Below are positions 1 to 44,320 of a stretch of DNA of 44,320 bases, one piece after another. A model generated the notes under the pieces. It ran no database searches, was not told the origin of the DNA, and saw nothing but the letters and a program-made list of their open reading frames with translations. The position numbers and the translations under genes were made by a program. The stretch spans positions 1 to 44,320 of the forward strand of contig JABUEW010000023.1 of assembly GCA_013314855.1 (NCBI GenBank), given 5' to 3'. The DNA comes from Bacillota bacterium. GTDB lineage: Bacteria > Bacillota > Clostridia > Acetivibrionales > DUMC01. Position 1 is the first letter of the stretch, and each line of letters starts with the position of its first letter.

Positions 1-358
1 ATTTTGAAGGAACATATTTATAAGTTATACCTTCAAATTCAAAATCAGAAAATCTTTTCGAAGAGGATACATATATTTCGTAAAACACCTGATTGGATAT
101 TCCCATATATTCGAAAGCAGAATGATGCGATATATAAGCAGTTTCATTTATTGCACAGGCAATATGATACTTTGTAGCTATAACCTGTCCGTCAGCTATG
201 TTAATGCAAGTATAAAGGTTGTTTCTGATTTTTTTTACAAACCCCTTTTTAGAAAGTCTTAACACAAGAGAAGAAGCAGTTTTTTTATTGCCTACAAGAT
301 TGCATACATCGTTCAAAGTAAAAGTAGTCATTTTTGAAAGCTCTGCATATCCGACCAT
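1..358 (-). CDS. AbiEi-type antitoxin / winged-helix regulator, partial (3' end outside window)
   Basis: The minus strand is open from an ATG at 358 to the window edge (119 codons, no stop), preceded by a strong AGAGGTGAT ribosome binding site at about 363-371. The first 60 residues read as a small winged-helix domain (TLNDVCNLVGNKKTASSLVLR, then KKGFVKKIRNNLYT), followed by a stretch containing YISHHSAFEYMGIS. This arrangement, a helix-turn-helix followed by a Y-x-S-x-x-S-A-x-x-x-x-G motif, is known from the AbiEi antitoxins of type IV toxin-antitoxin and abortive-infection systems. AbiEi represses its own operon and counteracts the nucleotidyltransferase AbiEii. A partner abiEii gene would be expected just beyond the left edge, but it cannot be seen. 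The family call is from motif reading only; a related transcriptional regulator without a toxin is the alternative. Confidence 0.7.
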   Translation of the reverse strand, partial: MVGYAELSKMTTFTLNDVCNLVGNKKTASSLVLRLSKKGFVKKIRNNLYTCINIADGQVIATKYHIACAINETAYISHHSAFEYMGISNQVFYEIYVSSSKRFSDFEFEGITYKYVPSK

Positions 359-442
359 GTAATCACCTCTTTAAACCAAGCGATATTTTCTTTGATTATA
401 AAGATTTTCAGCCAAATTTTAAATAATTATATTATTTCTTTA

Positions 443-470
443 AATATATCACGTTATTCTTTATTTGCAA
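443..470 (-). promoter_or_regulatory. Putative sigma-A promoter for the AbiEi-like gene
   Basis: Read on the minus strand, TTGCAA (465-470) is followed after 16 bases by TATATT (443-448), about 85 bases upstream of the ATG at 358. The match is fair and the surrounding DNA is very AT-rich, so chance matches are likely. Confidence 0.35.
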
Positions 471-520
471 AGGTATTTTTGAAAAAATTAAAGTGGAAGT
501 AGTAAATAAAACTTGCAGGC

Positions 521-775
521 TTATTCGCGCTCCCGCGGCTGCCGTATCTTTAAGGTGATTTTCAGATAGTCGTTATAATCCTTTCCTCTCTTCGGCGGTT
601 CGTCGGAAACGGCATAGATGGACGGAAGGATAGTCTTGATAGTTTTTGCCGCCAGCCGTCCAGCCATGTCGTTGTCTGTCCAGGTGTAAAGCGATTTCCT
701 TAATTTGCGGGAAGTCTTTTAAGTATTGCATGAGTGCAGCGGGTGGGGTGCTTTCCGCAAACCCCATCCTCGCCG
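521..775 (-). pseudogene. Frameshifted C-terminal remnant of a mobile-element TOPRIM (DUF3991-like) protein
   Basis: On the minus strand one frame ends with the residues ALMQYLKDFPQIKEIALHLD and another continues NDMAGRLAAKTI ... GKDYNDYL before a stop at 521-523. Read together they form the tail of a TOPRIM-fold protein: the expected run is LHLDNDMAGR, the acidic motif of the domain. The two halves are out of register because GACA is duplicated (GACAGACAAC instead of GACAAC, near 672-681), a 4-base insertion. Upstream of about 775 the homology is lost. Proteins of this type are carried by integrative conjugative elements of Firmicutes, and the stretch is visibly richer in G+C than its surroundings. 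With the adjacent integrase tail it marks a decayed element. The exact family name is inference from motifs. Confidence 0.6.
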
Positions 776-824
776 GAAGGCAGCCGGTCTGTCATAATAG
801 ACTGGAAAGCAAAAGGATGTATGT

Positions 825-885
825 CTATTGGATGTCAAGGGTCAAGATGAACTCGCTTACGCTCACCCTTGAGATCCTCCAATAG
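825..885. repeat. Long interrupted inverted repeat between two element remnants
   Basis: CTATTGGA-TG-TCAAGGGT (825-842) is mirrored by ACCCTTGA-GATCC-TCCAATAG (865-885). Each arm has two 8-base perfect blocks with a small unequal internal loop, and 22 bases separate the arms. It lies between the TOPRIM remnant and the integrase remnant and has no downstream U-run, so it does not look like a terminator. It may be a structural or recombination site of the former element. Confidence 0.6.
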
Positions 886-894
886 AGTGCATAG

Positions 895-1065
895 ATGATG
901 GCAAATGAAGTATCTATGGAGCGTATCAGAGATTGGGTTGGTCATAGCGACATCCGGACAACGGTTAACATCTATGGGCATCTGGAATACCAATCAAAGA
1001 AAAAGACAGCAAAGATTATCGAAAAGTCTTTGCCTTTTAAAAAGGTAGGAGCCGCTAATGTTTAG
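895..1065 (+). pseudogene. C-terminal fragment of a tyrosine-recombinase integrase
   Basis: The frame entered at ATG 895 or 898 and closed by TAG at 1063-1065 encodes 55-56 residues including ERIRDWVGHSDIRTTVNIYG and ending SKKKTAKIIEKSLPF and a few more residues. This is the end of a phage-type integrase: the second box-II histidine lies in VGHSDIRTT and the nucleophilic tyrosine in NIYGHLEY. The upstream catalytic R-x-x-H region is missing and a TAG lies just before the fragment, so it is a remnant. No ribosome binding site is evident. The stop lies 17 bases from the 3' CCA of a tRNA-Ser gene, the classic position of an integrase next to its attachment site. With the TOPRIM remnant to its left it shows that an integrative element once sat here and was largely deleted. 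Confidence 0.8.
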
Positions 1066-1082
1066 TATTAACAGCTCCATGA

Positions 1083-1170
1083 TGGCGGAGGGTTAGGGAT
1101 TTGAACCCTAGATACCTTGCGGTACACTGGTTTTCGAGACCAGCTCCTTCAGCCTCTCGGACAACCCTCC
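1083..1170 (-). tRNA. tRNA-Ser (anticodon CGA)
   Basis: The minus strand folds as a type II tRNA: acceptor GGAGGGT pairs with the 3' ACCCTCC, the anticodon stem CTGGT/ACCAG closes the loop CTCGAAA (anticodon CGA, codon UCG), there is a variable arm, and the T arm contains GGTTCAAATCC. CCA is encoded at 1083-1085. It lies between an integrase fragment and the tadA region; clustering of tRNA-Ser genes with tadA is common in Firmicutes. Its 3' end is the likely attachment site of the decayed element. Confidence 0.93.
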
Positions 1171-1192
1171 AAGTTAAATTATCTAAGTGACC

Positions 1193-1214
1193 CGGATAGA
1201 ACTCGGATAGAACA
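1193..1214. repeat. Tandem duplication of an 11-base unit
   Basis: CGGATAGAACT at 1193-1203 is followed directly by CGGATAGAACA at 1204-1214. It is short and of unknown meaning; it lies between an intact tRNA-Ser gene and a truncated one. Confidence 0.7.
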
Positions 1215-1304
1215 GCTCAAAAATTCATTTCTATTCGAACTCCAAGGTCAGTAGAAACTGCATAAAATCAAGGTTTTCGGCTGCAAGACTTCCCCATTGC
1301 CCAA

Positions 1305-1348
1305 CACATTTCGAGTCGTGCGCCTTAGACCAGCTCAGCCATCTCTCC
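1305..1348 (-). pseudogene. 5' half of a second tRNA-Ser (CGA), 3' half lost
   Basis: From 1348 downward the minus strand reads GGAGAGATGGCTGAGCTGG, then TCTAAGGCGCACGACTCGAAAT: the acceptor 5' strand, D arm and anticodon loop of a type II tRNA with anticodon CGA. After the anticodon loop the expected stem (ATCGTG) is replaced by ATGTGTTGGGCAATGGGG, and no matching variable arm, T arm or CTCTCC acceptor strand follows. It lies about 90 bases downstream of tadA in the same direction, so it is probably the original host gene, cut by recombination at or near the anticodon stem. Alternatively it is an element-borne tRNA fragment. Confidence 0.65.
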
Positions 1349-1437
1349 GCGTAAATGCATAATCCTATATTAGTATTAATTACAGAAGAAAACAATGAAC
1401 CTTACTGCACTATTTTAACACATGGAAGAGATACAAA

Positions 1438-1932
1438 TCAACAGGTAACTTTGGCTTTTTCCCTCAATTCTTTGAAAAAATTCTTAAGTATTGAGGAACA
1501 CTCTTCTTCCATAATACCATATACAACATTTACCTTATGGTTAAATTTTTCTATGCCCAGTATGTCAATTACAGAACCAACAGCACCTGCTTTTGGGTCT
1601 GCGGTTCCAATATATACTGTCCTTATCCTAGCCTGTATAAGCGCTCCTGCACACATGACGCATGGTTCAAGGGTTACATACATGTCACAATCATTAAGCC
1701 TCCACAAACCAAGTTTTTTACATGCTTTTTTTATAGCGCTTATTTCAGCATGGAGGGTTGCATCATTTTTCAACTCCCTTTCATTGTGGGCCCTGGCTAT
1801 TATATTATTATCTTTAACAATTATTGCACCAATAGGAACTTCTTCCTTTTTATATGCTTTTAAAGCTTCTTTGTAAGCTTCATTCATAAACCGTTCATGG
1901 TATTTATGGTCATGTATTTTATTATAAGCCAA
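1438..1932 (-). CDS. tadA: tRNA-specific adenosine deaminase TadA
   Basis: TadA converts the wobble adenosine 34 of tRNA-Arg(ACG) to inosine in the cytoplasm. The 164-residue protein has the zinc-dependent cytidine/adenosine deaminase signature: H61-A-E63 (zinc ligand and proton-shuttling glutamate) and P90-C91-V-M-C94-A-G, with the two cysteine ligands. Length fits the family. The start is taken as TTG at 1930-1932, preceded by GGAGGATGAGG; the next in-frame ATG (residue 16, MNEAYKEAL) lines up with the start of many homologues and is an alternative. Downstream on the same strand lie a truncated and an intact tRNA-Ser gene. In many Firmicutes tadA is followed by tRNA-Ser, the SRP RNA gene and dnaX; here that order has been broken by the integrated element. 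Confidence 0.95.
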   Translation of the reverse strand: MAYNKIHDHKYHERFMNEAYKEALKAYKKEEVPIGAIIVKDNNIIARAHNERELKNDATLHAEISAIKKACKKLGLWRLNDCDMYVTLEPCVMCAGALIQARIRTVYIGTADPKAGAVGSVIDILGIEKFNHKVNVVYGIMEEECSSILKNFFKELREKAKVTC

Positions 1933-2139
1933 ACTTTATCCTCATCCTCCTGTTTCATCATCTCGCGTATTAATCAATTTAAAGATTGTCTTAAAAAGAT
2001 TATACCTTTTAGAAGCAGATTCAGGCAATAGTTAACTGACCTCAAGATTAATTTTAAAACGGTTTATCCATATTGTCAAAACTTTTTAAATCTAAATTTC
2101 TTATTCGAATTTTTGCATTGAAAACTGTTTTCAAATATT

Positions 2140-2173
2140 AAAAAAATACCCCCAACTTTTTGCAGGGGTGTTT
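2140..2173 (-). terminator. Rho-independent terminator for the small gene at 2226-2471
   Basis: On the minus strand AAACACCCC pairs with GGGGGTATTT (one G-U pair) around the loop TGCAAAAAGTT and is followed by a run of seven T. It lies about 55 bases past the stop of the small minus-strand gene. Confidence 0.75.
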
Positions 2174-2225
2174 ATCATATTTTGTGTTATCTTGTTTTGT
2201 TAACTTAGTTTATTTCATTTTCGTG

Positions 2226-2471
2226 CTATTTGCTATTTCTATTTCTATTTATATTGCTTTTACTTGTCTTTAGAGCCTCTCTATATACATAGTTACAATA
2301 TGAGGCTTTTTGAGTATTTTGAGAATTTTTATATTCCTCCTTATTTAAATTTTCCGCAGATTTTTGAGGAATATTTTCTGTTTCAAAATCATACATGCGG
2401 ATTTTTCTTTGGTTGATCGAAAAAGGGTTAGGATGTTTTTTTGTGAGTTCAAGTAGTTCTCTGTAATTCAT
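2226..2471 (-). CDS. Small hypothetical protein (81 aa)
   Basis: The start is placed at ATG 2469-2471 because AAAGGAGG lies at the right distance upstream; an open frame reaching 2525 has no such site. The product begins MNYRELLELTKKHPNPFSIN, is hydrophilic, rich in Asn, Lys, Glu and Ser, with no signal peptide or membrane segment, and ends in a basic tail (NINRNRNSK). It is not recognised as any known family. A perfect ribosome binding site and its own terminator (2140-2173) argue that it is expressed as a single-gene unit. The C-terminal half looks disordered. A small sporulation- or spore-coat-type protein is possible but nothing in the sequence proves it. Confidence 0.6.
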   Translation of the reverse strand: MNYRELLELTKKHPNPFSINQRKIRMYDFETENIPQKSAENLNKEEYKNSQNTQKASYCNYVYREALKTSKSNINRNRNSK

Positions 2472-2734
2472 ATTAAAACCTCCTTTATACTTGTATATTT
2501 GTAAATTTGAAGTGCAAGTATGCACTTAAATTCATCATAACTTAGTGTCATTCCGGAATTTTTTAGTCTTCCAACTTATTACGCAGCTTAATTATGTTCT
2601 AATATATTATATTAAACGAGTTAAAAATTGTTGAATTTATGTAAACAAAAGAGGTATTAAAACTGAATTGAAATAAATATAACAATAAATATAACAACAT
2701 AGCATAAAATCTTTATTTTCTTATCATCATAGTT

Positions 2735-2740
2735 TATAAT
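2735..2740 (+). promoter_or_regulatory. Possible -10 element for the 2794-5969 gene set
   Basis: A perfect TATAAT lies 54 bases before the ATG at 2794; the hexamer 17 bases upstream (TTTATT at 2712) is a poor -35. The rest of the 320-base gap 2472-2793 is AT-rich and holds no gene I can see. Confidence 0.3.
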
Positions 2741-2793
2741 TATGTTTAACATTAACTTACCGGATTTTTAAAGAATGGGGGGGCATAATATAC

Positions 2794-4170
2794 ATGGATA
2801 ATAATTTCCTTTACATTGGTGATAGGGTAGAAATATTTGTAGATACTTGGCTTATAGATAAAATGGATAATGTTTGTCTTAAACTGCATCGACCCGAAAA
2901 AAGAGAGATAGTCTTAAGAATGGATAAAAGTTGGGAAGGAAGATGCAGCGGAATATATGTTACAGTATTCAAAGATGAGGATAAAATAAAGATGTACTAT
3001 AGAGGATTAACTCTCTCCGATATATCGCAAGAACAGGTAACATGTTATGCAGAGAGCAGCAATGGTGTTGATTTTATCCGTCCATCATTGGGATTATATG
3101 AGTTTGAGGGGTCAAAAGATAACAATATTGTTTTAAAGGGTAAGGATTCTCATAACTTCGCTCCTTTTAAGGACGAAAACCCGGATGCGGTTCCCGGACA
3201 AAAATATAAAGCGCTGGGAGGATTACCGCCTGAAGGCCTTACAGCATATTGCTCGGCTGATGGAATACAGTGGTCAAAGATGCGTGAAGAACCTGTTATA
3301 ACTAAAGGAGAACTGGATTCACACAATATTGCATTCTGGGATACTGTAAAAAGACTCTACAGGTGTTACTCAAGATATTTCCAGAAAGTTGAAGATAAAG
3401 ACCTATGCAGTAATATGAATAGCCTTTGTAGGGCTATACAAAGTTCATCCTCAAAGGATTTTTTAAACTGGGATACGCCACAGCCCAATATTTATACGGG
3501 AAATGTACCGTGGGAGCAATTTTATACAAATTCCACCGTACAGTGTCCAGGAGCACCTCATATTTATCTTTCATTTCCCAAAAGATTTATACCAAAAAGA
3601 AAAAAGGTAAAGGAACACCTGGTAGATGGGGTATCCGATGCCGTGTTTATGAGCAGTAGAGATGGAATTCACTGGGACCGTACATTTATGGAAGGATGGG
3701 TAAGACCAGGGCCTGATATAAGAAACTGGACCGACCGAAACAACATGGTGGCATGGGGAATAGTTCAAACTTCTTCCGATGAGTTTTCAATGTATATTAG
3801 TGAACATTACAGGTGGGAAGATGCATATATACGAAGAATGACAATAAGGCGGCATGGCTTTGGTTCAGTAAATGCCGGCTGGAAAGTCGGAAGCTTTATA
3901 ACACATCCGGTCGTCTTTAAAGGGAAAAACCTGGTATTGAATTACTCAACTTCTGCAGCAGGATTTATAAGGGTTGAATTGCAGGATGAATCAGGTAGGA
4001 CAATCCCGGGATTCGGCTTTGAAGATATGGAAGAATTGTACGGAGATGAACTCGATGGGATAGTGCATTGGAAGTGCGGTTCGGACATCTCCGTGCTTGC
4101 GGGGAAACCAATCAGGATTGCTTTTAAGATGAAAGATGCGGATATATTTGCTCTATGTACAAGAGGGTGA
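2794..4170 (+). CDS. Cytosolic glycosidase-like beta-propeller protein (GH32/GH43-like fold)
   Basis: The 458-residue protein starts at ATG 2794 behind a run of seven G. It opens with the segment VEIFVDTWLIDKMDNVCLKL and repeatedly shows propeller-blade motifs: KDEDKIKMYYRG, YCSADGIQWSKM, VKRLYRCYSRY, MSSRDGIHWDR. The S-x-D-G-x-x-W pattern is typical of five-bladed propellers related to glycoside hydrolase families 32, 43 and 68. The C-terminal 110 residues (GKNLVLNYSTSAAGFIRVEL) resemble a beta-sandwich end domain. There is no signal peptide, so it probably acts in the cytoplasm on imported saccharides. It leads a set with a PLP enzyme and a RidA protein, 77 and 153 bases apart. Catalytic carboxylates cannot be assigned by eye; substrate is unknown. 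Confidence 0.6.
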   Translation: MDNNFLYIGDRVEIFVDTWLIDKMDNVCLKLHRPEKREIVLRMDKSWEGRCSGIYVTVFKDEDKIKMYYRGLTLSDISQEQVTCYAESSNGVDFIRPSLGLYEFEGSKDNNIVLKGKDSHNFAPFKDENPDAVPGQKYKALGGLPPEGLTAYCSADGIQWSKMREEPVITKGELDSHNIAFWDTVKRLYRCYSRYFQKVEDKDLCSNMNSLCRAIQSSSSKDFLNWDTPQPNIYTGNVPWEQFYTNSTVQCPGAPHIYLSFPKRFIPKRKKVKEHLVDGVSDAVFMSSRDGIHWDRTFMEGWVRPGPDIRNWTDRNNMVAWGIVQTSSDEFSMYISEHYRWEDAYIRRMTIRRHGFGSVNAGWKVGSFITHPVVFKGKNLVLNYSTSAAGFIRVELQDESGRTIPGFGFEDMEELYGDELDGIVHWKCGSDISVLAGKPIRIAFKMKDADIFALCTRG

Positions 4171-4247
4171 GGATACTGTCATACTTGTCATCTTATTAAA
4201 ATCTTATTAAATTATACAATTTTAACGGCACAGAAAGAGGTGATAAT

Positions 4248-5351
4248 ATGTTTTCTGATATTGATACTCCTTCATTAATAGTTGACATTGAAAAAGTCAA
4301 AAGAAATTTAAAAAGCATGGCCGATTATACCAAAGCATCACAGTGCAACTTAAGGCCCCATGTTAAAACCCACAAAATCCCTGAACTTGCAAAACTCCAG
4401 CTTGAATATGGCGCTACGGGAATTACATGTGCTAAATTGTCCGAGGCTGAAGTAATGGCTGATGCAGGTATATCAGATATATTTATTGCTTATCCCGTGG
4501 TAGGGGCAAAAAAAATCGAAAGAGTTGTAAACCTTGCAAGCAGAATACGGCTCATAGTAGGTGTCGACAGCGAGGAAGGTGCACTGGCACTGTCTGAGGC
4601 TGCTCAAAAAGAAGGAATAACATTGGAAGTGAGAATGGAAATTGATATTGGCCTTAAACGTACGGGCGTACCTTATGAAAAGGCGGTTTCCTTCGGTAAA
4701 TGGCTCAATGGATTGCCCGGTATTTCATTAACAGGAATATATGCTTACAGGGGGTTGATATCTAAAAACGACGGAGCAGATGGAGGTGACCTTTCCGGAA
4801 GGCAGGAAGGTGAAGAGCTTTACCAGGTTGCTAAGAGATTGAGAGATGGGGGAATAGATATAAGGGATGTTAGTGGAGGTTCTACTCCTACAGGGAGATA
4901 TGTAGCAAAGGTGAAAGGGATTACTGAAATAAGGCCGGGTACATATATATTCAATGATATGATGCAGGTAAAGAACAAAACAGTATCAATTGAAGATTGC
5001 GCAGCTTCAGTGTTAGTAACAGTTGTAAGCACTCCATGTGATGAATATGCTGTTATTGACGGGGGAAGCAAGGCATTTTCAACAGATGTACCTTTAAAAA
5101 CAGCTCCGTATTTTTTTGATGGATACGGAAGTATTGTAGGAAATGATGACCTGGTTTTCAAGACGCTCTATGAAGAACATGGAATTGTTGTAAGCAGGTC
5201 CGGTAAAACAGGATTAAAGCCGGGTGATAGGCTTTTAATTATTCCAAACCATATATGCCCCACTGTTAATCTTTACAACCATGTTTATTTTTTTGAGGAG
5301 CACCAGAAATTACGCAAAGTTAATGTTGAAGCCAGAGGTAAGTTATATTAG
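4248..5351 (+). CDS. Fold-type III PLP enzyme: D-threonine aldolase / D-serine dehydratase family
   Basis: The 367-residue protein (RBS AGAGGTGAT, ATG 4248) begins DTPSLIVDIEKVKRNL and carries RPHVKTHK, whose K40 matches the Schiff-base lysine of the alanine-racemase-fold D-threonine aldolase / eukaryotic-type D-serine dehydratase family. The C-terminal domain has IPNHICPTVNL, with H335 and C337 as the H-x-C metal ligands of that family. Expected chemistry is metal-assisted cleavage of D-threonine-like beta-hydroxy amino acids or dehydration of D-serine. It lies between a propeller glycosidase-like gene and a ridA-like gene. D-serine dehydration yields 2-aminoacrylate, the known RidA substrate, so a dehydratase-type activity is the more attractive guess; sequence alone does not separate the two. 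Confidence 0.85.
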   Translation: MFSDIDTPSLIVDIEKVKRNLKSMADYTKASQCNLRPHVKTHKIPELAKLQLEYGATGITCAKLSEAEVMADAGISDIFIAYPVVGAKKIERVVNLASRIRLIVGVDSEEGALALSEAAQKEGITLEVRMEIDIGLKRTGVPYEKAVSFGKWLNGLPGISLTGIYAYRGLISKNDGADGGDLSGRQEGEELYQVAKRLRDGGIDIRDVSGGSTPTGRYVAKVKGITEIRPGTYIFNDMMQVKNKTVSIEDCAASVLVTVVSTPCDEYAVIDGGSKAFSTDVPLKTAPYFFDGYGSIVGNDDLVFKTLYEEHGIVVSRSGKTGLKPGDRLLIIPNHICPTVNLYNHVYFFEEHQKLRKVNVEARGKLY

Positions 5352-5504
5352 ATAATACTATATCAAGTTAAACATATTATATTTTTTATTTTGATTTAGT
5401 ATTATATAAGATTTAGTATTATAATTAGTATATACATACCGGAATTATATTATAAGTTGTATGGATAGGTTATATAAATTCATCTTTTAAGGGGTGAAAG
5501 AGAA

Positions 5505-5969
5505 ATGTGTATTTATGAAAGAATGAAAGAATTGGGAATTGAACTTCCTAAACCTGCTATACCCATGGGAGTATATTTCCCTGCCAAAGAGTTTGGAGAA
5601 AAATTTGTTTATATCTCAGGGCAGGGTCCTATTGTTGATGGCAAACCTTTATATGTGGGTAAAGTAGGAAAGGAATTGTCCCTGGAAGAAGGGCAAAAAG
5701 CAGCATATGCATGTATGCTGAATATTTTAAGCGTACTTAATGAAAAGATAAAAGACCTTAATAGGATTAAAAGTGTAGTAAAAATTCTGGGATTTGTAGC
5801 GTGTACCGATGACTTTTACGATCAGCCCAAAGTAATTAATGCAGCCTCACAGTTGCTTGTTGATATCTTTGGAGAAGAAATCGGCAAAGCTTCAAGATCC
5901 GCTGTTGGGACTAATGTATTGCCGAGCAATATACCTGTAGAAATTGAAGCCCTTTTTGAAATCAAGTAA
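5505..5969 (+). CDS. RidA/YjgF-family protein (enamine/imine deaminase-like)
   Basis: The 154-residue protein (RBS AAGGGGTGA, ATG 5505) has the RidA fold signatures: VYISGQGPIVDGKPLYVGKV near residues 43-62, and ASRSAVGTNVLPSNIPVEIE near the end, where R131 matches the conserved arginine that binds the carboxylate of the imine. RidA proteins are cytoplasmic trimers that hydrolyse reactive enamines/imines released by PLP enzymes. It is longer than archetypal RidA (about 128 residues) because of an N-terminal extension, as in the YjgF-like subgroup often linked with amino-acid enzymes. It follows the fold-III PLP enzyme by 153 bases, which supports disposal of its unstable product. Confidence 0.85.
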   Translation: MCIYERMKELGIELPKPAIPMGVYFPAKEFGEKFVYISGQGPIVDGKPLYVGKVGKELSLEEGQKAAYACMLNILSVLNEKIKDLNRIKSVVKILGFVACTDDFYDQPKVINAASQLLVDIFGEEIGKASRSAVGTNVLPSNIPVEIEALFEIK

Positions 5970-6059
5970 CTGGTAACACGAAATAGATTATCTGGTTGGA
6001 TAAGGAAATGCTTATGGGAAGGAGAATATATGATATAGTATAAGTATTTTATTATACAT

Positions 6060-6107
6060 AAGGGGATCATTTTCATTTTTTATTTAAAGAATGATCCCCT
6101 TTTTTTG
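6060..6107 (+). terminator. Strong rho-independent terminator
   Basis: AAGGGGATCATT (6060-6071) pairs perfectly with AATGATCCCCTT (6090-6101) and is followed by further T. It ends the 2794-5969 gene set and, being nearly symmetric with A-rich DNA at its left foot, may also stop minus-strand transcription from the tRNA-Arg gene. Confidence 0.9.
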
Positions 6108-6145
6108 AAAATATATCCTTAAACACATACCTGAGGGTTTTTACC

Positions 6146-6222
6146 TGGTGCGCCCAAAGGGATTCGAACCCCCGGCCTGCGGTTTAGGAAACCGACGCTC
6201 TATCCTGCTGAGCTATGGGCGC
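6146..6222 (-). tRNA. tRNA-Arg (anticodon CCU)
   Basis: The minus strand reads GCGCCCA at the 5' end, D arm GCTC...GAGC, anticodon arm TCGGT-TTCCTAA-ACCGC (anticodon CCT, codon AGG; the outermost stem pair is a mismatch), T arm GGGGG-TTCGAAT-CCCTT (the inner stem pairs include G-T), acceptor TGGGCGC, then A and an encoded CCA at 6146-6148. It is a single gene next to a strong terminator. Confidence 0.93.
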
Positions 6223-6429
6223 ATATAAAATAATTTCTACAAAATAATTATAGAATGGAATTAGACGTTTGTCAACCGTTTTGAGAATACTTCGGCTTAA
6301 AGATAACGTTTTATATTAATAAAGGGATGCAGCCTTATTCATATTGATTTTGCAAACCTGTATAGTGTATAATTCTTACATTGGATTTTTTGTTTCATAT
6401 GTACAATGCCAGGAGGGGAACAAAAAGAA

Positions 6430-7353
6430 ATGGATACATTTATTTACATAATAATTAATATAATACTTCCTATTTTTTTCCTCATTGCTGTGGGCTTTAT
6501 TGCCCAGAAAAAATTGAAAATGGATATTAGGACTCTTACTAAATTGAATATATACATATTCGTACCTGCCCTTTTATTTTTAAAAATATATGAAACTCAG
6601 GTTACACTTAAGTTTTTCAGCCAGGTACTTGTTTACATTCTCTTAGTGCAAGCAGTTCTGTTGCTATTGGGGCATCTGGTTTCAAAAGTATTTTGTTACA
6701 GCAGGAGTATTAAAAAAGCTTTCTGTAATTCACTGCTTTTTTTCAATAGCGGTAATTATGGTTTGCCCCTTGTTGAACTGGTTTTCAAAGGTGACCCGGT
6801 AGCAGTTACATCCCAGGTGTTTATCATGCTTATTCAAAATATTACTACTAACACTTTTGGGGTATTTCAGGCCAGCTCAGGGAATTCAACTACCAAAAAA
6901 GCTTTAAAAAATATCTTAAAGATGCCTTCAATTTATGTGATCTTTTTAGTAATCTTGGTTAAAGCTTTTCATATTACTATGCCTGGGTTGGTGTTGGTAC
7001 CGTTAGGATATATTGCAAAGGGCTTTATTGCTATTGCGCTGGTAACCTTGGGAGCACAGCTTTCTGAAATAAAGATTGAGATTAGAGTCAGGGACATCCT
7101 GGTATCTACCTTAACAAGGCTTATACTTTCGCCACTGCTGGGGTTCCTTCTGGTATGGGCAATGGGAATAAGAGGCATTCTTGGCCAGGCATTAGTTATC
7201 GGTGTATCGACGCCTTCGGCTGTCAATACCGCACTTCTTGCAAAAGAATTTGACAATGAGCCGGAATATGCATCTCAAATTGTGTTTGTATCTACAATAC
7301 TGAGTGCATTAACAGTATCTCTTGTAATATATCTTACAGGCCTATTTCTATAA
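6430..7353 (+). CDS. AEC-family (auxin efflux carrier-like) membrane transporter
   Basis: The 307-residue protein is almost wholly hydrophobic, with about ten membrane segments. It starts IIINIILPIFFLIAVGF and contains LTKLNIYIFVPALLFLKI and FNSGNYGLPLVEL, the N-x-G-N-x-G-L-P motif typical of AEC/MleP-type carriers. A second repeat is visible as IAIALVTLGAQLSEI and VIGVSTPSAVNTALLAKEF. These proteins export or exchange small organic anions such as malate. ATG 6430 is preferred over an in-frame ATG at 6406 because AGGAGGGG lies between them. It appears to be a lone gene, preceded by a 200-base gap after tRNA-Arg with no clear promoter. Confidence 0.88.
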   Translation: MDTFIYIIINIILPIFFLIAVGFIAQKKLKMDIRTLTKLNIYIFVPALLFLKIYETQVTLKFFSQVLVYILLVQAVLLLLGHLVSKVFCYSRSIKKAFCNSLLFFNSGNYGLPLVELVFKGDPVAVTSQVFIMLIQNITTNTFGVFQASSGNSTTKKALKNILKMPSIYVIFLVILVKAFHITMPGLVLVPLGYIAKGFIAIALVTLGAQLSEIKIEIRVRDILVSTLTRLILSPLLGFLLVWAMGIRGILGQALVIGVSTPSAVNTALLAKEFDNEPEYASQIVFVSTILSALTVSLVIYLTGLFL

Positions 7354-7493
7354 CTTAATAGGCTTGTTGCTATAATTTGACAGCTTATTCCTGTGAAGGT
7401 GTTTAATTAATCTTTTGTTTTGCCGATATATGATATAAGGTAAATAGACGGTTATTGTTCCGGTTAATATTTTAATTGAGGGGAGTAGTACAT

Positions 7494-9878
7494 ATGCTTG
7501 TAAGAAAGGCAAGAAAAAAAAGGCCCTGCAACGTGTTCGGGCATCTACACCGGCACCTGCGATGTGCCTGCCTTATGTTAATTGTTGGTTTGTTATCAGC
7601 TTCAATTTTGCCAATGGCCGTAAAAGTTAGAGCGGCTGAAAGCAGGCAGTTATTAAAGCTAATAATAATTTCTCCCTATCACATTAAATTAGAATGGAAA
7701 GATGTTGTGACAGGTGAAAAAGGATTTAAAATTGAAAGGGCCGTTGATTCCGGCCAGTTTGCAACAATAGCTATTACAGGCGCCAATGCTACCTCTTACA
7801 CGGATTACAGAGTTTCACCGGGATATGTCTATACTTACCGGGTATTGGTAATAGATAAAGATAATAGCGTAAGGTCTTACACAAATGAAGTGTCTACATC
7901 AAGCGATATGGTAACAGGTCCTGATTCACTGATATTAACCCCGTTATCTGCAGATCAAATTGAGTTAGCCTGGACTTACCCGGGATATAAACAGTATGAT
8001 ACCGTCATAGAAAGAAAAGAGGGGACAAAGGGTGAATGGAACGTTGTTGCAAGAGTGCCTATGGGTATTTATAAGTATATTGATACGGGACTGTCTCCAG
8101 GAACCAAGTATTTTTACAGGATAAAAGGAGCTACAAGTTCCGATATTTATTCTACGAATTATCCCAATGATTATGGAAAGGCAGTTTATACAACCCTGGA
8201 AAAACCTTTCGGACTCTATGGATATGCTATTACACATTCGCAAATATTTCTTGTATGGGAATACAATGGAGAGGCAAACTATTTTTTTATCGAAAGGAAG
8301 ATAAATGATGGCGATTTTATCACGGTAGGTATTATACTATCAGGCAACAAGTGGTTTCATGACAAGGGACTTTCTAAAGGAACGTTTTATACTTACAGGA
8401 TAAAGGCCGTTAAGGGGGGAAGTGAGTCAGCCTATTCTGAAGAAATTACCATTAATTGTACCTACCTAAATCCTCCTGTAGCCCTATCTGCCAATACTAT
8501 TTCCGGTTCAATTATAGAGTTGAAGTGGGATAACAGCGGTCTTGATATAGGTACGGAGGTGGAGATTTGGAGAAAAAGCGGGTATGATGGTAATTGGGAG
8601 TTATATGAAATATTGGAAAGAAATCATAACAGGTTCATTGATAGAAATATTGATGAAGGCATTTCATATTCATATAAATTAAGAAGCGTCCTTTCTTATA
8701 GCAAAGTATACTCAAATTTTTCAAATACGGTAAATACAAGTGTGTACCCATATGTTCCACCGGACAACCTGGATTATGCAGTTATTAATGAAAATAAGAT
8801 CCAGCTTATGTGGAATGATAACAACAATGATGAGAGCGGGTTTAAAATAGAGAAAAAAATAGGTACCAGTGGGGAATGGAATGAAATAGCGTATCTTCCC
8901 CCAAATACAGAAACATATTATTTAGATGGCCTATCACCTGAGAATGTATATTTCTTCCGTGTTAGGGCCTTTAACGATATTACAGGGTTAAGTGCTTACA
9001 GTGATGAAATAAAAGTTACTACGCGGGTGCCTGCAACTCCTTCCGGCTTGGAAATTGAACCACTGTCTTCAAGACGGGTCAGGCTAACTTGGATAGGCAG
9101 TCCTACTTATGAAACTGTCGGTGAAACTGTTAATGAAGCCGGCTTTATCGTAGAAAGAAAACTGGATGGACAAGAGTCTTACAAAGTTATTGCCAAATTG
9201 GATCCGACGACAAATTCTTATATAGATACAGGTCTTTTACCGTCCAGGCGGTATATTTACAGGATAAAGGCTTATAATAAGGCGGGAAGCAGTAATTATA
9301 CCGTGGAGAAACATGCAGTAACTAAACGCAGAGTTTTCTTTCAAGACATACCTCCTTTGCATCCGGCAAGGGAAGCAATAGAAGAACTTGCAGAAAGGGG
9401 TATAATTATAGGAAAGACAGGAGAGTATTTTGACCCGGATGGTTTGATAAGTAAGGCTGAATTTACTAGCTTTATTGTGCGTGCCTTTAAGCTTGAAGGC
9501 CGTAAGGTTGGTTCCTTTAATGACGTAATTTATGGGGACGAGTTTTATGACGAGATTATGGTAGCTAAAAATTTGGGAATTGTTACAGGAGATCCGAATA
9601 ATAACTTTTATCCGGATAAACCCTTAACCCGAGTGGAAATGGCAGTTATAATAGATAGGGTTTTAAAAGCGGTAAATAAGGCTTTGCCTGAAGATATTAT
9701 TGAAATACTGGACACCTATATTGATAGAGATATTATACCAAATTATACAAAACCTGTATTTGCTTTTCTTGTTTCCGAAAAGGCATTTTATCTGAAAGAG
9801 AGTTATATGTTGCTTCCAAAAGAAAGCGTAACAAGAGCTGAAGCGGCTATGGCAATATACAGGATAATTGATAGATAA
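7494..9878 (+). CDS. Secreted surface protein with six FnIII domains and three SLH motifs
   Basis: ATG 7494 is chosen over TTG 7476 because GAGGGGAG overlaps the latter and sits 8 bases before the ATG, giving 794 residues. A basic N-terminus and hydrophobic stretch (CACLMLIVGLLSASILPMAV) form a signal peptide, probably cleaved after VRAAE or near it. Six fibronectin type III domains follow; each shows a mid-domain strand of the form I-x-L-x-W (for example IKLEWKDV, IELAWTYP, IELKWDNS, IQLMWNDN, VRLTWIGS) and an end strand like TKYFYRIKA. Roughly residues 620-794 hold three SLH motifs (PAREAIEELAERGIIIG, YDEIMVAKNLGIVTG, and a more divergent third). SLH motifs bind pyruvylated secondary cell-wall polymer. 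The two giants at 29567-38485 share this plan. Partner and substrate are unknown. Confidence 0.9.
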   Translation: MLVRKARKKRPCNVFGHLHRHLRCACLMLIVGLLSASILPMAVKVRAAESRQLLKLIIISPYHIKLEWKDVVTGEKGFKIERAVDSGQFATIAITGANATSYTDYRVSPGYVYTYRVLVIDKDNSVRSYTNEVSTSSDMVTGPDSLILTPLSADQIELAWTYPGYKQYDTVIERKEGTKGEWNVVARVPMGIYKYIDTGLSPGTKYFYRIKGATSSDIYSTNYPNDYGKAVYTTLEKPFGLYGYAITHSQIFLVWEYNGEANYFFIERKINDGDFITVGIILSGNKWFHDKGLSKGTFYTYRIKAVKGGSESAYSEEITINCTYLNPPVALSANTISGSIIELKWDNSGLDIGTEVEIWRKSGYDGNWELYEILERNHNRFIDRNIDEGISYSYKLRSVLSYSKVYSNFSNTVNTSVYPYVPPDNLDYAVINENKIQLMWNDNNNDESGFKIEKKIGTSGEWNEIAYLPPNTETYYLDGLSPENVYFFRVRAFNDITGLSAYSDEIKVTTRVPATPSGLEIEPLSSRRVRLTWIGSPTYETVGETVNEAGFIVERKLDGQESYKVIAKLDPTTNSYIDTGLLPSRRYIYRIKAYNKAGSSNYTVEKHAVTKRRVFFQDIPPLHPAREAIEELAERGIIIGKTGEYFDPDGLISKAEFTSFIVRAFKLEGRKVGSFNDVIYGDEFYDEIMVAKNLGIVTGDPNNNFYPDKPLTRVEMAVIIDRVLKAVNKALPEDIIEILDTYIDRDIIPNYTKPVFAFLVSEKAFYLKESYMLLPKESVTRAEAAMAIYRIIDR

Positions 9879-9918
9879 AATAAAGATCTTAAAATTTTGG
9901 TTGCCTTGTTAAAATTTG

Positions 9919-9927
9919 TGGTACAAT
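9919..9927 (+). promoter_or_regulatory. Putative extended -10 promoter for pepF
   Basis: TGGTACAAT fits the extended -10 pattern TG-N-TATAAT with one mismatch, 58 bases before the pepF start. A TTGCCT at 9901-9906 is only 15 bases upstream, so the -35 is poor. Confidence 0.35.
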
Positions 9928-9984
9928 AAATAATACGGTTTTGTTGTACTATGAAACTATTGGAAATTACTGGAGGGTATCGGG

Positions 9985-11793
9985 ATGCAGCCTATCAGAA
10001 GTAAAGCATTGCCTAAAAGAAATGAGATAGACGACAGGTTTAAATGGAAATTAGAAAATATTTATGCTGAAGATGAGGAGTGGGAAAAGGATTTTCATAA
10101 AGTAAAGGAATTATCTTTAGAAATACAGAAGTTTAAGGGAACTCTTGAAAAATCCGGGGATAATCTTCTAAATTGCCTGAAATTAAGAGATCGGCTTTTA
10201 TCGTTAGGGGATAAGTTGCTTGTTTACGCAAGGATGAGAAGGGATGAAGACAATACGAATCCGGTTTACCAGGCTTTAACCGATAGAGCTACAGCTTTAT
10301 ATGTGAGCCTATATGCGGCAATTTCCTTTATTAAGCCGGAAATAATTGCAATTGATGAAAGGGTTTTAAATGACTTTTTTAATAAGATAAATGGATTGCA
10401 AGTTTACAAGCATTTCATTGACGATATTTTAAGACAAAAGCAGCATACATTATCCCAGAAGGAAGAAGAATTAATTGCGTTAGCCCATGAAATTGCCCAG
10501 GCGCCTTCAGACATTTTTTCCATGCTTAATAATGCCGACATCAAGTTCCCGTTTATTAAGGATGAAAACGGAGAAGAAGTAGAGTTAACAAAGGGAAGGT
10601 ACATAAAGTTTTTGGAAAGTACAGATAGAAGAGTTAGAAAAGATGCCTATGAAGCACTTTACAATGTATATGGGAAATTTCAGAATACTTTTGCAGCATC
10701 TCTATCAAACAGTATTAAAAAAGACCTTTTTTTTGCAAAGGCTAGAAAATATAATTCCAGCCTTGAGGCTTCACTAAACGATGATAATATATCTACCGGA
10801 GTTTATAACACTTTGGTAAAAACCGTAGGTGACAATCTGCACCTTCTCCATAGGTATATGGATGTTCGTAAGAGAGCTATGCGCCTTGAGGAATTATATA
10901 TATATGACCTTTATGTCCCCATAGTAAAAGAACCGGTAAGCCATATTGATTACCGGGAGGCATATTCCATTGTTGAGAAGGCCCTTGAGCCTATGGGCAG
11001 GGAATATTCGAGTTATCTTAAACAGGCTTTTGATTCAGGCTGGATTGATGTATATGAGAACGAAGGAAAAACAAGCGGTGCCTATTCTTGGGGAGCTTAT
11101 CTTACTCATCCTTATGTACTGCTAAACTATCAGGGTTCAATTAAAGATGTGTTTACAATTGCCCATGAAATGGGGCATGCCATGCATACATTTTATACTA
11201 ATAAAACCCAACCTTACGTATATTCCGAATATAAGACATTTGTTGCGGAAGTAGCCTCTATTGTAAATGAATTTCTGCTTATGGATTATTTGCTTAAGAA
11301 TTCTAAAAGTAAAGAAGAAAAAGCTTATCTTCTGAATAACTACCTGGAGGAGTTCAGGGGGACTTTGTTCAGGCAAACTATGTTTGCTGAGTTTGAAAAG
11401 ATAACTCACGATAAAGTTGCAAAGGGTGAGGCATTAACTTCCCACACATTGTGTGATATATACACCAATCTGAATAAGAAATACTTCGGCAACAGTGTTG
11501 TTATTGATGATAAGATAGGTATGGAATGGGCCAGAATTCCTCATTTTTATACAAGCTTTTACGTGTATAAATATGCTACGGGATTTTCAGCAGCGGCTTC
11601 TCTCTTAAAACATATTATTGAAGAAGGAAAAGGGGCTATAAAACGCTACATGGATTTTTTAAGCAGCGGTGCTTCGGATTATCCTCTTAAATTATTGGAA
11701 AAGGCGGGAGTAGATTTGACTACTCCGAAGCCTATTGAGGATGCACTAAAAAAATTTGAATCTATCCTTGATGAATTTGAGTCAATGCTGTAG
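9985..11793 (+). CDS. pepF: Oligoendopeptidase F (M3 zinc metallopeptidase)
   Basis: PepF degrades oligopeptides of about 7-17 residues in the cytoplasm. The 602-residue protein has the usual length and the M3 motif HEMGH at residues 394-398 (two zinc histidines and the catalytic glutamate), within FTIAHEMGHAMHTFY; the third zinc ligand is expected in the EVASIVNEFLLMDYLL segment about 25 residues on. N-terminal signature RNEIDDRFKWKLENIYA is typical. It starts at ATG 9985 behind GGAGGG. It has its own promoter candidate and a 120-base gap to the next gene, so it is probably monocistronic. Confidence 0.96.
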   Translation: MQPIRSKALPKRNEIDDRFKWKLENIYAEDEEWEKDFHKVKELSLEIQKFKGTLEKSGDNLLNCLKLRDRLLSLGDKLLVYARMRRDEDNTNPVYQALTDRATALYVSLYAAISFIKPEIIAIDERVLNDFFNKINGLQVYKHFIDDILRQKQHTLSQKEEELIALAHEIAQAPSDIFSMLNNADIKFPFIKDENGEEVELTKGRYIKFLESTDRRVRKDAYEALYNVYGKFQNTFAASLSNSIKKDLFFAKARKYNSSLEASLNDDNISTGVYNTLVKTVGDNLHLLHRYMDVRKRAMRLEELYIYDLYVPIVKEPVSHIDYREAYSIVEKALEPMGREYSSYLKQAFDSGWIDVYENEGKTSGAYSWGAYLTHPYVLLNYQGSIKDVFTIAHEMGHAMHTFYTNKTQPYVYSEYKTFVAEVASIVNEFLLMDYLLKNSKSKEEKAYLLNNYLEEFRGTLFRQTMFAEFEKITHDKVAKGEALTSHTLCDIYTNLNKKYFGNSVVIDDKIGMEWARIPHFYTSFYVYKYATGFSAAASLLKHIIEEGKGAIKRYMDFLSSGASDYPLKLLEKAGVDLTTPKPIEDALKKFESILDEFESML

Positions 11794-11912
11794 AATAAAG
11801 CTGTGGGTTATTGAGTTGTAAGGCAAGGAATACTTAGAGAAACTGCGTTTCAGATTGAATAAATTAGAGGTTAATATTACAAACTAATTATAAAAGTTTT
11901 GGGTGGGAAATT

Positions 11913-13601
11913 ATGAAAGGAAAACAACTTTATCTAGCGATATCGGTCTTTCTTACTTTTTCAATCATATTAACAACCCTATTTGTATCAGGTGTATTAC
12001 CTGTAAAGGCTCCTGTTACAGGTAATAAAGGTGAAGGTGACAACGAAAACACCATCAGCGATGGAGATGAAAATCTTTCAGTACCAGGGAAATCGGGAAT
12101 CTCAGAAACTCAAGGGGATGAAGAAGACAGTGAAACAACTAAGGGAAATGCTCAGGAAGAAATAGGATACCAGTGGGTTTCAAAAAGCAGTATAAATATT
12201 ATTAACAACTCTCCGGAATATGAAGTGGAAATGTACTTATGCTACGATAATGACAAGCTCCCCTTTATTGAGGTCGAGTATTATATGCAAGGCGTAAGTA
12301 AATCCATGTTATATTCAGCCAGTGAAATACCTGCCTTGAAAGAATTTTTGAGTGATGATAATAATAAATTTCACATATCTGAAGGGATATTAAACACGAA
12401 ATATGCAAAATTATACTTTTTTGTTGAAAAAGAATTAAATCCCAAGGAAATATTGTTTGATTTTTATGTACTTAGCCTGAAAGACGGTAATGTAAAAAAA
12501 CTCCACGGCGGAAAAGGCCATGGTTTTAACAGGATTACTTTTTCACCGGATAAAGCGCATGCTGCATATAGCTACCTGGTAGGTGATGAGGGAAAAGATT
12601 CTTTTATACAGATATTTAATTGTGTGGTCGATAACCTTTTGGTGGCCGATAATAAGACCCTTGATGGAAAGGCAATTGGGAAGGCGGAGGACAATAGCAG
12701 GATTTATTCATATTTCATATTAAGGTGGAGATCTTCCGAAGAACTCAGGCTAAAGGAGTATTCATATTTATGGAATAAGGAAAAGTCAACAAGGGAGAAT
12801 GAGTCTGAAGTTGAAGTTACTTTTAATATAAAAATGGGCCGGGTAATTTATCCGGAAGATAAAAATAAAATTGAAAATGAAGGAAATACAGAAAATACGG
12901 CAAGTCCTGAGAATGGGGATGAACAAGCTAAGACAGAACAGGAAGGGAAAACCGGCCTGCAAGAAGGTATAAGCAGTCCAGGCGCAGGACAAGACAAAGA
13001 ACAACCTGAACAAGAAGAAACTCAAAAAAGAGACCAGAGTGAAACCAGTAGCAATGTTGAGGCAGTAAGCGGTCAACTGCCCAAAGACAGTACACCTCAA
13101 GAAAACAGCAATGTGCCTGAAAGTGGAAATGAATCTACAGAAGGTACAAACCGGTTGGATGAAACAGGGGGGAAACTTTCATACAGCGAGGCGGTTTCAG
13201 TTCTTAAGTCTTTTTATGAATACGTTAATAACGCCAGGTATGAAGAAGCATATAATTTAGTTGATGAAAAGATAAGGTTTAATGTTTTAAAGAAGATATT
13301 GGAGCAAATGTTCCAGGGTGTTGAAGTAAATACCGAAATAAATAAATCCGATATTGACGTTAAGTTTTTTGCAGGTTTAATTGAAACTACAGGTATGTTC
13401 AAAAATGTTGAAATTGAGGAGATTATAAAGGAAGAAAAGAGCGATACTATTTCAAAAGTATACTATTACCACACAATGATGATGGATGAAACAAGCTGGC
13501 CTGTGACTATGCCGATTATTGCTACTTTAAGAAAAACAGATAATGGATGGAAAATATCCGCCTTTGATGACGGGGATGCGAATTCCCCACCGTTTAAGTA
13601 G
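11913..13601 (+). CDS. Membrane-anchored extracellular protein of unknown function with NTF2-like C-terminus
   Basis: The 562-residue protein starts at ATG 11913 behind GGTGGG. Residues 6-30 form a single hydrophobic anchor or uncleaved signal, followed by an acidic Gly/Glu/Asp/Asn linker. Residues 85-310 form a beta-rich region with a phrase like ITFSPDKAHAAYSYLV, reminiscent of a propeller blade. A second long low-complexity linker (about 320-415, rich in Glu, Gln, Asn, Gly, Ser) leads to a compact C-terminal domain (420-562; KSFYEYVNNARYEEAYNLVD and NGWKISAFDDG) that resembles NTF2-like/DUF4878-type domains. I do not recognise the whole protein. The architecture suggests an envelope sensor or cell-surface scaffold, without direct evidence. 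Confidence 0.7.
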   Translation: MKGKQLYLAISVFLTFSIILTTLFVSGVLPVKAPVTGNKGEGDNENTISDGDENLSVPGKSGISETQGDEEDSETTKGNAQEEIGYQWVSKSSINIINNSPEYEVEMYLCYDNDKLPFIEVEYYMQGVSKSMLYSASEIPALKEFLSDDNNKFHISEGILNTKYAKLYFFVEKELNPKEILFDFYVLSLKDGNVKKLHGGKGHGFNRITFSPDKAHAAYSYLVGDEGKDSFIQIFNCVVDNLLVADNKTLDGKAIGKAEDNSRIYSYFILRWRSSEELRLKEYSYLWNKEKSTRENESEVEVTFNIKMGRVIYPEDKNKIENEGNTENTASPENGDEQAKTEQEGKTGLQEGISSPGAGQDKEQPEQEETQKRDQSETSSNVEAVSGQLPKDSTPQENSNVPESGNESTEGTNRLDETGGKLSYSEAVSVLKSFYEYVNNARYEEAYNLVDEKIRFNVLKKILEQMFQGVEVNTEINKSDIDVKFFAGLIETTGMFKNVEIEEIIKEEKSDTISKVYYYHTMMMDETSWPVTMPIIATLRKTDNGWKISAFDDGDANSPPFK

Positions 13602-13795
13602 ACAGTATAATGTATAATGTATTGAATATATTTATTGGTATGATACGATAACGGCAAAGCAAGAAGGTTTTCAGTGCCGCTCTGTTGTTGGGGGAGTATT
13701 TATAAAACTCCTCAAGGATAAGTCCATACTTAAAAAATAATGTTAAAAGTAATATTAAAGTTATAAGTGTAGAAATGTATTCCCTAACATATTCC

Positions 13796-15055
13796 CTAAT
13801 ATCTTAATCCTTTTATTGAAAAATAACTTAGTAATGTCATAACAGAGGCCAGCGCAAGGAGGGCAATTGCCGGTACGCTTGAAAGCAGGGATCCTATTGT
13901 CGCTGGCAAAACCTTTCCGGATACTTGTTGGCTATACCTGCTGAACAAATCCAATGCCAGCCCCTGGGGAGTAAAAAGCGAAATGGTTTTTATAATTCCT
14001 CCCGTATTTGCGTAATTCCAGAAACAGCCTCCAAGAAACCCTGTAATTATAGAGAAAAGAGGGGCCCCTGCCTGCAGTTGCAGCCTTGTTTTCAAAAGGG
14101 ATGATATAAACAGGCTTATTCCTATTACGCATAAGAGATATATGAAAAGTATCGCAATATTAACCGGTTTGATAAATATATCCACTCCAAAAACCAGTCC
14201 GGATATTGCTGCAAAAAGAATTATTTGTACAATTCCTATTAACAGAAGCGAAAGGATATTTCCTGCAAATAGCGCAGTAATGGCACCGGGGCCGGAGATG
14301 ATCCGCTTCAGGGTTCCGTTTTCCTTTTCATTCACAAGCCAGCTGCTGTTAAACATGATAAGAAACATTATAAAAGCTATAAGCATTCCAAAAGCAGAGG
14401 ATGAGATTGAGCTTACATGGAAACTGTCTTTTTGATTTTCAACTGTATATACTGAGCCTTCATGGACTTCTTTAAATTCCAACTTCATAGGCGGCTCCGG
14501 TTCCCACAATGAATCTGTATATTGCCATGCCTCATTCCATATACGTTCCTTTTTTTCAGTATCATTTAACGAAAGCTCATTCAGTCTTATATACTCATTT
14601 ACAACCCAGTCCGCAGCACTGATATTGAGCATTATCCTTGCAACTTCACCGCCGATAATTTCTTTTATAACTTCCTGTGAAACAGATGAAGGATGGGCAA
14701 CCTGTTCAATAATTCCCCGGATATCCCCTGAAATAATATTATCTTTAAAACCTTCTTTTATAATAAATGCACATTCTACTTTATAATCTTTTACAAGTTT
14801 TATAGCTGTGGTTTCATCGGTTAAAAAGATTTTGAATCCTTTAATTTTTGAAATACCATTTATTATCATTTGAGAATAATCCGTGTTATCAACATCACAT
14901 ATGGCCACGGGTATTTCATTATGCTTCTCGAACCTCAATGCGTATCCTGTGATAAGGGTAAGGAAAAGGGGGATTGCGGTCATTGCTATTAAAAAGCTTT
15001 TGTCTGAAAATAAAATTTTTAGTTTATACTTTAGCACTGTAACAACCTTAACCAT
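13796..15055 (-). CDS. ABC-2 type transporter permease (second permease of exporter)
   Basis: The 419-residue protein starts at ATG 15055 behind GGAGGT. It has one N-terminal membrane helix (SFLIAMTAIPLFLTLITGY), a large extracytoplasmic domain of about 170 residues, and five further helices after residue 220, including the sequence FNSSWLVNEKENGTLKRI. This is the topology of ABC-2 membrane subunits of the YhaP/NatB/CcmB type, which export ions, drugs or polysaccharides. It is the last gene of a minus-strand operon (ATPase, anchored protein, permease, permease) and forms a heterodimer candidate with the gene at 15142-16383. Substrate cannot be predicted. Confidence 0.85.
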   Translation of the reverse strand: MVKVVTVLKYKLKILFSDKSFLIAMTAIPLFLTLITGYALRFEKHNEIPVAICDVDNTDYSQMIINGISKIKGFKIFLTDETTAIKLVKDYKVECAFIIKEGFKDNIISGDIRGIIEQVAHPSSVSQEVIKEIIGGEVARIMLNISAADWVVNEYIRLNELSLNDTEKKERIWNEAWQYTDSLWEPEPPMKLEFKEVHEGSVYTVENQKDSFHVSSISSSAFGMLIAFIMFLIMFNSSWLVNEKENGTLKRIISGPGAITALFAGNILSLLLIGIVQIILFAAISGLVFGVDIFIKPVNIAILFIYLLCVIGISLFISSLLKTRLQLQAGAPLFSIITGFLGGCFWNYANTGGIIKTISLFTPQGLALDLFSRYSQQVSGKVLPATIGSLLSSVPAIALLALASVMTLLSYFSIKGLRY

Positions 15056-15068
15056 GTTTTACCTCCAC

Positions 15069-15146
15069 TTGCAGTTATGCTTGCAGTTAGCAATTATGCT
15101 TGCAGTTATATTTATAGTTATACCTATAATTATGCTTGCGGTTATG
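15069..15146. repeat. Degenerate short repeats between the two permease genes
   Basis: Three copies of TTATGCTTGC (15075, 15094 and 15130), each followed by a variant of AGTTA, lie in the 86-base gap between the two permease genes. The region ends at the stop of the upstream permease. It has the look of slippage or decay rather than a defined hairpin. Confidence 0.6.
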
Positions 15147-16383
15147 TCCGTTTTTGCATCAGCTTTAAAAACGGAACCGACAGGCCCAGATAAACCAGGC
15201 CCATTCCAGCAAGTACAGCCATATCAATAAAAAACGCCGAACTAAGTTTCCCGGAAAATATTTCTAAAAAACCCTGTACAGCCCACCTGTTTATTGTAAA
15301 GTAGCTTAAGTTTTTTATGCTATCGGGAAGTGCGGTAAGGGGATAAATGCTTCCACCCACAGCGGCCATAAGAAGAGTACCGAGACTTCCTGCCAGGTCT
15401 GCTGCAACCGGTGTCGGTGAAATAACGGCAATAAAAACCGCCCATGCCGATACGGTAAATACCGTTATTATAAACATAATTAACATGTATATGGGTGATG
15501 TCCTTAAATATATTTTAAAAATAATTCCCCCAGGGATGATAACTGATAAAAACTGCAGCAGCGACAGGATAAACACGGTTACAAACCTGGCTGTAATGAA
15601 TTCCATGCCTGTAAGGGGTGATATATTCAACCTGGTGCTTATACCTAATTGCTTTTCACCTGCAGTAAATTTAATTCCCATAATACCTCCGAACATGATA
15701 AATACGGCAAGGAGCGCGGCGGTAAAGTATTCATACTTGGTGACGTCGGGTATGTAGGACGCCGTTCTTGTGACAAATGCCTCAGTTCTTGAAAGTGCCT
15801 TTAAGGAAAATTTGGTTATAACATCAGAATACTTTTTATCATAAAACTCTTCGGGGGAGGTTGCTTTTGAATAAAAGACATATGCTGTCATAATTCCGTT
15901 TTGAGAAGCGGATATTATATCTGCATAACTTTGCATATAATTTTTTATAAAGTTGGCAATGAGCGGTTGCCTTGAGTCGGTTATAACTTCAAAGGGTTTG
16001 TTTTCTCCAACCGACATACTGTAAACAAAGCCTTCAGGTATAATTACAACTCCTGCAGCCTCACCTTTTTTAAGCATTTCCAGGCCTGTGGCTTCATCGG
16101 TTTTAACAAAATTTATCAGGTTGCCTGACTCTTCTCCGGAAATATTATCTGATCCTGCCTGGCTTAAAAACTGGTTTATAAGCATCCTGGATTCCAGGGA
16201 ATTCTCTTTGTCAACTATGGCTATATTGAAGGAGTCGATAAACCTGTTTCCTTCAAGAAGGGGGGACAGGGAGACTATAAAGAGGCTGACGAAGGCAAAT
16301 GGAAGGCCGAAAAAAAGCACTACCGCCTTCCAATCGGAGAAAAAAAGTTTCATATCATTTCTAATTAAAACGAATATCCTCAC
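15142..16383 (-). CDS. ABC-2 type transporter permease (first permease of exporter)
   Basis: The start is set at GTG 16383 because GGGAGGT lies 7 bases upstream; the longer frame from 16407 has no such site. The 413-residue protein begins RIFVLIRNDMKLFFSDWKAV, an amphipathic cytoplasmic helix, then one membrane helix, an external domain of roughly 180 residues, and five helices from about residue 220, with GIMGIKFTAGEKQLGISTRL between helices 2 and 3. These are ABC-2 permease hallmarks. It overlaps neither neighbour but follows the anchored unknown gene closely (about 20 bases). Expected to pair with the 13796-15055 permease and the 17996-18784 ATPase. Confidence 0.87.
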   Translation of the reverse strand: MRIFVLIRNDMKLFFSDWKAVVLFFGLPFAFVSLFIVSLSPLLEGNRFIDSFNIAIVDKENSLESRMLINQFLSQAGSDNISGEESGNLINFVKTDEATGLEMLKKGEAAGVVIIPEGFVYSMSVGENKPFEVITDSRQPLIANFIKNYMQSYADIISASQNGIMTAYVFYSKATSPEEFYDKKYSDVITKFSLKALSRTEAFVTRTASYIPDVTKYEYFTAALLAVFIMFGGIMGIKFTAGEKQLGISTRLNISPLTGMEFITARFVTVFILSLLQFLSVIIPGGIIFKIYLRTSPIYMLIMFIITVFTVSAWAVFIAVISPTPVAADLAGSLGTLLMAAVGGSIYPLTALPDSIKNLSYFTINRWAVQGFLEIFSGKLSSAFFIDMAVLAGMGLVYLGLSVPFLKLMQKRT

Positions 16384-16403
16384 TTTCAGTACCTCCCATA
16401 ACA

Positions 16404-17993
16404 TCAATCTTCCTGTGTAAAGGCATTTATAAGGTATTGATTGGTTAGAAGAAACTTTGCAGCTGTAAACTGAATTTCGGTTTGTACTGCTTTAATCCCC
16501 TCTTCATCAATTGAATTTATATCAATTGCAGTAGCTTCATTTATATCCGGCAATTCAAAATCAACACCATACCGATCTTCTCTTTTTATATCTACAAGTA
16601 TATTCCCATTCTCTATGTTCAATGACTTGCAGGTCAGATTAATGTCCAGGGAATAACTTGTGTTTATTGCCTTCTTTTTGTTATCTTCAATCATTTCTTT
16701 CCTTGTATTAATTAAGACTTCAAAGTCCGGCCAGATGTTATTTATACAATTTATATGCAAGAATCGGCCGCCGGTGCCATCTTGCCTTACCGTTTCTATC
16801 TCAATACGTGCATTTTCAGCCGGGTTACTTCCGGCTTCCTGCTCTATGACAAGATTTGTAAAGAATTGTCCGGCATTAAGGTTAAACATCCTTTTGGATT
16901 CACCTTCCGCTTTGCTTGCAAAAGATATTTTCCTGTTTACCATGTTTCCACTTTTGTCTACTGCAAGAAACATTTCGAAACCTTCAGGGAAGGATGTGTT
17001 TTCTATTATATCCAATAAATCCTGCCTTAATTTTTCCGTATCCTCATATTTTTGGAGTTGCCCTACCGTACTTTCCATATCTTTTACCAAATCAAAGTAT
17101 CCTGCACCTTTCAGCATATCCAGGACTGAATATACTTTCCCCAACGTAATATTGAGTAGCCTTTTATCAGTACATAGCATATCTACTGTTTTTGTAGCGA
17201 TAGCCTTAAACTGGGATTCATTAAGCTTTACTGTAAAAATATCAAATTTCCCAGGTGTTGCTCCTGGTTGTGAAGTAATTTTAACATTTCTTGACATGGA
17301 TACTTGCTGGTCGGTAATGTTTTCTTCCAAGAACTTGATATAATCTATCAATATATCCCTGAATTCTCCGGTAGAAAAATTCACAGTATCTTTTATATCC
17401 GAAATAGTTAATATTTTTTTTACTGGAATATCGATGCCAAACTTATTTAAAGCATTTGAAATATTATTTTTGTTAAACACAAAGTATTTATCATAAATAA
17501 CAGGAACCTGAATACCCATAATATCCTTATCCCAAAATGCATTTATATCCAGGAAACTTTGTCCCTCAAGCAGGAAAGACAAAGACCCTGTTTTTTTATC
17601 ATTTTTCAGGTCATACCAGGAATTTAAAACCAATTTACTGCTGTTAATAACATCTACCGCCTGCGCGGGTAAATCACCGAAAGAATTGTTTCCGTTTTTA
17701 TTATCCGGTTGGGATAGTTTTGCCGATATTTCGTACCTTGTACGGGAAGGCTGTTCCCTAAATGGTTTTGTTTTAGCTATATTGTCATTTTGCCTTTTTT
17801 CTATTTCATTCATGAAATTAACAAAATTTCTTGTTTCAATTCTGAAATATAAATCTTTTACATTCTTATTCCTGTTTAATACCAGTAAAGTAACAACAAT
17901 TGCCACGGCAATAACTAATATTGCAGCAATTAAAATGCATATATTTTTCTTTTTCAAAGGACTTATCCTTGCTTTTATATCTGCAATTGTCAT
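16404..17993 (-). CDS. Membrane-anchored protein of unknown function in an ABC exporter operon
   Basis: The 529-residue protein starts at ATG 17993, with its AGGGGAGGTG site inside the end of the ATPase gene, so translation is probably coupled. A short basic cytoplasmic tail (KARISPLKKKN) precedes one membrane helix (ICILIAAILVIAVAIVVTLLVL, about residues 18-39); the remaining 490 residues should lie outside the membrane. They are hydrophilic, beta-rich and without cysteines that suggest anchoring by lipid. I do not recognise the family with confidence; it resembles Clostridia-specific DUF proteins found beside ABC-2 exporters. Placement between ATPase and permeases suggests an exporter accessory protein or a substrate-binding factor. 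Confidence 0.75.
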   Translation of the reverse strand: MTIADIKARISPLKKKNICILIAAILVIAVAIVVTLLVLNRNKNVKDLYFRIETRNFVNFMNEIEKRQNDNIAKTKPFREQPSRTRYEISAKLSQPDNKNGNNSFGDLPAQAVDVINSSKLVLNSWYDLKNDKKTGSLSFLLEGQSFLDINAFWDKDIMGIQVPVIYDKYFVFNKNNISNALNKFGIDIPVKKILTISDIKDTVNFSTGEFRDILIDYIKFLEENITDQQVSMSRNVKITSQPGATPGKFDIFTVKLNESQFKAIATKTVDMLCTDKRLLNITLGKVYSVLDMLKGAGYFDLVKDMESTVGQLQKYEDTEKLRQDLLDIIENTSFPEGFEMFLAVDKSGNMVNRKISFASKAEGESKRMFNLNAGQFFTNLVIEQEAGSNPAENARIEIETVRQDGTGGRFLHINCINNIWPDFEVLINTRKEMIEDNKKKAINTSYSLDINLTCKSLNIENGNILVDIKREDRYGVDFELPDINEATAIDINSIDEEGIKAVQTEIQFTAAKFLLTNQYLINAFTQED

Positions 17994-17995
17994 TG

Positions 17996-18784
17996 TTATT
18001 TTGCACCTCCCCTAAATTGAAAATAATTTAGTTCCAAGTTGAACTTGGAGTCATCAGATAAAATTACTTCAAGAACTACATCTTTCAGGTTTTTTGTGCT
18101 TGCTTCTTTTTTTAGGTTATCAACTGTATCGCATTTTAAGATTTTACCTGCGTTCATTATTGCAATTCTGTCGCAGACCATTTCCATTTCTTCGATATCA
18201 TGACTTGTGTAAATAATTGTCCTGCCGTCGTTTTTCAAATTTTTGATGGCATCTATAATATAGTACCTTGAAATTATATCTACTCCTACCGTAGGTTCAT
18301 CCATAACCAGTATTGCAGGATGGTGAAGAAGGGCAACAGCAATGTTAATACGCCTTTTCATGCCACCGGAGTATTCATCAACCTTATCACGGGCCCTATC
18401 CTCCATGGCTACGAAGGATAAAGCCTCATCAATCCTTTCTTTAAGTTGGTTACCCTTAAGTCCGTAAAGGCTTCCCCAGAATTTCAGGTTGTCATAACCG
18501 GTAAGGGCAGGGTATAGGGCTATATCCTGGGGTACAAACCCGATCATCCTACGAATGGACGGAGCTTCATTCAACACGCTGCATCCACCTATAATAATAT
18601 CACCGCTGTCTGGTTTGATAAGGGTTGTAAGCATTGAAACCAGGGTGGATTTTCCTGCACCGTTTGGACCAACCAGGCCGAAGATTTCATCTTTATAAAT
18701 TTCAAGCGTAATATTATTAACGGCAGTAATCCTGTTAAACCGCTTTGTCACCTGTTTTATGCTTATTAGCGTCTCGTTTTGCAT
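17996..18784 (-). CDS. ABC transporter ATP-binding protein
   Basis: The start is ATG 18784 behind GGGGGTC; a longer frame from 18838 lacks a site. The 262-residue protein has all nucleotide-binding motifs: Walker A GPNGAGKST (39-47), Q-loop Q86, signature YSGGMKRR (138-145), Walker B ILVMDEP (158-164) and switch H195. The GGMKRR signature is typical of ATPases serving ABC-2 exporters (multidrug, Na+ or polysaccharide export). It leads a four-gene operon and its end holds the ribosome binding site of the next gene, with 2 bases between stop and start codons. Confidence 0.93.
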   Translation of the reverse strand: MQNETLISIKQVTKRFNRITAVNNITLEIYKDEIFGLVGPNGAGKSTLVSMLTTLIKPDSGDIIIGGCSVLNEAPSIRRMIGFVPQDIALYPALTGYDNLKFWGSLYGLKGNQLKERIDEALSFVAMEDRARDKVDEYSGGMKRRINIAVALLHHPAILVMDEPTVGVDIISRYYIIDAIKNLKNDGRTIIYTSHDIEEMEMVCDRIAIMNAGKILKCDTVDNLKKEASTKNLKDVVLEVILSDDSKFNLELNYFQFRGGAK

Positions 18785-18996
18785 ATTGACCCCCAATAAT
18801 ATACAATTAAAATAAAATATGTACATATATTTTAGCATATTAGAAGAGTTTTGTCTTGTGCTAATTTTGGCTGGGGAGCATTTAATTTAAGTGTAAGTGA
18901 AGAAAATATTAGGTTGCTAATTTTTGGTATATCTTACTGCACAGGTAGAAAAATTTTTAAAAATTTTTCTTGAAGAGGTCCTTTTTACGATTTTGT

Positions 18997-19030
18997 GGGC
19001 GCATTTTATTTTTATGAAGAAAATGCGCCC
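18997..19030. repeat. GC-rich hairpin in the gap 18785-19104
   Basis: GGGCGCATTTT (18997-19007) pairs perfectly with AAAATGCGCCC (19020-19030) around a 12-base loop, with flanks ACGATTTTGT and TACGATTGTT that are partly alike. It has no U-run on the plus strand. It may be a small dispersed palindromic repeat. The rest of this 320-base gap is AT-rich; a TATAAT at 19071-19076 could serve the gene at 19105, but with no good -35. Confidence 0.7.
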
Positions 19031-19104
19031 TACGATTGTTGTTTTCCTTATAAAATCCCTATTTTTCTGCTATAATTAAGAAAAAAATATAGAGTGGTGA
19101 GAAT

Positions 19105-19419
19105 ATGGAACAACCAATTTTCAGTATAAATGAAATAAAAACAAAACTATTTCCGGTATTTGAAACCGCCCCTGTCTATCGCGCCATACTGTTTGGTTCG
19201 TATGCCAAAGGTAGCCCCACCGGCAATAGTGATATAGATATTGTCATAGACAGTAAAGGCGAGCTTTTAAACATGGATTTTTACGGAGTATTGGAAGACA
19301 TTACAACCCGGCTAGGTAAACGTGTTGATCTTTTTGAGATTACGGAACTAAAAAACAATGCAACCATGCAATCCATAATAGAACGGGAGGGAATTGTTTT
19401 ATATGATCGGCAAAGATAG
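19105..19419 (+). CDS. MntA-like minimal nucleotidyltransferase (antitoxin)
   Basis: The 104-residue protein (RBS GAGTGGTGAG, ATG 19105) carries GSYAKGSPTGNSDIDIVID, the G31-S32-x10-D43-x-D45 motif of minimal nucleotidyltransferases; D43 and D45 bind the metals. MntA antitoxins neutralise the HEPN ribonuclease HepT by adding AMP residues next to its active site. Its length fits the family, and all key residues seen are intact. The gene overlaps the start of a broken hepT by 17 bases, showing that the two were once one operon. Since the toxin is ruined, MntA here is an orphan. Family assignment is firm; present function is uncertain. Confidence 0.9.
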   Translation: MEQPIFSINEIKTKLFPVFETAPVYRAILFGSYAKGSPTGNSDIDIVIDSKGELLNMDFYGVLEDITTRLGKRVDLFEITELKNNATMQSIIEREGIVLYDRQR

Positions 19420-19796
19420 GATTATTTTGTAAAAGATTAGCACTTATATAGACGATGTGATACAGTATGTTGACGGTTTTTCTTTCGAGGACTTTATGGC
19501 AGATAAAAAAACCCTTTCTGCCTGTGCCTTTTCAGTTTCTCAAATTGGGGAGCTGGCAAAGGAAATCAGCGGGGATACGCAGGAGAAGTATGACTATATA
19601 CCTTGGAAGGAAAGGCATTCGGGGCATGAGAAACAAAATTGTACACGTTTATGAAAACATTGATTTAGCAGTGCTTTGGGGAATCATTACAAAAAGTTTA
19701 CCGGAGCTTGCCAAGCAAATTGATGGTGTCTTATATAACGAAGTTGAGAAAATCAATGTTTTGGACGATGAAGAAGATGAGGAAGTTGAGAGGTAG
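19403..19796 (+). pseudogene. HepT-like HEPN ribonuclease toxin, broken by a stop codon and a frameshift
   Basis: Translation from ATG 19403 gives MIGKDRIIL, then TAA (19430-19432) where a CAA glutamine would fit, then KISTYIDDVIQYVDGFSFED and SVSQIGELAKEIS, the HepT N-terminal half. Near 19600-19625 the frame shifts by a 4-base insertion (TGGAAGGAAAGGCATTCGG, where removing AAGG or AGGC restores WK-x-IRGMRN). The other frame then gives IRGMRNKIVHVYENIDLAVLW to a TAG at 19794-19796. The HEPN active site R-x4-H (RNKIVH) lies after the frameshift, so no single product can contain both the N-terminus and the catalytic residues. Two independent lesions mark a pseudogene, not a sequencing slip alone. 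Confidence 0.85.
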
Positions 19797-19841
19797 TTTT
19801 ATAACCTAAACAAACCGCCCAAACTTTATAGTCATTAAATT

Positions 19842-19922
19842 CTAAAATGGTTTAAGCTTTAAATCCGATATAAACTGACCTGTTGCACGGTCGTAATACC
19901 TCGTCCTTAGATAAGCTCAATT
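19842..19922 (-). pseudogene. Relic of an Rhs/YD-repeat protein core
   Basis: On the minus strand between a TGA and the stop at 19842-19844 the reading frame is AYLRTRYYDRATGQFIS followed by DLKLKPF. This matches the signature ending of the Rhs core, (Y)LRARYYDPxTGRFISxDP, which precedes the variable toxin tip. Only about 24 codons survive, with no start or ribosome binding site. It is a remnant of a polymorphic-toxin gene, next to the MntA/HepT and HEPN relics. Confidence 0.75.
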
Positions 19923-19963
19923 ATTATTATAACAATAAGTATAATATATGTGGAGGTGTTTTT

Positions 19964-20110
19964 ATGTGCCAACAGTCCTCTGAAAAATACATAAAGGGAT
20001 TACTAGTATTACTGCAAATAAACTTTAAAAAGTCACATAATTTGACTTATCTTTTAGAATTACTAAATCAAGACATTCCTGATGATATAAAGAATAATTT
20101 TCTTGCTTAA
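19964..20110 (+). pseudogene. HEPN-domain fragment (48 codons)
   Basis: From ATG 19964, behind a perfect GGAGGTG (19952-19958), the frame reads CQQSSEKYIKGLLVLLQINF, KKSHNLTYLLELL and ends FLA-stop at 20110. The pattern C-Q-Q-x-x-E-K-Y-x-K-x-x-L and x-x-H-x-L-x-x-L-L is the middle of HEPN domains of the FHCQQAAEKYLKA type. The N-terminal helix is missing, and the stop TAA stands where GAA would continue the usual FLAEC motif. It is therefore truncated on both sides. The good ribosome binding site and a TATAAT at 19940-19945 leave open that a short peptide is still made. Confidence 0.65.
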
Positions 20111-20272
20111 TGTTTTACAGCTCCTATTCCTGCTCCTACACCTGCTGTTATAAGGTTTATTGCTAAGAGAAATGATCAAATTTAAACGGTTTAACTGGCC
20201 AGACTGAAATGAATAAGGTGGTCAAATTAAGCTAGTTTTGTATGGTCAAATTCAAGAATAATAACAGGAATA

Positions 20273-20304
20273 ATAAAAAAAAGGTTAGTCTTTAAGACTA
20301 ACCG
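20273..20304 (-). terminator. Rho-independent terminator of the AraC-type gene
   Basis: On the minus strand GGTTAGTCTT pairs with AAGACTAACC (20283-20303) and is followed by a run of eight T (complement of 20275-20282). It lies about 130 bases past the stop of the AraC gene. The remaining sequence of the gap 20111-20429 contains no gene I can support. Confidence 0.8.
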
Positions 20305-20429
20305 TTGTAAAGGGGGTCAAAATGTATTTTGTGAGGTCATTATTTATTATTGACCGATATTCACATTTTATACACCTATTTGCAAAATTTTATAAAAGTA
20401 AAAATGTTGCGTTGTTTTGAAACAGGAAT

Positions 20430-21305
20430 CTAATGTAGGGATTTATAATATGTTTTAGGAGGTACTCCATATGCATTTTTAAATGCCCTTATAAAATTGG
20501 AGTAGTCCCCGAAACCACAACGGCCATATACTTCTGTTACAGAAATGCCTTCTTTTAAAAGAGATTTAGCCATAATAAGCCTTTTCTGGCGGACATAATT
20601 ATGGATTGTATAACCTGTGTATTTTTTAAACTCCCGGAGCAAATGGTATTTGCTGAGGTAGAATTTTTGTGCTAATGTGTCCAGGGACAGGTCTAAGTTC
20701 AAATTTTTATTTATATAGTTAATGATGCTGTTTATTTTTTCGTCATATTCCACATCCTCTTCAACCTTGTCGCCAAAAGATTCAAGGAAGGCTTTGTTAA
20801 TATAAATTATGAATTCCATAAGATAGAGGTCTTTCAATATATTGCTTCCGTAGCTCATGCTGTTACAGGCATTTTCAAACTTGGACAAAATATTTCTGAT
20901 TTTACCTAACAGTTCCGGATCTGCCCTTAAAAGGTTGGTTTTCCCAGGGAATGAATATTCAAAACATAAAGAAAGGTTTGTATTTTCGACGCTTTGTCTT
21001 TTAAGAAAATTCGGGTTAATCCATAATACTATCCTTTCATATATTTCTCCTTGTTCAACTATTGGTTTGTGAAGCTCATTATTATGTATAAGAAGAATAT
21101 CTCCGGGTTTTAACCTGTAGGATTTTCCTTCTATCATGTAAGTTACCCTGCCTGATACAAAAAGGTATATTTCATAGAAATCATGGTTATGGTATTCTAT
21201 ATCGGTGGATGACCTGTCAATGTAATGAAAATATTCATAATCAGGAGTTATCATGTATTGCCTTGACGTGAAATCATTAAAAAACGTATGCATATTATTT
21301 TTCAA
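20430..21305 (-). CDS. AraC-family transcriptional regulator
   Basis: The 291-residue protein has an N-terminal cupin (residues about 15-100; IEYHNHDFYEIYLFVSGRVTYMI and YRLKPGDILLIHNNELHKP), which binds a small sugar-like effector, and a C-terminal pair of helix-turn-helix motifs (LDTLAQKFYLSKYHLLREFKKYTG and VTEVYGRCGFGDYSNFIRAFKNAYG, ending PKTYYKS). The start is set at TTG 21305 since AGGTGATAT lies just upstream; GTG 21323 and ATG (MHTFF) are alternatives. It is divergent from the phosphofructokinase-led operon, 236 bases away, so it probably controls that operon in response to a sugar. It has its own terminator. Confidence 0.93.
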   Translation of the reverse strand: MKNNMHTFFNDFTSRQYMITPDYEYFHYIDRSSTDIEYHNHDFYEIYLFVSGRVTYMIEGKSYRLKPGDILLIHNNELHKPIVEQGEIYERIVLWINPNFLKRQSVENTNLSLCFEYSFPGKTNLLRADPELLGKIRNILSKFENACNSMSYGSNILKDLYLMEFIIYINKAFLESFGDKVEEDVEYDEKINSIINYINKNLNLDLSLDTLAQKFYLSKYHLLREFKKYTGYTIHNYVRQKRLIMAKSLLKEGISVTEVYGRCGFGDYSNFIRAFKNAYGVPPKTYYKSLH

Positions 21306-21421
21306 ACTAATATCACCTGCCACAGATATTATTTTGTTTTTTATAGAAGTTGGTTACTCTAAATAATAAAGCTATTATACAGCAATAATTGCAATAATAC
21401 AAGCAATATATGCAAAGAAAG

Positions 21422-21449
21422 TTGCAAATATATTGGGATATAATATAAT
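21422..21449 (+). promoter_or_regulatory. Putative promoter of the pfp operon
   Basis: TTGCAA (21422-21427) and TATAAT (21444-21449) are separated by 16 bases, 93 bases before the first start codon. Just upstream, 21380-21430 has repeated GCAA-centred words (ATTGCAATAA, CAAGCAATAT, ATGCAAAGAA, GTTGCAAATA) at near-helical spacing that could be an AraC-type operator; this last point is speculative. Confidence 0.4.
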
Positions 21450-21541
21450 TAGTTAATAATATGATTTGAACACAACTAAAAAGATAATAATAAAAAAAAC
21501 CAATACAAAAAACAGGATTACCAGGCGAAAGGAGAGATATT

Positions 21542-22831
21542 ATGCCAAGACCTAAAAATGTAATTGTTGCCCAGTCGGGAGGGCCCACTCCTGTTATAAA
21601 TAATTCTCTAAGGGGAGTAATTGATACCTGCAAGGAATATGGGAAAATATTCGGCACTGTCTATGCTGGCTGGCACGGTGTTGAAGGAATTCTCAAGGAA
21701 GAGCTCCTTAACTTAAGCAGCCAGGATGAAGAAGAAATAGCTCTTTTGAGGACGACTCCCACAGCTGGTTCTATCGGTACCTGCAGGTATAAATTGAAAA
21801 AGCAGCAGGAAGAAGACTTTGAAAGAATAATTGAAGTACTTAAGGCTCATGATGTAGGGTACCTTTTCTATATTGGCGGAAACGATTCTATGGATACGGC
21901 CAATAAAATAAGCAAGCTTGCCCACGAAAAGGGTTTGGATCTTGTTGCCATAGGAGTACCAAAGACCATTGACAACGATGTAGGGGATTCCGAATTTAAA
22001 CTTATAGACCACACACCTGGTTACGGAAGCGTGGCACGTTATTGGGCCTCCATGATCCAGAATGCCAATGAAGAGAATGCAGGTTCATGCCCTTCGGATC
22101 CCGTCCTTGTATTGCAGGCAATGGGTAGAAAAATAGGGTTTATACCTGCTGCAGCAAGGCTTGCGGATCCAAATAGGGAACTCCCCCTGCAAATATATAT
22201 GGTAGAATCAAAAGTTACTTTGGAAGAAATGGCCGAAAAGGTAAATGAGCAGCTGAAAGCTTCGGGAAGATGTATTGTTGTGGTAAGTGAAGGGTTCCCT
22301 GTAGGAGATATTGGAGAAACCAAGGATTCATTCGGGCATACCCAGTTTAGTGCAAGTCAGACTACGGTTGCCCAGGTGGTGGTCAACTACTTAAACAAGG
22401 TCGGGCTTAAAGTTAGGGGAACAGCAAGAGGGCAAGTACCAGGTACTGACCAGAGGGGATGTATTAATATGGCTTCGCCTGTTGACCTTGATGAGGCGTA
22501 TAAGCTGGGGCAAAAAGCCGTACAGATAGCTGTAGAAGACGGAAATGGTTATATGTCCACCATTTTGAGAAAACCCGGCCCTATATACAATGTTTATTTT
22601 GATAAAGTACCCCTGGAGCTGGTAGCCAATTCGGAACGTACGTTCCCGGAATCCTGGATTGCCTCAAATCGTATCGATGTTACCGATGAGTTTATTAAGT
22701 ATGCAAAACCATTGATTGGCGAAGATTGGGTAAGCATACCCATGGTAGGTGGAAGAATGCGCTTTGCCAGGTTAAAACCGATATTTGCGGAAAAGAAGCT
22801 AAAACCTTATGTGCCGCAAGCATATAGGTAA
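21542..22831 (+). CDS. PPi-type 6-phosphofructokinase (diphosphate-fructose-6-phosphate phosphotransferase-like)
   Basis: The 429-residue protein (RBS AAAGGAGAG) has the phosphofructokinase fold: VIVAQSGGPTPVINNSLRGV at the N-terminus, G112-G-N-D-S116, and P140-K-T-I-D144-N-D146 with the catalytic aspartate and the lysine that marks PPi use. Asp in place of the glycine that ATP enzymes have in GGDGS (here GGNDS) also points to diphosphate as donor. It phosphorylates fructose 6-phosphate reversibly in the cytoplasm. It is the first gene of an operon with a HAD phosphatase, 6-phosphogluconate dehydrogenase and a LarA-like enzyme. In this setting it could also act on another sugar phosphate. Confidence 0.9.
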   Translation: MPRPKNVIVAQSGGPTPVINNSLRGVIDTCKEYGKIFGTVYAGWHGVEGILKEELLNLSSQDEEEIALLRTTPTAGSIGTCRYKLKKQQEEDFERIIEVLKAHDVGYLFYIGGNDSMDTANKISKLAHEKGLDLVAIGVPKTIDNDVGDSEFKLIDHTPGYGSVARYWASMIQNANEENAGSCPSDPVLVLQAMGRKIGFIPAAARLADPNRELPLQIYMVESKVTLEEMAEKVNEQLKASGRCIVVVSEGFPVGDIGETKDSFGHTQFSASQTTVAQVVVNYLNKVGLKVRGTARGQVPGTDQRGCINMASPVDLDEAYKLGQKAVQIAVEDGNGYMSTILRKPGPIYNVYFDKVPLELVANSERTFPESWIASNRIDVTDEFIKYAKPLIGEDWVSIPMVGGRMRFARLKPIFAEKKLKPYVPQAYR

Positions 22832-22858
22832 TAAAAAAATCTAAGGAGGCGAAATGTA

Positions 22859-23749
22859 ATGACCAATGTTGCGCAACCCCTTATAGAAATGAAGAAGGAA
22901 AAAGGCTTTTTGATTTGTATCGATTCTGACGGATGTGCTTTTGACACCATGGAAGTAAAGCATAAGGAGTGCTTTATTCCCAATATAATTAACGAGTGGG
23001 ATTTGCAGGCTATTTCAAAATATGCAAGAGAGGCTGCGGAGTTTGTAAACCTTTATTCAAAGTGGAGAGGTATAAATCGTTTTCCGGCTTTGATCAATGT
23101 TATGGACCTTTTGGCCGACAGAGAAGAAGTAAAAAAACGTGGATTTAAAGTGCCTGATTTAGGGCCTTTACGCAAGTGGATTGAGAAGGAAACAAAACTT
23201 GGGAATCCTGCACTTGAAGCTGTAGTTAAAGAAACGAAGGACCCTATTCTTGCAAAAACCTTGAAATGGTCTATCGCAGTAAATGATACGGTGGCTAAAA
23301 TTGTAAGAGGTGTACCTCCTTTTCCATTCGTACGTGAAAGCCTGGAAAAAATGCTTGAGTTTGCGGATGTTATTGTAGTTTCGGCAACACCTGGGGAGGC
23401 TCTGGTAAGAGAATGGGAAGAGCATGATATTGCAAAGTATGTAAAGGTTATAGCCGGCCAGGAAATGGGCACCAAGGCAGAATGTATCGGTTTTGCAAAG
23501 GATAAACGTTATGAAGATAATAAAGTGCTCATGGTTGGTGACGCACCCGGAGATTTAAAAGCAGCAAGGGTTAATAACGCTCTTTTCTATCCAATTAACC
23601 CCGGAAATGAAGACGATTCCTGGGAACGCTTCTATAAAGAGGCTTTTGACAAGTTTATTAAGGGTGAGTATGCAGGAGCATATGAAGAAAAATTGATTGC
23701 GGAGTTTGATAAATATTTGCCGTCAACACCGCCCTGGAAGAAAAAATAG
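22859..23749 (+). CDS. HAD-superfamily hydrolase (probable sugar-phosphate phosphatase)
   Basis: The 296-residue protein (RBS AAGGAGG, 27 bases after the pfp stop) has HAD motif I as IDSDGCAFDTM (nucleophile Asp and second Asp), motif II in VVSATPGEAL, a lysine in MGTKAECI, and motif IV KVLMVGDAPGDLKAA. A helical cap of about 110 residues lies between motifs I and II. HAD enzymes of this type remove phosphate from small metabolites. Neighbours (phosphofructokinase and 6-phosphogluconate dehydrogenase) suggest a sugar or sugar-acid phosphate substrate; the sequence does not say which. Confidence 0.85.
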   Translation: MTNVAQPLIEMKKEKGFLICIDSDGCAFDTMEVKHKECFIPNIINEWDLQAISKYAREAAEFVNLYSKWRGINRFPALINVMDLLADREEVKKRGFKVPDLGPLRKWIEKETKLGNPALEAVVKETKDPILAKTLKWSIAVNDTVAKIVRGVPPFPFVRESLEKMLEFADVIVVSATPGEALVREWEEHDIAKYVKVIAGQEMGTKAECIGFAKDKRYEDNKVLMVGDAPGDLKAARVNNALFYPINPGNEDDSWERFYKEAFDKFIKGEYAGAYEEKLIAEFDKYLPSTPPWKKK

Positions 23750-23876
23750 GGTTTTAGTCCAGTAAAAAATCGGTAATCATACGGTAAGGCAAGCTTGAAA
23801 TTAAGGTGGACATGTAAAAATTTAAATTGGGAAAGAAAAAGTAATTTAGAAATAAAAATCGAGTAGGAGGGTAATT

Positions 23877-25328
23877 ATGAGTAAAGCGGATATTGGACTT
23901 ATAGGTCTTGCAGTTATGGGTGAAAACCTTGTTCTGAATATGGAGAGCAAAGGTTTTACAGTTGCGGTTTTCAACCGTACCGTTGATAAAGTAAAAAGTT
24001 TTGTTGAAGGCAGGGGTAAAGGTAAAAACATAATTGAGACTTATTCACTGGAAGAGCTTGTTGGAGCTCTGAAAAAGCCACGTAAAATCATGCTGATGGT
24101 AAAGGCTGGGAAACCAGTGGACGATTTTATTGAAATGCTAGTTCCCCTTCTGGAGAAGGGAGATATAATAATCGATGGGGGGAATTCGCATTTCCCTGAT
24201 ACCATACGCCGTACTAAATATGTTGAGGAGAAAGGGCTTCTTTATATCGGGACAGGGGTTTCCGGAGGCGAAGAAGGAGCACTTTTGGGCCCAAGCTTAA
24301 TGCCCGGAGGTTCTCCTGAAGCTTGGCCTCATGTTAAACCAATCTTCCAGGCAATAGCAGCAAAAGTTGAAGATGGTTCTCCGTGTTGTGATTGGGTAGG
24401 GGAAAATGGGGCAGGACATTTTGTAAAAATGGTGCATAATGGAATTGAATACGGCGACATGCAGCTTATATGTGAAGCTTACCATTTAATGAAAGATGTT
24501 CTTGGAATGTCTGCGGATGAAATGCATGAAGTCTTCAAAGAGTGGAATGAGGGAGAGCTGAACAGCTATCTTATTGAAATTACCCGGGATATACTTGCAT
24601 ACAAGGATGAAGACGGACTTCCCCTGGTAGATAAAATTCTCGATACTGCAGGGCAGAAAGGTACAGGTAAATGGACAGCGATTGCAGCTCTGGATGAAGG
24701 CATTCCATTAACACTGATAGGAGAAGCGGTATTTTCAAGGTGCCTTTCAGCCATGAAAGAAGAGAGAGTTAAAGCATCAAAAGTCCTCTCCGGACCTGCA
24801 CCGGGGTTTGAAGGGGATAAAAAGGCATTTATAGAAGATATAAGGAGAGCTCTCTATGCATCAAAAATAGTTTCATATGCTCAAGGCTTCACACTTATGC
24901 GCGCTGCTGCCCAAACTTACGGTTGGCACCTTAACTATGGCGGGATTGCCCTTATGTGGCGCGGCGGCTGTATAATCAGGTCGGTATTTCTTGGTAAAAT
25001 TAAAGAGGCTTTTGAAAAGAATTATGAATTGCCAAACCTTTTATTGGATCCATTCTTCAAAGAAAAGGTTATATCCTCCCAGGACAGCTGGAGAAAAGTA
25101 GTATCAACAGCAGTTGTCAATGGAATTCCGGTGCCTGCATTTGCTTCCGCTCTTTCATACTATGACGGTTATAGAAGTGAAAGGCTGCCTGCAAACCTGT
25201 TACAAGCACAGAGAGATTACTTCGGTGCCCATACCTATGAGCGCATAGACAGGCCGCGTGGAGAATTCTTCCATACCAACTGGACAGGCCGCGGAGGTAC
25301 AACTTCTGCGTCGACATATAATGTGTAA
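23877..25328 (+). CDS. gnd: 6-phosphogluconate dehydrogenase, decarboxylating
   Basis: Gnd oxidises and decarboxylates 6-phosphogluconate to ribulose 5-phosphate with NADP+ (or NAD+) in the cytoplasm. The 483-residue protein (RBS AGGAGGG) has the dinucleotide motif [12 protein letters not shown] (7-18) and the substrate/catalytic motif [19 protein letters not shown] with K184. FNRT after the second strand of the Rossmann fold, with arginine at the expected site, favours NADP. The C-terminal segment [16 protein letters not shown] is typical. Length is that of the long dimeric form. It lies 127 bases after the HAD gene. Confidence 0.96.
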
Positions 25329-25382
25329 TGTGTAAGGGTAGGTAAAATTTTCATTCTTATTTATTAAGGCAGAGGTGGAAAA

Positions 25383-26660
25383 ATGGTGGAAATAATTATG
25401 AAGTCAAAAGCGTGCGAAGGCATAAACGATATTGAGTTAAAGAAAGCCCTTGAGTGTTCTATAGAGGCAAAAAGAGCAGGCTTGAAAAAAGTGTTGCTTA
25501 TACCTCCCGATTTTACCAGGGGACATTCCGGTGCTGGTAAAATTACGGCAATGTACTTTGAAATGCTGAAAGACACCTGCCAGGTTGATATAATGCCTGC
25601 CCTGGGAACCCATGAGCCTATGACAAAACAGGAATGCCTGGAGATGTTTGGGGAAGGTATACCCATGGATCGCTTTATTGCCCACAACTGGAGGACAGAT
25701 GTTGTGAAAATTGGGCAAGTGCCGAGAGAATTTGTTGAGGAAGTGTCTGAAGGACTTTTAAACGAACCTGTTGATATAGAGATTAATAAGCGTTTGTTGG
25801 ATAAATCCTATGATTTAATAATATCCATAGGCCAGGTGGTACCCCACGAAGTTATTGGAATGGCCAACTACAGCAAAAATATTTTTGTAGGATGCGGTGG
25901 AAGCTCAACCATTAATAAATCCCACATGTTGGGTGCATTTTATGGAATGGAAAGGATTATGGGAAGGGACCATTCACCTGTAAGAAAGGTTTTTGATTAT
26001 GCCGAAGAGAACTTTATAAAGGATATTCCCCTTATGTATGTTCTTACAGTAACTACTGCAAAAGAAAATAAAGTATTTATACATGGATTATTTATAGGAA
26101 GAGAAAGGCATATACTGGAAGAAGCCATCAAGTTAAGCCAGGAAAAGAACCTTACTTTCGTAGAAAAGCCTTTTAAGAAGGTTGTTGTATTCCTTGACGA
26201 GAAGGAATTTAAAAGCACATGGCTTGGCAATAAGGCTGTTTACAGGACAAGGATGGCAATTGCCGATGGCGGGGAACTTATTATACTTGCACCCGGTGTA
26301 AGGAAGTTTGGAGAAGATGATGAAAATGATGTACTCATCAGGAAATATGGGTACGTGGGAAGAGAAAAGGTTCTCCAGCTTGTTAAAGAAAATGAAGATC
26401 TGCAAAAGAACTTATCCGTTGCGGCACACCTTATCCATGGCTCATCGGACGGAAGGTTTTCAATTACATATGCAGTAGACAAATTAAGCAGGGAAGAAGT
26501 GGAAGGCGTTAATTTTAAATACATGCCCCTGGAAGAGGCCTATAAAAAGTATAACCCTAAAAAATTGAAAGATGGTTACAATACACTGGATAATGGAGAA
26601 GAGATATTCTATATCAGTAACCCTGCTTTAGGGCTGTGGGCTGATAAGAGTAAGTTCTAA
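25383..26660 (+). CDS. LarA-like nickel-pincer racemase/epimerase homologue
   Basis: The 425-residue protein (RBS AGAGGTGG) aligns by eye with lactate racemase LarA: D43-F-T-R46, H77 in LGTHEPMT, H155 in PHEVIGMANY, K165 in SKNIFVG and H181 in NKSHMLG. In LarA the equivalents are H108, H174, K184 (which bears the nickel-pincer cofactor) and H200; the 10- and 16-residue spacings of the last three are identical here. LarA homologues invert 2-hydroxy acids, including sugar acids. In an operon with Gnd and a HAD phosphatase a sugar-acid epimerase is likely. No larB, larC or larE cofactor genes are in the window, so the nickel-pincer would have to be supplied from elsewhere. Confidence 0.85.
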   Translation: MVEIIMKSKACEGINDIELKKALECSIEAKRAGLKKVLLIPPDFTRGHSGAGKITAMYFEMLKDTCQVDIMPALGTHEPMTKQECLEMFGEGIPMDRFIAHNWRTDVVKIGQVPREFVEEVSEGLLNEPVDIEINKRLLDKSYDLIISIGQVVPHEVIGMANYSKNIFVGCGGSSTINKSHMLGAFYGMERIMGRDHSPVRKVFDYAEENFIKDIPLMYVLTVTTAKENKVFIHGLFIGRERHILEEAIKLSQEKNLTFVEKPFKKVVVFLDEKEFKSTWLGNKAVYRTRMAIADGGELIILAPGVRKFGEDDENDVLIRKYGYVGREKVLQLVKENEDLQKNLSVAAHLIHGSSDGRFSITYAVDKLSREEVEGVNFKYMPLEEAYKKYNPKKLKDGYNTLDNGEEIFYISNPALGLWADKSKF

Positions 26661-26690
26661 GTTTGTGAAATGTATTAAAGGAGTACGGCG

Positions 26691-27810
26691 ATGCTAAATA
26701 AGCTTAAAGAAGATTTTCTTAATCCGGCTTCCGAGTTTACTCCAATTCCCTTTTGGTTTTGGAATGACTGCCTTGATAAGGATGAAATAATACGGCAAAT
26801 TAATGGCTTCAAAGAAAAAGGGGTTGATGGATTTGTAATACATCCAAGGATAGGGATTCCTGAGGCTATTGAATATCTGTCGGATACATACATGGAGTAT
26901 GTTGAAACTGCTGTTGAAGAAGCATCAAGATTGAAGATGACGGTATTTTTATACGATGAGGCCATGTATCCCTCGGGGTCTGCCCATGGAAAGGTGGTGG
27001 AAGGCAACCCTGAATATGCAAGCCGTGGGTTAAAAATGATTGAATATCCATGTAAAGGTGAGACAGAAATTAATGTGAAACTTGAAAAGGGAGAGAGTTT
27101 GGTATCGGCACAGGCTGTTATAAAGATATCTGAAAGAGAAATAAACCCTGATAGTATAAGGAAATTGGGTTTTGACAATGGTAAAATCAAATTTATCCCT
27201 TACTAAACTGGTAGAACTCCTGGACAGATTTATTAAACGTGACGTTGTTTTAATTCCTTCAAATGACGATTTAAGGGTTAGCCATGTGGTCAAAGGTGGG
27301 GTGCATTTTTATCTATTGGTAAATGAAGGGGAGGAAAGTATAAAGGGTGAATTAAAGACAAACGTAATAGGGAGAGTTGAGAAGTGGGACGCATGGAATG
27401 GAAAATGTGAGGAAATTGTAGTGCATGGGGAAACTGTAGCGAGTGAGGCAAGAATTCCCTTACTTCTCCAAAGAAGAGAAAGTGCAATACTTTGTATTGA
27501 TACATCACGGCCACCTAATATAGAGACTTCCAACATCGTTCGAAGGGAAACAATGAGGCGGATAAAAGAATTAAAACCGGATAATGAATGGGACATAAGA
27601 ATTGATGAACATAAAGTTGATGGAAGCTTTATGTATAAATCATGGACCCAGTGGCCTGGAATGGAAGATTACTGGGGGACGGTTAGTTACAAGAATGAGT
27701 TTGTAATAGATGCAGATGAAATGGAAAATATAACTTCAGTTGTACTAGATTTGGGTGAAGTATATGAAATAGCCCATATAATTGGTTTCTTTAAAATGTG
27801 CATATTTTAA
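26691..27810 (+). pseudogene. Large glycoside hydrolase pseudogene (GH106/alpha-L-rhamnosidase-like), internally deleted and truncated
   Basis: Behind AAAGGAG, ATG 26691 opens a 171-codon frame that begins like the catalytic domain of a large glycosidase (PFWFWNDCLDKDEIIRQI, VDGFVIHPRIG, VFLYDEAMYPSG). It stops at 27204-27206. From about 27190 another frame (LVELLDRFIKRDVVLIPSND, SHVVKGGVHFYLLVNEGEE, RIPLLLQRRESAILCID) carries what looks like the C-terminal part of the same family of proteins, which are usually over 800 residues. Several hundred residues are missing at the junction, and the end is also cut: LDLGEVYEIA is followed by unrelated codons to a stop at 27810, which overlaps the convergent prepilin peptidase gene. 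It was probably the operon's glycosidase. The family name is moderate confidence. Confidence 0.7.
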
Positions 27811-28328
27811 TAGTTCGTTAAATAAGCAGTAATTGAACCACAAACAACTGCAAGAGCAAATGGAAACCCGTTTATGTCATCTTTATTTTCAAAACTTATG
27901 TATGGCTGAAATGAAAGGGTTAAGAAACAGTGTTTCAAGTACTGAAAAAAGTATACAAAACGTTGTTTGAAGTTTTTCCTTGACAGCATTAGGAACAGTG
28001 CAATCACACCTCCTTCCAGGAATGAAAATGCCATACTGTATAAAATAAACCTATTGCCCATTACGGCACCTATGGCGGAGAAGAGTTTTATATCTCCGGC
28101 TCCTAACATTCTCAAGGCATATAAAGGAGTAAGGAATATTATGGGTATTAATATCCCCATGATAGAGGTAAAAAGGCCGTTAATTCCATTCAGATATATG
28201 TTTGTAACGGTTCCCATAAATATAAATGGCAGAGTGACGGCATTTTTTATTTTATATGTTTTTATGTCGCTCAAAAGAGCAAGGCCAAGTAACAGGACAG
28301 TTTCTATTAACCTTATATATAACCTCAT
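27807..28328 (-). CDS. A24-family prepilin peptidase
   Basis: The 173-residue membrane protein has two aspartyl-protease motifs of type IV prepilin peptidases: D21 in SDIKTYKIKN and D79 in GAGDIKLFSA, with about six hydrophobic helices. It lacks the N-terminal methylase domain, as do TadV/CpaA-type enzymes. It would cleave leader peptides of pilins or pseudopilins at the membrane. ATG 28328 is chosen; GTG/TTG starts 18 bases upstream are possible and no strong ribosome binding site is seen for any. No pilin or secretion genes are in the window. Its last bases overlap the stop of the truncated glycosidase on the other strand. Confidence 0.85.
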   Translation of the reverse strand: MRLYIRLIETVLLLGLALLSDIKTYKIKNAVTLPFIFMGTVTNIYLNGINGLFTSIMGILIPIIFLTPLYALRMLGAGDIKLFSAIGAVMGNRFILYSMAFSFLEGGVIALFLMLSRKNFKQRFVYFFQYLKHCFLTLSFQPYISFENKDDINGFPFALAVVCGSITAYLTNY

Positions 28329-28479
28329 GTAATTACCCACAAACAACTATACCTTAATAAAACATAATAATTATAATAATATAGCAATAATACTAAATAT
28401 TAACATAATTTCTATATTATATTATAACATAATCTGGATACAATTGTAAATATAATTGTTGGATCCTTTATTATAGGGT

Positions 28480-28508
28480 TTGACAAGCAAAACAAAACTT
28501 AATAAAAT
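28480..28508 (+). promoter_or_regulatory. Sigma-A promoter of the DeoR-type gene
   Basis: A perfect TTGACA (28480-28485) and TAAAAT (28503-28508) are 17 bases apart, 72 bases before the start codon. It is the best vegetative promoter match in the window. Confidence 0.7.
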
Positions 28509-28580
28509 AATAACGAAAGCAAAACGAAATAATAAACAATGCATATAAACTTTATTATTAATTATGCGAGGTAAATGTTT

Positions 28581-29381
28581 ATGGATGAGAAAAAATTAGA
28601 TGAGGGGAAATTGGTGGAATACGGCACTGAAGAACGAAGAAACAAAATACTGGAAATACTTACCCAGCAAGGTAAAGTTAAAGTAAACCAATTAAGTAAG
28701 TTATTTGGAATTTCAGAGGTTACAATAAGGAATGACCTGACCAGGCTTGAAAGCATGGGACTGCTGGAACGGGTCCATGGCGGTGCGATAAGCAATTACA
28801 GGTCTTACTACAGGATGTCTGTTTCAGACAGAATGAAGGCCAATGCGGAAGAAAAGAAAAAAATCGCTGCTGCAGTTGCTTCCATGATTTCAGATGACGA
28901 TACCCTGATGATTAGTTCGGGCACTACTACGCTTTATGTTTTGCAAGAACTAAAAGATGTGAAGAACCTTACAATTGTAACTAATGCCATTTACTATTCC
29001 CAAGAATCCACTCACTTGAAGGATTTTAATGTAATACTTCTCGGGGGGATTTTAAACCTCCGGGACCAGTTCACGTATGGTGATGATGTTATAAATCAGC
29101 TTAATCGGTACAAGGCAGATAAACTCATACTTTCTGTTGATGGGATAAATTCTGAAGATGGTATTTCTACTTACCAATACCTTGAATCGGAGATTAATAG
29201 GCAGATGATAGCCCGGGCTAAAAAAACCATAGTGGTTGCTGATTATACAAAGGTTGGAAGGACCAGCTTTGCACTAATATCTCCTTTGGAAAACGTGGAT
29301 ATGCTTGTAACAAACCAGAACGCCAATGAGGACGAAATTAGGGAAATAAGGGACAGGGGAGTTGAGGTAATACTGGCTTAG
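28581..29381 (+). CDS. DeoR-family transcriptional regulator
   Basis: The 266-residue protein has an N-terminal helix-turn-helix (RRNKILEILTQQGKVKVNQL and ISEVTIRNDLTRLESMGLLERVHGGAI) and the DeoR effector domain related to sugar isomerases (MISSGTTTLYVLQELKD, LLGGILN, DKLILSVDGINSEDG, VADYTKVGRTSFALI). Such repressors bind phosphorylated sugars. ATG 28581 is preferred to ATG 28575 because GAGGTAA is only 3 bases before the latter. The gene is single, with a good promoter; possible targets are its own gene or the surface-protein genes downstream, but the sequence does not show it. Confidence 0.93.
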   Translation: MDEKKLDEGKLVEYGTEERRNKILEILTQQGKVKVNQLSKLFGISEVTIRNDLTRLESMGLLERVHGGAISNYRSYYRMSVSDRMKANAEEKKKIAAAVASMISDDDTLMISSGTTTLYVLQELKDVKNLTIVTNAIYYSQESTHLKDFNVILLGGILNLRDQFTYGDDVINQLNRYKADKLILSVDGINSEDGISTYQYLESEINRQMIARAKKTIVVADYTKVGRTSFALISPLENVDMLVTNQNANEDEIREIRDRGVEVILA

Positions 29382-29566
29382 TGTATGATTGTAAAAGATA
29401 CAGTTTAATTCCCTCCCGTGAGATTAATAAAAGAAAATTGACGGGTTTGGTATAAGCTATAAATTCTACTAAGAAAATTCCGATAACTATTTTATAAAGG
29501 ATTATCATGCCCATACTACTTAGACTTTATGGCTATAAACTGTAAACTTTATATTGGGGGTTGGCG

Positions 29567-32500
29567 ATGAAGGCGCTTAATAAAACGCTGGTTTTCGTGC
29601 TGGTTATTAGCTTTATATTTGCATTTTATTTTCCTTTACCGGAAGGTATTTTTGCAGCATCTATGTCAATAAATATTTATGTGGAAAATTACAAGGACGG
29701 CACCCTGAATATCAAGTGGGATGCTTTGCCTCAAGCTGAGACGGTTAGGATTTCCTACCATTCTCCTCTTTCTTTAAACCCGGATAAGCTTGAAACTTTT
29801 GTATTGCCACATGTAAGTAATGAGGCTGAAATTACGGGACTTATTAATGATGTAATTTACGATATTGACTTAATAGTGTACAATAACATGGGAATTGAAA
29901 TAGGGAGGGGATTTTTATATTTTCTTCCTGGCATAACTTTTCAGGCAAAGATTCTTAACCAAACTTACAGGGATATTGAGGGGGGAGGCCGGGAAATTGG
30001 CATAGATCCCGGTGTGAACCTTAAATGGGCAGTGCCCAAGGTTTGGGATGGGGATAAGTTTGATTTTTCCCATAATGCCCTTTCATATATGGAGGAACAG
30101 ATAGAGAACGTCTACAATGACGGAAGAGAAATAAGTAAACTGAATTACAGGATAAACATTTCTACTGATTCATCAAAGTTAGATGGCAGCTCCTTGCAGG
30201 CTGCGGTAATTATTGATTATGACTGTGATAATGAAGAATATTTGGCTTATGTATCCGGAAATGAGTTGTTGAAGTCAAAAGTCCGCTGCATGGATGCAAA
30301 CGGATTTATGAATTTTGACCTGATTGGAAGAAAGGATAATGAAGCCGAGCTACCCCAACCCCTTGAATACCAACTGCCCCATGCAGGAATTTTGCCCGGA
30401 ACTGTGTACTATATGAATATAAAACCTGTGTTCCAGGACAGCAATAACTCTCCTGTTAGAGTTGTTACTGTGGGAGCTCCGGAGGCAATGAACGGAAGCC
30501 CTCTTTTAGGGCCTGTTTCATACGTGTTTACCCCTACAAGGTTTCAAATTACAAAGGACGACATGAATAATATCTACATTAAAATTTACAGAATAAATCA
30601 AGGAAGCCTTGATTTACCTAGGCTCTATTATGAAGTACAGTCAATTGATGATCCCACGGTATCGGGCGATTGGGTGGTGAAAAGGAGAATTGACGATACA
30701 TATTTCAGTGGAGGTATTGCTGTTACTGTGATATCGGGTGTAAACCCGGATAATGAATTTTTCTATAAAATTGTTGTGAAATCCGATAATGTAGATGACA
30801 GGCTTGAATCTTCCAAAATGCCCTATACGTTGGTTAAAGACAAAAGCAGGCCGCCTGTACCTGTCAATATAAGTATAATAGAAAGATTATATTCTCCTGG
30901 AATGGTTATTTATCCCGTAACGGGGGAGGAGGTACTTGTCAAGTCTACAGATGTAACTATATGTTGGGATAAGCCTGAAGACTGGGAATTAATAAAAGAT
31001 GACTTATATTTCCATATAATGTTAAGCACCAATCAGACTGACCTGGACAAGGATGTAGAACTTTATGCTGATGGTATTAACTGGGGAAGCTATCGTGTGA
31101 AATACCGGCTTGTGAAGTATATAAGCGCAAAATCGCCCAACATTAAAGAAATTGGGAGCAGGCTTTCCTATACTATTAAAGGATTTGAGCTTTTTAGAGG
31201 TGAAGGTGATGATGGAGTAGCTGATGAGTTAATAGACAATCCTGACAATTATCCCCATTTTCTTCTACCAAACAGGGTTTACTATATACAAATGTATACC
31301 ACAAGAGCTGTTGATGCTGGGGCTCAAGAACCTTCAAAAACATCGGACAAGTCACTGGTTAAAAGCTTTACTACTCTTTCGGGAATAGAAAGGGATGTAC
31401 CTTCACCTGCAAATGTAAAGGTTAACAAAAATGAAATAGACAAAGATACAAAACAAAATGTAATTGAGCTTCAATTTGATAAGGTAAATATTGATTGGAA
31501 CCTATACACTGATAATTCCGATACGGAAAAGGCAGTATATTATGATTTATACATGAGTACGAGGACAGAAGCCGATTCCTTTATATGTATTGGGACTACG
31601 CAGTACCTCGATAGGGATGTAATATTTAGAGGGATAGATGACCCAGGAAGCAGTTATATCAGGGCAACTGTAAGCAGTTTCAGAAAAGATGTTAATAAAT
31701 ATATTCCGGATAATGACAGTGACTATATTGACCCTTATGAAGTATTTGGGGCAGGTTTAAGGCCTAATACAGTATATTATTTTGTTTTAAGAACGAGATT
31801 AGCTATTGAGGGACAACCGCGGGACAGGGAATCTTCACCTACGCCTGTATTGGCAGTAACTACTCCGAGAACTGACATAAGTGAACCGGATGAGACTGCC
31901 AGAAGACCGCTGGCTCCTTCTGACTTTAGCATTGCCTTGGATAAGGAAGGAAATCCTGAAGTTTCAGGGTCAAGAGTAACCTTCAGCTGGACTTTATTAG
32001 AACAGGGAGTATCATACAGGCTGATATGCACTTCGGAAAGGGTTGAGCCGGATGCAGACTCATCGGCATATGAAAATGACCCGGTTTATAGGAGTTTCAT
32101 TGCCCATTTTGGAAATAAGGACAGTGATGGGGATAAAAACACATATACTTTAAATCCCGAAAAAGATTTAAAGGAGGGTGTGTTTGAATATGACAATATA
32201 ACAAAAACATATAAACTTACCATTGATGAGTGGCTTTTCCCCAATAGCCTCTATTATTTCAGCATTAAAGCGCAAATAGAGGGAAAAGAAAGTGTATGGG
32301 TGTCTATACCGGTAACAACCGCCATTATTGAAATGCCTGATTTACTTGAACCAATATATGACTCTGAAATAGGGTTTTTCTGGTATGAATATAACAGCAA
32401 CATAAAGGCAGAAGATTATAAAATCTATTTAAAAGGGCCGAAAGATAATGACTATAAACAGGTAAATAAATCCGACATTATATTGATAAAGGATGGTATG

Positions 32501-34435
32501 GTGTTTTATGCAAGGATAAGAAATCTTGAGCCTGATTCAGCGTATAGTATAAAGGTTTATAGAGGTGAAAATAACTCCATCCTCACATATGAGAAGGAAA
32601 ACATATACACAAGGCAGGCCTGTTATGAGATTGAAGTAAAATGGAGAGGGACGGAAGGGTATGAGTATGAAATTGCGGTAAGAACAGAGGATGATGAAGA
32701 TTATATTACAGTCAATGATGCTGGGCTTGAGCATTTTAAAGATAGGTACGAACGCACCCTACCCTATTATGTTGAAAAAACCTCCCAAACAACCGGAACT
32801 GATAAAAGCTTCTATTATGCAAGAATAAAGTCCATACCCCGTACATCTTCTAACGGGCAGGTAATACAGTCCCCACTTGAGCCAAATACTAAATATTATG
32901 TTAAGGTAAGGGCTTTAAAGGTCGACCCGTTAGATAATACCCTGGTGGCATATTCAAAGTATATAGGGCCTGTGTTTTTACGTACGGAATTTAGCCAGGG
33001 AGATTATGACAGGAAGGAAGAAGAAGAAAAGAGAAGGGCTGTTTTCGAAGATAAAATAGAAGAATTCGAGAACGCCTTATATTGGGAGATTAACACGTGG
33101 AATAGTTCCGAGTATGTAGTTTTGTTGAAAGGAGACAGAATTGCCAATTATATTGCCAATAGCAGAGATTCTTCTGTTTTACTGGACTTAGGGGACATGC
33201 CTTATGGTGTAAATACCAATATAATGTATGTCCCCGAAAATGTAGTCAATGTGCTGAAACAGGAGAATAAAGAGCTTAAAATAAATATTGCGGGAATTAG
33301 TTGCAGTTTCAGACCGGGAACTTTATATGTCCTGGAAACTATGGAAGTCAAAAAGCTTAAAGATAACCAGGGAGTAAAGGAGACTTTTATTGAGCTGAAA
33401 ATCGCACTAAAAAACGGTCCCATAGCCGGCCTGCCTTCAAATACTAAGCCTGTATCCCCTGTTGTAGAATTTGGGATAAAGGCCTTTGGGACATCAAAGA
33501 CTTATGACGAACTTAAAAATATGATTGAAAATAGGTTGTATAATTCTGAAACGGGCCTGGTTAAGGAAAAAACAACATTTATTGTAGATTATTACGGCCG
33601 GGCTATATCTGATGATAAAATTGAGGAATATATGGAGGGGTTGATAAGGCAAATGGAAAAAGAATTGTCTTTGTTTATACAAAACACTTTACAATGGATG
33701 AAAGTTAAAAATGCAGAAACAAACATAAATTCCTTTGGAAGCTCTTTAAGTATAAAACTTCCTGTAGATTATAACTCGCAGGGGTTAAATGTGCCCTATG
33801 TGAAATATATGGGTAATGAAAAATGGTCAAAAGTGTCACAAAATGTAAACCATTATGAAACGTTTGTAGCCTTTAACGTCGTAGCTCCGGGGGAATATGT
33901 TTTGCTTGGAGAAAAACAGGAATATAAAGATATCCCTGGAGACTATCCTGATAAAGGCCATATCCTGGACTTTATATCAAAGTATGATGTAGCAGGAATA
34001 TTTAATTTGTCTGGCGGATACTTTTACCCTGAACGAAGCGTATCCGTAAAAGAAGCTGTGCTACTGTATGAGTTGGTAATGGGGAGGACAGGAGAAGGTA
34101 CCGCGTTGGACATAAAAGAAAAGGTGAAAAGGTTGGGCTTAGAAGGCATAATAAATGCCGGTGCTCCTGCCAGGGATATAACAAGGCAGGAAACCGCCGG
34201 GTTAATAATGAAAATGTACTCTGTAAAAGCCGGGGTAGATTATGACCGGTTAAGACCGGTGAATTACGTTTTTATAGAGGATGAAGGAGATATAAATGAT
34301 AAATACTATAAAGCAGTAGTAATTCTTGTTGAAAATGGTATCATGAAACTTGACGACAGAAGGTGTTTTGGACCTGGAAAACACATAACCCGTGGAGAAA
34401 TGCTTGCAGCCATGGATAAGATTATTAATAATTAG
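29567..34435 (+). CDS. Giant secreted FnIII-array protein with SLH-type C-terminus (1622 aa)
   Basis: ATG 29567 follows a GGGGG site. Residues 1-32 form a signal peptide (TLVFVLVISFIFAFYFPL, cleaved near FAAS). About 1100 residues of beta-sandwich repeats follow; fibronectin III-like units are recognisable from strands such as LNIKWDALP, VTICWDKPEDW, VTFSWTLL and the recurring LxPNTxYYxxxxT segment (for example LRPNTVYYFVLRT, LEPNTKYYVKVRA). Next comes a module of roughly 290 residues (SSEYVVLLKG, DLGDMPYG, FRPGTLYVLE) shared with the next gene. The last 170 residues hold three degenerate SLH motifs (ISKYDVAGIFNLSGGYFYPE, VKRLGLEGIINAGAPAR, YYKAVVILVENGIMKL). Expected at the cell surface. It is 28 bases upstream of its paralogue and likely co-transcribed. 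Function unknown. Confidence 0.85.
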   Translation: MKALNKTLVFVLVISFIFAFYFPLPEGIFAASMSINIYVENYKDGTLNIKWDALPQAETVRISYHSPLSLNPDKLETFVLPHVSNEAEITGLINDVIYDIDLIVYNNMGIEIGRGFLYFLPGITFQAKILNQTYRDIEGGGREIGIDPGVNLKWAVPKVWDGDKFDFSHNALSYMEEQIENVYNDGREISKLNYRINISTDSSKLDGSSLQAAVIIDYDCDNEEYLAYVSGNELLKSKVRCMDANGFMNFDLIGRKDNEAELPQPLEYQLPHAGILPGTVYYMNIKPVFQDSNNSPVRVVTVGAPEAMNGSPLLGPVSYVFTPTRFQITKDDMNNIYIKIYRINQGSLDLPRLYYEVQSIDDPTVSGDWVVKRRIDDTYFSGGIAVTVISGVNPDNEFFYKIVVKSDNVDDRLESSKMPYTLVKDKSRPPVPVNISIIERLYSPGMVIYPVTGEEVLVKSTDVTICWDKPEDWELIKDDLYFHIMLSTNQTDLDKDVELYADGINWGSYRVKYRLVKYISAKSPNIKEIGSRLSYTIKGFELFRGEGDDGVADELIDNPDNYPHFLLPNRVYYIQMYTTRAVDAGAQEPSKTSDKSLVKSFTTLSGIERDVPSPANVKVNKNEIDKDTKQNVIELQFDKVNIDWNLYTDNSDTEKAVYYDLYMSTRTEADSFICIGTTQYLDRDVIFRGIDDPGSSYIRATVSSFRKDVNKYIPDNDSDYIDPYEVFGAGLRPNTVYYFVLRTRLAIEGQPRDRESSPTPVLAVTTPRTDISEPDETARRPLAPSDFSIALDKEGNPEVSGSRVTFSWTLLEQGVSYRLICTSERVEPDADSSAYENDPVYRSFIAHFGNKDSDGDKNTYTLNPEKDLKEGVFEYDNITKTYKLTIDEWLFPNSLYYFSIKAQIEGKESVWVSIPVTTAIIEMPDLLEPIYDSEIGFFWYEYNSNIKAEDYKIYLKGPKDNDYKQVNKSDIILIKDGMVFYARIRNLEPDSAYSIKVYRGENNSILTYEKENIYTRQACYEIEVKWRGTEGYEYEIAVRTEDDEDYITVNDAGLEHFKDRYERTLPYYVEKTSQTTGTDKSFYYARIKSIPRTSSNGQVIQSPLEPNTKYYVKVRALKVDPLDNTLVAYSKYIGPVFLRTEFSQGDYDRKEEEEKRRAVFEDKIEEFENALYWEINTWNSSEYVVLLKGDRIANYIANSRDSSVLLDLGDMPYGVNTNIMYVPENVVNVLKQENKELKINIAGISCSFRPGTLYVLETMEVKKLKDNQGVKETFIELKIALKNGPIAGLPSNTKPVSPVVEFGIKAFGTSKTYDELKNMIENRLYNSETGLVKEKTTFIVDYYGRAISDDKIEEYMEGLIRQMEKELSLFIQNTLQWMKVKNAETNINSFGSSLSIKLPVDYNSQGLNVPYVKYMGNEKWSKVSQNVNHYETFVAFNVVAPGEYVLLGEKQEYKDIPGDYPDKGHILDFISKYDVAGIFNLSGGYFYPERSVSVKEAVLLYELVMGRTGEGTALDIKEKVKRLGLEGIINAGAPARDITRQETAGLIMKMYSVKAGVDYDRLRPVNYVFIEDEGDINDKYYKAVVILVENGIMKLDDRRCFGPGKHITRGEMLAAMDKIINN

Positions 34436-34462
34436 ATGCTTAAAATAAGAGGGGTACTTGTT

Positions 34463-37400
34463 ATGATGAAATCCTTAATTCCTTCTAATACAATGAACAC
34501 AACAAAAATAATAAAAATGGTAAGAATAGTTGGGATAAAAATAATAAGAATAATAGGCAACAGGAATCTGCGAGGACTTTTAGCTGCATTATTGGCTGCA
34601 AGTGTTATTCTGCTGCCTTTTTCCCAGTTTCTGCGCTATAGTACTGTTTTTGCTCAAACCATACCCATGCAGCCCGCACCTGAAAAATTAAGGGTTGAAG
34701 CTATATACAATACTCCGCCGGATGTTCAGCCTCCTATAGGTTATAATGAGTTTGACGGGTATTATGCAGATCTTAAATGGGACCCTTTAAAGAATCCTGA
34801 ACCAAATATCGCACAGAGCAAATATATGAACTTTTACCTCCAGGAGGTTGCTAAACCTTATAAGCCTACTATACCCATTGTACTCAAAGAAGCAAATATA
34901 CCGGCAAATCCTGGGTCTGCCACTACCTTGAGGATGAAGGGCCTTTCCTCGGGAACCGTATATTATACCTATGCTACAGCTTGGTACACATATGTGCAAA
35001 ATGAAACCTCCCTTAAAAGCCCCGAATCAGTCCCTTCGAACATGGTCAAATTTCTTACCGATATCCAATTGGAAGCTTATTCATATGGTATAAGGCAAAT
35101 CAAAATTATTTGGGACGATGTATGGGAATCCGGGCGGCGAATAGACTATAAATTGTATATTTCTGAAGACAGGAGTTTTACCAATACACCTCCAATATAT
35201 ATAAGGCAGTTTGATATTGGTCCTGGTAGACCAGTAAGCGTAAACGAAAATACCGGAAAATTGGAATATATTTATACTGTGAGAGACCCTGGAAGAGTCT
35301 ATTATATAAAGATAATGCCAGATATAACCGACACTGAACTCAAACATTCTAAAGAGAGTAATGTGGTAGCGGTAAGCAGTTTTATCCTTGCCAAAACGAC
35401 AAAGATGGCATCTACTGAAACTGGAACAATATGGAAAATAGAGTGGAGTCCGGTTGTTACAGGGCTGAATACAGGAGATGTTAAAATAACCTACCATATA
35501 TATAGGGGAGTTCTTGATTCTAATGATATTCCACAATATGTAGCTGCAGTGGATGATACCATTTTTATTACTACTCTTTTACCTGAAGATGAAAATAACT
35601 ATTATTTTATAATCAGGGCTTTTGTTACCAGGCAGGGAATAGATGTTTACCCTGGAATAAAAATTGAATCGGACAAAATTATTATACGGGAGACGGAAGT
35701 TCCCTACATTCCTGCTGCCCCCTTATTGGTAGATAAGTTTGAGGACAGGGATGGGAGAACTATAATAAGTTATATTGAAGAGTTAAAGCCTGATTTGGCA
35801 ACCATACTTTGGAGAGTTCCCGAGACAGGAAAGGGGACGGTAGATATTGATATAAGCTACGATATATGGCTTATTAGTGATCCCAATATGATAGATTCTC
35901 CTCCTGAGAGCACAAAAATTGCTTCATCAATAAAAATGACTGACGCAAACAAGGTTATGGACGGAAGTAAACTGGTAGGATATAAATACAATATTTCTAA
36001 CCTTACTCCAAATACAATATATTACTTTAAAATTACTGCTAAAAAATCTTTTATTGATTACGAAGGAGAACGGTTGGAAGAAATAACATTAAGCTCGGAA
36101 CCGGTGGTTAAGGTTATAATAACACCGCCTGAAGACATTGCCTACCTCCCTCTTGTTCCCGGCAGGCCTCCGCTGAAACTTAAAAAACATCCGGGACAAC
36201 CGGACAAATATATGATTACGGAAACTACAGCCGTAATACAGCTTAAGGATAAATGGTATGAAGAATATAATCACAGCACCGGGAAATGGGAGTACAGGGC
36301 ACCTGAGGAATTGGGAGAAGAAATAATTGACCAGCTGGAGAAAGGTACCGGCAGCAATGATTACCGTATAGTCCAGTATGACAGTGGAATTTCTTTGGAT
36401 GTAGGATGTGTGGAACACAAGGAAGGAATGTCTTACAGTGATATTGCGAAGATACCGGCAGATAAGGTTAAGGGTTTTCCTGCTGCCCCCAATGATCCTT
36501 ATGAAGACCCACTACTAAACCCCGATAAGAAGAAGCATAATATTGACATTATTTTGACTGATCTTAAACCAAATACATCCTATATTGTATGGGTCAGGGC
36601 CGTAAGGACAGCATACGCCCTTGTTTCAGGACCTTCCGACCCCATAATTATTACTACAACCCCGGAACTTGTTGTACCTGTAGAAAAGCCTACAGTCCCA
36701 TCGTTTAACTACTATCATGCCGGCGACAATTTTGTTGACCTGGGATGGGATTTTAGGGCAGGGTATTATTATAATATAAAATATGGCACAGAGGATAATA
36801 TTAATTCTGCGAAAGGTTCTGCAGAAGTAAAACCGGAAGACTTGTTTTATGCTGCCTATTATAGAATAAAAGGTCTTGAACAGGAAAAGGTGTACTATTT
36901 CTGGATACAGGCTGTAGCTGTAGGAGCTGATGGGCAGAAGGTGCCTTCTGACTGGAGCGATTCTCTTGTTGTTAAAACATTACCGTATATACCTCCTGAA
37001 ACACCACGCGGCTTTGGTGTAAAGAATACCAAAGATGCAGTAACAAAAGATAGTATTACATATGAATGGATTATGGAGGATGGAATTGAGTATATTATTG
37101 AAATAGCGGGTGATATAGATTATAACGGTTCCATAGAGTATAAAGCCGGTAAGGTATCTGAATTTACTGTGGAAGGTTTAAGGTCAAATTACAGGTACTA
37201 TGCAAGGCTATATGCCTACGACCCTGAGAAAGACTTAAGGTCCCTTCCTACTCAAAGTGTTGTATGCAGGACCAGGAGGAGTCTTTTGGATTACGACTCT
37301 GATGAGTACGCAGAAGACGTAATAAAAGGAGACTACATTGTAAAAGAATATATTATAAAGGATAATACCTGGAATATAAGGATTGAAGGAATTAATGCAG

Positions 37401-38485
37401 ATATGTTCATAGAAAACATGATGAATGATAATGTAGTTGATTATATACTAGATGTTACAGATACTCCTTACGGGACAAAACACATAGTTATATCAATTTC
37501 TGGCAGAGTTTTTGATGCAATGTATCAATTAAAAGAAAACCTAATAATACTAAATCCAGTAAACCAGATAGTTATGAGGCCTGGAGTTTTTGCAGGAACA
37601 AATATAAAACAATTTTACAATTCTAATTATGAAATAACAATTACATTAAAGGATGAAATAAATGGTGCAATTCCTGAAAGCAAACTAGGAGGTATTAAAC
37701 TTAAAACAGATGTTACAGGACTTAAAATACGGATCAGGAATGGACAACTGTTTAACCCCATCTACAGGTTGGGTAATCCCTTACAGATTATATATTCTTA
37801 TTCCGGACAGGAATGGAATATTCCCGGGGTTACTACAGGGTTAATCTATGATATGGTTTTACCCGGATGGGAAAAAACCGATACCATATCAGAATTTGAT
37901 ACAGATTTGGACAAAGGCCGCCTTATATTTGACATGCCTGTTACCGGTGGCATGGCTGTGGGGGACTATACAAAAGACAAATATGACGACATAAGTGCAA
38001 GCAGATACAGGACAGCCATTAATAATGTGGCTTCAGCCCATGAATTGAAAAGCATAAAAGGAAACCTTTTTTATATAGGTAAAGATCTTTCAGTAGCAGA
38101 TGCAGTTAAGTTTATATTGGATGTAATGGACTACGATTATGGGAATAATTTCCTTAATGCTGCTTTAAGGGCGGGAATTATTAGTAAAACAGACCTGGAT
38201 ATGCCCGAGAAAGGCTGCACCAGGGAGAAAGCCTTGTTTATGGCAGCCCGGCTTTATGAGCTAAAAACGGGAGAAAAGGCGAAACCACGAGAAAATGGAC
38301 CATATCCTTTTAAAGATATGGACAAAATTTCACCACATTTTCTTGATAAAGTAAAATTTGCAATCGAAAACGGGTTTATGTCATACAGAATCAGCGACAT
38401 GTTAGAACCGGACAGCGTTATAATGAGAGGCGAGTTTATGGGAATTCTTGAGAAGGTGCTTGAGGCTGCCGGGGAATTGAATTAG
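34463..38485 (+). CDS. Giant secreted FnIII-array protein with SLH-type C-terminus (1340 aa), paralogue of the preceding gene
   Basis: ATG 34463 is chosen because AGAGGGG lies 8 bases upstream; an ATG at 34436, directly after the preceding stop, has no site. A long basic N-terminus leads to a hydrophobic signal (LRGLLAALLAASVILLPFSQF, cleaved near VFAQ). Fibronectin III-like domains follow, with strands such as IKIIWDDVW, WKIEWSPVV, ATILWRVPE, VDLGWDFRA and ITYEWIMED, and the phrase LTPNTIYYFKITA seen in the paralogue. A module near residues 960-1175 (NTWNIRIEG, DVTDTPYGTKHIVISI, MRPGVF) matches the one in the preceding protein. The C-terminus has divergent SLH motifs (VKFAIENGFMSYRISDMLEP). 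Surface-located, function unknown. Confidence 0.83.
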   Translation: MMKSLIPSNTMNTTKIIKMVRIVGIKIIRIIGNRNLRGLLAALLAASVILLPFSQFLRYSTVFAQTIPMQPAPEKLRVEAIYNTPPDVQPPIGYNEFDGYYADLKWDPLKNPEPNIAQSKYMNFYLQEVAKPYKPTIPIVLKEANIPANPGSATTLRMKGLSSGTVYYTYATAWYTYVQNETSLKSPESVPSNMVKFLTDIQLEAYSYGIRQIKIIWDDVWESGRRIDYKLYISEDRSFTNTPPIYIRQFDIGPGRPVSVNENTGKLEYIYTVRDPGRVYYIKIMPDITDTELKHSKESNVVAVSSFILAKTTKMASTETGTIWKIEWSPVVTGLNTGDVKITYHIYRGVLDSNDIPQYVAAVDDTIFITTLLPEDENNYYFIIRAFVTRQGIDVYPGIKIESDKIIIRETEVPYIPAAPLLVDKFEDRDGRTIISYIEELKPDLATILWRVPETGKGTVDIDISYDIWLISDPNMIDSPPESTKIASSIKMTDANKVMDGSKLVGYKYNISNLTPNTIYYFKITAKKSFIDYEGERLEEITLSSEPVVKVIITPPEDIAYLPLVPGRPPLKLKKHPGQPDKYMITETTAVIQLKDKWYEEYNHSTGKWEYRAPEELGEEIIDQLEKGTGSNDYRIVQYDSGISLDVGCVEHKEGMSYSDIAKIPADKVKGFPAAPNDPYEDPLLNPDKKKHNIDIILTDLKPNTSYIVWVRAVRTAYALVSGPSDPIIITTTPELVVPVEKPTVPSFNYYHAGDNFVDLGWDFRAGYYYNIKYGTEDNINSAKGSAEVKPEDLFYAAYYRIKGLEQEKVYYFWIQAVAVGADGQKVPSDWSDSLVVKTLPYIPPETPRGFGVKNTKDAVTKDSITYEWIMEDGIEYIIEIAGDIDYNGSIEYKAGKVSEFTVEGLRSNYRYYARLYAYDPEKDLRSLPTQSVVCRTRRSLLDYDSDEYAEDVIKGDYIVKEYIIKDNTWNIRIEGINADMFIENMMNDNVVDYILDVTDTPYGTKHIVISISGRVFDAMYQLKENLIILNPVNQIVMRPGVFAGTNIKQFYNSNYEITITLKDEINGAIPESKLGGIKLKTDVTGLKIRIRNGQLFNPIYRLGNPLQIIYSYSGQEWNIPGVTTGLIYDMVLPGWEKTDTISEFDTDLDKGRLIFDMPVTGGMAVGDYTKDKYDDISASRYRTAINNVASAHELKSIKGNLFYIGKDLSVADAVKFILDVMDYDYGNNFLNAALRAGIISKTDLDMPEKGCTREKALFMAARLYELKTGEKAKPRENGPYPFKDMDKISPHFLDKVKFAIENGFMSYRISDMLEPDSVIMRGEFMGILEKVLEAAGELN

Positions 38486-38643
38486 ATTTAGTGATTACTA
38501 TTATTTATTATAAAAAATTTTGCTAGTAAGCTGGATTAAAATAACAAATCTTTTCTCATTCATGCTTTAAAAGGCATACACAGCCTGCATATTAAATTTT
38601 TTCAATGTATATGACCCTATTTTAAAGGCAATAATCATTACTG

Positions 38644-38668
38644 TACGCTTAAGTTTTTATCAAGCGTA
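38644..38668. repeat. Small hairpin upstream of ywmB
   Basis: TACGCTT (38644-38650) pairs with AAGCGTA (38662-38668) around an 11-base loop, 31 bases before the ywmB start. There is no U-run, so it is unlikely to be a terminator; it could influence the leader. The rest of the 213-base gap shows no gene. Confidence 0.45.
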
Positions 38669-38698
38669 AAATCAACATGCACTTTAAGGGGGATATGC

Positions 38699-39481
38699 AT
38701 GAAAAAGGCTTTTTTTATTTTTATCTTAAGCCTGATTATTACTACATTAGTATTTACAATATACTATTTTAAAATGCATAATGATTTATGTTTGCCTGAA
38801 ACAATGCTGCTTGAATTATTTAAAAACTCCGGCGCCAAATTTGTTAACAGCGAAATGAATTTCCAGGCAAAACTTAATAAGGAGTGTCAAAATGAAGAGT
38901 ATTTGAATAGACTAATGGAGGATTTAACTAATAGTTTAGGGCTTGATAAGAATTTCGAAAGTGATTTGGATATTGTTGAAAATGACTTTATGCAAAAACT
39001 GGAAATAAATGGAGAAACAGAATATAAAGAAATTGTAAATATTTGTATTGAATTAATAAAAGGGCAGGGGGAGAACTTAGCGCAAAATAAATACACAGAA
39101 GGAATTGTTAATCTTTCTATAACTGAAACTGAAAGTTGCCCTTACAGCAGGCTTCAAGATATTCGAAAACATGTTGAAGCTGTTTTTACACGTTACAAAA
39201 TAAAGCCTGAGGTTAACTGTACAATAATAGGCTGCTTTGAGGGCAAGTTGGACAATAAGGGTATGAATGAGGTATGTAAAAATGTGTTTAGTACAGTAGA
39301 AGCAAGAAAGGTAGGGGGATTTGCCGAGAAGAATTTAATCAATGTATCTGCTTATTCTCCTGCTATCGGCAGTTTTATTGAAGTTAATGGTAACAGGACC
39401 AATATCCATATAAATTTTAGGTATAGCTCATATGAAAAAAAGACTTTTGTATGGATTGGTATTCCTGTTATTATTAAGTAA
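38699..39481 (+). CDS. ywmB: YwmB-family protein
   Basis: The 260-residue protein (RBS AAGGGGGA) has one N-terminal membrane segment (AFFIFILSLIITTLVFTIYY) and an outside domain without recognised catalytic residues, ending in a strand-rich region (NVSAYSPAIGSFIEVNGNRTN, INFRYSSYEKKTFVWIGIPV). The call rests mainly on this overall pattern and on position: the YwmB family (a TATA-binding-protein-like fold) lies directly before murA and spoIID in many spore formers, exactly as here. The role is unknown; a link to the cell envelope or sporulation is inferred from the neighbours. The gap to murA is 48 bases, so co-transcription is likely. Confidence 0.75.
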   Translation: MKKAFFIFILSLIITTLVFTIYYFKMHNDLCLPETMLLELFKNSGAKFVNSEMNFQAKLNKECQNEEYLNRLMEDLTNSLGLDKNFESDLDIVENDFMQKLEINGETEYKEIVNICIELIKGQGENLAQNKYTEGIVNLSITETESCPYSRLQDIRKHVEAVFTRYKIKPEVNCTIIGCFEGKLDNKGMNEVCKNVFSTVEARKVGGFAEKNLINVSAYSPAIGSFIEVNGNRTNIHINFRYSSYEKKTFVWIGIPVIIK

Positions 39482-39529
39482 TTTGGGTATGAGAGATTAA
39501 AGTATGAGACGTTATGAGAGGTAAAGATA

Positions 39530-40789
39530 ATGGCAAAATTTATGATACATGAAGCGACTGAGTTAAAAGGAAAAATTAAAATAAGCGGTGCAAAAAACTC
39601 TGCTCTTCCGATAATTGCAGCATCTCTCCTTACCGAAAAGCAGAGTGTTATCAAGGAAGTACCATCCTTGAATGATGTAAAGACCATGTGTAACCTTTTG
39701 AAGTTTTTAGGGGCGGAGATAGAGATATCCGGAAAAAATAATGTGCTAACTGTGTCGCCCGGTAATAATATTAATGGAATAGCACCCTATGAACTGGTAA
39801 ATAAAATGAGAGCCTCATTTTTAATAACAGGTCCTCTTCTGGCAAGAATTGGTTATGCAAAGATACCTCTTCCCGGCGGATGTGCCATAGGTTTAAGACC
39901 TGTTGACCTTCACCTGAAAGGGTTTACTGCTATGGGAGCGGAAATTAACCAGGGCCATGGATACATTGAAGCTAAAACTAATGGAAGACTTAAAGGTGCA
40001 AAAATATACCTTGACTTTCCGAGTGTTGGGGCCACTGAAAACATTTTAATGGCAGCAGTGCTGGCAGAAGGACAGACTATTATAGAAAATGCGGCTATTG
40101 AGCCTGAAATAGTTGATTTAGCTACATATTTGATATCAATGGGTGCCGACATAAAAGGAGCGGGGACGGATACCATAAAAATAAACGGGGTAAAAAGTTT
40201 AAATGGGGTTAAACATTCAGTAATACCTGATAGAATTGAAGCAGGGACATTTATGGCTGCTGTGGCAATGACAGGAGGTGATGTGGTATTGGAAAATGTT
40301 GTTGCAGACCATTTAAAACCTATCAGTGCCAAACTGAGGGAAGTAGGAATAGAAATTTCTGAAGAATTATCAGTTATAAGGGTAAAATCAGAAGGAAAAC
40401 TAAAGGCAGTAGATATAAAGACACATCCTTATCCCGGTTTTCCAACCGATATGCAGGCACAAATGACTTCCCTTATGACAAAAGCGGACGGCACAAGCAT
40501 GATTGTTGAAACCATATTCGAGAATAGATTTATGCATATTCCCGAACTAAAAAGAATGGGAGCTAATATAAGGATTGAAGGAAGGAGTGCAGTAATAGAA
40601 GGTAAAAACAAATTAACGGGTACACAAGTGAAAGCTACCGATCTAAGGGCAGGAGCAGCTTTGATAATTGCCGGGCTTGCAGCAGAAGGGGTGACTGAAA
40701 TTCATGATATTGAGCATATAGATAGGGGTTATGTGAAAATTGACGAAAAACTAAGAGGGCTTGGCGTAAATATTACGCGGGTTGAGTAA
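39530..40789 (+). CDS. murA: UDP-N-acetylglucosamine 1-carboxyvinyltransferase
   Basis: MurA transfers enolpyruvate from PEP to UDP-GlcNAc, the first committed step of peptidoglycan synthesis, in the cytoplasm. The 419-residue protein starts at ATG 39530 behind GAGAGGT. It has LKGKIKISGAKNSALPIIAA (K and N of the substrate site), the catalytic Cys118 in PLPGGCAIGLRPVD (fosfomycin target; cysteine present, so sensitivity is expected), and PGFPTDMQAQ. Length is typical. The position after ywmB and before spoIID matches the MurA1/MurAA locus of spore-forming Firmicutes. Confidence 0.97.
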   Translation: MAKFMIHEATELKGKIKISGAKNSALPIIAASLLTEKQSVIKEVPSLNDVKTMCNLLKFLGAEIEISGKNNVLTVSPGNNINGIAPYELVNKMRASFLITGPLLARIGYAKIPLPGGCAIGLRPVDLHLKGFTAMGAEINQGHGYIEAKTNGRLKGAKIYLDFPSVGATENILMAAVLAEGQTIIENAAIEPEIVDLATYLISMGADIKGAGTDTIKINGVKSLNGVKHSVIPDRIEAGTFMAAVAMTGGDVVLENVVADHLKPISAKLREVGIEISEELSVIRVKSEGKLKAVDIKTHPYPGFPTDMQAQMTSLMTKADGTSMIVETIFENRFMHIPELKRMGANIRIEGRSAVIEGKNKLTGTQVKATDLRAGAALIIAGLAAEGVTEIHDIEHIDRGYVKIDEKLRGLGVNITRVE

Positions 40790-40900
40790 AAAAATGATAA
40801 TCTTATATATTGCATAAAAAGGCATAGGAAGAATATATATTAATGTGTAAACCAAAAAAATTAAAGGGATATCTAACTACTAAACATAACCGGGGTTAAA

Positions 40901-41983
40901 ATGAAAAAAATTGGTTACTTTTTAATTTTGATAATAGCAGTTATCATAATTCTTCCGATGCTTATTGTGAAAAGCTATAGTTTCAACACTACAGGGAAAA
41001 AGACAAGCAAAACAGGTAATGAAAATAGGGAGGGAAAACAAGGAGAAAGCCAGATAGGAGCAGGAGACCAAAGAGAAGAAGAAAAGGATAAAATTAAAAT
41101 AAAGGTATACATAGAATCGGAAGATAAAGTAAAAGAAATGGAGCTGGAAGAGTATGTGATAGGCGTTGTGGCTGCAGAAATGCCTGCGGAATTTGCTTTT
41201 GAGGCGTTGAAAGCGCAGGCGGTTGCTGCAAGGACTTATGCTTACGGCAGATTAAAAGGGATTTACACAAGTAAAGACGATATGCATAGGGGTGCGGATA
41301 TATGTACGGATTTTACCCATTGTCAGGCCTGGATTAGTAAAGAGGAAGCAATAAGAAAGTGGGATGTTGATTATGCAAATACTTACTGGGATAAAATTAA
41401 AAAGGCAGTGGAAGAGACGAAAGGAATAATAATATTATATAAGGGTGTTATAGCCAATCCTGTTTTTCATTCCAACAGTGGCGGAAAGACTGAGAATGCT
41501 GAAGAAGTATGGGATGTAGCACCTGTTGATTATTTAAAAAGTGTAATAAGTGAAGGAGAAGATGCTAGTCCTGTCTTTAAAACTGTTACAAAAATATCGT
41601 CAACAGAATTTTACGACACGTTAAAAGAAAATTATCCTGACATAAAGCTAAATAAAAATAATATTTTGGGAGACATAAAAATACTTGAATATACAGAAGG
41701 GGAAAGGGTAAAAAGGATTAAAGTAGGAAATATTGAAATGAAAGGGACAGACTTTAGGAAAATATTTTCTTTACGTTCTGCAAATTTTGAATTAAATAAA
41801 GACGAAAATGATATGATTGAAATAATAACTTATGGTAATGGGCATGGAGTTGGGATGAGCCAGTGGGGAGCCAATAATTTAGCAAAAAACGGCAAAAACT
41901 GGGAGGAAATCATTAAGTATTACTATATTGGAGTTGAATTAGATACAATAGATAATGTTGAAAATATTTTGGCAGGGTCATAA
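40901..41983 (+). CDS. spoIID: Stage II sporulation protein D (lytic transglycosylase)
   Basis: SpoIID cleaves peptidoglycan glycan strands during engulfment, in complex with SpoIIM and SpoIIP, at the mother-cell membrane. The 360-residue protein (RBS GGGG, ATG 40901) has a membrane anchor (IGYFLILIIAVIIILPMLIV), a charged linker, then the SpoIID domain: EEYVIGVVAAEMPAEFAFEA with the catalytic Glu in AAEMP, LKAQAVAARTYAYGRL, and near the end GNGHGVGMSQWGANNLAKNG. All typical. No clear sigma-E promoter could be assigned in the 111 bases upstream. Confidence 0.96.
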   Translation: MKKIGYFLILIIAVIIILPMLIVKSYSFNTTGKKTSKTGNENREGKQGESQIGAGDQREEEKDKIKIKVYIESEDKVKEMELEEYVIGVVAAEMPAEFAFEALKAQAVAARTYAYGRLKGIYTSKDDMHRGADICTDFTHCQAWISKEEAIRKWDVDYANTYWDKIKKAVEETKGIIILYKGVIANPVFHSNSGGKTENAEEVWDVAPVDYLKSVISEGEDASPVFKTVTKISSTEFYDTLKENYPDIKLNKNNILGDIKILEYTEGERVKRIKVGNIEMKGTDFRKIFSLRSANFELNKDENDMIEIITYGNGHGVGMSQWGANNLAKNGKNWEEIIKYYYIGVELDTIDNVENILAGS

Positions 41984-41995
41984 AATATTTTTCTC

Positions 41996-42038
41996 CCATA
42001 TGTATATTGTTGCCATATACGGAAACAATATTATATGG
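41996..42038 (+). promoter_or_regulatory. Sigma-F-like promoter within an inverted repeat before the spoIIQ-like gene
   Basis: GTATA (42002-42006), 14 bases, then GGAAACAAT (42021-42029) fits the known forespore sigma-F consensus GywTA - 14/15 - GGnrAnAnT in every defined position. Transcription would start close to 42036, right at the Shine-Dalgarno GGAGGTGG (42037-42044). The same stretch forms an imperfect inverted repeat: CCATATGTATATTGTTGCC (41996-42014) with GGAAACAATATTATATGG (42021-42038), 16 pairs and a 6-base loop. On read-through RNA from spoIID this hairpin would tie up the first bases of the ribosome binding site. Promoter assignment is pattern-based. Confidence 0.6.
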
Positions 42039-42055
42039 AGGTGGAAATTGCGAAT

Positions 42056-42973
42056 ATGAAAAATATATTTTCTAATAAAAAACGACCAAATAAAGGCATT
42101 TTGGAGTTTCTAAATAGAAAGGGGTTTTACCTTGTCCTAATATTGGGCATATTTGTAGTTGGTGTTACAGCAATACTGCTTACAAAACCAAATTTAAAAT
42201 TCTTTAATTTTATAACAAACACTGAAGATAATTTCATCCCCGAAGATTTTGAAGATTATTTGGATTATTTACCGGACGTTGGCGAAGAAGAGGATATTAA
42301 TGAGAATGGAGGCGTTAACGAGGCAAATATAGGCAAAGAAGCAAATGTAGGTGTAAATACAGCTGAATATGGACAAAAACTTGCAATAGTAGATAATACT
42401 TTATCTGAGAAACCTAAATCGGATGTAAAAGATGTAGATGTAAAAGATGTAAAGGATGTAAATGATGTAACTGATGTAAAACCTAAAGAAGAGGAAAGTA
42501 GTATATTCCTGGCAAAAAATGATGAGAACAATGAGAATAATAAGGTTGCTGAAGTGGAAAAGCCGGATTTTATTATGCCTGTTTATGGAAACATAATTTA
42601 CGACTTTGCTGTAGACAAACTTGTTTATTCTAAAACTCTGGAAGACTGGAGGACACATAAGGGAATTGATATTGCTGCAGCAAGGGGGACGGCGGTGAAG
42701 GCTTCCGCGGGTGGAATTGTATGTGAAATCAAAAATGATCCAAGATTGGGAAATACAATAGTTATTGACCATGATAACGGCTTTAAAACTGTGTATAGTA
42801 ATCTGGCGTCCCTGGATATGGTCTTGCCCAATCAAATAGTGGCTCAAGGGGAAAGCATAGGTTCCGTAGGAGATACTGCAATCTTTGAAATTGCATTGGA
42901 ACCCCATTTGCATTTTGAAGTTTTAAAACAAGATGTAGCGGTTGACCCCAAGCTCTATCTGCCCGGATACTAA
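42056..42973 (+). CDS. SpoIIQ-like M23 (LytM) family protein
   Basis: In spore formers SpoIIQ sits in the forespore membrane and binds SpoIIIAH across the intermembrane space. The 305-residue protein starts at ATG 42056, 11 bases past GGAGGTGG; ATG 42035 overlaps that site and is rejected. One membrane helix (about 24-43) is followed by an acidic linker with a DVK repeat and a LytM domain at the C-terminus. The metal motifs are complete: H201-K-G-I-D205 and H284-L-H286, unlike the B. subtilis protein, which has lost a ligand; clostridial SpoIIQ proteins often keep them. Position after spoIID, and the sigma-F-like promoter, support the call. An ordinary M23 hydrolase is the alternative. Confidence 0.82.
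   Translation: MKNIFSNKKRPNKGILEFLNRKGFYLVLILGIFVVGVTAILLTKPNLKFFNFITNTEDNFIPEDFEDYLDYLPDVGEEEDINENGGVNEANIGKEANVGVNTAEYGQKLAIVDNTLSEKPKSDVKDVDVKDVKDVNDVTDVKPKEEESSIFLAKNDENNENNKVAEVEKPDFIMPVYGNIIYDFAVDKLVYSKTLEDWRTHKGIDIAAARGTAVKASAGGIVCEIKNDPRLGNTIVIDHDNGFKTVYSNLASLDMVLPNQIVAQGESIGSVGDTAIFEIALEPHLHFEVLKQDVAVDPKLYLPGY
42422..42481 (+). repeat. Nine-base tandem repeat (GATGTAAAN-type) in the spoIIQ-like gene
   Basis: About seven units beginning GATGTA run in frame, mostly nine bases long, one of six. They encode a DVK/DVN/DVT run in the linker between the membrane helix and the LytM domain. Slippage would change linker length without a frameshift. Confidence 0.9.
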
Positions 42974-43018
42974 TTAGCTATAATGGAATGGATTAGAAGA
43001 TCCATTTGGGATAGCTAT

Positions 43019-43049
43019 AAAAGGGTAACCCGCAAAGGGATACCCTTTT
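43019..43049. terminator. Bidirectional terminator between the spoIIQ-like gene and mreB/mbl
   Basis: AAAAGGGTA (43019-43027) pairs perfectly with TACCCTTTT (43041-43049) around a 13-base loop. T-rich on either strand after the stem, so it can stop both convergent genes. Confidence 0.8.
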
Positions 43050-43055
43050 GGCTTG

Positions 43056-44084
43056 TCATCGCTTTATCTTTGCTTCCGATGCATAACTGAATTCTATTTC
43101 TTCTATGCTGTCAAGGGCTTTGCCTGTACCAATGGCTACACATGAGACGGCATCTTCTGCAATTATCACATTAATACCGGTTTCTTTTTGTATCAGCTTG
43201 TCCAAACCATAGATTAGACAACCTCCGCCTGTCATTATAATACCTCTGTCACCGATATCAGCTGCTAATTCCGGGGGTGTTCTTTCAAGTACGGTATGTA
43301 CAGCTTCAACGACAGCTGAAATAGGCTCCTCCAAAGCTTCCATAATTTCTGTTGATGTTACGGTTATGGTTTTGGGTAAACCTGTTATCAGGTTCCGGCC
43401 TCTGACATCCATGGTAACTTCCTGTACCCTAGGATAAACAGTGCCTATATTAATTTTTAATTCTTCAGCAGTACGTTCACCGATCATTATATTGTGTTTT
43501 TTTCGCATATACCTGACTATTGCTTCATCAAATTTGTCTCCGGCAATTTTTATTGAGGTACTTACAACAATTCCTCCAAGGGATATTACTGCAATATCTG
43601 TTGTTCCGCCTCCTATGTCAACTACCATACTGCCACAGGCTTTTGATATATCAATACCCGCACCTATTGCTGCTGCAATAGGTTCTTCAATAAGGTAAAT
43701 TTTTCTTGCTCCTGCTTGGATGGCGGCGTCTATAACTGCTCTCCTTTCAACTTCAGTAACTCCGCTGGGAACACACACCATTAATCTCGGTTTAATTAAT
43801 TTAAAAAGACGGTTGCCAAGCACCTTATTAAGAAAATACTTAAGCATTTTTTCCGTTATGTCATAATCGGATATTACGCCATCCCTTAAAGGCCTTATGG
43901 CAACAATATTCCCCGGTGTACGTCCAAGCATTCTGCGTGCTTCTTCACCTACCGCAAGAATTTTATTTGTGTTTTTATCAATTGCTACTACAGACGGTTC
44001 CCGTAATACAATTCCTTTTCCCTTTATATAAACAAGAATAGTTGCGGTACCAAGATCAATTCCAATATCCTGTCCGAAACCCAA
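43056..44084 (-). CDS. MreB/Mbl-family rod-shape actin homologue
   Basis: MreB-type filaments guide side-wall peptidoglycan synthesis under the membrane. The 342-residue protein has the actin motifs DIGIDLGTATILVY (phosphate 1, about residues 6-19), VVDIGGGTTDIAVISLGG (phosphate 2), and IIMTGGGCLIYGLDKLI (adenosine site). The start is TTG 44084, 9 bases past AAGGAG; TTG 44093 directly abuts the site. Location beside murA and spoIID suggests the Mbl type, found near spoIIID in Bacillus, but here it faces the sporulation genes on the other strand and there is no spoIIID between. Whether it is called mreB or mbl is not decided by the sequence. The 236 bases upstream to the window end hold no gene I can see. 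Confidence 0.93.
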   Translation of the reverse strand: MGFGQDIGIDLGTATILVYIKGKGIVLREPSVVAIDKNTNKILAVGEEARRMLGRTPGNIVAIRPLRDGVISDYDITEKMLKYFLNKVLGNRLFKLIKPRLMVCVPSGVTEVERRAVIDAAIQAGARKIYLIEEPIAAAIGAGIDISKACGSMVVDIGGGTTDIAVISLGGIVVSTSIKIAGDKFDEAIVRYMRKKHNIMIGERTAEELKINIGTVYPRVQEVTMDVRGRNLITGLPKTITVTSTEIMEALEEPISAVVEAVHTVLERTPPELAADIGDRGIIMTGGGCLIYGLDKLIQKETGINVIIAEDAVSCVAIGTGKALDSIEEIEFSYASEAKIKR

Positions 44085-44320
44085 TAATAACAACTCCTTT
44101 GTCTCAGAATAATAAGCATTTTATAATAATAATATTATGCCAATATTAATATTATCATATAATTGAAAGATTGCAATAATTTTTAGATGCATTCAGAGCT
44201 GAAGCATGAAAATTTTATTCTTATCCATTAATAGTGGCTGCGTTAGTAATTTTATCCAATTATATAATAATATTACATAAATTTAACCATACGTTTAAGT
44301 CATCGGATAACACTATAACC

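Follow-up and report, generated by a model that had tools for sequence, protein, structure and literature searches.

The question raised by this locus is what metabolic role is served by an operon that joins a pyrophosphate (PPi)-dependent phosphofructokinase-like gene (pfk), a HAD phosphatase gene (had), a 6-phosphogluconate dehydrogenase gene (gnd) and a gene for a LarA homologue (lar). The locus lies at positions 20430-27810 of the window, the 44,320-nt stretch of contig JABUEW010000023.1 (assembly GCA_013314855.1) that was analyzed. The genes pfk, had, gnd and lar follow one another on the same strand, separated by 27, 127 and 54 bp, respectively, and are followed by two glycosidase pieces; araC diverges from pfk on the opposite strand at a distance of 218 bp (Table 1). 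The open reading frames of the first-pass annotation were all confirmed at the positions it had given. Probably, these genes form an operon that is controlled by AraC and handles a C6 sugar acid, as the clostridial counterpart of the gnd-gntE-gntK route of Thermotoga. The route is known in outline, and the new part is the divergent "PPi-PFK".

Table 1. Features of the locus, with positions in the window and the matches on which they are based
Feature	Position	Strand	Basis
AraC-family regulator, divergent	20430..21323	-	HTH_18 77 bits; AraC_binding also over cut-off
Candidate AraC operator, 53 bp: two GCAAT-N-TGC-type boxes and a TTGCAAA box	21378..21430	+	motif matrix
Possible promoter TTGCAA-16-TATAAT	21422..21449	+	10/12 consensus match
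pfk, divergent PPi-phosphofructokinase-like enzyme, tentatively predicted hexonate kinase	21542..22831	+	PRK14072 384 bits, cut-off 273
had, HAD-superfamily phosphatase	22859..23749	+	HAD_2 27 bits, cut-off 23.8
gnd, decarboxylating 6-phosphogluconate dehydrogenase	23877..25328	+	TIGR00873 792 bits, equivalog cut-off 427
lar, LarA homologue, group 18, predicted D-mannonate/D-gluconate 2-epimerase	25383..26660	+	NF052594 668 bits, cut-off 500
Rhamnosidase-like glycosidase remnant, N-terminal piece	26691..27206	+	alpha-L-rhamnosidase 25.6 bits over 12-134, cut-off 1300
Rhamnosidase-like remnant, C-terminal piece	27172..27810	+	rhamnosidase jelly-roll model 22.9 bits, cut-off 50

The family to which the LarA homologue belongs, NF052594, is named "putative hexonate epimerase" and equals LarA group 18; the nearest solved structure is that of T. 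maritima GntE2 (PDB 4nar, E 8e-34). The catalytic and NPN residues D72, R75, H108, H174, K184, H200 and K298 of LarA correspond to D43, R46, H77, H155, K165, H181 and K284, the last pairing being set by hand using the GntE2 alignment. The first six, which the first-pass annotation had already picked out, are identical in all 80 lar relatives from named genomes that formed our comparison set. The GntE signature consists of E, V, A and H at LarA positions F175, F176, W358 and T359 (PMC11770544), where the homologue has E156, V157, A348 and H349 (the latter two paired by hand with W358 and T359), and these residues are kept, together with W280 and K284, in 79-80 of the 80 relatives. The group features used for the residue comparison were taken from PMC7583248, in which a hexonate role of group 18 was put forward from pocket residues; group-18 enzymes are absent from the table of tested LarA homologues in the same paper, which counts against our reading. 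As had been suggested for a check, larB, larC and larE were sought in the host genome; all three are present over cut-off on another contig (C10), and the homologue did not fall in a clade with a known unrelated substrate. The signature residues, the NCBIfam name and the gnd and mannonate oxidoreductase neighbours described below support the original proposal that this protein would be a nickel-pincer C2 epimerase of a gluconate- or mannonate-type acid.

Gene order was compared in the 80 relatives, and the linkage of lar to gnd was found to be kept: gnd is located no more than 5 kb from lar, in the same orientation, at 64 of the 80 loci, and near lar in 42 of the 50 loci located away from contig ends. 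Against the main reading, gnd was not found near lar in 16 of the 80 named loci or in 6 of the 11 order-level loci fetched. A PfkB (37 loci) or FGGY (7 loci) kinase is present in 44 of the 64 lar-gnd loci and a PFK in 2, with no locus having two kinds. SDR genes, represented by one that scores as a D-mannonate oxidoreductase (443 bits; cut-off 281), occur in 12 of the 80 loci, and UxaC occurs in 5. The family profile search found neither FGGY nor PfkB in the window operon, of which pfk is the sole kinase-like gene. The earlier idea that the HAD phosphatase and PPi-PFK complete a set does not hold generally, as PFK and HAD accompany lar in 2 of the 80 named loci; the same-genus (G046) and same-family (G047) operons fetched contain neither and read araC-gnd-lar.

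The proposal of AraC control gained support from a candidate operator common to related araC operons. Its 29-base core occurs once in the window, compared with none in 100 shuffles. A matrix built from seven operons detected five further operon-upstream sites outside the training set (22.6-43.0 bits; next best locus, 12.7), and the candidate operator lies upstream of the first gene, namely pfk, gnd, pfkB or the mannonate oxidoreductase gene, in 12 loci (the window and 11 related ones). At seven other loci with the same operator, AraC homologues (198-503 bits) are encoded divergently from operons whose first gene is gnd, pfk, pfkB or an SDR gene, a pattern suggesting that AraC would bind this site. 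However, only 4 of the 80 named lar loci have an operator score above 20 bits, which counts against the main reading and suggests that most lar relatives are regulated otherwise. The possible promoter overlaps the operator end; the match is weak alone, with 29 promoter-like sites in the region versus 25.8 in shuffles.

In the route that we infer, including its substrate and the direction and order of its steps, the group 18 enzyme, loaded with nickel-pincer cofactor by way of larB, larC and larE, would convert D-mannonate to D-gluconate by inversion at C2, a kinase would phosphorylate gluconate to 6-phosphogluconate, and Gnd would oxidize and decarboxylate the latter to ribulose-5-phosphate with formation of NADPH. 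Given that transaldolase was not found in the host genome, ribulose-5-phosphate would enter glycolysis via sedoheptulose bisphosphate, formed by an ordinary Pfp (594 bits) that is encoded on contig C5, as suggested by excerpts of PMC10339645. Neither UxaC nor an SDR mannonate oxidoreductase over cut-off was found in the host genome, and both results count against this route.

The divergent pfk product, acting with PPi, may serve as the kinase of the operon, a doubtful assignment, the alternative being a hexonate-kinase-like PfkB encoded at another site in the genome. The pfk clade keeps GGND and PKTIDND, which we take to be PPi-type motifs and which it shares with ordinary Clostridia Pfps; the window product and the host genome's own ordinary Pfp fall in one NCBIfam subfamily. 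The clade is long-branched (1.81 changes per column on its stem), and the window product shares about 35-43% identity with the ordinary Pfps among the matches listed. Unlike ordinary Pfp, clade members carry inserts in two loops of the acceptor region, which in the window product are of five residues after TIDND and of four residues before the QR motif, and these altered loops place the substrate in doubt. It is the loop inserts that distinguish the clade and a GTDQR motif that marks its HAD-linked subclade, not the absence of R162 and H249, the 6-phosphate residues; this absence was dropped as proof of a new substrate because ordinary Clostridia Pfps are also without both, as seen in the alignment and in PMC10339645.

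A possible reading, if short of a probable one, is that the pfk product has remained a kinase of sugar phosphates, S7P or F6P, and handles pentose phosphates arising from Gnd. The acceptor motifs of ordinary Pfps are mostly kept in the clade (MGR and QR, with SEG, GEG or NEG in 14 of 16 rows), the host genome is without transaldolase, and S7P is phosphorylated by C. thermocellum Pfp (excerpts of PMC10339645). However, the ordinary Pfp is present in the host genome, so that a transaldolase-replacing sedoheptulose kinase is kept as a rival only, and a further match at E 1e-60 occurs in 10 of the 13 genomes carrying the divergent clade. Moreover, the sole match of that search in two genomes that are also without transaldolase (G037 and G051) is an ordinary Pfp, and the long stem and the new inserts in two loops speak against this reading.

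We tentatively suggest that the pfk product may instead be a PPi-dependent hexonate 6-kinase, for gluconate or mannonate, used in place of the PfkB or FGGY kinases of other lar-gnd operons, with proofreading by the HAD phosphatase. It occupies the operator-proximal slot, which PfkB fills in some relatives. If true, this would add a new class of substrates to the PfkA family, and sugar acids would reach the pentose phosphate pathway without ATP cost. Judging from the residues D22, D24, S175, K206, D228 and D232, invariant in 21 aligned homologues and presumably representing the four HAD motifs (D22/D24, S175, K206 and D228/D232) including the Asp nucleophile, the had product is an intact phosphatase. 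It would most likely remove a wrongly made phosphate ester, e.g., 6-phosphomannonate. The profile of the 21 homologues gave weak PDB matches (E >= 0.0023), to two HAD hydrolases and three copper-ATPase sequences, and a structure prediction with three sequences (mean pLDDT 59) was set aside.

Also doubtful is the view that pfk-had is a separate module joined to the AraC operon, the true gluconate kinase being the PfkB (559 bits) on contig C146, which adjoins a GPH-type transporter (recognized by eye). This view accords with the same-genus and same-family operons without pfk-had, with the presence of PfkB in all five genomes that have VLQR/ILQR-type clade members, and with one GTDQR member that stands alone in its genome region (L231). 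On the other hand, the operator was not seen in the 9.8 kb scanned near this PfkB, and the order pfk-had-gnd is found again in families f55 and f57 and at loci L042 and L092. The C146-type PfkB seems to be missing from six of these genomes, all incomplete, that have pfk-had-gnd operons, and neither the operator nor araC was seen at those operons.

As for the order of steps, it seems unlikely that mannonate is phosphorylated first and that the LarA homologue, as a 6-phosphomannonate 2-epimerase, yields 6-phosphogluconate directly. This order was demonstrated in L. suebicus extracts, with the genes not identified (excerpts of PMC6978723), and the kinases in lar-gnd operons are compatible with either order, but the pocket signature is that of enzymes with demonstrated activity on free D-mannonate (PMC7583248), and a LarA homologue active on a phosphorylated acid was not met in excerpts of the LarA literature. 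It is quite improbable that the epimerase acts on another aldonate or an aldarate while Gnd takes its usual substrate independently, given the repeated lar-gnd linkage and the mannonate oxidoreductase neighbours, even though for GntE1, an enzyme of similar features, the KM for mannonate is very high and the native substrate is not settled (PMC7583248).

The two glycosidase pieces overlap as open reading frames and match rhamnosidase-like models weakly, below cut-off, as would be expected of a decayed gene that has lost its middle part; this agrees with the "former glycosidase" first noted here. The N-terminal piece matched PDB 5mqm (E 6.5e-5), and the C-terminal piece had no PDB match at E 0.01. 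The suggestion that the operon served a specific polysaccharide was a weak inference and found no support, as the pieces are broken and without relatives in the 80 lar loci at E 1e-8.

The combination had initially not been recognized as a named pathway, whereas its core is already known from T. maritima, as gnd-uxaRED-gntE-gntK (excerpts of PMC3750489) with the activity of GntE2 (PMC7583248). The UxaR operon of T. maritima reads aldH-pelB-gnd-uxaRED-gntE-gntK, and GntE2 is LarAH20 (PDB 4NAR). In both systems, gnd shares an operon with a LarA-family enzyme, a mannonate/gluconate 2-epimerase in T. maritima and predicted to be so here, and mannonate is proposed to enter the pentose phosphate pathway. 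T. maritima differs in having LarA group 20 rather than 18, UxaR rather than AraC, a dedicated gntK and uronate genes in the operon, whereas the window operon has no known gluconokinase gene and contains PFK and HAD, which are not in the T. maritima operon as described in the excerpts of PMC3750489. The window protein is a member of NF052594/LarAH group 18 (PMC7583248) by score and residues, and the operon and operator evidence added here would give a group that has apparently never been assayed a specific, testable substrate. In addition, a PfkA-family clade may have moved from sugar phosphates to another acceptor, and if it is PPi-dependent, it would provide anaerobes with an unusual ATP-sparing entry of sugar acids. 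In L. suebicus, an isomerase pathway is likewise joined to 6-phosphogluconate dehydrogenase, with phosphorylation before epimerization (excerpts of PMC6978723); this order is the opposite of that proposed here and counts against it, and LarA group 18 with its associated kinases is the kind of genes that such a route needs. Our reading would extend the mannonate-gluconate bridge of Thermotoga to many Clostridia.

Scored against NF052594 ('nickel-dependent putative hexonate epimerase'), the LarA homologue of the operon reaches 668 bits, over the cut-off of 500; none of the other four LarA models listed gives it more than 54.5 bits. Among solved structures it is closest to 4nar (E 8e-34), with 2yjg following at E 1e-4. 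According to PMC7583248, 4nar is GntE2 of Thermotoga maritima, for which D-mannonate/D-gluconate 2-epimerase activity has been demonstrated. In that paper, groups 18, 19 and 20 of LarA homologues are put together by their pocket residues, a hexonate is hypothesized as the substrate of group 18, to which our homologue belongs, and the table of tested homologues contains no LarAH18. The GntE signature E, V, A, H (PMC11770544, in part) is found in the window protein as E156, V157, A348 and H349, along with W280 and K284, and at least 79 of the 80 relatives keep each of these six residues; A348, H349, W280 and K284 were positioned manually on the basis of an alignment with GntE2. The residues named by the first-pass annotation (D43, R46, H77, H155, K165 and H181) are in place and kept in all 80 relatives, and the larB, larC and larE genes that it proposed to look for are clustered on contig C10 of the same genome, all over cut-off. 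On contig C5 (L186, 470-3197), a second LarA, which model NF033504 classes as a lactate racemase (609 bits; cut-off, 460), adjoins a GlcD-like FAD oxidase, with which it forms a probable lactate-use pair.

The relatives of lar were the best 80 of 131 from one scan of named genomes, and genes on the same strand within 5 kb were counted as neighbors. By this measure, gnd was near lar at 64 of the 80 loci (42/50 among loci away from contig ends) and not nearby at 16, while PfkB was found at 38, SDR at 12, FGGY at 7, UxaC at 5, and PFK and HAD at 2. The lar-gnd linkage is conserved; PFK and HAD are not general to the family. A kinase was present at 46 of the 64 gnd loci (PfkB, 37; FGGY, 7; PFK, 2), and never two of these together. 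Model scores make the representative of the SDR group a D-mannonate oxidoreductase (443 bits against a cut-off of 281) and that of the UxaC group a glucuronate isomerase (597 bits against 387). The best solved relative of the neighboring PfkB is 2afb, a 2-keto-3-deoxygluconate kinase, so the closest solved enzyme acts on a C6 acid. In an order-level survey, 21 of 58 genomes were over cut-off, at 22 places; among 11 places fetched with their surroundings, some on contigs also represented in the 80 named loci, gnd was present in 5 and absent from 6. Eight loci with other LarA homologues, a weak control with flanks of only ~1.5 kb, matched none of 13 query proteins at E 1e-8. A PHP-type phosphoesterase gene was also near lar at 24/80 loci, mostly between lar and gnd (L048, L051, L054 and others of L037-L116), and we regard it as another type of phosphatase that this operon has taken in.

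Features of the operon region in the window
Feature	Position	Strand	Remarks
araC	20430-21323	-	297 residues; divergent from pfk
Candidate operator	21378-21430		window site
pfk	21542-22831	+	27 bp to had
had	22859-23749	+	127 bp to gnd
gnd	23877-25328	+	54 bp to lar
lar	25383-26660	+
Glycosidase-like pieces	26691-27206 and 27172-27810		overlapping ORFs; partial, weak alpha-L-rhamnosidase model matches

The ORFs of the table agree with the first-pass annotation. Its 'former glycosidase' at the operon end is plausible from the rhamnosidase-type matches but poorly defined, as these are weak and partial; PDB 5mqm was matched by the first piece only. Elsewhere in the window, 29561-38485 holds two ORFs of unusual length, 1624 and 1349 residues; judged by eye, the former appears to encode a surface protein that is secreted and rich in repeats. 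In the same-family genome G047, an ORF of 1744 residues is located downstream of lar (L177). At 19105-19796, inspection by eye suggests a small ORF of nucleotidyltransferase type and, after it, a possible HEPN-type partner, which together may be an MNT/HEPN toxin-antitoxin pair.

Aligning the araC intergenic regions revealed a conserved 53-bp element 5' of the first operon gene, the 29-base core of which has a single occurrence in the window and none in 100 shuffles. A matrix trained on seven operons detected sites at five loci not used for training (L104, L257, L038, L179 and L053; 22.6-43.0 bits). Each of these sites immediately precedes an operon of this kind, and no other locus scored above 12.7 bits. 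At all 12 loci the next gene after the element is pfk, gnd, pfkB or mannonate oxidoreductase, and araC is divergent at 8. Judged from these sequence features, the proposed AraC control is well supported as a prediction for the window and its near relatives. The site exceeds 20 bits at only 4 of the 80 named loci (L042, L104, L038 and L053), and neither the site nor a nearby araC homologue was seen for the operons with pfk-had-gnd at L092 and L155-L160; AraC control of the whole lar family is not supported.

The window pfk product carries GGND and PKTIDND motifs, which we take to be markers of PPi use and which are common to the ordinary Clostridia Pfps of the set. Among 391 genomes of the class, 14 matches in 13 genomes (at least 520 bits, 57-100% identity) stood apart from the ordinary Pfps among the matches listed (at most 270 bits, about 43% identity or less); at least 10 of the 13 have a further match at E 1e-60 among those listed. 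A quick 35-row tree united these 14 with two named loci in a single clade (SH-aLRT 100) on a stem of 1.81 changes per column, within which an 11-row subclade (SH-aLRT 100; stem, 0.53) contains every had-linked pfk. All 16 members have inserts of 5 residues after TIDND and 4 residues before the QR motif, which reads GTDQR in the subclade, VLQR or ILQR in the other five, and mostly LLQR or similar in ordinary Pfps. Most other acceptor motifs are kept, so the substrate is not fixed by sequence alone. The had gene adjoins pfk in 10 of the 11 rows, the exception being L231, where pfk is alone. The order is pfk-had-gnd-SDR-lar at L156, L158, L159 and L160, SDR-lar-x-pfk-had-gnd at L157 and lar-pfk-had-gnd at L092; L155 meets a contig edge past gnd, and G186 has its genes on two contigs, araC-pfk-had (L164) and gnd-lar (L236). 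The same-genus G046 and same-family G047 have araC-gnd-lar without pfk-had, which indicates gain or loss of the pfk-had cassette. The window genome encodes another PFK of the divergent clade (L189, C1:89272-90540; VLQR type, 65% identical), beside which no hexonate genes were recognized.

HAD_2 was found in 21/21 homologues of the had product, and its catalytic positions are invariant in those aligned; it is, by these criteria, a real HAD, although no close solved relative was found in the PDB. Its relatives, with matches in 32/391 genomes (a few weak), also adjoin UxaC, mannonate oxidoreductase, a UxuA-like gene or a GH3-like gene (the last two by eye). At L170, L172, L174, L191 and L193, the relative is directly beside a GH3-like glycosidase gene (by eye), which suggests that the two act on a common substrate, a sugar or its phosphate, with no connection to lar and gnd. 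In the operon, the HAD would have a proofreading role.

The proposed route from mannonate via gluconate to ribulose-5-phosphate needs a kinase, and we tentatively predict, as a possibility on the doubtful side, that pfk encodes a PPi-dependent hexonate kinase. The gene is first after the operator in the window, L042 and L164, a place taken by pfkB in L180, L185 and L257. The PfkB of this group was recovered from 11 of the 22 genomes checked, with scores of at least 512 bits, and was not found in G149, G173, G218, G238, G278 and G330 (best match, 105 bits or less), where completeness of 69-91% makes absence uncertain; in G186 (61% complete) the sole PfkB-type match is 40% identical. However, the window genome has a PfkB on C146 (559 bits) adjoining a transporter (GPH type by eye), and PfkB occurs in all five genomes with VLQR/ILQR members, adjacent to pfk in G397. 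An FGGY gluconokinase may act instead: of 10 FGGY kinases from G186 and the six genomes without PfkB, all matches to the operon FGGY at E 1e-20 with no more than 29% identity, six pass the cut-off as xylulokinases, whereas the other four pass that of no family listed. These four, and the lack of the operator in the genomes without PfkB, lower the weight of the PPi-dependent hexonate kinase reading and slightly favor its two rivals, pfk as a sugar-phosphate kinase and pfk-had as a separate module that joined the operon. A search for transaldolase came up empty in 17 of the 22 genomes, including the window genome, and ordinary Pfp is able to act on sedoheptulose-7-phosphate (PMC10339645, in part).

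In the open-access literature searched, we found no description of this operon, whether under nickel-pincer together with 6-phosphogluconate dehydrogenase (no paper), under a PPi-dependent gluconate kinase of the PFK family or under mannonate kinase (PMC6978723 only); the last paper states that L. suebicus phosphorylates mannonate first, by genes as yet unknown. What deserves bench work in this operon is its possible PPi-dependent hexonate kinase. The first-pass annotation had recognized no named pathway in the set, but the core is a version of an already known route, that of the T. maritima gene set gnd-uxaRED-gntE-gntK (PMC3750489, in part).
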